This document shows, piece after piece, positions 1 to 36,988 of a DNA stretch of 36,988 nt. Under the pieces are notes generated by a model. The model did not search any database. It saw nothing but the letters and a program-made list of their open reading frames with translations, and was not told the origin of the DNA. Numbering within the stretch: the first letter of the stretch is position 1; each line of letters opens with the position of its first letter. Position numbers and translations under genes: made by a program. The stretch is from a virus, in IMG/VR virus record IMGVR_UViG_3300036845_000699, positions 1 through 36,988 of that record; one strand, given 5' to 3'.

Positions 1-100
1 CGATCGATTCGATTAAGAACCGATCGATCGATCGATTGACAAAACCTGATCGATCGACGGAAACTGCAGGGCAGAAGATCTTCGAGGAACTGATCGATCG
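1..100. repeat. Cluster of GATC / CGATCGAT sites
   Basis: The first 100 bases hold about nine GATC sites, mostly in runs of CGATCGAT (1-8, 21-36, 48-59, 91-99). About 0.4 would be expected by chance. Within the reading frame of the first ORF they encode repeated I-D-R and D-R-S residues. The cluster may be a protein-binding or methylation-sensitive site, or only a low-complexity coding repeat. Its position at the window edge prevents a decision. Confidence 0.7.
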
Positions 101-554
101 AGCGCTCAACGCGCAACCGAAATTCTTTGACAGGCGAGCAATCGAGGAAACCCGGCGAGCGGTCTACGGGTACCAGATGAAATTCGGGGCGCATGACAAA
201 AGCAACCCGCCCCCGCCCCCTGATGACAAGATCATTTCGCAGATGCTCGCGACGACGAGCGTCGCTCGCATACAGAACCTAATCGATGGCTTCATGTGCG
301 AAAAGCCAAACCCGCCAACGCCGGGAGAAAAACCGGCATGGTGGGTGTCGACAATCCTGCAACGGGTGCACGGCGTCGCACCGGAAACCCTTAACGAACG
401 CAGAAAAGAGCACAGGCTGCAGATCGAGCGCGACCGCGGCCGGAGCCTCACCGGCGAGCAACAGCCACTCATTGACGACCAAAACCCTGATCCGCAGTTC
501 GCCAGCGGTCTGGTGGGTGAAGTACTGCAGAAACGGAAAGGCAAAGGACTCTGA
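36..554 (+). CDS. Hypothetical phage protein, possibly 5' partial
   Basis: I do not recognise this 172-residue protein. The TTG at 36 is the first usable start, but the frame is open upstream to base 1 and no Shine-Dalgarno sequence precedes the TTG, so the true start may lie outside the window. The protein is soluble-looking and charged, with a run of five prolines near residues 58-62, a Trp-Trp pair near residue 101 and a basic, Glu/Gln-rich C-terminus. Such mixed helical proteins often sit in phage replication or early regions, but no motif supports a function. The next gene starts 5 bases after its stop. Confidence 0.6.
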   Translation: MTKPDRSTETAGQKIFEELIDRALNAQPKFFDRRAIEETRRAVYGYQMKFGAHDKSNPPPPPDDKIISQMLATTSVARIQNLIDGFMCEKPNPPTPGEKPAWWVSTILQRVHGVAPETLNERRKEHRLQIERDRGRSLTGEQQPLIDDQNPDPQFASGLVGEVLQKRKGKGL

Positions 555-559
555 ACAGC

Positions 560-874
560 ATGACGAAACCCCGAAATCGCCTCGGGCAACCGCCAGCGAG
601 TGGGGTGGCAAGCCCCTGGAGACGCATCCTGACCGATGCCGAGGTTGTCTTATACCGCGAACTCCGCCGGCGCGGCCGAGCGGGCGTTCTGTGGGCGGAT
701 CAGGGGCATCTGTATTACGCCGCGGCGCCCAGTTCGACCGGCTACTACCAGCTGGCCGACGCGGCGCCCATCACAGCAGGCGCATTTCTTGAAATTCTGA
801 ACGGCATTGCGGCCCAGCCTGAGCGGATGGCGCCGCGTGCGGAAAAACGGCAAAGCCGCCGGAGGGTTGCATGA
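560..874 (+). CDS. Hypothetical protein, 104 aa
   Basis: Unrecognised small protein. It has an Arg-rich N-terminus, a central part rich in Tyr and Ala (residues 45-75) that could form a small alpha/beta domain, and a strongly basic C-terminus ending in Arg-Arg-Arg-Val-Ala. No membrane segment or cysteine pair is seen. AAAGGA lies about 11 bases before the ATG. The stop codon overlaps the ATG of a ten-codon ORF (871-903), which itself overlaps the next gene, suggesting translational coupling through the junction. Confidence 0.6.
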   Translation: MTKPRNRLGQPPASGVASPWRRILTDAEVVLYRELRRRGRAGVLWADQGHLYYAAAPSSTGYYQLADAAPITAGAFLEILNGIAAQPERMAPRAEKRQSRRRVA

Positions 875-903
875 GCCACCGAAGGGAGGCGACAAAAAAA
901 TGA
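871..903 (+). CDS. Ten-codon bridging ORF ending in an A7 run
   Basis: ATG 871-873 overlaps the upstream stop (ATGA). The peptide is MSHRREATKK, and its TGA (901-903) overlaps the next ATG at 900. GGAGGG lies 4 bases before this ATG, and GGGAGG inside the ORF serves as Shine-Dalgarno for the next gene. The ORF ends in A AAA AAA TGA, where a -1 slip would enter the next gene's frame. It may act only as a ribosome relay; expression as a peptide is unproven. Confidence 0.35.
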   Translation: MSHRREATKK

Positions 904-1148
904 GCTGCCCGTTTTACGCTGTCGCACTCGTGCTGCCGCACGATGGATCGGGCGCTGTGCTTATCCCGATAGGCGGCAACCGCTGCGGTCTTGTCACTTC
1001 GGCGCACGCGCCCTGCGCGATGGAAATGGAGGGCCACGCGCCCGACTGGATTGCGTGTCCCCGGAACCCGGATAACGTCGGGTGGGGCATCCCGCGCGCG
1101 GCGCGCGGCGCATTTGGCACTGTGCAGCGGGATCAGGAGGATTCATGA
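900..1148 (+). CDS. Hypothetical Cys-containing protein, 82 aa
   Basis: Unrecognised. The ATG at 900 is chosen over an upstream in-frame start because GGGAGG lies 10-15 bases before it and because it overlaps the stop of the ten-codon ORF. Four cysteines (near residues 3, 29, 39 and 53) are spaced irregularly and could bind metal, but there is no CxxC pair. The N-terminal half is beta-rich and moderately hydrophobic. The gene ends in AGGAGGATTCATGA, which provides the Shine-Dalgarno and overlapping start of the next gene. Confidence 0.6.
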   Translation: MSCPFYAVALVLPHDGSGAVLIPIGGNRCGLVTSAHAPCAMEMEGHAPDWIACPRNPDNVGWGIPRAARGAFGTVQRDQEDS

Positions 1149-1405
1149 GCAGATTCGTTGACGTTTCGAAGCCGAAAACGCTGCTGCGGATCGACGAGCT
1201 TTACGCGTTCATCGCGCAGGACGCCGACGGCGAAGGGCTGCCGGCGTTTCAGAGCCGCGGGCTCATGCTGCCGATGGTTTGCGCGGACAAGGCGCGGGTC
1301 GACTCGTTGCGCGAGGTGGCCCGAAAGATCGCGCGCGAAACCGGCAATAAAATTACGCTCTGCCGCTTCAGCCTGCGCGAGGAGATCGAGGTAATCGAGC
1401 CATGA
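1145..1405 (+). CDS. Small protein related to its downstream neighbour, 86 aa
   Basis: Unrecognised family. The start at 1145 is supported by AGGAGG 5 bases upstream and a 4-base ATGA overlap. The whole protein resembles the C-terminal half of the 1402-1890 product: both contain E-L-[YF]-A-[FW]-I near the start of the shared part, an acidic loop (DADGEG / DEYGSG), a hydrophobic strand, a helix, then G-[NK]-K-I-[TY]-L-C-R-F. This looks like a tandem duplication, with the second copy gaining an N-terminal extension. The shared domain has a strand-helix-strand layout and no recognisable active site. Confidence 0.65.
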   Translation: MSRFVDVSKPKTLLRIDELYAFIAQDADGEGLPAFQSRGLMLPMVCADKARVDSLREVARKIARETGNKITLCRFSLREEIEVIEP

Positions 1406-1890
1406 GTACGCCCGCGTTCGATTTTTCGCAACTGCTCGAGAAGGCGGCGCGGATCCGCGATCATGCAGACAGTATTTTCGTGCGCGAGCGGATCGAGGAG
1501 GGCCGCTACGACAATGTGGCGTTGACGGAGCTGCCCGCGGAACTGGCGATCGGGCATGTGCTGCGGCTGCTGGGCCTGTCGGGCGGGGTCGCTCGAACGA
1601 ACGACACGCCGGAACGCCTGCAATCGGTCGAGCTATTCGCGTGGATCGGCGAAGATGAGTACGGCTCGGGTGAGATCGGCCTGAAGCAGGCGCGGATGCC
1701 GGCGGGTTATATCCCGCTGGTTGTGATCAAAGGCCCCGGCACCGCCGAACACGGCGCCAAACTGTTCGGGGATGAGCTGCAGGATGCGCTGAATACCCAG
1801 GCCGTGCACTACGGTAAAAAGATCTACCTTTGCCGGTTCCGGTTCGCCGAAGTGCTCTGCTCGACGCCCGAAGGCGAGGCGCTCAAATGA
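1402..1890 (+). CDS. Paralog of upstream gene with N-terminal extension, 162 aa
   Basis: ATGA overlaps link this gene to both neighbours. Residues 1-70 are a helical, charged extension not found in the upstream paralog. Residues 75-155 repeat the domain of the 1145 gene (ELFAWIGEDEYGSG, then a helix, then GKKIYLCRF). The function is unknown. Two tandem copies suggest a homodimer-like or paired role, or simply recent duplication. There are no signal or membrane segments. Confidence 0.65.
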   Translation: MSTPAFDFSQLLEKAARIRDHADSIFVRERIEEGRYDNVALTELPAELAIGHVLRLLGLSGGVARTNDTPERLQSVELFAWIGEDEYGSGEIGLKQARMPAGYIPLVVIKGPGTAEHGAKLFGDELQDALNTQAVHYGKKIYLCRFRFAEVLCSTPEGEALK

Positions 1891-2090
1891 GCATGAAACG
1901 CGAAAACGGGCGCGTCGTGATCGAGATCGAGGAGGGCCAGTTCGCGCTGCTGCTGCTGGCGCTGGGCATCGCGACAGGCAACGCAGGTCAAAGCGACTTC
2001 GCAGCGGCTTTCCTGCGCCTGGCGAACACAATCAACGAAGGCAATCCGGACTGGACGCCGTACAAGCTGCCGGCGGAAACAGCAACATGA
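1887..2090 (+). CDS. Hypothetical protein, 67 aa
   Basis: Unrecognised. The ATG at 1887 overlaps the previous stop; a second ATG two codons later (M-S-M) could also serve. After a basic start the sequence has a beta-strand (VVIEIEEG), then an Ala/Leu-rich helix with four consecutive leucines near residues 22-25, then a second helix. The hydrophobic stretch is short and contains Gln and Gly, so a membrane segment is unlikely. The stop overlaps the next ATG (ATGA). Confidence 0.55.
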   Translation: MSMKRENGRVVIEIEEGQFALLLLALGIATGNAGQSDFAAAFLRLANTINEGNPDWTPYKLPAETAT

Positions 2091-2557
2091 GCACAAAAAA
2101 ACCGGTTTACATGGAAACCACTGAGATCCCTGCGGAGCGCACCGCAGCCGAGGTCTCGAGCTGTCTCGTGCAGGCGGGCGCCACGTCGGTATCAACCAAC
2201 TGGGACGGCGGGAAGATTGTCGGCCTCGCCTGGACCATGCGCGTCGGCCCGGGGGATATCCAGTTCAAGATGCCCGCGAGGGTGCAGCCGGTCTATCAGC
2301 TTCTGCTGAAAAGGCGCAGCGACCGCTTTCCCAACGACGAAACAAAGGCGCGCATCCTGGAGCAGGCCGAGCGCGTTGCCTGGCGGCAATTGCTGCGATG
2401 GGTACAGGCGCAACTGGCGATGATCGAGGTCGGGATGGCCAAGAACGCCGAGGTCTTCATGTCGTATATCCAGCGGGAAGACGGGCTTACGTTTTTCGAG
2501 TACTTCGAGAACAAACAGCTCGCGCTGCCGCCTGCGGCGGGCGAAAAGGCGAACTGA
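2087..2557 (+). CDS. Conserved phage protein of unknown function, 156 aa
   Basis: From memory this pattern matches a family found in many phages and prophages: an N-terminal Y-x-x-T-T-E-I-P-A-x-x-T-A-A-E segment, then a 'Q-A-G-A-T-S-V' strand, then a long helix with V-A-W-R-Q-L-L-R-W-V-[QE]-A-Q-L-A-[ML]-I-E near residues 99-116. It has an alpha/beta fold and no catalytic motif known to me. Relatives often lie among early or nucleic-acid genes, so a DNA-related role is possible but not shown. The start overlaps the previous stop by ATGA. Confidence 0.7.
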   Translation: MSTKKPVYMETTEIPAERTAAEVSSCLVQAGATSVSTNWDGGKIVGLAWTMRVGPGDIQFKMPARVQPVYQLLLKRRSDRFPNDETKARILEQAERVAWRQLLRWVQAQLAMIEVGMAKNAEVFMSYIQREDGLTFFEYFENKQLALPPAAGEKAN

Positions 2558-2559
2558 TT

Positions 2560-2592
2560 GTGTTTCACGATAAACAGCCTGGTGAACCATGA
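2560..2592 (+). CDS. Ten-codon bridging ORF with GTG start
   Basis: A GTG at 2560, two bases after the previous stop, opens a ten-residue frame (FHDKQPGEP after the start) whose TGA (2590-2592) overlaps the next ATG at 2589. There is no clear Shine-Dalgarno sequence. Its interest is that it spans the whole gap between two genes, as at several other junctions in this window. It may be a reinitiation relay or chance. Confidence 0.25.
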   Translation: MFHDKQPGEP

Positions 2593-2879
2593 GCCATTCG
2601 CACTCGAAGCGGGTCAGGATAATCGTTCGCGGCTTCATTCGCGGCGCGAAACAGTTCGAGGAGCGACACTCTGTCGATGACGGCACCGACCAGATCGAAC
2701 GTCTCGCCGAGAGGCACGCGCTTGCGTTGCTGGCGCTGCCGGGCGGCGAAAACCACATGATCGAGATCGAATTCCCGGACGAGGCGGATCCGCTCCAACG
2801 GTTCTTCCGGATTGGCACTTCGCCGGACGGAATGGTTAATCCGATTGCCGTCAGAATTCCGCGCGAAGAGGCGAACTGA
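2589..2879 (+). CDS. Hypothetical acidic protein, 96 aa
   Basis: Unrecognised. After a basic N-terminal strand (residues 8-16), the middle is a charged helix with H and E residues. A strand-forming stretch (HMIEIEFPDEADPLQRFFR) follows, and the end is I-A-V-R-I-P. It looks like a small soluble alpha/beta protein. TGG TGA ACC precedes the start with only a weak GGTGA Shine-Dalgarno, so coupling from the overlapping short ORF may matter. The stop is followed immediately by ATGCATAAA. Confidence 0.6.
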   Translation: MSHSHSKRVRIIVRGFIRGAKQFEERHSVDDGTDQIERLAERHALALLALPGGENHMIEIEFPDEADPLQRFFRIGTSPDGMVNPIAVRIPREEAN

Positions 2880-2968
2880 ATGCATAAATCCGGTACCGGC
2901 GCACCTGCGCAGAACCTTCGAAGCGAGACTATTCAGAGCACTGCGAAGGTGCTAGGATAGCCGCTTAC
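2880..2968 (+). promoter_or_regulatory. Intergenic stretch with inverted repeat and 26-codon ORF
   Basis: This is the first real gap in the left gene string. It contains ACCTTCG and CGAAGGT as a 7-base inverted repeat separated by about 24 bases, followed by GGTGCTAGGATAG, which resembles an extended -10 box. A 26-codon ORF (ATG 2880, TAG 2958-2960) also runs through it, beginning ATGCATAAA as two later starts do (28261 and 28280). It could be the promoter and operator of the DNA-binding gene at 2969. Confidence 0.35.
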
Positions 2969-3601
2969 ATGCTCCGGTCAATCAACCCGCAGGACGAAGA
3001 AAAACCCGCAACGATGTCGAAAGCCGAGGTCTGCCAGTACCTCGGAAAGTCCAAACGAACGATCGACAGCTACATGGCGAGCGGCCGTCTCGCCGTCCGG
3101 TTCTTTCACGGCAAGAATGGCAGGCAATCGATCTTCGATCGCGACAACGTGGATCGGCTCAAGGCGGAACTCGAAACGCCGATGGTGCGGCTGACGCCGG
3201 ATCCCTCGGTTCCGAGCGGCGGCCGCGGCGCGTGGCGAGACCAGCTCGTGCCGATGAATGAGTACGGGGAGCGTAAAGCCGCGCAGCTGGCCGCCGCGCC
3301 CGCACCGGGCGAAACGGCCGCGCTATCACTTAACAAGAATGGCTTGTCAAGTGATCCGTTCGCCGGGCTGGCGGTGCATCTCGCGGCGCTTGCACGGGCG
3401 TACCCCGCGCCGGCGGCCGAACCGCCGCGCGTGAAACCCTGGCTGACGCTCGACGAAGCAGTGGCATTCAGCGGGCTCACCGCGCGCTGGCTGCTCGAGC
3501 AGGCGAAATCAGACAAACCGCTGGTGACGGTGCGCGAGATGGGCCGCGGCGCGCGCGGCGGCCGCTGGCGGTTCTTCCGCGGCGATCTGGTGAAGGGATA
3601 A
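2969..3601 (+). CDS. DNA-binding protein with two helix-turn-helix-like ends
   Basis: The 210-residue product has an excisionase/MerR-like winged helix at residues 15-68 (MSKAEVCQYLGKSKRTIDSY, then a basic wing with R-Q-S-I-F-D-R-D-N-V). A Pro/Ala-rich linker follows, and a second similar unit lies at residues 157-210 (LTLDEAVAFSGLTARWLLEQ, wing with R-G-G-R-W-R-F-F-R). Each unit ends in a short strand and helix, as in HTH_17-type domains. It may be a regulator or terminase-like DNA binder. ATG 2969 has AGGA 11 bases upstream; ATG 3014 is an alternative. The linker DNA holds a strong hairpin (3325-3355). The stop overlaps the next ATG (TAATG). Confidence 0.7.
   Translation: MLRSINPQDEEKPATMSKAEVCQYLGKSKRTIDSYMASGRLAVRFFHGKNGRQSIFDRDNVDRLKAELETPMVRLTPDPSVPSGGRGAWRDQLVPMNEYGERKAAQLAAAPAPGETAALSLNKNGLSSDPFAGLAVHLAALARAYPAPAAEPPRVKPWLTLDEAVAFSGLTARWLLEQAKSDKPLVTVREMGRGARGGRWRFFRGDLVKG
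3325..3355. repeat. 13-base inverted repeat inside the 2969 gene
   Basis: ATCACTTAACAAG (3325-3337) and CTTGTCAAGTGAT (3343-3355) pair with one mismatch around the loop AATGG. The segment is AT-rich in an otherwise GC-rich gene and encodes the linker (about residues 119-129) between the two DNA-binding-like units. It shares ACTTAAC with the hairpin at 8140-8170. It could be an operator or an mRNA hairpin. No T-run follows, so a standard terminator is unlikely. Confidence 0.7.
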
Positions 3602-4056
3602 TGGCCTCTCGCGTGGACGAACCGCCGGTCGCGTCCCGGGACACAACCCCTGGACTCATGGACAGGTTTTCGGTTTTCGATGGATGGGGCAAATGTCCGG
3701 ATATCGCGGACCAGATACCACCGGGAGAGGACATCACAGACTGGCTGCCGGCGCACGAGTGGCACAACTACGACTGCATCGGCGAGTGCACGGGGCTGAA
3801 AGTCTTCCAGTACCAGGAAACCGGGCCGTACCTCGTCGAATTTTCGTCCTTCGCTTACTGGCACTGGGTCTGGTGCGACGATTGGCCGTCCATGATGGAA
3901 CTTTACGCCCGATGGAGTCCGATTGTCGCCGGGCAGCTGCTCACGCAGTTGGTCGAAGAACTTGAACCCGTCTTCACAGCGGCGAAGGATACCGATGCAT
4001 GGCGCGACCACCTGCGCGCCCAAAGGCAGCGGAGGGCTGCGAAGGGGGCGACATGA
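3601..4056 (+). CDS. Hypothetical acidic, Trp-rich protein, 151 aa
   Basis: Unrecognised. The ATG overlaps the previous TAA. The protein is acidic and unusually rich in aromatics: DGWGKCP near residue 28, then W-H-N-Y-D-C-I-G-E-C, then YWHWVWCDDW near residues 80-89. Four cysteines (including the C-x3-C-like pair and the WCDDW cysteine) could bind a metal. The C-terminal third is a charged helix ending in a basic tail. An enzyme or an anti-defence protein cannot be excluded, but nothing identifies one. Confidence 0.6.
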   Translation: MASRVDEPPVASRDTTPGLMDRFSVFDGWGKCPDIADQIPPGEDITDWLPAHEWHNYDCIGECTGLKVFQYQETGPYLVEFSSFAYWHWVWCDDWPSMMELYARWSPIVAGQLLTQLVEELEPVFTAAKDTDAWRDHLRAQRQRRAAKGAT

Positions 4057-4334
4057 ATATCGACGACAACCCCGGATTCTATCCTTCGGTCGAAGAAGCT
4101 CTCGCGGACCTGAGCGAAGTTCTGCCGATGTTGCGGGACGCGCTGCGGCTCGGGCGTGAACGCAATCCGGCGGTGTACGATCAGGCGGAAAAACTGGTGC
4201 GGTTTTTTGAAAGCGGGGAACTGGAAAAAGCTCTCCGCAGAGTGGCGGCACCGGACGGCACGGTCCGCTTCCGTTTCGATCGCGATGCTCTCGAATTTCT
4301 TCGCAATGCCCCTGGTCGGGTCAACGCGTTGTAA
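4053..4334 (+). CDS. Hypothetical helical protein, 93 aa
   Basis: Unrecognised. The ATG at 4053 overlaps the previous stop (ATGA) and has GAAGGGGG about 6 bases upstream, which decides it against an earlier in-frame ATG. The product is acidic at the N-terminus and mostly helical (VEEALADLSEVLPMLRDALRL), and ends with F-R-F-D-R-D-A-L-E-F-L. No cysteines or membrane segments. It is the last gene of the left string before a short gap. Confidence 0.6.
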   Translation: MNIDDNPGFYPSVEEALADLSEVLPMLRDALRLGRERNPAVYDQAEKLVRFFESGELEKALRRVAAPDGTVRFRFDRDALEFLRNAPGRVNAL

Positions 4335-4406
4335 TAAACTGCGTCGTTTTATTCCACTATCCTGTGGAAAAGTGCCAGAATTCGGGGTGAGAGGAAGCTC
4401 CGCAAA
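4335..4406 (+). promoter_or_regulatory. AT-rich gap before the packaging genes
   Basis: The 72-base gap is AT-richer than its surroundings. It contains TTCCAC-tatcct-GTGGAA, a perfect 6-base inverted repeat, preceded by TTTTAT and followed by AAAAG. AGGAAG near 4392 is a Shine-Dalgarno for the GTG at 4407. A promoter or operator for the packaging genes is plausible. The hairpin has no T-run and is a poor terminator candidate. Confidence 0.35.
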
Positions 4407-4475
4407 GTGAAGTTTCAAACGCCGTATGGGCTGAAACCCGCGGCCCGCTTGCTCGCGGAGCGAGGGCGCGTTTGA
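4407..4475 (+). CDS. Small ORF (22 aa) coupled to the small terminase
   Basis: GTG 4407 follows AGGAAG by about 10 bases and encodes KFQTPYGLKPAARLLAERG plus two residues, a plausible amphipathic basic peptide. Its TGA (4473-4475) overlaps the TTG start of the next gene (TTGA). Both ends of the ORF lie in the 15-base inverted repeat 4408-4482. It could be a leader controlling translation of the small terminase, or a real small phage protein. No family is recognised. Confidence 0.45.
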   Translation: MKFQTPYGLKPAARLLAERGRV

Positions 4476-4482
4476 AACTTCA
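4408..4482. repeat. 15-base perfect inverted repeat over terminase start
   Basis: TGAAGTTTCAAACGC at 4408-4422 is the exact reverse complement of GCGTTTGAAACTTCA at 4468-4482, 45 bases apart. The right arm contains the TTG start of the small terminase (4472) and the stop of the 22-codon ORF. The left arm begins at the start of that ORF. In mRNA it could hide the terminase start; in DNA it could be a binding site for the terminase or a regulator. Confidence 0.8.
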
Positions 4483-5011
4483 GGTGATTCCCCGCTCTGC
4501 CAGGAAGGCCGCCCCGCCGGCCACGAAGAAAAAACCCCCCACGAAGAAAAAGGCCGCTGCGAAGAAAAAGGCCGCTGCAAAGAAAAAGACCGGGCGCGGC
4601 GGCCGCCGCCCCGGCGCCGGTCAGCCGCCGTTTGAACCGTCCGAAACTGACCGCGAGACCGTAAGAATCATGGTCGCCTGCGGGACCGCGCAAGCGGATA
4701 TGGCGGCCTGTCTCGGCGATCGCGGCATCGATCCCGCGACGCTGCGGAAGCATTTCGCCTACGAACTCGCGACGGGGAAGACGCAGATCGATACCCTTTG
4801 CGGCTCGGGGATTGTGCGCGCGATGCACCGCGGCGAACCGTGGGCGCTGCGCTACTATTCGTCGGCCAAGATGGGGTGGAACGACCGATCCCGGGCACCC
4901 GATGAAGCTGCTGCGCCGGGTCAGGTACTCTGGGACGAATTCGTCCGAATTTACCGCGGGAGAGATCAGGCAGAGACGACGCAGGAGGGCGGGCTTGCAG
5001 CTGGCAACTGA
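4472..5011 (+). CDS. Small-terminase-like DNA-binding protein
   Basis: The 179-residue product lies just before the sigma and large terminase genes. Residues 15-42 are a lysine-rich tail (repeats of KKKAAA) like those of histone-like DNA binders. Residues 43-140 match the layout of phage HTH packaging proteins: G-R-R-P-G-A-G-Q-P-P-F-E-P, then a helix-turn-helix (ADMAACLGDRGIDPATLRKH), then a helix with Y-Y-S-S-A-K-M-G-W-N-D. Small terminases recognise the phage packaging site and load the large subunit. The TTG start at 4472 is supported by TTGA overlap with the 22-codon ORF and GAGGG about 6 bases upstream; GTG 4484 is an alternative. Family assignment is by pattern and position. Confidence 0.65.
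   Translation: MKLQVIPRSARKAAPPATKKKPPTKKKAAAKKKAAAKKKTGRGGRRPGAGQPPFEPSETDRETVRIMVACGTAQADMAACLGDRGIDPATLRKHFAYELATGKTQIDTLCGSGIVRAMHRGEPWALRYYSSAKMGWNDRSRAPDEAAAPGQVLWDEFVRIYRGRDQAETTQEGGLAAGN
4543..4578 (+). repeat. Two exact 18-base tandem repeats (Lys-rich tail)
   Basis: GAAGAAAAAGGCCGCTGC occurs at 4543-4560 and again at 4561-4578, with a third imperfect partial copy after it. It encodes the KKKAAA repeats of the small-terminase-like protein. As an in-frame repeat it can expand or contract without breaking the gene. Confidence 0.85.
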
Positions 5012-5642
5012 GTTGTGGGATTCGTGGGTGTCTCAGCGACGCCAATCGAATCATGCGCTTAGGAGCAAAAGGCTATCCGCGGCAGGAAAACGGGGCAGCT
5101 GGCGGCGCTGGCACCGCGAAGCGGCCATCCAGGAGCGCATGCCGGAAGTGGCGCGGATCGCGCGCCGGGTGCTCAATTTGTTCACGCATCGGGTCGATTC
5201 CGAAGACCTGCTGCAGGCGGGCTACGTGGGGCTCGTGTCGGCTGCGAACACCTACCATCCGGCCGTCGGCAGTTTCGCGCCGTATGCGTACTGGCGGGTG
5301 CGCGGCGAGATGATCGACTCGCAGAAGCGGCGGGCATTCCGCGAGCAGTTGAACGTATCGCTGCAGGCGATCGCGGATGCAAACGACGGCTGGCTGCCGC
5401 CGGCGCTCGATCGCGACCCGGCCGTGCTGCCGGATGAAGCCGCGGCGCGGGCCCAGGCCCTCCGCCGTCTCTCCCGCGCGATCGAGGCGCTGCCCTCGGC
5501 CGAGCGGCGGGTCTTCGAGGCGCATCTCGAAGGACGGTCGCTGGCCGCGACGGCACGGGAGACGGGGCAGTCGCTCGCGTGGACGCGGGCGGTGCTGGCC
5601 GAGGCGCGGGAGTCGGTGGCCGCGGTGGTGCGGGGCGGATGA
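4995..5642 (+). CDS. Sigma-70-family RNA polymerase sigma factor
   Basis: The 215-residue protein has sigma region 2 at about residues 50-115 (V-D-S-E-D-L-L-Q-A-G-Y-V-G-L, then Y-H-P-A-V-G-S-F-A-P-Y-A-Y-W-R-V-R-G-E-M-I-D) and region 4 at about 158-211 (A-I-E-A-L-P-S-A-E-R-R-V-F, then a helix-turn-helix). Region 1.1 and most of region 3 are missing, as in FliA-like alternative sigmas. It would bind host RNA polymerase core and direct it to phage promoters. TTG 4995 is chosen because GGAGG ends 6 bases before it; it overlaps the small terminase by 17 bases. The stop overlaps the next ATG. A sigma gene between the two terminase genes suggests timing control of late genes. Confidence 0.85.
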   Translation: MQLATELWDSWVSQRRQSNHALRSKRLSAAGKRGSWRRWHREAAIQERMPEVARIARRVLNLFTHRVDSEDLLQAGYVGLVSAANTYHPAVGSFAPYAYWRVRGEMIDSQKRRAFREQLNVSLQAIADANDGWLPPALDRDPAVLPDEAAARAQALRRLSRAIEALPSAERRVFEAHLEGRSLAATARETGQSLAWTRAVLAEARESVAAVVRGG

Positions 5643-6007
5643 CAAATCTCTGTCTGAACTGCAACAAAGACTATGACGACGCGCGTTGCTCAACCATTTG
5701 CCCGCACAGCGAATTTTTGACGGTCGAGGAAGCCAAACAGAAAGATCTCGCGTTTACCCTGCTCGGTAAGCGTGTGTACTTCGCGCACCGACCTGCAGGC
5801 GTTGAGCCCGTCCGCGTTCAAGCGGTGTCGCGTGACGGCATGATTGAGATCGCCGGTTTTGTCGGGGAATTCGCGCCGCATCTGTTCGTACTTGCAGAGG
5901 AGGATCCATTCCCAGCGATTACCTGCGAATGCGGCGAAGTATGGACGCAGGAGATGCACACAGTTTGCCCGAAATGCGCGAGTTGGCCGAGGTCACCCGC
6001 ACTGTGA
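5639..6007 (+). CDS. Zinc-binding protein, paralog of the 13191 gene
   Basis: ATGA overlap with the sigma gene. The 122-residue product starts with a CLNC motif, then Y-D-D-A-R-C-S-T-I-C-P-H, a probable zinc site, followed by a beta-rich domain ending in F-A-P-H-L-F-V-L-A. All of this is shared with the minus-strand gene at 13191. Unlike the paralog it continues into a second zinc ribbon (ITCECG, then VCPKC) near residues 99-117. This tail is read in another frame over the start of the large terminase gene (5929-6007). Its function is unknown; being next to sigma and terminase suggests a nucleic-acid or polymerase partner. Confidence 0.7.
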   Translation: MTNLCLNCNKDYDDARCSTICPHSEFLTVEEAKQKDLAFTLLGKRVYFAHRPAGVEPVRVQAVSRDGMIEIAGFVGEFAPHLFVLAEEDPFPAITCECGEVWTQEMHTVCPKCASWPRSPAL

Positions 6008-7749
6008 TCGACGTCGCGAATCTTTCCCGCGCCGAACTCGACCTCGTTTACCGCTCGTTTCAGGACCACGCCGCATTCTGCAGAAGTTCGCTTACAGTCG
6101 AGACCGAGCAAAAGGCCCTTGTGCCGATGATCCTCTCGCCCGGCCAGATCCGTCTCAACGACGCGATCAAGCGGCAGCGCGCGAAGGGCGTGCCGGTGAG
6201 ATTGATCTATTTGAAGTCGCGCCGCATCCACGCGACCACAGGCACGGCGGCGCATTTCTTCCATGCGACTGCGTTCGCGGCCGGCGTGCACACGGCCGTG
6301 ATCGCGCACGATGACGTGTCGACGCAGAACATCTACGCGATCTACAAGCGCTTCCTGAACCTGTACAAGCCGTTTGCCGGCGTGATCCGGCTGCCGCCGC
6401 ACCGCCCGCGGCCGAACAAGATCATCTTCAAGTACGGGGATGAACCCGAGTCGAGCTTCATCCAGGTTCATACGGCGGGCTCCGTCAACTTCGGGCGCTC
6501 GTTCCGGCTGACCAATGTCCACTTCTCCGAGTTCCCGTATTACGAGCATCCGGCCGACCTGCTTTCCGCCGTCATGGCAGCGGTGCCGAAGACGGCCGAC
6601 ACGACCGCCGTCATCGAAGGCACCGCGAAAACCATCGGCGATGCCTTTCACAAGCTGTGGCAGCAGGCGATGGATCCGGCCTCGGAGTCAGACTGGGTCG
6701 GCCTGTTCATGGGCTGGTGGGAGCACCCCGGCAACCGCATGCTGCCCAGCGTTGCGCGGGATCGCTTCATGGACTCGCTCTCGCGCGAGGAGCGCGAGCT
6801 GCAGGGCGACTTCAACCTGTCGCTCGAGCAGCTGGCGTGGCGGCGCTGGACCGTCCAGAACGACTTCGCGGGCGACGTGGTGCGGTTCCGGCGGGAGCAC
6901 CCGGCGACGCCCGAGGATGCGTTCACCGCGTCGTCGCGGAACCGCTTCAGCGTGCCGCATATTCAGCGGATGCCAATTCAGCGGGACGCGCTCGCGGGCG
7001 AACTCGAGATCGATCCTGTCGGCGTCGAGAACCGCCTGATCTTCCGCCCTGGCGAACGCGGCGCGCTCCGCGTCTGGAAGCGGCCCGAGAAGGGGCGGCT
7101 CTATGCGTGCGGCGCCGATTGCGCGCAGGGGCTCGACGTCGGCACCGAAGGCGGGCAGTCGGATCCGGATTACTCCTGCGGCCAGATGCTCGACCGGGAC
7201 ACGGGCGAACAGGTGGCCGTGCTGCGCGCGCGCATGATGCCAGGCGAGACCGGGCGCTACATGGCGGCGTTCTGCCGCTGGTACAACATGGCGCAGGTCT
7301 GCGGCGAACGGAACCCGGGCGGCGGCGGCGTCTCGATGCTCGAGGCTGTTCTGAATTCCGGATACCCTTCCAGCCTGATCTACCACCGCAGCGTGACACC
7401 CGATCAGGATCCCCAGATACGGGGAGATCGCATCGGCTGGGACACGTCCGGCGTGTCGCGGCCGCTGCTGATCGGCTACCTCGACGAAGCCATCCGGCGG
7501 GGCGCGATCGCCGTGCGCGATCCGATCACCCAGCAGGAACTGCTGACATTCGTCATCAGCCCGCGCGGGAAAGCGGAGGCGCAGGCCGGCTGCCACGACG
7601 ACACGGTGATTGCACTCGCGCTGGCGATCGTGGTGATAATGCGAATGCCGCGGCCTGTGAACCGCGAGACCGTCGAACGGCCGGAAGTGAGGCGGTACGG
7701 CCAACCGCGGCCGGATGACAGGCGCGGACAGAATGTGAGGGTGCGATGA
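5929..7749 (+). CDS. Terminase large subunit (ATPase and nuclease)
   Basis: The packaging motor that pumps DNA into the procapsid and cuts it. Counting from ATG 5929: a degenerate Walker A region lies at about 95-104 (LKSRRIHATT), Walker B at 194-202 (L-T-N-V-H-F-S-E-F), and a coupling-motif-like E-G-T-A near 230. RNase H-like nuclease acids follow: D397 (GADCAQG), E460 (GERNP) and D557-D558 (CHDDTVIALALA). Length (about 590-606 residues) is normal for the family. The start is uncertain: 5929, TTG 5965 (AGGAG 12 bases upstream) or ATG 5974; a later start would shorten the overlap with the zinc-ribbon gene. The stop overlaps the next ATG. Confidence 0.92.
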   Translation: MRRSMDAGDAHSLPEMRELAEVTRTVIDVANLSRAELDLVYRSFQDHAAFCRSSLTVETEQKALVPMILSPGQIRLNDAIKRQRAKGVPVRLIYLKSRRIHATTGTAAHFFHATAFAAGVHTAVIAHDDVSTQNIYAIYKRFLNLYKPFAGVIRLPPHRPRPNKIIFKYGDEPESSFIQVHTAGSVNFGRSFRLTNVHFSEFPYYEHPADLLSAVMAAVPKTADTTAVIEGTAKTIGDAFHKLWQQAMDPASESDWVGLFMGWWEHPGNRMLPSVARDRFMDSLSREERELQGDFNLSLEQLAWRRWTVQNDFAGDVVRFRREHPATPEDAFTASSRNRFSVPHIQRMPIQRDALAGELEIDPVGVENRLIFRPGERGALRVWKRPEKGRLYACGADCAQGLDVGTEGGQSDPDYSCGQMLDRDTGEQVAVLRARMMPGETGRYMAAFCRWYNMAQVCGERNPGGGGVSMLEAVLNSGYPSSLIYHRSVTPDQDPQIRGDRIGWDTSGVSRPLLIGYLDEAIRRGAIAVRDPITQQELLTFVISPRGKAEAQAGCHDDTVIALALAIVVIMRMPRPVNRETVERPEVRRYGQPRPDDRRGQNVRVR

Positions 7750-7952
7750 GCCTCAACGGGGACAGCGAAGACAAGCCGCGGCGGCAACCGACACTCCCCG
7801 ATGAGTATCGCCGTCAGCACAACTCGCTCGATAGGCTGCTGGCCGCGTTTCTGCTGGAGAACCCCGGTAAATTCCCGTCGACCACGACGGTCATGGAGCT
7901 TGCCGAGTGGTCGCACGCGCGCATGCAGAATGCGGAGCTGAGGAGGCTGTAA
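7746..7952 (+). CDS. Small helical protein, first of two paralogs, 68 aa
   Basis: Unrecognised family. After a basic, polar N-terminus the conserved part is E-Y-R-R-Q-H-N-S-L-D-R-L-L, then N-P-G-K, then T-V-M-E-L-A-E-W-S-H-A-R. The 8195 product repeats this pattern throughout, so the two are paralogs separated by one gene. Predicted all-helical. It overlaps the terminase stop (ATGA) and the next start (TAATG); its last codons contain AGGAGG, the Shine-Dalgarno of the next gene. Position after the large terminase hints at a head or packaging accessory role only. Confidence 0.7.
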   Translation: MSLNGDSEDKPRRQPTLPDEYRRQHNSLDRLLAAFLLENPGKFPSTTTVMELAEWSHARMQNAELRRL

Positions 7953-8143
7953 TGAACGTCCGTTTCGACGGCCACTACTTCGGCTGCGAATGCGGCAGCA
8001 CGATGATGTACCTTGAATCACCGTGGAATACTCCGCAGCGCCGCATCACCTGCACGAACGACGCCTGCGCGCACCACGGCGAGGTTTATCTCGAGCCGGT
8101 GTGGCGCGTCGAGCTGGCGCCGGCCGCGGCGCCGGTCACATAA
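7952..8143 (+). CDS. Zinc-ribbon-like protein, 63 aa
   Basis: The ATG at 7952 follows AGGAGG by 5 bases, which decides it over an earlier in-frame ATG. The protein carries C-E-C-G near residues 10-13 and C-T-N-D-A-C-A-H-H near residues 32-40, a probable single zinc site, followed by beta strands (VYLEPVWRVEL). Such ribbons in phages bind nucleic acid or stabilise small virion proteins. The stop codon lies inside the left arm of the hairpin 8140-8170. Confidence 0.65.
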   Translation: MNVRFDGHYFGCECGSTMMYLESPWNTPQRRITCTNDACAHHGEVYLEPVWRVELAPAAAPVT

Positions 8144-8170
8144 CTTAACTCTTCTCACGGGTTAAGTTAT
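8140..8170. repeat. 10-base perfect inverted repeat in intergenic gap
   Basis: ATAACTTAAC (8140-8149) and GTTAAGTTAT (8161-8170) pair perfectly around an 11-base loop, in the gap between the zinc-ribbon gene and the second paralog. Stems are AT-rich and no T-run follows. It may be an operator or a weak mRNA hairpin. ACTTAAC is shared with the inverted repeat at 3325-3355. Confidence 0.75.
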
Positions 8171-8194
8171 TCCGCGCCGGTCGAATGACGGTGC

Positions 8195-8434
8195 ATGGAG
8201 AGACCGGGAACCCGCTCCGAGTACCGGCGTCTGCACGATGCCCTCGACATGCTGCTCGTGGACTACCTGGCTGACAACCCCGAAAAGCAGGCATCGAACA
8301 CGGCGGTCATGGAGCTGATTATGTGGTCCGAGGAACGCATCGCCGAGGAGCGAGCCGGTCGAATACGTCCGCATGGCAAAACTGACAGCAAAGACCCGCA
8401 ACGCGCTCCCGGCATCCACCTTCGCAGGCCCTGA
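8195..8434 (+). CDS. Small helical protein, second paralog, 79 aa
   Basis: Residues 7-50 match the 7746 product: E-Y-R-R-L-H-D-A-L-D-M-L-L, then N-P-E-K, then A-V-M-E-L-I-M-W-S-E-E-R. The C-terminal 20 residues run on through the start of the next gene (62-base overlap) and have the look of non-conserved sequence, so the ancestral stop may have been lost. No Shine-Dalgarno is obvious; GGTGC precedes the ATG. Function unknown. Confidence 0.65.
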   Translation: MERPGTRSEYRRLHDALDMLLVDYLADNPEKQASNTAVMELIMWSEERIAEERAGRIRPHGKTDSKDPQRAPGIHLRRP

Positions 8435-8636
8435 CCGTTCCTACCCGATTCCCGACGCCTCCCACGCCCGGAATGCGAAAGCTCGCGCCTCGCAGGCAGT
8501 CAACGCCGGCCGCATCAGCCCGGCGACGAAAGCGCGGATCGACGCCAAAGCCAACCGCGTGCTCGGCCGCCGCGGCGGGCGCGTGGCGGCGGGCGGCCTG
8601 CGTACGGCGCTCAACGAAGCGTCCAGGCGCAAGTAG
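8373..8636 (+). CDS. Conserved small basic phage protein, 87 aa
   Basis: The N-terminal pattern (L-T-A-K-T-R-N-A-L-P-A, then F-A-G-P-D-R-S-Y-P-I-P-D) followed by a basic Ala-rich helix (A-R-N-A-K-A-R-A-S-Q-A) is one I know from many phage genomes as a hypothetical protein, usually in or near the structural genes. It is strongly basic and ends in Arg-Arg-Lys, so nucleic acid or capsid association is possible. It overlaps the previous ORF by 62 bases in another frame. Confidence 0.7.
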   Translation: MAKLTAKTRNALPASTFAGPDRSYPIPDASHARNAKARASQAVNAGRISPATKARIDAKANRVLGRRGGRVAAGGLRTALNEASRRK

Positions 8637-8665
8637 TCGCAGCTGAAAATCGGGACAATAACACT

Positions 8666-9229
8666 ATGAGCACCAAACCCGCTGCGGCTCCCCCGCGAAC
8701 CCCGTTCGGCGGCATTCAGGACGTCGTCGACCGCTTCGGCCCATATCCCTCGAGCGCGGCCGAGCGCGTCGAATCTCCCCGCATGGAACTCAAACCCGGC
8801 ACCGTCCCGACGCAGACGATCGATGATTTCGGCGATCTGCAGCTGCTGGTCGAACGCTTTGCCCCCACGCAGGCGCGCTACAACAAGCTGCGCGATGAGC
8901 TGAAAGCCTTCATCGCCGGCGAGGACGCCGCGGCCGACTTCATCGTGCGCGGCGAACGGTACACGCTCAACATCTCCGCGCGGGCGGAGGAGCGGTCCGT
9001 CCATGTCGCGAAGGCCAGGAAGGCCCTCGGCGTCGCGCGGTTCCTCGAGGCGTGCTCCGTCACGATTACGGCGCTCAAACAGTTCCTCGCTGCGCCCGAG
9101 GTCGACAAGCTGCTCGTGACGAGCCAGACCGGCGCGCGGAAGTTCAATGCCGTTCCGCTGGCGGCAGTGGCCGCGGCGCCTGGGCCCGTCGAGCAGCCCG
9201 CGCGGCCGGCGAAGGCGCGGGTCGCTTAA
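8666..9229 (+). CDS. Hypothetical protein, 187 aa
   Basis: Unrecognised. A Pro/Ala-rich N-terminus precedes a helical middle (residues 50-95) with L-Q-L-L-V-E-R-F-A-P-T-Q-A-R-Y-N-K-L-R-D-E-L-K. An alpha/beta part follows (FIVRGERYTLNI, then VAKARKALGVARFLEACSV), and the tail is Ala/Pro/Arg-rich. The order resembles phage proteins that pair a coiled helix with a small domain. No catalytic motif seen. It is the last plus-strand gene before the first minus-strand island; its stop is 6 bases from the end of a minus-strand frame. Confidence 0.6.
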   Translation: MSTKPAAAPPRTPFGGIQDVVDRFGPYPSSAAERVESPRMELKPGTVPTQTIDDFGDLQLLVERFAPTQARYNKLRDELKAFIAGEDAAADFIVRGERYTLNISARAEERSVHVAKARKALGVARFLEACSVTITALKQFLAAPEVDKLLVTSQTGARKFNAVPLAAVAAAPGPVEQPARPAKARVA

Positions 9230-9235
9230 AAGTAC

Positions 9236-9337
9236 CTACGCCCGGACGTATTCCGCGGCTGCATCGCCATTCGGCCTGCGGCGCCCGGTTTGCGGATGCC
9301 GCATCCATCCGTCAGGCTCTCCCTCTCCGTTCCACAA
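9236..9337 (-). CDS. Short coding-like frame lacking a clear start
   Basis: On the minus strand, the frame right after the TGA of the 9374-9508 gene continues with protein-like sequence for 45 codons. Its end (E-G-E-P-D-G-W-M-R-H-P-Q-T-G-R-R-R-P-N-G) resembles small conserved phage proteins. The only usual start inside it is TTG 9337, giving 33 residues. It may instead be a gene whose start was lost, or be reached by readthrough of the TGA. No Shine-Dalgarno lies before the TTG. Confidence 0.4.
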   Translation of the reverse strand: MWNGEGEPDGWMRHPQTGRRRPNGDAAAEYVRA

Positions 9338-9373
9338 GATAGCCGCCGCGACCGCGGCGATCGGCGAGTCGTA

Positions 9374-9508
9374 TCACCAGACGTCGAGGTACTTGTATCC
9401 GCGTCCGATAGTGATCCGCGCCCGGCCGAACGTCAGCGGAATGACCGTGACGAGCCGACCGTCAGGCAGTTCCTTGAAGTAGAGCGAGCATTCGGAACCG
9501 GGGACCAT
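9374..9508 (-). CDS. Small conserved-looking protein, 44 aa
   Basis: ATG 9508 is preceded by GAAGGG about 8 bases upstream. The product begins MVPGSECSLYFKELPDG and is followed by strands (VTVIPLTFGRARITIG), a compact all-beta design that I associate with small phage proteins of unknown role. It lies two bases after the stop of the 25-residue membrane protein. It is also in frame with the HNH reading frame, so the long HNH ORF ends at this gene's stop. Confidence 0.55.
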   Translation of the reverse strand: MVPGSECSLYFKELPDGRLVTVIPLTFGRARITIGRGYKYLDVW

Positions 9509-10390
9509 GCCTAACCCTTCGAAAGCCTGAACGCGACGATCGCGGCCGCGAGGAAAATCAGCACCAGCACCGCGTCCGGCCAACTCACAGCGGGTCGATC
9601 CCCTGATCGAGCGCGGCATGGATCCAGCGGTGAATATCCGCGACGGTCGCGATCTCGCGGGCATCCCTGCATTCTTGCTGAAATTGCACGGCGGGCAAAG
9701 TAGTTGAAGGTTCTCCGGGCCGTTGCTGCCTCCCTTGCTGATTGGGTGAATGTGGTCAACGTGATATTTGCCTTTGCCCTTCGGGATAAGAACTGCGTTG
9801 CAGCCGACGCAGAGTCCATTTTGAAGCTCAAAGAGACGGGCGATATCGGCGAGGGTGTGTTTGCCGGACACCGCCTTACGTTTGGCCTTGTTGTTTCGGC
9901 CCACGACCGCTTTGCGTTCTGGATTCCGCGCCGCCCATGCCCGGCTAATCGCGTTGGCGGCCTCAGGGTTATTTGCCCGCCATTCCCGGCTGCGGATGAC
10001 GTTCTCAGATCGGTGAGTCCTGGTGTACTCGCGGTCCTTCGCTCTTACCTTTTCGATATGCTCAGAGCGGTATTGCCGGTCGGCGGCGCGCTTCTTTTCG
10101 ATGTTCTTCTCGGCCCAGAGGCGCATTTTCGCGTTGTGCTCTTCCCGGTGCGCGAGGTGGTACGCCCGGTCTCTTGCCTTTTTTTCCTCGGGAGTTGTTC
10201 GGCGTCTTGGTTTCTTTTCCCGAGGATGATCTAATCGCCACTGGCGGCTGTATTCGCGGAGTTTGACGGAGTTTGCCCGTGCTCGATCACGCCCTTTTGC
10301 GCGGTTCACCTCAAGATTTGCGTAGTAGTACTCGAGGCAGCGTTGTCGGTTCTTCTCTCGCTGTTCCGGGGTAAGCTGTTTTCCAGCCAA
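9374..10390 (-). CDS. HNH endonuclease with fused downstream frame
   Basis: TTG 10390 with GGAG 7-10 bases upstream. Residues 1-165 are basic helical repeats built on R-x-x-x-W/Y-x-x-x-N/H-x-E-K, a common DNA-contacting lead of phage homing endonucleases. Residues 190-240 form the HNH fold: C194-x2-C197, H210-V-D-H-I-H-P, N223, and C232-P-P-C235. The enzyme would cut DNA in a homing reaction. The domain ends near residue 240 (about base 9668), but the frame stays open for 96 more codons across three small ORFs in other frames, joining the 44-residue gene in frame. The stop was probably lost on insertion. It lies antisense in the head operon. Confidence 0.85.
   Translation of the reverse strand: MAGKQLTPEQREKNRQRCLEYYYANLEVNRAKGRDRARANSVKLREYSRQWRLDHPREKKPRRRTTPEEKKARDRAYHLAHREEHNAKMRLWAEKNIEKKRAADRQYRSEHIEKVRAKDREYTRTHRSENVIRSREWRANNPEAANAISRAWAARNPERKAVVGRNNKAKRKAVSGKHTLADIARLFELQNGLCVGCNAVLIPKGKGKYHVDHIHPISKGGSNGPENLQLLCPPCNFSKNAGMPARSRPSRIFTAGSMPRSIRGSTRCELAGRGAGADFPRGRDRRVQAFEGLGMVPGSECSLYFKELPDGRLVTVIPLTFGRARITIGRGYKYLDVW
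9511..9588 (-). CDS. 25-residue single-span membrane peptide
   Basis: GTG 9588 overlaps the previous stop (GTGA), with AGGGGA about 11 bases upstream. The peptide is almost wholly hydrophobic (PDAVLVLIFLAAAIVAF) and ends in R-L-S-K-G, which fits one membrane span with a basic cytoplasmic tail. It might be a tiny holin- or spanin-like or regulatory peptide, but nothing links it to lysis, and no endolysin is near. Confidence 0.5.
   Translation of the reverse strand: MSWPDAVLVLIFLAAAIVAFRLSKG
9585..9689 (-). CDS. Small ORF (34 aa), probably a truncated gene
   Basis: This frame ends in A-R-E-I-A-T-V-A-D-I-H-R-W-I-H-A-A-L-D-Q, which reads as genuine amphipathic helix, and its TGA overlaps the GTG of the membrane peptide. 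The only start is GTG 9689, without a Shine-Dalgarno, and it lies inside the HNH gene in another frame. A likely reading is that the HNH gene arrived upstream and removed this gene's original 5' end. Confidence 0.4.
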   Translation of the reverse strand: MQFQQECRDAREIATVADIHRWIHAALDQGIDPL

Positions 10391-10515
10391 GCGGTCTCCA
10401 ATCCAGATCGGGTGGTCAGGGCCGCGTTCGATGTTTGCGCATCGGCGTGGCCCGCTTCATCTATTTTCCCGCAAATCCCCAATATGAAAAAGGCCCAGGG
10501 TACTAGTCGAATCAT
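10306..10515 (-). CDS. Possible small membrane-anchored protein
   Basis: ATG 10515 opens a 69-codon frame beginning MIRLVPWAFFILGICGK, a short hydrophobic segment that could be a signal anchor. The rest is polar. From about residue 43 it overlaps the HNH gene in another frame, so the 3' part may not be genuine. The cysteine is not in a good lipobox. There is no Shine-Dalgarno that I can see. Weak candidate only. Confidence 0.25.
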   Translation of the reverse strand: MIRLVPWAFFILGICGKIDEAGHADAQTSNAALTTRSGLETAWLENSLPRNSERRTDNAASSTTTQILR

Positions 10516-10522
10516 CCAGTAA

Positions 10523-12790
10523 GTGACTCCGCAACCACCAGCTGCACCCGAAGCAGCCCCAACGCCGCCGCCTGTGGTAGATCCGCCAACCCCACCACAA
10601 CTTGAGTTTCAACTCACGTGGTCGGAGGCGGAAGTTTCGAGAATTGCAACTAAAATCCAAACCGACTATCGCGCAGCTCTTTCGGATCACAATAGAAGGA
10701 TCCGCCGCTGGGCCGAGTACTACCGGCGCTGGCGCGCCTCCGTCAGCGAGCCCGCGGCCGGCGAGGAGACCGCGTCGAACGTGCCGGTACCGTTCATCCG
10801 GTGGAACATCTTCACCAAGTGGGCGAAGGAGATGGACGCGCTTTTCGGCGACGACGCCGAGATCGTCGCCGTGCCGGTCGGGCCGAGCGACTACCGCAAG
10901 GACAAAAAGATTTCGCGCTACATGACCTGGCGGGTCTTCAACTCGATGAAGCTCCTGAACCCGTTCTGCGAGTTCGTGCTGCGGAAACTGGTGTTCGGCA
11001 AGTCGATCGCGTATGCGCCGTGGAAACGCGACACCTACGAAGTGCAGGGCAAGGACGTGGTCGATTACGAAGGGCCGGACTTCCAGCCGCTCTGGCCGGA
11101 CGATTTCATCGTGCCGGCCGAGGAAGTCAAGACGCTGCACGAGTTCTCGTTCGTCGTGCGCCGCTACCGCACCACGCCCGATCAGCTGCTCGAGGGCGAA
11201 GAAGACGGCCGGTATCAGGGGATCACGAAGAACTGGGACCGCATCGTCAATCTGGCGCAGCACGGCACGCAGCGCGAATTCGAGGGTGAAGAGATCAAGC
11301 TCGAAAAGGACGAGGCCGAGGGCGTGATGTACCAGCGGCCGTTGTCCTCGGGCGAGTGGATCACGGTGCTCGAGTGGTACGGGCGCTGGCGGCCGCTAAA
11401 AAGCGGAAAGAAAGACGCGAGCGAATGGGATTTCTCGAAGCGCCAGATGCGCCAGAAAGACTTTGTCGTGCGTTACCTCTGGGATCTGCATCTCGTGATC
11501 GGGATCCAGTCGCTCGAGGACCTCTACCCGACCATGAAGAACCGGCGGCCGTTCGTCGAGTCGTCGATGTGCAAGGACGGCACGTACTGGTCGCCGGGTA
11601 TCGCCGAGATGCTGATCGACCTCGAGGACGAGCTGCGCGTCAATCACAACCTGTCGACCGAGTCGGCGCAGTTCGCCGCCACGCCGATGTTCGGCTACCG
11701 GCCGGCCGCCGGCGTCAACGCCGACACGTTCAAGGCCGAGCCCGGGCTGTTTATTCCGCTCGACAATCCCGCGACCGACATCAAAGAGCTGTCAATCTCT
11801 GCGGACCTCAACGCGGCGACCTGGAAGGAACAGGTCGTGCTCGGGTACGGCGAGAAGCTGACCGGCATGTCGGACCTGCAGATGGGCCGGCAGTCGGATC
11901 GCCCGAACGCGCCGCGGACCGCGACCCAGACGGTCAAGCTGCTCGAAGAGGGCAATGTCCGCATCTCGCTCGACACAAAGGTCCTGCAGGAGGATATGTC
12001 GGGCGTGCTGGCTCATTTCTGGGACCTCGAATACCTTTTCACGCCGCCGCAGACATTCTTCCGCGTGACCGAGGAAGACGCGGACGGCCTGTTCGAGGTT
12101 CACAACGGCGCGGCGACGCTGTCGGTCGAGGACCGCGACGGGCGCTACGACTTCCGGCTGAAATTCGCTAATTCGGTCTGGTCCAAAGAAGTGAAGAAGG
12201 AGCAGGCGCTCGCGCGGTACCAACTCGATCTGCAGAACCCGCTGATTGTGCAAAACCCGCGCGCGCTGTGGCAAGTGACGCGGGACGCGCACGAGGCGCT
12301 CGGCGATCCGAACTTCGCCGATCTGGTTCCGGAGCCGCCGGCGCCGGACATCTCGATTGACCCGCGCGAGGAGTGGACGCGGATGGAGCAGGGCGAAGAC
12401 GTCCACGTCAATCCGATGGATAACGATCAGGTCCACATGATGCGGCACTGGCGCGATTACCAGGAGTCGCAGACCGATCCGAACCGCGACCCGGTTGCGG
12501 TCCGGGCGCTCGAGCAGCATTACATGCAGCACATCGCCCAGCTGCAACAGAAGAAGCTGCAGCAGGCGATCATTGAGCAGGCGGTCGCCGCGGCGCAGCG
12601 GATGGCGCAGAACGGGGCGCCGGCCGCCCAGCCCGGCGGCGTGCTTGCATTCCCGAGTGGCCTGTTCGGTGCGCATGGGGGAGTCGCGAAGCGGCCTTCG
12701 GATACCACCACGATTCCCACCGGGAACCCCGTCGCGCGCCCACCGGGAATTTACGGAATTCATGGCGAGGAGATCCAGCACGAACAATGA
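10523..12790 (+). CDS. Portal protein
   Basis: The 755-residue product fits a podovirus portal, the dodecameric ring at the capsid vertex through which DNA passes. It has a Pro-rich N-terminus, a basic helix, N-V-P-V-P-F-I-R-W-N near residue 89, and repeated aromatic-rich segments typical of portal stems and wings. A long C-terminal Gln/Ala-rich helix (QQKKLQQAIIEQAVAAAQR) suits a barrel. Its size and place between terminase and scaffold support this. GTG 10523 follows a TAA directly; that TAA ends a 12-codon frame (ATG 10484). No strong Shine-Dalgarno. The stop overlaps the next ATG. Confidence 0.85.
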   Translation: MTPQPPAAPEAAPTPPPVVDPPTPPQLEFQLTWSEAEVSRIATKIQTDYRAALSDHNRRIRRWAEYYRRWRASVSEPAAGEETASNVPVPFIRWNIFTKWAKEMDALFGDDAEIVAVPVGPSDYRKDKKISRYMTWRVFNSMKLLNPFCEFVLRKLVFGKSIAYAPWKRDTYEVQGKDVVDYEGPDFQPLWPDDFIVPAEEVKTLHEFSFVVRRYRTTPDQLLEGEEDGRYQGITKNWDRIVNLAQHGTQREFEGEEIKLEKDEAEGVMYQRPLSSGEWITVLEWYGRWRPLKSGKKDASEWDFSKRQMRQKDFVVRYLWDLHLVIGIQSLEDLYPTMKNRRPFVESSMCKDGTYWSPGIAEMLIDLEDELRVNHNLSTESAQFAATPMFGYRPAAGVNADTFKAEPGLFIPLDNPATDIKELSISADLNAATWKEQVVLGYGEKLTGMSDLQMGRQSDRPNAPRTATQTVKLLEEGNVRISLDTKVLQEDMSGVLAHFWDLEYLFTPPQTFFRVTEEDADGLFEVHNGAATLSVEDRDGRYDFRLKFANSVWSKEVKKEQALARYQLDLQNPLIVQNPRALWQVTRDAHEALGDPNFADLVPEPPAPDISIDPREEWTRMEQGEDVHVNPMDNDQVHMMRHWRDYQESQTDPNRDPVAVRALEQHYMQHIAQLQQKKLQQAIIEQAVAAAQRMAQNGAPAAQPGGVLAFPSGLFGAHGGVAKRPSDTTTIPTGNPVARPPGIYGIHGEEIQHEQ

Positions 12791-13194
12791 GAACACTTAC
12801 CGACCACATCGTAAGCGGCGATCAGGCCGTGCAGTTGAAAATTGAGGTCACGGATCAGCCCGGGGCAGGCGGCGCAAACCACCGCTACGAGATCAGCGGC
12901 TTCGACACCGACGACAATCCATCGAAGGTCGGCGAATCGGGATATTCGTCGAGTTACGCGCGAGCGGTCATTCTGTTCCAGAACGGACCCATCAAGGATG
13001 CCGGCACAAACGGGATCACGCAGGAAGCGCTGCTGGCAATCGTGATTGACCGGCTGCGTTCGTTTCAGGCCGGACCGTTCGCGTGCGGCGAAAACGCGCT
13101 GGCGCTTTCCCACTGCGAGGAGGCGCTGCGGCAGCTTCAAAAGCGAACAGTCGCCAGAATCGCGCGTGGCGTTGAAGGAACGAACAACCGTTAG
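12787..13194 (+). CDS. Conserved phage protein with C-terminal helical hairpin
   Basis: A 135-residue protein coupled to the portal by ATGA. Its pattern is familiar from many phages as a hypothetical protein: residues 7-40 (H-I-V-S-G-D, then D-Q-P-G-A-G-G-A-N-H-R-Y-E-I), then I-L-F-Q-N-G-P-I near 62, G-I-T-Q-E-A-L-L-A-I-V-I-D-R-L near 76-90, and ENALALSHCEEALRQLQKRT near 102-121, ending G-V-E-G-T. The last helices recall the hairpin of Acb2/Tad1 nucleotide-sponge proteins, but this is from memory and uncertain. The stop (TAG) overlaps the stop of the opposing gene by 4 bases. Confidence 0.65.
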   Translation: MRTLTDHIVSGDQAVQLKIEVTDQPGAGGANHRYEISGFDTDDNPSKVGESGYSSSYARAVILFQNGPIKDAGTNGITQEALLAIVIDRLRSFQAGPFACGENALALSHCEEALRQLQKRTVARIARGVEGTNNR

Positions 13195-13451
13195 TCCGCA
13201 AGGACGAAAAGGTGCGGCGCAAACCGCCCCGGCCATCCTTCGAGCTCGACCATTCCGTCCCAGTGGACGGTCGTAACGAGCGCGGGTTTAACGCCGTTTG
13301 GACGGTTCGCGAAAAACACTTTGCGCCCTATCAGTTCGCAGGCCCTTATTTTCTGTTCCATCAGTTCAGGCGGTAACAGTCCATCATGCGGGCAAATCGT
13401 CGAACGCCGCGCATCGTCGTATGGCAGCGTGCATCGCGGGCAGACCGTCAT
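13191..13451 (-). CDS. Zinc-finger-like paralog of the 5639 gene, antisense
   Basis: The 86-residue product aligns with the first 90 residues of the 5639 product: C-P-R-C / C-L-N-C, then Y-D-D-A-R-x-S-T-I-C-P-H, then a shared R-P-x-G-V-x-P and a D-G-M-[VI]-E, ending F-A-P-H-L-F-V-L-A. It lacks the second zinc ribbon. ATG 13451 overlaps the upstream stop (TGATG), matching the paralog's start; GTG 13454 is an alternative. The two copies lie on opposite strands either side of the portal gene. Function unknown. Confidence 0.7.
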   Translation of the reverse strand: MTVCPRCTLPYDDARRSTICPHDGLLPPELMEQKIRACELIGRKVFFANRPNGVKPALVTTVHWDGMVELEGWPGRFAPHLFVLAD

Positions 13452-13813
13452 CACCGCCGGTCATCCTCCGGGATCTCGTCGCCTTCGCTCTTTTTGCGCA
13501 GGCCTGCGGCCATCTCGCGCCGCGCGCGCTCCTCGCGGAAGTCGCTGATAAAGCCGGCGATCACATGCGGATCGGCCTGCACCTTGTTCTTCATCACGTC
13601 GTAAACGAAAGCGTCCGTTTCCGCATTGTCGGCCTCGCGCAGCAGCGTATGGGCGAACACGCGCGCGTCTTCCGGGTCGAACTGGCCGCCCATCTCGCCC
13701 CACTCGATTACGACGATGCCGCGCCCCGTGCGGTGCGAAATGATCGAATGCGTATTTATAACTGCCGGATCCGGGTTGCGCGGACGCGGTATGTACTTGG
13801 GTTCGCCGGCCAT
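13451..13813 (-). CDS. Conserved-looking hypothetical protein, antisense, 120 aa
   Basis: Unrecognised. The sequence has a Pro/Arg-rich start and a beta segment (GRGIVVIEWGEMGGQFDPEDA). A helical part follows, with H-T-L-L-R-E-A-D-N-A-E-T-D-A, and the C-terminus is acidic/basic. It reads as a genuine soluble protein and is coupled to the zinc protein downstream by overlapping stop and start. CGGA precedes its ATG, a weak Shine-Dalgarno. It runs against the direction of the head operon. Confidence 0.65.
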   Translation of the reverse strand: MAGEPKYIPRPRNPDPAVINTHSIISHRTGRGIVVIEWGEMGGQFDPEDARVFAHTLLREADNAETDAFVYDVMKNKVQADPHVIAGFISDFREERARREMAAGLRKKSEGDEIPEDDRR

Positions 13814-13822
13814 TCCGGCATT

Positions 13823-13912
13823 TTACACGCCGCTGGCCGGTTGCTCGACAACACGAAGATCCCGTACCGCGCGGATCATCACGGCACGGGTACCGGCCTG
13901 GCGGCGTTCCAT
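13823..13912 (-). CDS. Short antisense ORF, possibly truncated
   Basis: ATG 13912 gives a 29-residue basic peptide ending V-V-E-Q-P-A-S-G-V, 9 bases before the next minus-strand gene. The same frame is open upstream to GTG 14020, and the residues F-W-P-Y-T-G-A-F-D-A-P-T-L-Y-N-R there look protein-like, but they overlap the plus-strand gene at 13951. It may be the 3' remnant of a longer gene whose start was lost. Confidence 0.35.
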   Translation of the reverse strand: MERRQAGTRAVMIRAVRDLRVVEQPASGV

Positions 13913-13950
13913 CCGATTGTAAAGCGTCGGCGCGTCGAATGCTCCCGTAT

Positions 13951-14130
13951 ATGGCCAAAAGATCGACTCCCCGATTCGAAGACCTGATCGCAGCCCGCGG
14001 CGGCGCGGGTGCAAGCGCACCCGATCCGGCGCGCGCTCCCGTAACGGTTAAGAAACCAGCGAAGCCGGCCGCCCCGAAACCGCGGCGCGGGCTGCCGTTC
14101 CAGCCGAAGGGCGATGCAGCCGGCTTCTAA
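13951..14130 (+). CDS. Small basic protein, 59 aa
   Basis: Begins MAKRSTPRFEDLIAARGG and ends in a Lys/Pro/Ala-rich tail (KPAKPAAPKPRRG) finishing F-Q-P-K-G-D-A-A-G-F. This unstructured basic design suits a small DNA- or capsid-associated protein. There is an earlier in-frame ATG at 13939. It overlaps the following gene by 17 bases, whose Shine-Dalgarno GAAGGG lies in its last codons. The minus-strand island ends against it. Confidence 0.55.
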   Translation: MAKRSTPRFEDLIAARGGAGASAPDPARAPVTVKKPAKPAAPKPRRGLPFQPKGDAAGF

Positions 14131-14374
14131 GCAGTCGCCCCGGCTCGACCAGATTGACCGCGAGCAGTTCGAAGAGATGCTGGCCTCGGCCAGCTTCGAT
14201 CTGCTGCGCTCGCGCATTTCAGCCGAGTTGATACGGGCGCTGACGGATTGCGAATCGCAGGCGGACCCGATGGCGGTGCACCGCGCCCAGGGCGCCGCAA
14301 AGGCTCTGCGCGTTGTTCTCGAGCTGCCGGCCATGCTGCTGAAGGAAATGAGCGCGAAGACCGGTAGAGCCTGA
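14114..14374 (+). CDS. Hypothetical helical protein, 86 aa
   Basis: Unrecognised. GAAGGG lies about 5 bases before the ATG. The product is all-helical: a charged first helix (DREQFEEMLASASFDLLRSR), then a second with A-E-L-I-R-A-L-T-D-C, then an Ala-rich third (AQGAAKALRVVLELP). It could be a packaging or head-completion accessory from its position after the portal gene. It overlaps the previous gene by 17 bases. Confidence 0.6.
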   Translation: MQPASKQSPRLDQIDREQFEEMLASASFDLLRSRISAELIRALTDCESQADPMAVHRAQGAAKALRVVLELPAMLLKEMSAKTGRA

Positions 14375-14409
14375 CAATCGGTCAGGGCCAACCCGTCGAA
14401 TACGGCGGT

Positions 14410-14730
14410 ATGGCTAACACCCCACCCGACATCAAACCACCGAGCGACTGGATCATCGTCGGCGGATACGCAGTTAATCCGGCCCAGATCAGTATGATCG
14501 ATCTGCGCAAGCCGGACGAGGTCGTCGTCCACGTTGCGGCGAATTGCCTCGTGGCCGAAGGCGCGGACGCCGACACGATCCGGGCGCTGCTCCCCAAACC
14601 GGCCGAGCAGAAAGCAGCCGAGCACAAGGCCGGCGAGCATCCGCCACTACTCGCTCCTGCCCACAAACCCGACCCAAACGACCCCGGCCGCAAACCCGAG
14701 CCGGAACCCGCTTCCCACAAGTCAAAGTAA
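14410..14730 (+). CDS. Hypothetical protein with Pro/Lys-rich tail, 106 aa
   Basis: Unrecognised. Residues 10-60 form a small beta-rich domain (W-I-I-V-G-G-Y-A-V-N-P, then I-S-M-I-D-L, then V-V-V-H-V-A). From residue 66 on it is a low-complexity tail of Pro, Lys, Ala, Glu and His, probably disordered. No strong Shine-Dalgarno. The stop TAA is followed directly by the GTG start of the next gene (TAAGTG). Confidence 0.6.
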   Translation: MANTPPDIKPPSDWIIVGGYAVNPAQISMIDLRKPDEVVVHVAANCLVAEGADADTIRALLPKPAEQKAAEHKAGEHPPLLAPAHKPDPNDPGRKPEPEPASHKSK

Positions 14731-15096
14731 GTGGAATTCACCCTCGTAAAGTGCCACTACTGCTCGCGGTTCCGGCCGGTCTGGCGGGTTCACCGCCTCG
14801 GCTCGGACGAGCGGCCGGCGCAGTCGATCTGTGACTACTGTCTTCATTGGCATAATGCTGCGCTCGAGCTGCTGGCGGGCCGCGCACTGCCCGGCTGCCA
14901 GAACTGCGGGCTGTCTTCCGAGACCCTGCGCGAAATTCTGTCGCAGGGCGACGCCGCGGTCGAAGTAAGGATGTATGTCGTCCCCCGCGACGGGATCTAT
15001 CAGGTGCTCTGTCCGACCTGCGTGCGGCCGTATGTGGCGAAGCGGGCGGACCTCTACCGCGGCACCCCGTTCGGGACCGAGGTTTTGAAGCTATGA
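14731..15096 (+). CDS. Protein with four CxxC pairs, zinc-binding, 121 aa
   Basis: GTG 14731 abuts the previous stop. Four cysteine pairs, C-H-Y-C (about 8), C-D-Y-C (about 34), C-Q-N-C (about 56) and C-P-T-C (about 94), can form two treble-clef or ribbon zinc sites. Between them lie helical segments and a beta segment (VEVRMYVVPRDG). Function unknown; candidates are a nucleic-acid binder or a structural zinc protein. Its stop overlaps a four-codon frame (ATG 15093) that leads into the next gene. Confidence 0.7.
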   Translation: MEFTLVKCHYCSRFRPVWRVHRLGSDERPAQSICDYCLHWHNAALELLAGRALPGCQNCGLSSETLREILSQGDAAVEVRMYVVPRDGIYQVLCPTCVRPYVAKRADLYRGTPFGTEVLKL

Positions 15097-15103
15097 GGCG
15101 CAG

Positions 15104-15826
15104 ATGAGTCCTGAAGACCCCGAATCACCCGCCCCGGCAGCCGCCGCCGAAGGCGCTGTCGACGTCGCGGCCCTGCAGCAGCAGATCGACGAACTGCGGG
15201 AACAGGTCGCCGAAGGCCAGCGCACCGCGCAGTACTGGGCGGACAAAGCGAAGGCCGCGGCGCCGCAGCCGAGAGCCGCTGAGGTTCCCGAAGAAGACGA
15301 GCCCGACGTCCTCGAGGCGATCACGACGAAGGGCGCGAAGGGGTTCGACGAACTCGCCTCGAAGCGCGGCTTTATCCGCAAAGACGAAGTCGAAGCCCTC
15401 ATCAACACCCGCGCGGCGTCGCTGACCAAAGAACAGGAGCTGCTCACCCGGTACCCGGACCTGAAAAAGAAGGATTCCGAATTCTTCAAATCGACCGCGC
15501 TGCACTATGGCGATCTGGTCAAGGCCGGCACGCCGCAGGCGGTCGCGATGGAGATCGCGGCCGAGAAAGCGGAGCTTGATTTCATGCGCAGCGGAAAACT
15601 GAAGCCCGCGGGCAGCGGGCAGTCGGCCGAAGAGAAGGAAGCCGCGCGCCTCGCCCGTATCAGAGCCCAGTCGGGCGACGGCAGCGGGCGCAGGCCTGCG
15701 CCGGACGCCGAAGAAGACGACGAGCTGACGCCCGAACAGAAGCGCATCGCGGACGCGATGGGCGTGTCGCACGAAGCGTATAAGAAGCGCGCCAAGGCCG
15801 GCGTCGCGATGCGAGGTCTTAAATGA
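15104..15826 (+). CDS. Scaffolding-like protein
   Basis: A 240-residue acidic, Ala/Glu/Lys-rich protein between portal and capsid, the usual place of the internal scaffold that guides capsid assembly. Residues 22-50 form a coiled coil (VAALQQQIDELREQVAEGQR). The middle is helical (FIRKDEVEALINTRAASLTK), and the C-terminus (LTPEQKRIADAMGVS, then YKKRAKAG) is typical of phage scaffold or head-maturation proteins. No protease motif is seen. The start overlaps the tiny bridging ORF (ATGA); the stop overlaps the next ATG. Confidence 0.65.
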   Translation: MSPEDPESPAPAAAAEGAVDVAALQQQIDELREQVAEGQRTAQYWADKAKAAAPQPRAAEVPEEDEPDVLEAITTKGAKGFDELASKRGFIRKDEVEALINTRAASLTKEQELLTRYPDLKKKDSEFFKSTALHYGDLVKAGTPQAVAMEIAAEKAELDFMRSGKLKPAGSGQSAEEKEAARLARIRAQSGDGSGRRPAPDAEEDDELTPEQKRIADAMGVSHEAYKKRAKAGVAMRGLK

Positions 15827-16776
15827 GCGACGAGAAACGCAGCCACAAACGAAAGCCGCCGGCCGATCCGGCGCTCGACGCGAACAAGCGCATCCTTGCC
15901 GACCGGCAGGCGCGCATCGACGATCAGAAGGCGGTCGAGACGCTCGCGACCGATCTCGGGCTCAATCTGAAAGATCCGGATCCGGATCCCGACCGCCCGA
16001 CCGAGGACGTCGCGCAGTTCCTCAACGAAGAGTGGGACCGGAAGACGTTCGGCGATTCGATCCCGACCTACACGCGCGTCGTCTACGGTCCGGATCCGCT
16101 GCTGATTTCCTGCCCCGCGATGAAAGCCTCGATCGAGAACGTCGGTCTCGAGGACTACGCGAACGCGACGGCTGAGGCGATCCTGCTGCGCGAAGAAAAG
16201 GCCGTGCCGGATCCGGTTCTGCAGAAGGGCCTGCGCGCGGCGATCGCGCGATTCGGCAAAGACGCGGTCGCCACCGCGTTCCGCGACCGCATCATGCGGA
16301 TTCCGCAGCGGAACGTGGAAGTCGAAGCGGACCGCTCGGACGCGATGATCTTCGCGCAACCGATGGAAGAGGCGGTGCTGAAGTACGGCACCCCGGGCAT
16401 GGCGCCGAAGTTCCTGTCGGACCGCTGCATTGGTGTGCTCGGACTGCGCGGCTACGTGATCGTGAAAGACGAGCACGGCGAGCCCGTCAGAGTCGGCACG
16501 CTCATCATGGGCGAGATCCCGATCCGGATGGCCGAGGCGCGCCGCCAGCACTGGGCGAACGAGTCGGACCAGCAAATCCAGGAGGCCGGGGAGCAGTTCG
16601 AGGACATCGCCGCGCGCGCGATCCGCGACGGCGGTAAAGCCGGCATCTCGGTGCTGCGCCAGGGTGAACAGGTCAGGTCGAGCGCCGCGGGAGATTTCGA
16701 GGACGACCCGGCGCTGACGAATTCATATCTCGGGCGATCGCGCGACACGGGTTTCCGCGTCGAAAGGGAGAGGTAG
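15823..16776 (+). CDS. Hypothetical head-region protein, 317 aa
   Basis: Unrecognised. The first 70 residues are charged and disordered-looking, with Asp-Pro repeats near 50-60 (DPDPDPDR). The middle is mixed alpha/beta, with a run of helices (MKASIENVGLEDYANATAEA, FGKDAVATAFRDRIM) and a beta segment (CIGVLGLRGYVIVKDEHGE). The C-terminus is acidic then basic. It sits between scaffold and decoration-like genes and may be a head protein or assembly factor. ATGA overlap with the scaffold gene. Confidence 0.6.
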   Translation: MSDEKRSHKRKPPADPALDANKRILADRQARIDDQKAVETLATDLGLNLKDPDPDPDRPTEDVAQFLNEEWDRKTFGDSIPTYTRVVYGPDPLLISCPAMKASIENVGLEDYANATAEAILLREEKAVPDPVLQKGLRAAIARFGKDAVATAFRDRIMRIPQRNVEVEADRSDAMIFAQPMEEAVLKYGTPGMAPKFLSDRCIGVLGLRGYVIVKDEHGEPVRVGTLIMGEIPIRMAEARRQHWANESDQQIQEAGEQFEDIAARAIRDGGKAGISVLRQGEQVRSSAAGDFEDDPALTNSYLGRSRDTGFRVERER

Positions 16777-16777
16777 C

Positions 16778-17350
16778 ATGGCAAATCCCAATTTTCAATT
16801 TGGCTTCAGGCCCATCATCCGGATGGGAGGCTCGCCGTTTTCCGTGACGGAATACGGCAAGGCGGCGGCCGACGTCAATCCGATCTATGCATTTGATCTC
16901 GTGGGCCACCTGACCGGCGGCACGCCCATGCCGCTGCCCGAGAACCCGACGTACAACCTCTCGCGCATCCAGGACGGCTCGCAGCTGACGCCGGGCACGT
17001 CGCTGTGGCTCGGCGCCAGCCTGAGCTACGGCGCCGCGTCGACGGCGACCGTGCATCCGGTGACAGACGAGATCGATTGCGTCTTTCTCGCCGCGTGCGG
17101 CCCGGGGGCGACGGTAATCACGACGGCCGCGCACGCCGGGCTGAACGCACTCGTCAAGCTGGTGGCCGGTAACCCGGCAACGAAGATGTCGAAGTCGGGC
17201 GTCGACGACGCGAATATCGCCGTGACCGCCGGCTACGACCTGAAGATCCGCGGGATTGCCATGATCCCTCCGAACGTCGAGGGGCCGAACGCAATCGTCG
17301 AAGTTCTGATTAACAAGCACGCGCTCGGACAGTCTACCGCCGCGGTGTAG
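16778..17350 (+). CDS. Head decoration-like protein
   Basis: Starts one base after the previous stop, with a GGGAGAGG Shine-Dalgarno. Residues 1-60 (MANPNFQFGFRPI, then M-G-G, then V-N-P-I-Y-A-F-D-L-V) resemble a widespread family of phage proteins that begin M-A-N-P-x-G-F-R-P and lie just before the major capsid gene, taken to be decoration or minor head proteins. The product is mostly beta (190 residues) with Gly/Ala/Thr-rich strands. Assignment is by pattern and position. Confidence 0.65.
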   Translation: MANPNFQFGFRPIIRMGGSPFSVTEYGKAAADVNPIYAFDLVGHLTGGTPMPLPENPTYNLSRIQDGSQLTPGTSLWLGASLSYGAASTATVHPVTDEIDCVFLAACGPGATVITTAAHAGLNALVKLVAGNPATKMSKSGVDDANIAVTAGYDLKIRGIAMIPPNVEGPNAIVEVLINKHALGQSTAAV

Positions 17351-17359
17351 AGGAGACAC

Positions 17360-18280
17360 ATGTTCATTCGCACACTATTCCCCGATCTCTACCTGCAGAG
17401 CATGTTGCCGGCGATCGATGAAGTCGTCATGACGAAGTACTCGCAGTTCCCCGACGAATTCTCCGAGGTCTACCGAATGGAGTCGTCCTCGCGCTCGATC
17501 GAGCAGACAACCGAGGTCACGGGCTTCGGCCAGATGGCGGTCGTGCCGGAAGGATCCGACACGCGCTATGACGAGGCGCTGCCGGCCTTCAACAAGACGT
17601 ATAACCACGCGCAGTACTCGCTCGGGTTCCGCGTGACCAAGGTCGCGATGGACGACGACAAATTCGGTGTCGTGCGTAAACTCGCGACGGAGCTGGGCCG
17701 TTCGGGCAAGGAAACGAAGGAAGTGACAGCCGCCAACCCGTTCAATACCGGCTTTACCTCCGCGACCGGCCCGGACGGCCAGCCCCTGTTCTCGACCGCG
17801 CATCCGCTGATCGGCGGCGGCGTGCAGTCGAACCGCCTCGCGTACGCGACCGACCCCGACGTGACCTCGACGCAGCTGGCGCTTACGCTCATGCGGACCG
17901 CCGTCGATCACCGCGGCAAGCGGCAGCGCATTCCGCCGAAAAAAGCCATCTACCCGCCGCAGCTCGAATTCATCGGGGCCGAGCTGCTGGGCGGCGTCGA
18001 TCGCCCGGACACGGCGAACCGCGCGATCAATGCGTTCCGCCGGCGCAGCGGGTTGCCGTCGTTCGATACCTGGATGGTCTGGGACTACTTGACGGACCCC
18101 GACGCCTGGTTCATCGAGGGCGACGTGCAGGACACCGAACTCCGCTTCTATAACCGCGAGCCGTTCAACACCGTCCACGACATCGACTTCGATTCGCGCT
18201 CGGTCAAGACCGCGGGCTGGATGCGGTTCTCGGTTGGTTTTAACGGTTTTTACGGCACTGTGGGCATCCCGAGCAGCTAG
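17360..18280 (+). CDS. Major capsid protein
   Basis: A 306-residue protein after scaffold and decoration-like genes, with a strong AGAGGAGACACATG start. It resembles the Mu gpT-type HK97-fold capsid family: F-P-D-L-Y-L, then Y-x-x-F-P-D-E-F, an E-x-T-E-V-T-G-F-G segment, a long helix over 100-125, then F-S-T-A-H-P-L near 140-146 (that motif recurs in this family), and P-D-A-W-F-I-E-G-D near 246-254. Its strong Shine-Dalgarno fits the need for high expression. It would form the icosahedral shell. Confidence 0.8.
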   Translation: MFIRTLFPDLYLQSMLPAIDEVVMTKYSQFPDEFSEVYRMESSSRSIEQTTEVTGFGQMAVVPEGSDTRYDEALPAFNKTYNHAQYSLGFRVTKVAMDDDKFGVVRKLATELGRSGKETKEVTAANPFNTGFTSATGPDGQPLFSTAHPLIGGGVQSNRLAYATDPDVTSTQLALTLMRTAVDHRGKRQRIPPKKAIYPPQLEFIGAELLGGVDRPDTANRAINAFRRRSGLPSFDTWMVWDYLTDPDAWFIEGDVQDTELRFYNREPFNTVHDIDFDSRSVKTAGWMRFSVGFNGFYGTVGIPSS

Positions 18281-18288
18281 AGGACACT

Positions 18289-18510
18289 ATGGCTCAATCG
18301 CCGATACAACCGTCGAGATTCACGCAGGTCGAGATTACGCCGCGCGGCGCGGGCGGCAAGGGGCACGCGCCTGCGGTCGGCGCCGGGACGACCGTCCCGC
18401 TCCGGATCGTGCTGCCGGCCGCGCAGTCGGCGAACGCGCTCGAGATTGTCGCGTCCGACGGCGTGACTGTTCTGTTCTCGATCTCCGCGACTGGCGTGCC
18501 GAGCGCCTGA
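18289..18510 (+). CDS. Small head/tail-region protein, 73 aa
   Basis: Unrecognised, starting after a strong AGAGGACACTATG signal directly behind the capsid gene. The product is beta-rich with an I-T-P-R-G-A-G-G-K-G-H-A-P-A-V-G loop and ends with S-I-S-A-T-G-V-P-S-A. It could be a decoration or head-completion protein. No cysteines. Confidence 0.55.
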   Translation: MAQSPIQPSRFTQVEITPRGAGGKGHAPAVGAGTTVPLRIVLPAAQSANALEIVASDGVTVLFSISATGVPSA

Positions 18511-18524
18511 AGGGCCGCCCGGCG

Positions 18525-18938
18525 ATGATAAACAAGACCCTACACCGCAATGTCATCCCGGCCACGCCTGTCGCGGCGGCCGGCACTCTGACCTCGCAGA
18601 CGGAATTTGCGACGTGGGGCCGCGGGATCCGTTTCTTCATCACCGTCTCGGGAGCAACCGCGGGCGGGGGCACGGACGCGGTCTTTCTTTGCGCGGTGCC
18701 GCCGGCGGGCGGCCCGGCCATTCCCATCGCCGGGTTTGCGGCGGCGAATGCGCTGTCCGCGGCCGGCGTGTTTATCGCCGACTTCTACCCGGGCGCGTGG
18801 CTGCCTCCCACGCTCGCGCCCGGGGGGCATTTGCTCGGCGCGGCAGGGATTGAGCTGCCGATGAAATGGGCGGTCCAGATCGCGATGGGCGCGGGCAACT
18901 CCGCGACCATCACGGTCGACGCGGAGATGATGCCATGA
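18525..18938 (+). CDS. Small virion-like protein, 137 aa
   Basis: Unrecognised. ATG 18525 was taken over longer in-frame starts that overlap the two upstream genes. The product is Gly/Ala-rich and beta-rich (IRFFITVSGATAGGGTDAVFL), with hydrophobic strands spaced by loops, as in capsid-associated or stopper-type beta proteins. Its stop overlaps the ATG of the five-codon ORF at 18935. Confidence 0.55.
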   Translation: MINKTLHRNVIPATPVAAAGTLTSQTEFATWGRGIRFFITVSGATAGGGTDAVFLCAVPPAGGPAIPIAGFAAANALSAAGVFIADFYPGAWLPPTLAPGGHLLGAAGIELPMKWAVQIAMGAGNSATITVDAEMMP

Positions 18939-18952
18939 GCGAGCGAGCCTGA
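18934..18952 (+). repeat. Bridging five-codon ORF, first copy of a 15-base repeat
   Basis: CATGAGCGAGCGAGC (18934-18948) recurs exactly at 25870-25884. In both places it starts with an ATGA overlap of the upstream stop and encodes MSERA. Here the TGA (18950-18952) touches the next ATG (18952). It may combine a reinitiation ORF with a GAGCGAG Shine-Dalgarno-like segment. Confidence 0.7.
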
Positions 18953-19395
18953 TGTGCCCGCAAGGGTATGCTCTCACGGGCGGGCTCTGTCAGGCGCAGG
19001 CGACTGCGGGCGAAGCGCCGGCGCTGGCGGCGCAGATTGCTTATGCCTCGGCAAACCTTACGCTCACGACTGCCTGGCAAAATGTGCCGGGCGCGGCAAT
19101 CACGGTTGCGGCCGCTGGCACTTACCTCGTGACCGGATGCGTGTCGTTTTACTGCAGCGGCGATACCGGTCAAAACCTGTACGGCGGTCTCTCGGCGGCC
19201 TCTGCCGTTCAGGGCCAGGCGGCGGTATTCAATGCACCCGTTACCGGCGAGCAGGTATCGCTCACCCAGCAGTGGATTGTGGCGGTCTCAGCAGGCGCAG
19301 TTTTGCAATTGATCGGCCAAAAGGGCGGCGGAACCGGTAACAGTCTCATCGCGTCCGCCGGCCAAACGTCGATGACGGCGATCCGCGTCGCTTGA
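18952..19395 (+). CDS. Jelly-roll-like virion protein, 147 aa
   Basis: Unrecognised by exact family. After a Cys-containing start (MCPQGYALTGGLCQ), the sequence is a chain of Ala/Gly/Thr/Val-rich beta strands, including A-G-T-Y-L-V-T-G-C-V-S-F-Y-C near residue 58-71 that resembles C1q/TNF-type jelly-roll domains found in phage decoration and fibre proteins. It lies among virion genes. ATG 18952 touches the stop of the five-codon bridging ORF. Confidence 0.6.
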   Translation: MCPQGYALTGGLCQAQATAGEAPALAAQIAYASANLTLTTAWQNVPGAAITVAAAGTYLVTGCVSFYCSGDTGQNLYGGLSAASAVQGQAAVFNAPVTGEQVSLTQQWIVAVSAGAVLQLIGQKGGGTGNSLIASAGQTSMTAIRVA

Positions 19396-19441
19396 TCCGC
19401 GCAGCCTGATGGCGGTCGAATAACTTCCTCGTGAGGACATT

Positions 19442-20392
19442 TTGACCTGGGGCCAGCTGCGTCTCCAATTACAGACGAGCGCGCCGGACGTCTCGCTCGA
19501 TCTGCTCGACGCCTGGCTGAATACCCGCTATACGTCTGTCCTGGCCGCGACAGACTGGTCGGGCCTGAAAGCGCATGCGGCCATACAGACGCAGGCGGCC
19601 TACCAATCCACGACGGACAGCGTAACGGTCACCGTGGGCGACGGGGGCGCCACCGGCGCGGGCACCGCGTGGACGAGCGCGATCGTCGGCCAGCGCTTCT
19701 ACATTCCCGGCGACACCGTGACCTATCTCGCGGACATCTTCGTCTCGGCGACGGAGTTGTATTTCGACCGCGTGTACGAGGGCAAAGGCAGCGAGCCCGC
19801 AGGCACCGTTTACGCGGGATCTCCCTATGTGCTGATGCAGAACGTTTACACTCTGCCGGCCGACTGCAGTTCGATCGTTTCGGTGCTCGATCCGATCACC
19901 AATCTGCCCTTGGAACCATTCACGAAGGACGGTCTCGACCAGTCGGCCGGCAGCCGGGCGCTCGTCGGCTATCCGAAGGCCTGGGCGCCGTATGACGACA
20001 GCCCGGAAGCCTCGCCGCCCGTACTGCACCAGATCGAACTCTACCCGCCGCCACTTCAGGCGCGCGGATTCCCGCTCGAGTACCTGCGGAACGCCAACCA
20101 GTTCACCGGCGAGAACACGAGCGCCTCGCCGCTGCCGTTCATCGGCAGCGCGGTCTTACTCCTCGGCGTGCGTGCAGACATCGCGCTCCATCAGGAGAAG
20201 TTCCCGAAGGCCGCGGGATACGAGGCGCAGTTTGAAAAGGAACTCGCGCGGTTGCTCCTGGTCGATCACGCCCTGCGCCGTGTAAAAACAAGCGTGAAAA
20301 TGGCCGACCGGTTCACGCGGCACCGATTTGCGCGTACCGCCAGGGGGCGAGGGACCGGCTGGAGGGGCAGCAATCCCGGAGGGCCGTACTAA
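19442..20392 (+). CDS. Head-tail adaptor-like protein, 316 aa
   Basis: TTG 19442 has AGGA about 5 bases upstream. The N-terminus (WGQLRLQLQTSAPDVSLDLL, then A-W-L-N-T-R-Y) and the rest look like head-tail connector proteins that contact the portal. The middle is beta-rich (SVTVTVGDGGATGAGTAWTS), and the C-terminal helices (residues 235-290) end in a basic, Gly-rich tail. The stop directly precedes the GTG of a second connector-like gene. Identification rests on order and general layout. Confidence 0.6.
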   Translation: MTWGQLRLQLQTSAPDVSLDLLDAWLNTRYTSVLAATDWSGLKAHAAIQTQAAYQSTTDSVTVTVGDGGATGAGTAWTSAIVGQRFYIPGDTVTYLADIFVSATELYFDRVYEGKGSEPAGTVYAGSPYVLMQNVYTLPADCSSIVSVLDPITNLPLEPFTKDGLDQSAGSRALVGYPKAWAPYDDSPEASPPVLHQIELYPPPLQARGFPLEYLRNANQFTGENTSASPLPFIGSAVLLLGVRADIALHQEKFPKAAGYEAQFEKELARLLLVDHALRRVKTSVKMADRFTRHRFARTARGRGTGWRGSNPGGPY

Positions 20393-21082
20393 GTGCAGTT
20401 GTCCGATATGTCTGCGCTGGTCTCCGAGCGCTTGAACGAGGCGGGTTCGCCCACTTTTTACCCGGCCTCCGAGATCACCGCTGCATTGAACGAAAGCAAC
20501 AGAGTGTTCGCATTTTTGACCCTCGCGCTCGAAACGACGGTGAGCTGGACCGCAGCCGCCGCCACGCCCTTCTTCCACATGCTGCCGCTCTACCCGGATT
20601 TCATCGTCCCGCTGCGGATCGCGACGCTGGGCGGCAGTAAGGTCCGGCCCGCGCGGCTGTCCGGACTCTGGAGTCTTGACTCCAAATGGCCCGCATCGCC
20701 GGGTTCGCCCGTGCGGTACGCGGCGGTGGGCGCCGACCTCGTCGCGCTCTACCAGCAGCCTGCGGCGGCCGTTTCGCTGACGCTGACTTACGCCCGCGCT
20801 CCGGCTGCGCTGGCCGCGGATACCGACGTTCCGGAGATCCCATCTGAATATCACCCGCAGATGGTCAGCTATGCCATCTACAGGCTGCGCCAGGTGGAGG
20901 GCGCGAACGGCCTCGCGGCGGCGCTGCCGCTGCTCGCGGAATTTCTCGCCGCCGCGACCGAGTACGGCAACTTCATGCGGGCGCGGAACATCGGCGCCGG
21001 ATACGACGCGCTGCCGCTCGAGCTTGCGCTCTACGACAAATCGCGGCTGCTCGGCGTGGCGGCCGGAAAGAAGGCGGCGTGA
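20393..21082 (+). CDS. Head-tail adaptor-like protein, 229 aa
   Basis: GTG 20393 follows the previous TAA directly. The sequence begins with a helix-rich unit (M-S-A-L-V-S-E-R-L-N-E, then Y-P-A-S-E-I-T-A-A-L-N-E-S-N-R), a shape seen in podovirus adaptor proteins (gp4-like). A beta-rich core and a C-terminal helical part with Y-H-P-Q-M-V-S-Y-A-I-Y-R-L follow. It probably forms part of the neck below the portal, by position. Confidence 0.6.
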   Translation: MQLSDMSALVSERLNEAGSPTFYPASEITAALNESNRVFAFLTLALETTVSWTAAAATPFFHMLPLYPDFIVPLRIATLGGSKVRPARLSGLWSLDSKWPASPGSPVRYAAVGADLVALYQQPAAAVSLTLTYARAPAALAADTDVPEIPSEYHPQMVSYAIYRLRQVEGANGLAAALPLLAEFLAAATEYGNFMRARNIGAGYDALPLELALYDKSRLLGVAAGKKAA

Positions 21083-21126
21083 ATTCGGAAGAATTTCGGA
21101 AGTGTTTCGGAAGAATTTCGGAAGTG
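21083..21126 (+). repeat. Four 11-base tandem repeats in a gene junction
   Basis: Right after the 20393 gene, four 11-base units follow: ATTCGGAAGAA, TTTCGGAAGTG, TTTCGGAAGAA, TTTCGGAAGTG. They alternate in the last two bases and can be read as two 22-base repeats. They lie in the 55-base gap before ATG 21138. They might be binding sites for a regulator or part of the mRNA leader. GGAAGTGG near 21121 may also be the Shine-Dalgarno. Confidence 0.85.
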
Positions 21127-21137
21127 GTCTGGATCGT

Positions 21138-21779
21138 ATGAGTTGCGACGTCCTGAACTCAGTGAACGATTTGTGGTTTAGGCTCGGCTTCACCGACCAG
21201 GCTGATCTCGACGCCGGCACGGGCTTCGTGACAAACGCGCAGCTCTACCAATACATCGACGACCGCGTGAAAGTCCTCGCGCGCACCTGTTCGGTGTTCC
21301 TGACCTACGACGCCTCGATCGCAGTCACACCCGGCACGGCCGTCTATGCGCTGCCCGCAGGCCACGTCTTCACCGAGGGCGCGTGGCTGCTGTACGCGAG
21401 CGCGCCGCTGCAGTTGCTGCGGCTCTCGACCGTGGGCCAGCTTTTCGCGCTCGATGCGGCCTGGTCCGAGGCCGCGGAGGGACCGCCGCTGCGGTTATCT
21501 CTCGATGCGGCTGGCGCGAACAACTGCGTGCTCTATCCCGGCCCGTCGGCGGACGCGACCCTCGCGCAGATCATTCAGCAGCTGCCCGCGACCGTGGCGG
21601 CCGGGGCTTCCGTGCTGCCGCTGTCGCCGGTTCTGCAGGACTACTTCACCGATGCCGCGATCGCGGGCGCGCGATCGGCGGAGAGTGACTCGGCGATGCC
21701 TGAAATTGGAGATCACCTGAAGGAACGAATGGCGTTGTATGAGGCCGTTCTGATCCACTTATTCGGAGGCGGCAGGTAA
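21138..21779 (+). CDS. Adaptor/virion protein, 213 aa
   Basis: ATG 21138 was chosen because a longer in-frame ORF would run through the upstream gene and the tandem repeats. The sequence begins with helices (C-D-V-L-N-S-V-N-D-L-W-F-R-L-G-F), then a beta-rich core rich in Ala and Leu (W-L-L-Y-A-S-A-P-L-Q-L-L), and ends with A-L-Y-E-A-V-L-I-H-L-F. Its layout resembles the preceding adaptor-like protein, so the two may be distant relatives. The next gene starts two bases after the stop. Confidence 0.55.
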   Translation: MSCDVLNSVNDLWFRLGFTDQADLDAGTGFVTNAQLYQYIDDRVKVLARTCSVFLTYDASIAVTPGTAVYALPAGHVFTEGAWLLYASAPLQLLRLSTVGQLFALDAAWSEAAEGPPLRLSLDAAGANNCVLYPGPSADATLAQIIQQLPATVAAGASVLPLSPVLQDYFTDAAIAGARSAESDSAMPEIGDHLKERMALYEAVLIHLFGGGR

Positions 21780-21781
21780 CT

Positions 21782-24700
21782 GTGGGCTACGAGCGCAAGA
21801 ATGTACAGCTGCTCGGAGGCGGGTTCAACATTTTACCGCCCGTCGACAAGGTTCCCATCACCGACTACCTGCTCGCGCAGAACTGGCGTTCCGATGCGCT
21901 GGGGCGGCTGATTTCCCGCGCGGGCTACCCGAAGCAGTTCGCGATCGCGGGCGCAGGGATCGCGCACAGCGCCGGCGCCGCGGGCGGTCCCGCGAGCCCT
22001 TACTACGTCGGCTGCAATTCGTCCGTCACGGATCCGGCGTCGAGCGTCTACTTCGACGGCGACCCGACCGCAATCGCCACCGGCTTTGACGGCAACCGCA
22101 TCGCGTTCGCTGCGCAGAACGATTACATGTACGTGATGAATCGCGGCGCGCAGGGCAGGCACACGCCGAACCCGGCGCCGGGTATCCCTGCATGGCAGCC
22201 GTGGAACATCCCGGCCCCGCCGGCCAGCCCGACGGCCGCGCCGAGCGCCACCGGACCGGTCGATGCGAGCGTCACGTACACCTACGCCTTCGAAGCCACC
22301 TATACCGACACCAGCATCGCGGCGGGCGCGCAGACAGTAACGCCGAATGACGTGACGAGCATTTCGGTGGGGATGCGGCTCGGGATTTCGCAGGCGGACT
22401 ATTCGAACTACGAGATCGTCACCGTGACGGCGGTCACCGCCACGACCTTCGACGCCGTCTTTGCTCGCGCGCATCCCGGTCCGACCATCCTGATCGCCTA
22501 TTACGACTACGTTCACAGCCTGACGATCGCGGGCGTCACTTACTCGTTTGTTCAGGACGGCATCACCCAGGCCCAAATTCCGCAGGTCATGGCCTCGCTC
22601 GCGGGGGCGGATCCGAACTGCGCGGTGACCTATTCCGGCTCAGGGCAGGATCTCGATATCACTCCCATCGTGCAGAACACCCTGATCGCGGTCTCGGGCT
22701 CGGGCGGCAACCCGGATGCCACCCTCGGCGCAGGCGATCTCAGCAATCTGCCGAACGGCACCTACCAGTACTATCTGACGTTCATGAGCGCGGACTTCAC
22801 GCTCGAGTCGAACGCCAGCCCGGTTTCGGCGCCCGTCACGACGACGGGGACCGAGTCGATTACGGTCACGATTCCGACGACACCGCCAACACCCAACGAC
22901 GCGCCGACCGACCCGCGCACCGGCTTTGTCAATATCTACCGTACGGGCGGCACGCTCGGGCAGGCTTACCGCGTGGGCTCTGTCGCGTCGACCGTGGCGA
23001 GCCCGGCGACCACCTTCGTCGACAATGTGCCGGACCTGCAGGCTACGAACAACGGCGTGACAATGCCGCTCACGAACGACGGGCCGCCGGCCTGCGCAGG
23101 AATGATCGGGCCGCAACTCGGCCGTCTGTACGCCTGGTCGACCGAGGCTCATCCGAACCGCGTGTATTACACGCCCGCGAACAAGCCGCAGTACTGGTCG
23201 ACCGACGAACAGGTGGGCGACTGGTTCGACGTCGGCCTCGACGACGAAGCGATCGTCTGGTCGACGATCCACACCAACCTGCTGATTTTCTACAAGGAAC
23301 GCTCGATCTGGATGCTGATCGGCGATGCGGTGGGCGGAACACTCGAGCAGGTCTACGACGGCATCGGGCTCGACAACGCTTTCGCGCTCGCGCCGGCGGG
23401 CCAGATCGATTATTTCATCGGACCGAACGGCCTGTACCTGTTCGACATGGCCCAGGTCCATATCATCGCCGCGGACGTTCTGCCGCTCTTCAACCAATCC
23501 ATCACGAACGCGGGCGTGCTGACGCCGCCCGGCTGCGTGCTGCCGGGCTCCGCATTCAATTCGCGGTCGACCGCGTCCTATGCGATCGCGCTGGGGCACG
23601 CGATGGGCCGGCTCTACATCTCCTACGCCGAACAGGGCGGCGATTATAACCTGCTCGTCTTCGACGAGGGGCCGGAACCGGAGCGCAACGCTTACATCGC
23701 CGCGCGCCCCGGCCGCTGGTTCTACCACCGCAATGCGCTTGACCGCAGCCACTGCGCCGGCGGATTCTTCGGCTTCTTCTTCGATGGCGCCGCCATGATC
23801 GGGCTGACAGGCATCGAGGGCGGCAAAGCGCAGGGGCTGTCGATCGCGGACTTCCGCCAGTTTCTGCCGACCGACCATCAGGAGCAGCCGTCGACGGGTC
23901 CCGCGATCCCGGGCACGGTCGACATCGAGTGCGTTTACCAGTCGCACTACGAGGACTGCGGGCTGCCTGACAACGACAAGGTATTTCTTGAGATCGCGAT
24001 CGACTTCGAGTTTGCCGAGTACGCCACGGCGAACGTGTACCTGAGCTTCAATAACGGCACGGTGGCCGCCGTGCTCATCGGCACTCTCGCGGCGGGCGCG
24101 CGGCGCACGCAGAGCATCCAGTTCGACGCCAGTTCTTTTCCCGGCCTCGCGGAGCAGAGAGACGACGGAGTACTGGCGCGGAATGCCTCGGTGTTGATCG
24201 ATGTCGACGCGGGCGGCGTCGCCATCCTCCACAACGTTTACGTCTTCTACTACGCCGAGGCGCGGCTCGGGCTCGTGGCTTCGACAATTCCAACGGACCT
24301 CGGGATCGGCAAGGTCAAGGAGTGCAAGGAGCTGCAGCTCGATATTTCGAATCCGACCGGCGGCGTCTCGGTAATTGTCGCGTCCGATCTGCCGGGCAAC
24401 GCGCTCGCGTCGCGCCAGACGCCGACGGTGGCTACGATGGGCGCCGGCGTGCGGGCGATCATGAAGTACCCGTTTTCGACCACGCAGGGGCTGCTGTGGC
24501 AGGTTTCGATGACCGGCACGGCGCCGTTCCGGCTCTACTCGGCGCGGCTGCTGATGCGGGTGATCGGCACTTACGTCGAGGGCTACGAGTCGGTCGACGG
24601 CTTCATCTGGGATTCCATGCAGCAGGATCTGGGCGACCCCGACACCAAGACGCTCGATCAGCTGCGCTTCGAGATGGATTCGGACGGCGCCGTTTCGGTC

Positions 24701-25366
24701 GACCTCCTGACCGATCTGCCCGGCGAGGCGTTTGCTTCGCGCGGCACGTATGTCCTGACGACCGGGACAACCGGTCGCGCCTGGGTAACGGTGCCGCTCC
24801 CGGGCGCGATCGAGGGGCGGTCTGTGCAGCTGCAGGTTACGGGGCCAGCCGGCTACCGGCTCTACACGGTGCAGGTCCGCTGGTTCCGCATCGGGCGCTA
24901 CCTCGCGGCGACTACGCCATCCGGCAATAACGATGCCTTCAACACGCTCGAGTTCGACTTCCTGTCCGAACGGCGAAAGATGTTCAAGCGGCTCGAGATC
25001 GACATGCGCGCCGACGATCTGGTGACGATGTCGGTTATAACCGACCAGGACTCGACGGGCGCATTGACGGCGATGTACTCGCCCGGCCTGAGAACGGTCA
25101 ACGGGCGGGCGACTCTGCTCGTTCCGCTGCCTCCGGGCATCCGCGGGCGCCTGCTGCGCGTCGGGCTCACCTCGGCGGCGCCCGCGAGGATTTACCACAT
25201 CCGGGTCTGGACGCGCGTGCTCAGCGATCCGGCGGCCGTGTGGCAGTGGGAGGATTTCCCGCTCGAGAATTCCGACGTCCTGCCGACGTGGGCTAACCTC
25301 GTCGCCGACGGCACGCCGCCGAACTGGGAACTGGCCGATCTGGACTTTGCCGTGAGCAGTTCGTGA
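21782..25366 (+). CDS. Large tail nozzle/hub-like protein, 1194 aa
   Basis: GTG 21782. The first 650 residues contain W-R-S-D-A-L-G near residue 37 and, from about 450 to 580, a segment (YYTPANKPQYWSTDEQVGDW, then FDVGLDDEAIVW, then I-F-Y-K-E-R-S-I-W-M-L) that I associate with podovirus tail nozzle or stabiliser proteins of the P22 gp10 or T7 gp12 type. The last third carries three related beta-rich repeats starting near residues 844, 956 and 1066 (each has a strand K-x-x-x-L-x-x-[DE], later a loop, then Y-x-x-x-[VL]-R/L). It likely forms the tail tip to which spikes attach. Confidence 0.7.
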   Translation: MGYERKNVQLLGGGFNILPPVDKVPITDYLLAQNWRSDALGRLISRAGYPKQFAIAGAGIAHSAGAAGGPASPYYVGCNSSVTDPASSVYFDGDPTAIATGFDGNRIAFAAQNDYMYVMNRGAQGRHTPNPAPGIPAWQPWNIPAPPASPTAAPSATGPVDASVTYTYAFEATYTDTSIAAGAQTVTPNDVTSISVGMRLGISQADYSNYEIVTVTAVTATTFDAVFARAHPGPTILIAYYDYVHSLTIAGVTYSFVQDGITQAQIPQVMASLAGADPNCAVTYSGSGQDLDITPIVQNTLIAVSGSGGNPDATLGAGDLSNLPNGTYQYYLTFMSADFTLESNASPVSAPVTTTGTESITVTIPTTPPTPNDAPTDPRTGFVNIYRTGGTLGQAYRVGSVASTVASPATTFVDNVPDLQATNNGVTMPLTNDGPPACAGMIGPQLGRLYAWSTEAHPNRVYYTPANKPQYWSTDEQVGDWFDVGLDDEAIVWSTIHTNLLIFYKERSIWMLIGDAVGGTLEQVYDGIGLDNAFALAPAGQIDYFIGPNGLYLFDMAQVHIIAADVLPLFNQSITNAGVLTPPGCVLPGSAFNSRSTASYAIALGHAMGRLYISYAEQGGDYNLLVFDEGPEPERNAYIAARPGRWFYHRNALDRSHCAGGFFGFFFDGAAMIGLTGIEGGKAQGLSIADFRQFLPTDHQEQPSTGPAIPGTVDIECVYQSHYEDCGLPDNDKVFLEIAIDFEFAEYATANVYLSFNNGTVAAVLIGTLAAGARRTQSIQFDASSFPGLAEQRDDGVLARNASVLIDVDAGGVAILHNVYVFYYAEARLGLVASTIPTDLGIGKVKECKELQLDISNPTGGVSVIVASDLPGNALASRQTPTVATMGAGVRAIMKYPFSTTQGLLWQVSMTGTAPFRLYSARLLMRVIGTYVEGYESVDGFIWDSMQQDLGDPDTKTLDQLRFEMDSDGAVSVDLLTDLPGEAFASRGTYVLTTGTTGRAWVTVPLPGAIEGRSVQLQVTGPAGYRLYTVQVRWFRIGRYLAATTPSGNNDAFNTLEFDFLSERRKMFKRLEIDMRADDLVTMSVITDQDSTGALTAMYSPGLRTVNGRATLLVPLPPGIRGRLLRVGLTSAAPARIYHIRVWTRVLSDPAAVWQWEDFPLENSDVLPTWANLVADGTPPNWELADLDFAVSSS

Positions 25367-25373
25367 GGCGAGC

Positions 25374-25874
25374 ATGAAAGTACAACTTGCGATGCTGCCG
25401 CAGGGCGCAGGCGGCCCGACCGCGCAGGACCTGGTGCTGGCGGTCAACGACAGGCTGCGCCGCATCAACACGGCGCTGCTGGCCGCAGGAGGCGCAGTGG
25501 GGCCGCCCGGGGCGCCCGGGGCGCCCGGCGCGCCAGGGACCGGAGCCGAGCCCACGCCGCCGTTCACGGTCCCGGTGTCGGGGAACGTCGCCACGCCAAA
25601 CGCTTCCTACTCGATCAACGTGCTGATCGAATACGCGGACACATTCGTCGGTCCTCCGAAGGGCGTGCCGGCAGGGACGGCGCCGGCGCTGTGGTCGCTC
25701 AAGATCGTACAGGGCTCGGCGGGCAACTCGACGTCGTTCGACGGATCCTACAACTTCACCGTCACGGCTACGGACGCGACGTCACCCCTCGGCACGTTTA
25801 CACTGCTTACCCTTTCGACGAGCCCGGCGGGGATCACATCGCTCGTTTCGTTCTCGACGGATCAGCCCACATGA
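25374..25874 (+). CDS. Collagen-like tail-associated protein, 166 aa
   Basis: The product begins with a helical segment, then G-P-P-G-A-P-G-A-P-G-A-P-G near residues 42-54, a short collagen-like stretch of about four Gly-X-Y triplets. A beta-rich domain follows (T-V-P-V-S-G-N-V-A-T-P, then S-L-K-I-V-Q-G-S-A-G-N-S). Collagen-like triplets in phages commonly trimerise tail fibres. It sits between the nozzle-like and tailspike genes. The upstream junction carries a short bridging ORF (GTG 25363). Confidence 0.65.
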   Translation: MKVQLAMLPQGAGGPTAQDLVLAVNDRLRRINTALLAAGGAVGPPGAPGAPGAPGTGAEPTPPFTVPVSGNVATPNASYSINVLIEYADTFVGPPKGVPAGTAPALWSLKIVQGSAGNSTSFDGSYNFTVTATDATSPLGTFTLLTLSTSPAGITSLVSFSTDQPT

Positions 25875-25888
25875 GCGAGCGAGCATGA
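25870..25888 (+). repeat. Bridging five-codon ORF, second copy of 15-base repeat
   Basis: CATGAGCGAGCGAGC at 25870-25884 matches 18934-18948 exactly. It encodes MSERA; its TGA (25886-25888) overlaps the tailspike ATG (25885-25887), giving an ATGA at both ends of the junction. Confidence 0.7.
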
Positions 25889-28260
25889 GCGTGAATCAGG
25901 TTATCGGACCGGCGATCCTCGTCACGGGCGCGCTCGACGATCTGGCGAGCGGCGGCCAATGGTCTTCGCTGTCGAACGCAAACTCGCTTTTCGTCGTCAG
26001 GATCTCCACAGCGGGGGCGCCGGATCAGTTCGAGTGGTCGCAGGACCAGCCGTATCCGTGGTCTGCGGGCTTCAGCGCGCCCGTTGCCATCACGGGCGCA
26101 GCGCAGCTGCTCGCCGCCGGCGTCACGGTCACTTTCGCCGCGACGACGGGCCACGCCGCGGGCGACACCTGGCTGATTCAGGTCGTGGCGAACAGCCTGC
26201 TCGACGGGAAATTCCGGCAGGGCGGACACGGGGCGATCAGCGTACCGCTGCAGGAAGAATTACGCAAGACAATCCGAGTGAGCCACTTCGGCGCGGTGGG
26301 CGATGGCATCGCGGACGACACGGCGGCCATCAACGCCGCGCTCGCCTATGCCGCCGCTTACAAGTCGCCCAACTCGACCATCGGCGGCCATGTTTACCTT
26401 GGCCGCGGGGTGTTTCTGGTTTCCTCAACCATCACCATTCCGTTCGGCGTGCAACTCATCGGCGAGAGTACATTCGCTTCGATCCTCATGGCCTCGGCCG
26501 ACTTCCCGTCGAGCGCGTGGAATTCCTTCGTCGTCAGCTTTCCCGGGTTTTTGTTCCCCTCGTTCGTGGCGAACCAGTACGGGTCGGGTCTCGTGGACGT
26601 GCAGATCAATTGCGGGACCGGGGCCGCGCACATCTCGGGTATTCAACTGGTCGGGCTCGAAGAAACGTGCCGCCTCGAGCGCATCTCCATCACGAACTAC
26701 ACCGATTACGGGGTCTATGCCTACAGCATCAACAATGCCGTCATCAACGTGAACGCGCACAACCTCTGGATCCTCGGCCGCGGAACAGCCTACAAGTCGA
26801 TCGTTCTCCAGGGCGCGGGCAGCCGCGTGCGGTTCTCCGATATCACGGTTGCCGGCATCGCCGATGTGCAAAACACCTACCCGGGCATCACGCTGATCCT
26901 TTGCTACGCGGTCAAGATCAGTGAAATCCATCCGGAGGTTTGCCCGGTCGGCATCTATGTCGTCGCCAGCTTCGGCATCTCGATCGATACCGTGTACGGC
27001 AACCCGAGCGTGGCGAGCTGCGTCGACATCGATCCGGTTCTCTATCCGCTCTGGACCGTCGGCGTGGACTACGTGGCCGGTACGGACGTCGTTTCATACA
27101 ACGAGCTGATCTATATTTGCGCCGCAGATCACACTGCGAGCGCCGCGAATCAGCCGCCCGACGCGGCTTACTGGACTCCCTACACCTCTTGGTCTTCGGC
27201 GGCCACCTACCTGCCGGGCGACATCACGACCGAGACCGGGCAGCAATATCTCTGCATCGCAGTGGCGACGGGCAACGCGCCGACGGATGCGACTTACTGG
27301 CGGACCTACATCGGCCCGGGTCAGTCCACATCGGGAGGGATCCAGGTAAAGACGATTCACGCCGCGGCCGCCCCCTATGCCGTGCGCGACTGGCGCAGGT
27401 CCGCGTTGAACGCTCTTGCAACTCCGTGGGTCTCGGGCAACGGGTATACGTTCCAGTCGCAGGTCATATGGCGCGGCATGACCTACATGGCAATTCAGGA
27501 ACCGGCCCTCTGGTCGAGTGTGACGGCTTACGCGGTCGGGGACATCGCTTACACGGGCGTGCTGGGCTACGGCGCGGTGGTTTATATCTGCATTCTGGCG
27601 AACACGAACCAGACGCCCCCGAACGCGACCTACTGGAGCGTCTTTTCCGCCCCTCCGGATTCGACGACAGTAACCGGATGGTGGCTCGCGGCCTATTGCG
27701 CATTCAATCTGGTCGATCTGTTTCCGGACGCCAACACTTTCGCCCACGTCATCGGATTCGCCAATAATACGGCCTTCGGGTTCGATCCGGCTCTCGACAG
27801 TTTCGGCCCGGGGACGGCCGTTACGATCAAGGGAGGATCCGACAGCCTCAGCAGCCCCAATGTAGGGATGGCGATGCGGCGGAACGCACCCTCGAATTAC
27901 TGCGGGATCAACTTCCCAGGTGTGGCGGCGGATATGTTCCTCGGCATGGAACCCGGCACCGACGACCTGATCATCTCGACCGGAAACGCCGCTTACCCCG
28001 CCATCCGGATCCGGGTCGTGCAATCCGGCGGCACGCATGTGTACGGCGGCGCGCTGACGCTCGACGTCCCTCTCGCAGTCGCGGACGGCGGCACCGGCGC
28101 TGCGGACGCGGCCACCGCGCTCGCGAATCTCGGCACGGACGCGGCGGCGTCCGTTCCCGGCTGGACGGTAGCGCTCGCGCCGCTGACGCCGACGGGAACG
28201 GCCGGATCGATGACGGTCAGCGCAACCGGGCGGGTGACCGCGTACACGGCGCCGACGTAA
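25885..28260 (+). CDS. Tailspike with pectate-lyase fold and CBM-like modules
   Basis: A 791-residue receptor-binding protein. Residues 1-120 are an N-terminal particle-binding-like part. At 133-150 lies S-H-F-G-A-V-G-D-G-I-A-D-D-T-A-A-I-N, the signature of the Pectate_lyase_3 right-handed beta-helix family, which depolymerises surface polysaccharide. Three CBM5/12-like modules follow inside the helix region, at about 389-433, 434-475 and 542-587, each with W-x-x-x-x-x-Y-x-x-G-D/T-x, a Y-I-C or Y-L-C strand and A-Y-W or T-Y-W at the end. The C-terminus has A-V-A-D-G-G-T-G-A-A-D-A-A-T-A-L-A, a tail-fibre motif. ATGA overlap with a five-codon bridging ORF. Confidence 0.85.
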   Translation: MSVNQVIGPAILVTGALDDLASGGQWSSLSNANSLFVVRISTAGAPDQFEWSQDQPYPWSAGFSAPVAITGAAQLLAAGVTVTFAATTGHAAGDTWLIQVVANSLLDGKFRQGGHGAISVPLQEELRKTIRVSHFGAVGDGIADDTAAINAALAYAAAYKSPNSTIGGHVYLGRGVFLVSSTITIPFGVQLIGESTFASILMASADFPSSAWNSFVVSFPGFLFPSFVANQYGSGLVDVQINCGTGAAHISGIQLVGLEETCRLERISITNYTDYGVYAYSINNAVINVNAHNLWILGRGTAYKSIVLQGAGSRVRFSDITVAGIADVQNTYPGITLILCYAVKISEIHPEVCPVGIYVVASFGISIDTVYGNPSVASCVDIDPVLYPLWTVGVDYVAGTDVVSYNELIYICAADHTASAANQPPDAAYWTPYTSWSSAATYLPGDITTETGQQYLCIAVATGNAPTDATYWRTYIGPGQSTSGGIQVKTIHAAAAPYAVRDWRRSALNALATPWVSGNGYTFQSQVIWRGMTYMAIQEPALWSSVTAYAVGDIAYTGVLGYGAVVYICILANTNQTPPNATYWSVFSAPPDSTTVTGWWLAAYCAFNLVDLFPDANTFAHVIGFANNTAFGFDPALDSFGPGTAVTIKGGSDSLSSPNVGMAMRRNAPSNYCGINFPGVAADMFLGMEPGTDDLIISTGNAAYPAIRIRVVQSGGTHVYGGALTLDVPLAVADGGTGAADAATALANLGTDAAASVPGWTVALAPLTPTGTAGSMTVSATGRVTAYTAPT

Positions 28261-28291
28261 ATGCATAAAAGGCCGCTAAATGCATAAAAGG
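28258..28291 (+). repeat. Duplicated start region, TAAATGCATAAAAGG twice
   Basis: TAAATGCATAAAAGG occurs at 28258-28272 and 28277-28291, offset by 19 bases. The first copy contains the tailspike stop and opens an eight-codon ORF (28261-28287). The second copy carries the start of the GNAT-like gene (28280). It looks like a small tandem duplication of a start region; the same ATGCATAAA also begins a short ORF at 2880. Confidence 0.85.
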
Positions 28292-29158
28292 TCACCCGGG
28301 GCCATCGAGATCCGGCCTGGATTCCCGGCTTGGGCATGGCCGCTGGCTTACGACTGGGCGCAGAAGACGCGCGGCCAGATCGCCGACGACTTCTTCCCGG
28401 CCACCCCTGACGCCTTTGTCGAAGACTACAGCAGGCGGTTCCGATCAGCTTGGACGTACGGATTATGGAAAAACGGATCACTCGGCGGCGTCATCATCTT
28501 CGAACCGGCTTCGCCCGTGGTGGCTACCACCCACATTCTGCTGTCGAAACGGCTGTGGGGAATCCCGCCGGCGTGCCCGCGCCACGCCGCGCGGCTGGTC
28601 TTCGAGGCGCACCCGGAGCTGATCCGGCTGCAGGCTTTCGTACCAATCTGGAACCGGCTCGCGATCGCGCTGGCGAAACGGCTCGGCTGCACAGTCGAAG
28701 GCGTGCTGCGCAGCGCAACGACGCGCGCCGGCCAGCCTGCCGACGCGGTGCTGATCGGGCTGACACGGGCGGATGTTCTGGGCGACGCCTTCGGGGAGGT
28801 AAGCCGCAATGGGTCTGAGTCTCGGCGGATCATACGGCCAGACTACGAGCAGTTCGACCGGCAGCAGCACGACCAGCCAGAAGAACGCCTACGCGCCGGG
28901 CCAGACGGCGGTGCAGGGTCAGACGGGCACAACGCTATCGCGGGATCTGGCGGCGGCGAACGCGGGCACGCTGTCGCCGGGCACGACCGCGATGGAAACC
29001 AACGCGGCGGATCAGATCAACAAGACCTCGTCGGGGCTGACGGACAGGGTAAACCAGTTCCTCGCGCAGCGCGGATTCGGAAAAAGCGGCCAGACTGGCC
29101 AGACGGCGCTGCAGGGCGAACTCGGAAGAGAAAGCCAACTCGGAACAAACGCGGCTAA
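28280..29158 (+). CDS. GNAT-like protein with overlapping read-through tail
   Basis: Residues 1-176 resemble phage GNAT-type acetyltransferase-like proteins: an N-terminal helix-rich part, a strand (L-G-G-V-I-I-F-E), a segment with L-W-G-I-P-P-A-C-P-R-H-A-A-R-L-V-F, then the buried strand and A-L-A-K-R-L-G-C-T-V-E-G-V-L. Such proteins sit in tail or lysis regions of podoviruses; the acetyl-CoA loop is not clear. After residue 176 the frame runs another 116 codons over the next gene in a different frame with low-complexity Gly/Arg/Asp sequence. The ancestral stop was probably lost near 28808. Confidence 0.65.
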   Translation: MHKRSPGAIEIRPGFPAWAWPLAYDWAQKTRGQIADDFFPATPDAFVEDYSRRFRSAWTYGLWKNGSLGGVIIFEPASPVVATTHILLSKRLWGIPPACPRHAARLVFEAHPELIRLQAFVPIWNRLAIALAKRLGCTVEGVLRSATTRAGQPADAVLIGLTRADVLGDAFGEVSRNGSESRRIIRPDYEQFDRQQHDQPEERLRAGPDGGAGSDGHNAIAGSGGGERGHAVAGHDRDGNQRGGSDQQDLVGADGQGKPVPRAARIRKKRPDWPDGAAGRTRKRKPTRNKRG

Positions 29159-29333
29159 CTTCGCGGGCATGCAGACCAACCTGAATCAGCAGAACCTGCT
29201 CGCCGCGCTGAACTACGCTTTCACGTCTCTCGGAACGACTGCCGCGAGCAGCGGGGTCAGTTCCGGGAAAGGAACCGACTGGGGAGTGGGCGCGGGCGTT
29301 AGCGCCTCCGTCCCCATCCCGGGGCTGGGGTAA
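28809..29333 (+). CDS. Internal virion-like protein, 174 aa
   Basis: A Ser/Thr/Gly/Gln-rich protein (Y-G-Q-T-T-S-S-S-T-G-S-S-T-T-S-Q near residues 9-24) with helices further on (A-A-N-A-G-T, N-Q-F-L-A-Q-R-G-F-G). It matches a type often placed between tail and ejection genes in podoviruses. AGGTAAGCCGC precedes the ATG. Its first 350 bases are also read in another frame as the GNAT-like extension. Function unknown; possibly part of the ejected core. Confidence 0.6.
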   Translation: MGLSLGGSYGQTTSSSTGSSTTSQKNAYAPGQTAVQGQTGTTLSRDLAAANAGTLSPGTTAMETNAADQINKTSSGLTDRVNQFLAQRGFGKSGQTGQTALQGELGRESQLGTNAANFAGMQTNLNQQNLLAALNYAFTSLGTTAASSGVSSGKGTDWGVGAGVSASVPIPGLG

Positions 29334-29338
29334 CGTAA

Positions 29339-29638
29339 ATGCCACCATTCGTTCCACTACCTTCGGGCGGCAATCCGGCCATCGACGCCGCCGCCAGCTT
29401 CGCTTCGAGCGCCAGCGGCGCCGCTGGCGCCAGCAAAAACAAGTCAATACCAAAAAAGCCGGCGCCCTCGCCGGGCGCCACGCCGGGTGGCCCGTTCGAT
29501 TTGTCGGCAGAGCCCGGATCGGCTTCCTGTCCCACGTGCGGAGGCACGGGCCGGGCACCGGCACCGTCCGGTTCGGTGCCCGGCCCTCCAACCGGTCTCC
29601 AGGAATCGCTCGACGATTCCGTAGGGGGGTCGCGGTAA
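29339..29638 (+). CDS. Short paralog of the following internal protein, 99 aa
   Basis: The N-terminus (PFVPLPSGGNPAIDAAASFA) resembles the start of the 29639 product (SFPALPSGNNPALGAAAGYA), and a later part (GATPGGPFDLS) resembles its middle (GAAPGGPFDLS). A C-P-T-C-G-G-T-G-R zinc-knuckle-like element sits near residues 64-72 and is absent from the longer gene. It reads as a duplication with a large internal deletion. Low-complexity Pro/Ala/Gly composition. Confidence 0.6.
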   Translation: MPPFVPLPSGGNPAIDAAASFASSASGAAGASKNKSIPKKPAPSPGATPGGPFDLSAEPGSASCPTCGGTGRAPAPSGSVPGPPTGLQESLDDSVGGSR

Positions 29639-31201
29639 ATGGGAAGCTTCCCCGCTCTGCCGTCAGGCAACAACCCCGCGCTCGGCGCCGCAGCCGGCTA
29701 CGCCTCGAGCGCGGCGTCTGCGTACAACGCCATGCAGTCGGCTAAAAATCAGCAGGCGATCCGGGATCAGCAACGAAAGGACAAGGCTGCGGCCGACTAC
29801 CAGGCGGGACTACAGCGGGATTTTCAGGATCAGCTGGAGCTGCTAAAAATGGGCGCGGTGCCGACGCAAGTCTACCCGAATGGGCCGCCACTGCCCGGAC
29901 GACCGACGCTCCAGAGCCCTGAGGCGAACCCGGCTGCACAGGGCGGCGGTCCGACTATCACTGATCCGCAGGGCAATCGCCAGTACATACCGACCGAGAG
30001 CGAGAAAGACTTGCGGTCCGGTAAAACCTTCATTCCGACGGGAGGGCTGGCGTCGGCGCTCATAGCCGGCGGCGCGTGGGACGGCATAACCCCGATGACC
30101 GCAGCCCACTCCCACGATCTCCTGATGTCGCTCAATGAAGCCCAGCCGAAAGGCGACGGGTGGGAACTCGATACTTCGGGAAAAATGGTCGACGCGAATG
30201 GCAACCCGGCGGCGTTCTGGAAAAACAAAAACGGAAAGATCATGCCGTTCGACGGTTCCGGGACAGCTCAGTCCGGGCAGCCTGGCGGCGGAACACCCGG
30301 CGCCGCACCGGGCGGCCCATTCGATTTGTCGTCGAACGGCTACGGGCCGAACCTCTCCCGGATGGCCGCGCAGCCCGGCGCAGCACAGCCTGCGCAGGGC
30401 GGCGGCGGCCTGCGGTTCGCCCCTGCGGAAAAGCCCGAGAAGCCGGACGTCTCGCAAATCGTGCCGGGGCAGGTAGGCCCAAACGGAGGCCTGCTGATCT
30501 ACGACAAGAACACGCAGTCGATGAAGGAAATACCACCGATCCCCGGCAGCAAAGGCGTCCTGACGGCGGACCAGGAGGACCGCAGCGAAGACCGGAAGGT
30601 AAGACTGCGCGAAGCCGAAGCCCGGCTAGGGGACGCGGCAACCGCGCGCGAGGCGAGACAGGCAGATGCGCAACAGGCGCGAGAGAATCAGGCCGCGCAA
30701 AATCACGAGGCGGCCGGCCTCAAAAAACAGGCCATGCAGGCAATGGCGCAGGCCTACCACGATGCGGCAACGACGCCATCGAACGGAACATACTACGAGC
30801 CCCGGTACGTCAACGGGGTTGTAGTCTCGGCGGGCCAGCCCAAAACGATGCCCGATGATCCGCAGCAGAGGGACGACGAGATCAAGCGCCTGAAAACTCT
30901 CGCGAAGGGATACGAGCAGACCGCAAAGACCCATCAGGACGAGCAGGAGCGGATCGAAAAGGCGCGCGGGTGGGGCAAGTACGCGGCCCCGCAGACGGCG
31001 CCCGCGCCGCCGGCGCCGCCCGCGCAGCGCGGCGCAGCACCGGCTGCGAAGGGCACGGCGGGAACGAACGGCAAACAGCCCGTCACCATGCAGCACATCC
31101 GCAATTACGTGCAGGCGAAGAGAGCGGAGGGAAATCCCAACTTCAGCGAAGCGGACGCGATCCGCGAATTCAAGAGCTACGGCTATCCGATCGGGAAGTA
31201 A
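29639..31201 (+). CDS. Internal virion/ejection-like protein, 520 aa
   Basis: Starts directly after the previous stop (TAAATG). Residues 1-70 form an Ala-rich helix followed by a coil (QQAIRDQQRKDKAAADYQ). The middle (80-250) is Pro/Gly/Asn-rich with beta elements, and residues 310-400 are a long charged coiled-coil-like helix (R-K-V-R-L-R-E-A-E-A-R-L, then A-A-Q-N-H-E-A-A-G-L-K-K). The end is Pro/Ala-rich. Position, composition and the giant gene that follows suggest an internal core protein ejected with the DNA. Family not recognised. Confidence 0.6.
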   Translation: MGSFPALPSGNNPALGAAAGYASSAASAYNAMQSAKNQQAIRDQQRKDKAAADYQAGLQRDFQDQLELLKMGAVPTQVYPNGPPLPGRPTLQSPEANPAAQGGGPTITDPQGNRQYIPTESEKDLRSGKTFIPTGGLASALIAGGAWDGITPMTAAHSHDLLMSLNEAQPKGDGWELDTSGKMVDANGNPAAFWKNKNGKIMPFDGSGTAQSGQPGGGTPGAAPGGPFDLSSNGYGPNLSRMAAQPGAAQPAQGGGGLRFAPAEKPEKPDVSQIVPGQVGPNGGLLIYDKNTQSMKEIPPIPGSKGVLTADQEDRSEDRKVRLREAEARLGDAATAREARQADAQQARENQAAQNHEAAGLKKQAMQAMAQAYHDAATTPSNGTYYEPRYVNGVVVSAGQPKTMPDDPQQRDDEIKRLKTLAKGYEQTAKTHQDEQERIEKARGWGKYAAPQTAPAPPAPPAQRGAAPAAKGTAGTNGKQPVTMQHIRNYVQAKRAEGNPNFSEADAIREFKSYGYPIGK

Positions 31202-34200
31202 ATGGCGCAGGAACTCTCCACTCCCGCGCTGAATCCCGACACCTTCATGGCTGCGCAGGCGGCGCGGCCGGCGCCGGAACTCAATCCCGATACGTTCATG
31301 GCGGCGCAGGCCGCGCAGCCCGTCGCTGCGCAGGCTGCGGGCCCGCAGCCGGAAGCCGGCCGCCGCGATCCCGCGCAGCCGAAGGCCTACAACCTTCTGC
31401 CCGATCCGGGCCAGCCGACCGCGCAGTCCCGCTGGACGCAAACACCGATGTTCTTCGGGGCGACGGCCGACGCGCCCGAGGGCGCGACCGGGTACTCGGA
31501 CTATGACGCGAACAAGGGGCAGGGGCTTATCACGGTGAACCCGGGCGAGGGCTCTCTCGCGCATCCCGTCAATCAGTCGATCGCGCGTCACGAGTCCGTC
31601 CACATGCTGCTGCACCAGGCATTCGCGGACTACTCTCTGGATCAGCCGAGCAAAAGGGGGAACTGGCGGGCAGTGCTCAACGACCCCGCCGTGAAGCTCG
31701 CGGGAGACCGCGTGCTGAAGATCATGCAGGCGAACGGATACCGCGGTGAAAGCGATACTGAGCTGCCGGCGTACATGGCGGTGTTCTCGAATGCCGACAC
31801 CGAATGGACGAAGGGCGTCCCGATCGATCTGCGGAACAAGTACGTCGCCGCATTCACGAAGGCGCTGGCGAAACAGAACCCGCAGACGGCCGCGAAGTAT
31901 CTGCGGATGTCGGCTGGAGCGCCAGTCGGCGAGGGGCCGTCGCTGAATCCTGTTGATGAGCAACTGGCGCAGCCGGGCCTGCCTGACGTCGCGCGGGCGA
32001 AGTATCCGTTCATTGGCAAGAACGTCGTAATGATCCCCAAAAAAGGCGGGGAGTTCGGAAGCGAGGGCTGGCCTGCTGGCGAAGCCGGTGATTCAAACTA
32101 TCCGCGCCCGAAGGGAATTCCCCTGAATGTGCCCGGCATCGAGTACGACCCGAAGGGCAGCGCCGACGATCTGGCCGGGGAGGTTCTGCACACCGATCAG
32201 TTCGCCAATGAGGTGCGCGACCGGCTGGCCAAATCCTTTACCCCCGATCAGATCAAATATCTATCCCGGGCGAGCCTCGACTACGGCGCAGGCAAGGATA
32301 CCCCGCAGAATATCCGGCTGCGTAACGGAACTGATTCATTCATCCGCGGGGCTTTGCTCGGCCAGTGGCCCGCCAAAGACGTTGCCGGAATGAAACTGAG
32401 TCCCGGGCAGCAAGCTCAACTCGAGAGCCTTAAACGGTACATGCTGACCGGGCAGAGACCGCCCGCGCAGCCCACCGCTGCGCCAGCTTCACCCCCGCCG
32501 CTGCGCATGAGCGACCTCGACCCCGCGACGGTCGACCGGACGACAACCGCGCACGCGGCAACGCTGGCGAGCATTGTCCTGAATCCCACGCGGAGGGCAG
32601 CCCTTCCGACGCCCACCCCCGGAATGCAGTTTGCACCCCCGTCGTACCAGATTCAGGCGCCCGAGCCGGAACCGCCGAGGCCTCCGATGGCTGCTGGACC
32701 CGTCATGCAGCGCGTTCCGGGCACGGAGACTTACCGGGACCGGCGAGGCGCGTATCTGAACGTGCCCGGATCGAAGCCCGAAGGCGAACAGATTCGGGGC
32801 GGCGGCCCGACCTTCAACGCGCCCCACGTCTCGCCGGTCCGCAGAGGACTCGAAACCCCGATTATCAAGCCCGAGGACATCGATGAGTTCTTCCCATTTC
32901 TGACGGGCTTTTTCCGCTTGCACGCCGGCGTCCTCAAAGCGGCCGCGGGAATGACTTCGCCCGAGAACATCGCGATCGCAGCGGCGACCGCCGGACTCGG
33001 CGCGATACCGGGACTGACGGCGAAGATAGTAGCCGCCGGACTCAGCACATACTTCGCAACTCAGGCAGGAAAGGCCCTGCTCGACAAATACCCTCGGATC
33101 AAAGAGCTGGTTAAGGCGAAGGACTGGCAGGGCGCGCTCGAACTGGGCGGCGGCACCCTGGCGGATGCGGCGATGTTTTACGGTGCAGGGAAGCATGCGC
33201 TCGACACCGCTCTGCTCGAGGTGCCCCGCGAAATTGCACTCAAGCGGCAGCGCGCGGCGGCGAAGGCGGCGCAACCCGAACCAGAGCCCGCCGCCACCAT
33301 CACGGGTCGCGTGCCGTACCGGCCGAAGGCCGCGCCGCCGGCGCCCGAGATCGAGAAGCCGGCGAAGCAACCACCGGCCGCGCAGCCTGCGCAGCGCATC
33401 GCTGCGGAGCCTGCGAAGCCGCCGACTGCGCCGCAGGTTGAGACCGCTCCGGTGCCGCTGAAGCCGTTGCACGAGATGTCGCCGAACGAACTCGACGAGG
33501 TCATCAAAGAGGGGACCGGCGCAGACGCGAAGATGCTCCGGGAGTTCTTCGGGGAAGACGGGGCGAAGAAATATATGCGCCTCGAGCGCAAGTCAAATTC
33601 GAGCACCGATCCGCAGGGCGCGGACGCGGCGCAGGCGGAAATCGAGCGCATGCAGGGCGAACTCAGCGAGCCCCAGCGCAACCGCCTGTTTGGAATCGAC
33701 CAACCCGAAACACATGACCTTGAGGCCGCCCGCAGCATGCGCAACGCTCTCGGACGCATCGACCCGACGAGCCCCGCCACTCTCGGCGAGTCGCTCAAGT
33801 GGGCCGTTTCGCGGTTCGACCCGCAGAGCCCCACTGCCAACCCCGAAGCCTATGCGCAGCTGCGTCGCGGCGCGGAGATCGCGCACGAAAACGGCTGGAA
33901 CACCGCCGAAGTCATGGCGCATGCTTACGAGGGAGCGGTCGGCCGTTTCAAGGATCCCGAGGATGCCGCCTACGTGCTGGAGCGGTTCCGCCGCGGTGCC
34001 GGTAAGCCGCCCGCGCAGGAGCCCGCGCAGCGCATCGCTGCGGAGCCTGCGCGTGTCCCGCCAGAGCCACCATCTGTTACCGCTGCGCCACAGGCCGAAC
34101 CGAAACGACAGCGGGGCGAGAAGTACTCGGACTACCAGAAGCGGCTGCGGGCAACCGCGCCGACTGAGGCGGCGCCCGAAGCGCCCGCTGCGCGGCTTGG

Positions 34201-36988
34201 ACTCGATCAGGCCGCAGCTCAGTCCATCCTTGAGCGGCTGGACGCAGCCGGGAAGAAATCGGAGCAATGGCTTCGCGACAACGGCTTCACGGGCGGCGGA
34301 TCGCTCTCCGCAAACAGGATTCTCGATCCCGAGGCGCTGTTCCATCTGACGCGCGCAGTGGCCGGCGACGTCGCCCGGGGCGTGATTACCGTTCGGGACG
34401 CGGCGCAGGCGATACTCGACAGGCTGCGCGACAAGTTCGACGATCTGCCGGCGCTCGGCGCGGTCGAGGACCGGATTCGGGAGCACATAGCCGACCTCGC
34501 GCAGCCGCCCGAGGCACCCGCGCAACGCATCGTTGCACCGGCTGCACCGGTGGAGACGGGACTGCACGGGCCGATCTTCCGCGAGTACTCCGGCAAGCCC
34601 AGGGAGGCGATCGCGAAACTCGAGCGGGAGGAGACCGGAGAAGTACCGAGCGTCTGGCATCATCCCGAACTCGGCTGGATCGATCTGATCTGGGGCAACA
34701 AAAGCGGTGGCCTCGATCACATCATCGCGAAACACGTGAAAGGCCAGGGCGACCTCAAACTGGATGACCTGGCCGAAATGATTCCAGGCATGCGCGTGGT
34801 TTCCAATGATGGGCGCACGGCAAGACTTGAAAGTCAGACCCACGAAGCCGGTGTGCGCCTCGACTACGACGGGAAGACCAAGCACTGGCTGATCACTGCA
34901 TATGAGAAGCCGGCCTCCGGAACCAATAGCCGCGTTCCCGGAGCCCCTTCGGGTGCTGGACCGGCTCCCCCAGCAACCGGCGACTCAGATATGCCGCCTA
35001 CCGGAGGGTCTCCTCTCGTCTCCGGATCCCCGCAGAGCGCTCCGCAAGGTGACGGTCATCCACCGCCAGACGGCATACAGTCCAAGCATAGCGGACCGAC
35101 TGATCGCGGTCCCGTCACTCTCGGCATGGGCCTCGGGGCCTTCGAGCCGTTCCTGCGCGAATCGATCGAGGACATGAGGGCCATGAAGGCCAAGCGCGAC
35201 GCGGCGCTCGAGGAGCTCGAGCGTTCGAAGATCACGCCGGGAGAGAAGCACTGGGGCGAACAAGTCCGTCATTACTTCACCGGCGAACGGGACCTGTGGG
35301 CGGCACGGGCGAATCAGGGCATCGCCAAGGTCCGGAAGCTGACCTGGCCGTCCCGCAACCGCCGCACTCGCGTCGACACGCTGGCCGAAGCGATCGCGAT
35401 CGCGCGGGAGTACAAAGGCAGGCCGGAGGAACTGAAATCCATCCTGGGCGGCTACCATCCGGATCTGGCGCAACTCGCGAAAAATGATCAGGCCGCATAC
35501 GACCGCGTGATGGACCGGGTACTGGCGCTGCGGCCGGCGATCGAACGGGCGCTGCAGCCGATGGATCCGGCAATGAAGGCCGTCGACCAGTTCTACACGA
35601 ACATGGCTGAGATGACGGCCGCCGAGGGCAAGCGCGTCGGTAACCTCGACACAACGTGGAATCCGGAGACGTATGTGCCGCACGTGCTGCATCCGAAGGG
35701 CGAGGGCGCACTGCCGACGTTGCGGAAGGCGGCGGGGCAGGCGATGGGCGGCCGGATCGGCAAGTACTTCGGGTTCTCGCAGGAACGCAGCTTTCCGACG
35801 CTTCTCGACGCGATCATGCACGACGTGATTCCGAAGACGATGAACATTCACGATGCGTTCACGATTCAGCAAGATGACTTCGCGCGGTCGCGGGCCACGC
35901 GGCTCCTCGAGGACCAATTGAGAGCGAGCAACATCGGCAAGTACACCGTTCGAAACAATGCACCGGAAGGATCGGTGCCGCTCGCACCGCAGTCGAAGGA
36001 GTTCCTCCAGATCGTGCCCTACGATACAGGCGCGATCGATGAGCAGGGACAGCCAGTTCTGGAGCACGCCGAAAGGCGACTCTACGTGCCGAAGTTCATC
36101 GAACAGGCGTTGCGGCCGATCACTTCGCCCGACTTCACGACCGAGATTCTGGCAGTACATGCCCTGCGGCTCTCGCAGGCCGCAACCAAAGCCGCACAGC
36201 TCGGGCTGTCATTCTTCCACGCGACCACCGAGAACTACATGGCCCTCGCCAATATGGGCGTGAAGGGCTACGTTCAGGCCCTGAGGGCGTCCCGCGACTC
36301 GCCGGAGTTTCTGGCCGCTGAGCGGGATTTGATTGCGCACGGCGGGACCACTTCGATTCAGGGCAACACCGTCGAGGCATACCGTGGCTTGCAGCCGGGA
36401 TCCATCCCCACCTGGGGCGACATCTGGCGCCAGAACGCCGCGGTCAAGATCATGGACGACGCGGCGCATGCGATCAGCGATTTCACGTTCGCCAACCTGC
36501 AGCGGCGCTTCAAGGTGACCGATTACCAGCTGCACGTTGCCGGCTGGATGGCGGAGCATCCGAGCGCGTGGGGCCGCGATGTGCGGATCGCGAAACAGGG
36601 CATCGCGAAAGAAGTGAACGCGATCTACGGCGGCCTGCATTGGGAGAACATCGGGCTCAACAAGATGACGGTCGAGATGGCGCGCGCCTTCTTCCTCGCG
36701 CCCGACTGGACGCTCTCAAACGTGTTCAATGTGAAGTACGCGTTCGAGAAGGGGCCGGGCGGCAAGATGGCGCGGATGTTCTGGGCGCGCACCGCCGTCG
36801 CGGGGCTGATTGCCACCCAGGCCGCAACGCTGATGATGAGCCGCGATCCAATCGGTGCGGCGAGGCGACTGAAGACAGATCCGCGGCGGGCTCTGACGCA
36901 GGTTTATCTCGGGAAGGACCCGAATGGTGAGGACGTCTACCAGAACTGGTTCTTCAAGGGAGCGCCGGGCGACTTTATCACCCTGATG
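31202..36988 (+). CDS. Giant polyvalent ejection protein, 3' partial
   Basis: This frame is open for at least 1929 codons and is cut by the window edge. Residues 10-40 hold two copies of LNPDTFMAAQAA. Near 100-230 is a zincin-like region: R-H-E-S-V-H (His130, Glu131, His134), with Glu187 a possible third ligand. Residues about 584-630 are hydrophobic (IAIAAATAGLGAIPGLTA), as in phage ejection proteins. Pro/Ala linkers with P-A-Q-R-I separate domains (for example near 33380, 34030 and 34520). Near 1147-1240 is a barnase/EndoU/colicin-like nuclease domain (WHHPELGWIDLIWGN, then G-L-D-H-I-I-A-K-H at 1170-1178). The C-terminal 400 residues resemble conserved ends of large polyvalent phage proteins. 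It probably enters the host with the DNA. Domain calls are from memory. Confidence 0.75.
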   Translation, partial: MAQELSTPALNPDTFMAAQAARPAPELNPDTFMAAQAAQPVAAQAAGPQPEAGRRDPAQPKAYNLLPDPGQPTAQSRWTQTPMFFGATADAPEGATGYSDYDANKGQGLITVNPGEGSLAHPVNQSIARHESVHMLLHQAFADYSLDQPSKRGNWRAVLNDPAVKLAGDRVLKIMQANGYRGESDTELPAYMAVFSNADTEWTKGVPIDLRNKYVAAFTKALAKQNPQTAAKYLRMSAGAPVGEGPSLNPVDEQLAQPGLPDVARAKYPFIGKNVVMIPKKGGEFGSEGWPAGEAGDSNYPRPKGIPLNVPGIEYDPKGSADDLAGEVLHTDQFANEVRDRLAKSFTPDQIKYLSRASLDYGAGKDTPQNIRLRNGTDSFIRGALLGQWPAKDVAGMKLSPGQQAQLESLKRYMLTGQRPPAQPTAAPASPPPLRMSDLDPATVDRTTTAHAATLASIVLNPTRRAALPTPTPGMQFAPPSYQIQAPEPEPPRPPMAAGPVMQRVPGTETYRDRRGAYLNVPGSKPEGEQIRGGGPTFNAPHVSPVRRGLETPIIKPEDIDEFFPFLTGFFRLHAGVLKAAAGMTSPENIAIAAATAGLGAIPGLTAKIVAAGLSTYFATQAGKALLDKYPRIKELVKAKDWQGALELGGGTLADAAMFYGAGKHALDTALLEVPREIALKRQRAAAKAAQPEPEPAATITGRVPYRPKAAPPAPEIEKPAKQPPAAQPAQRIAAEPAKPPTAPQVETAPVPLKPLHEMSPNELDEVIKEGTGADAKMLREFFGEDGAKKYMRLERKSNSSTDPQGADAAQAEIERMQGELSEPQRNRLFGIDQPETHDLEAARSMRNALGRIDPTSPATLGESLKWAVSRFDPQSPTANPEAYAQLRRGAEIAHENGWNTAEVMAHAYEGAVGRFKDPEDAAYVLERFRRGAGKPPAQEPAQRIAAEPARVPPEPPSVTAAPQAEPKRQRGEKYSDYQKRLRATAPTEAAPEAPAARLGLDQAAAQSILERLDAAGKKSEQWLRDNGFTGGGSLSANRILDPEALFHLTRAVAGDVARGVITVRDAAQAILDRLRDKFDDLPALGAVEDRIREHIADLAQPPEAPAQRIVAPAAPVETGLHGPIFREYSGKPREAIAKLEREETGEVPSVWHHPELGWIDLIWGNKSGGLDHIIAKHVKGQGDLKLDDLAEMIPGMRVVSNDGRTARLESQTHEAGVRLDYDGKTKHWLITAYEKPASGTNSRVPGAPSGAGPAPPATGDSDMPPTGGSPLVSGSPQSAPQGDGHPPPDGIQSKHSGPTDRGPVTLGMGLGAFEPFLRESIEDMRAMKAKRDAALEELERSKITPGEKHWGEQVRHYFTGERDLWAARANQGIAKVRKLTWPSRNRRTRVDTLAEAIAIAREYKGRPEELKSILGGYHPDLAQLAKNDQAAYDRVMDRVLALRPAIERALQPMDPAMKAVDQFYTNMAEMTAAEGKRVGNLDTTWNPETYVPHVLHPKGEGALPTLRKAAGQAMGGRIGKYFGFSQERSFPTLLDAIMHDVIPKTMNIHDAFTIQQDDFARSRATRLLEDQLRASNIGKYTVRNNAPEGSVPLAPQSKEFLQIVPYDTGAIDEQGQPVLEHAERRLYVPKFIEQALRPITSPDFTTEILAVHALRLSQAATKAAQLGLSFFHATTENYMALANMGVKGYVQALRASRDSPEFLAAERDLIAHGGTTSIQGNTVEAYRGLQPGSIPTWGDIWRQNAAVKIMDDAAHAISDFTFANLQRRFKVTDYQLHVAGWMAEHPSAWGRDVRIAKQGIAKEVNAIYGGLHWENIGLNKMTVEMARAFFLAPDWTLSNVFNVKYAFEKGPGGKMARMFWARTAVAGLIATQAATLMMSRDPIGAARRLKTDPRRALTQVYLGKDPNGEDVYQNWFFKGAPGDFITLM

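What the first reader, a model, noticed from the sequence alone, without database searches (positions are those of the whole stretch)
31202..36988. Giant polyvalent protein pairing a zincin motif with a toxin-like nuclease
One frame of at least 1929 codons holds an HExxH motif (HESVH, residues 130-134), a hydrophobic segment, repeated P-A-Q-R-I linkers, and a barnase/EndoU/colicin-like nuclease domain (WHHPELGWIDL, then GLDHIIAKH near 1170-1178). A long C-terminal region is typical of phage polyvalent proteins. This suggests a multi-domain weapon delivered into the host at ejection, with protease and RNase activities in one chain. The domain combination and order may be new.
Basis: partly seen in the sequence, partly recalled or inferred. 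Interest (0 to 1): 0.8.

Follow-up and report, generated by a model that had tools for sequence, protein, structure and literature searches.

The report
Phage ejected multi-domain protein, swappable toxins
This is the front nine-tenths or so of a giant phage protein, probably packed in the virus particle and injected with the DNA, whose relatives keep the same tail end but carry different enzyme or toxin modules in the middle (here an RNA-cutting one); it is a new member of a known class, the phage polyvalent proteins.

Summary
In detail: one frame (31202-36988, 1929 codons, cut by the contig end) has HESVH at 130-134, a mildly hydrophobic stretch at 589-620, three PAQRI linkers and a nuclease domain. 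The nuclease is real: Pfam PBECR1 (E 7.9e-10, above cut-off), with the expected His1178/Thr1232 pair and phage homologues such as Bordetella BPP-1 Bbp10. The zincin is unproven: HExxH plus a downstream E-x-x-A, but no family, PDB or usable fold match. The only relative with that domain is 93% identical, so conserved histidines prove little; the other relatives lack it at this position. The main finding is elsewhere. The last ~630 residues belong to an unannotated family: about 40 good relatives in viral contigs and three in MAGs. Its predicted fold matches proteins labelled 'Large polyvalent protein associated domain-containing' (Foldseek E 4e-11). In the same chain other members carry zeta-toxin kinase, ddrB-ParB, histidine-phosphatase or methyltransferase domains. 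Between this gene and its closest relative, PBECR1 is replaced by a zeta toxin, and one breakpoint falls in a PAQRI linker. Polyvalent proteins with MPTase and PBECR1 domains were described in 2017 (PMC5512222), so this is a new member of a known kind.

The parts
31202..36988 (+). Polyvalent protein gene, 1929 codons, truncated by the contig end (expected about 2070 aa)
   Evidence: length estimate from complete relatives
31382..31951 (+). N-terminal HExxH domain (residues 61-250), putative zincin, found otherwise only in L002 (93% identical)
   Evidence: fold not resolved
31589..31603 (+). HESVH motif, residues 130-134
   Evidence: chance 4.8% in shuffles
31760..31777 (+). ELPAYM, Glu187: candidate third zinc ligand of the E-x-x-A type
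   Evidence: inferred from motif only
31976..32593 (+). Variable slot A (residues 259-464): unrelated sequence in the closest relative L002, function unknown
   Evidence: DNA match to L002 stops at residue 258 and resumes at 465
32594..33340 (+). Shared scaffold part 1 (residues 465-713), containing the Ala/Gly-rich hydrophobic stretch 589-620
   Evidence: 78% DNA identity to L002; weak match to L006 and L016 N-terminal regions
33341..35101 (+). Variable slot B (residues 714-1300): holds PBECR1 here, a zeta-toxin kinase in L002, ddrB-ParB in L003, ddrB-ParB plus PBECR1 in L006
33371..33451 (+). Linker 1 (first PAQRI), direct-repeat copy
   Evidence: 81-nt repeat, 70% identical to linker 2
34007..34087 (+). 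Linker 2 (second PAQRI), direct-repeat copy; aligns with the joint in L002 (80% DNA identity, E 9e-15)
34517..34531 (+). Third PAQRI linker, just before PBECR1
34568..34933 (+). PBECR1 nuclease domain (residues 1123-1244; Pfam stretch 1152-1236), predicted catalytic His1178 and Thr1232
35102..36988 (+). Conserved C-terminal core (residues 1301-1929, incomplete), mostly helical; fold matches phage proteins annotated as large polyvalent protein associated domain-containing
29639..31201 (+). 520-aa protein whose stop codon directly precedes the giant gene's ATG; homologue in the same place in L002, L003, L006, L012, L014, L015, L019
28809..29333 (+). 174-aa protein, probable small internal/ejection protein (inferred), conserved upstream in 10 relatives
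28280..29158 (+). Acetyltransferase-like gene, conserved upstream of the giant gene in 11 relatives
   Evidence: (phrog_4470, E 0.004)

Best explanation
The gene encodes a phage-type polyvalent protein: a virion-packaged chain probably ejected into the host with the DNA. Two scaffold parts (residues about 465-713 and 1301 to the end) are kept between the closest relatives, and the C-terminal part across the whole family; they probably serve packaging and delivery. Effector modules sit between and before them. Here the module next to the C-terminal core is a PBECR1 endoRNase, likely using His1178 and Thr1232, which would cut host RNA (messages, tRNA or defence RNAs) early in infection. The N-terminal HExxH domain may be a zincin that cuts the chain into separate units, as proposed for other polyvalent proteins. 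Related phages exchange the module for another (zeta kinase, ParB-like nuclease and others), at least once with a joint in a repeated Pro/Ala-rich linker. Shown: domain identity of PBECR1, the shared C-terminal core, different modules in relatives, gene order. Inferred: packaging, ejection, RNase activity, proteolysis, recombination at linkers.
For: PBECR1 above the curated cut-off; homologues in BPP-1, Atu_ph08, PBC5, Itty13 and BcepMigl giant proteins; conserved His/Arg and Thr/Ser columns. Core shared by about 40 strong relatives; core fold well predicted (pLDDT mostly 75-97) and matching phage large polyvalent proteins, E 3.7e-11. Swap shown by L002 zeta toxin, L003 ddrB-ParB, L006 ddrB-ParB plus PBECR1, His_Phos, methyltransferase, zeta and PBECR1 in others. 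DNA identity with L002 falls away over slots A and B. Gene follows terminase, portal, capsid and tail-spike genes and a conserved three-gene run, similar in order to bbp12-bbp11-bbp10 of BPP-1, which PBECR1-bearing Bbp10 closes. The class was defined by Iyer et al. 2017 (PMC5512222).
Against: No virion proteomics or activity data. The core matches no Pfam, PDB-sequence or NCBIfam entry and the structural matches have moderate TM-scores (0.42 or less). BPP-1 Bbp10 shares PBECR1 but not the core, so the gene-order parallel is analogy. The zincin part is weak.
Confidence: 0.8

Rival explanations
1. The HExxH domain is a chance motif in an ordinary structural or binding domain, so the protein has nuclease but no protease activity.
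For: Chance of HExxH is about 5% in this composition; no family or PDB match; AF2 pLDDT 41; no MPTase-PolyVal similarity; no other relative has it at this position.
Against: HESVHMLLH followed by E-x-x-A and preceded by GLITVNP resembles a zincin core and aligns in register with M78 peptidases, though weakly. Strong purifying selection. MPTases are the most prominent hub domain of this protein class (PMC5512222).
Confidence: 0.5
2. The PBECR1 domain serves virus-virus conflict or counter-defence (for example destroying CRISPR RNAs) rather than attacking host messages in general.
For: Proposed as an alternative in PMC5512222; domain exchange in relatives fits an arms race.
Against: Nothing in the sequence names the substrate.
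Confidence: 0.3
3. The protein is mainly a structural ejection scaffold and the enzyme-like modules are inactive passengers, as suggested for the PBECR domain of phage Mu MuF.
For: PMC5512222 reports an inactive PBECR in Mu gp30; L016 lacks the His (Gly in the column); the family includes relatives of about 1150-1200 aa in which no enzyme domain was found (two scanned with Pfam).
Against: In the window both predicted catalytic positions are kept, and repeated presence of different enzyme domains suggests use.
Confidence: 0.15
4. The apparent domain swap is a chimaeric assembly.
For: All close relatives are metagenomic contigs.
Against: PBECR1 next to the core recurs in window, L006, L016, L017 and the MAG fragment L063; zeta toxin recurs in L002, L011 and L018.
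Confidence: 0.04

Closest known systems
Phage-type polyvalent proteins (Iyer et al. 2017, PMC5512222)
   Same: Very large chain, disparate enzyme domains, PBECR1 and perhaps MPTase, location by virion genes; relatives carry ddrB-ParB, InPase, zeta-like kinase, methyltransferase and possibly ART (weak match)
   Different: C-terminal core is not matched by any Pfam LPD model; HExxH domain is not matched by MPTase-PolyVal; a histidine phosphatase module, not named in that paper's main text, appears in this family
Bordetella phage BPP-1 Bbp10 (2052 aa)
   Same: PBECR1 (39% identical over 1118-1245); last of a run of internal-virion genes ahead of tail fibres
   Different: No detectable similarity to the C-terminal core; no match to the HExxH domain
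Helicobacter prophage jhp1044-type mosaic proteins
   Same: PBECR and ddrB-ParB domains with extensive domain rearrangement among orthologues (PMC5512222)
   Different: Other scaffold, four PBECR copies; no core match in these records
N4-type virion RNA polymerase
   Same: Giant injected protein; the paper reports MPTase and PBECR1 fusions; one weak Foldseek match to a virion RNA polymerase (E 0.7)
   Different: No RNA polymerase domain found here

Membership tests
Phage-type polyvalent protein | Large protein combining domains of unrelated activity | tested here: met
   PBECR1 plus conserved core in the window; two unrelated enzyme domains in one chain in relatives such as L006, L011, L017, L018
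Phage-type polyvalent protein | Encoded among virion/late genes | tested here: met
   Downstream of terminase, portal, capsid and tail spike; ATG directly after the stop of the preceding gene
Phage-type polyvalent protein | Shares a known polyvalent-associated domain | tested here: met
   PBECR1; core fold matches LPD-annotated phage proteins; no Pfam LPD hit by sequence in the window
Phage-type polyvalent protein | Packaged in the virion and injected | not testable with these tools
   Needs virion proteomics
PBECR1 nuclease | Pfam PF18809 above the curated cut-off | tested here: met
   39.6 bits against 27.6
PBECR1 nuclease | N-terminal helix then four or five strands | tested here: met
   Helices at 1171-1181 and 1187-1193, strands at 1198-1202, 1206-1210, 1214-1222, 1227-1235; pLDDT only about 50-77
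PBECR1 nuclease | Active-site His (or Arg) in the helix and Thr/Ser in the last strand | tested here: met
   His1178 and Thr1232 line up with His/Arg and Thr/Ser in 6 phage homologues
PBECR1 nuclease | RNase activity | not testable with these tools
   Needs an assay
Zincin-like MPTase | HExxH motif | tested here: met
   HESVH 130-134
Zincin-like MPTase | Third ligand Glu on a following helix | tested here: inconclusive
   Glu187 in ELPA, motif only
Zincin-like MPTase | Zincin fold | tested here: inconclusive
   AF2 pLDDT 41 with two sequences
Zincin-like MPTase | Match to a known metallopeptidase family | tested here: not met
   No Pfam or PDB match; profile comparison to MPTase-PolyVal absent, to M78 probability 3-5%
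Zincin-like MPTase | Catalytic residues kept in divergent relatives | tested here: inconclusive
   Only L002 has the domain, 93% identical

The most novel reading that the evidence does not exclude
The two scaffold parts form a dedicated delivery chassis in phages known almost only from metagenomes (possibly of Acidobacteriota), whose effector slot is exchanged as a cartridge by recombination between repeated linker DNA, so that closely related phages inject different toxins; the HExxH domain is a new clade of zincin that releases the cartridge.
Probability: 0.25. Interest if true: 0.65.

Novelty: new member of a known kind. Interest (0 to 1): 0.42.

Why it matters
If right, this family gives a natural series in which one virion protein keeps its delivery part and changes its payload. 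It would let one test which part is needed for packaging and ejection, which payloads matter against which host, and whether the linkers are recombination points. It also offers an unannotated core family worth a Pfam-type model.

Tried and rejected
AF2 on residues 61-253 with two sequences: too poor to search with. Searches for more HExxH-domain relatives: viral contigs, phages and plasmids, 396 genomes of the phylum of the Bryobacterales MAG (the weak matches did not keep HExxH). First genome scan with the core found nothing; a broader alignment found three MAGs, but only two of 396 genomes of that phylum carry it, so it is rare there. PDB fold search of PBECR1 plus core: nothing significant. 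Considered the core as a BPP-1-like ejection protein by sequence: rejected. Considered an LPD Pfam link through distant relatives: no hit. No held paper joins polyvalent proteins with the phrase zeta toxin, but PMC5512222 itself mentions zeta-toxin-like kinases.

Full report
What is there. The window is a complete IMG/VR record of 36988 bases, and the finding's frame runs off its end: ATG at 31202, 1929 codons, no stop. The start codon follows directly on the stop of a 520-aa gene. Upstream lie terminase (5929-7749), portal/adaptor (10523-12790), major head protein (17360-18280), a 1194-aa virion protein (21782-25366, weak structural PHROG matches) and a pectate-lyase tail spike (25885-28260).

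The nuclease. Pfam gives PBECR1 at residues 1152-1236 with E 7.9e-10, above its cut-off. tblastn finds the same domain in large proteins of BPP-1, Atu_ph08, PBC5, Itty13, BcepMigl and Helicobacter prophages. In a ten-sequence alignment His1178 (Arg in two, Gly in L016) and Thr1232 (Ser in one) occupy the columns described as catalytic for PBECR domains (PMC5512222). The AF2 model shows helices followed by four strands there (moderate confidence).

The supposed zincin. HESVH and a downstream ELPA are present; chance alone gives HExxH in about 5% and the pair in about 2% of shuffles. The only relative with this domain is L002, 93% identical, where it is under purifying selection (dN 0.043, dS 0.60). 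No family, no PDB sequence and no confident fold were found. Profile comparison aligned the HExxH helix and the strand before it in register with M78 peptidases, but with probability 3-5% only, and not with MPTase-PolyVal. I put it at about even odds.

The C-terminal core. Residues 1301-1929 are shared with a family found by iterated scans of viral contigs: about 40 loci match the core profile at E below 1e-30 (including a few near-duplicates), plus MAG contigs labelled Bryobacterales, Thermoanaerobaculia and Methanoregulaceae. It is absent from 50,697 phage records by tblastn of the full protein. AF2 with 41 sequences predicts a mostly helical fold with pLDDT mostly 75-97 in the core. Foldseek matches it to phage proteins annotated as large polyvalent protein associated domain-containing (E 3.7e-11 and 1.2e-10), to unnamed giant phage proteins, and to nothing solved. 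I therefore read the core as a divergent relative of the C-terminal scaffold of known polyvalent proteins.

Different payloads. The partner domains differ from member to member: PBECR1 (window, L006 and L016 below cut-off, L017, L063 fragment), zeta toxin (L002, L011, L018), ddrB-ParB (L003, L006, L011, L012, L018, L019), histidine phosphatase (L012, L014, L017, L022, L024), methyltransferase (L013), inorganic pyrophosphatase (L051, a distant member), and a weak ADP-ribosyltransferase match (L046). Against L002, DNA identity is 87% over residues 1-258, lost over most of 259-464, 78% over 465-713, lost over most of 714-1300 and 83% over 1300-1847. The one island in the second gap is window residues 935-965, which match L002 704-733 at 80% (E 9e-15). 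In L002 the sequence to the left of linker 1 thus runs directly into the sequence of linker 2. Linkers 1 and 2 are an 81-nt direct repeat (70% identical). The simplest reading is recombination between linkers, or an insertion at one; one pair of sequences cannot decide.

How it probably works. By class (PMC5512222), such proteins are predicted to be packed with the DNA and to act in the earliest phase of infection. The acetyltransferase-like gene, a small 174-aa gene, a 520-aa gene and the giant gene form a conserved run in relatives, like bbp12-bbp11-bbp10 of BPP-1, where bbp12 is annotated internal virion protein. Ejection, RNase activity, its target and self-processing are inferred, not shown.

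Verdict. Observation confirmed. Interpretation partly supported: polyvalent protein and BECR nuclease yes, zincin open, new combination no. Kind: new member of a known kind. The recurrent payload exchange on one scaffold is the more interesting part.

Noticed in passing
28280-29158 and 28809-29333: The acetyltransferase-like frame runs 347 nt into the next gene, and the same frame stays open 215-440 nt in all 11 loci tested. Single-locus chance values are 0.015-0.69, so a true gene overlap is possible but not shown.
   Followed up: partly
25885-28260: Tail spike with a pectate-lyase-like domain plus two CBM_5_12 carbohydrate-binding stretches.
   Followed up: no
31976-32593: Slot A (residues 259-464) is a second variable slot; the L002 counterpart is unrelated. 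The window's stretch has no Pfam match.
   Followed up: partly
L065: A 3190-base contig in a Methanoregulaceae archaeon MAG carries the core; it is probably a misbinned phage contig, not evidence for an archaeal host.
   Followed up: no
L064:7661-11218: A short member (1185 aa, no Pfam match) lies on a 156-kb contig of a Thermoanaerobaculia MAG, a possible prophage and the best lead to a host.
   Followed up: no
L016:3564-9251: Its PBECR1 has Gly where the catalytic His is expected; it may be inactive or have shifted residues.
   Followed up: no
L056:4995-9305 and L061:4791-9158: Distant members carry AHEIGHSLDG, a typical metallopeptidase motif, at residues 488 and 518, different in sequence from the HESVH region.
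   Followed up: no
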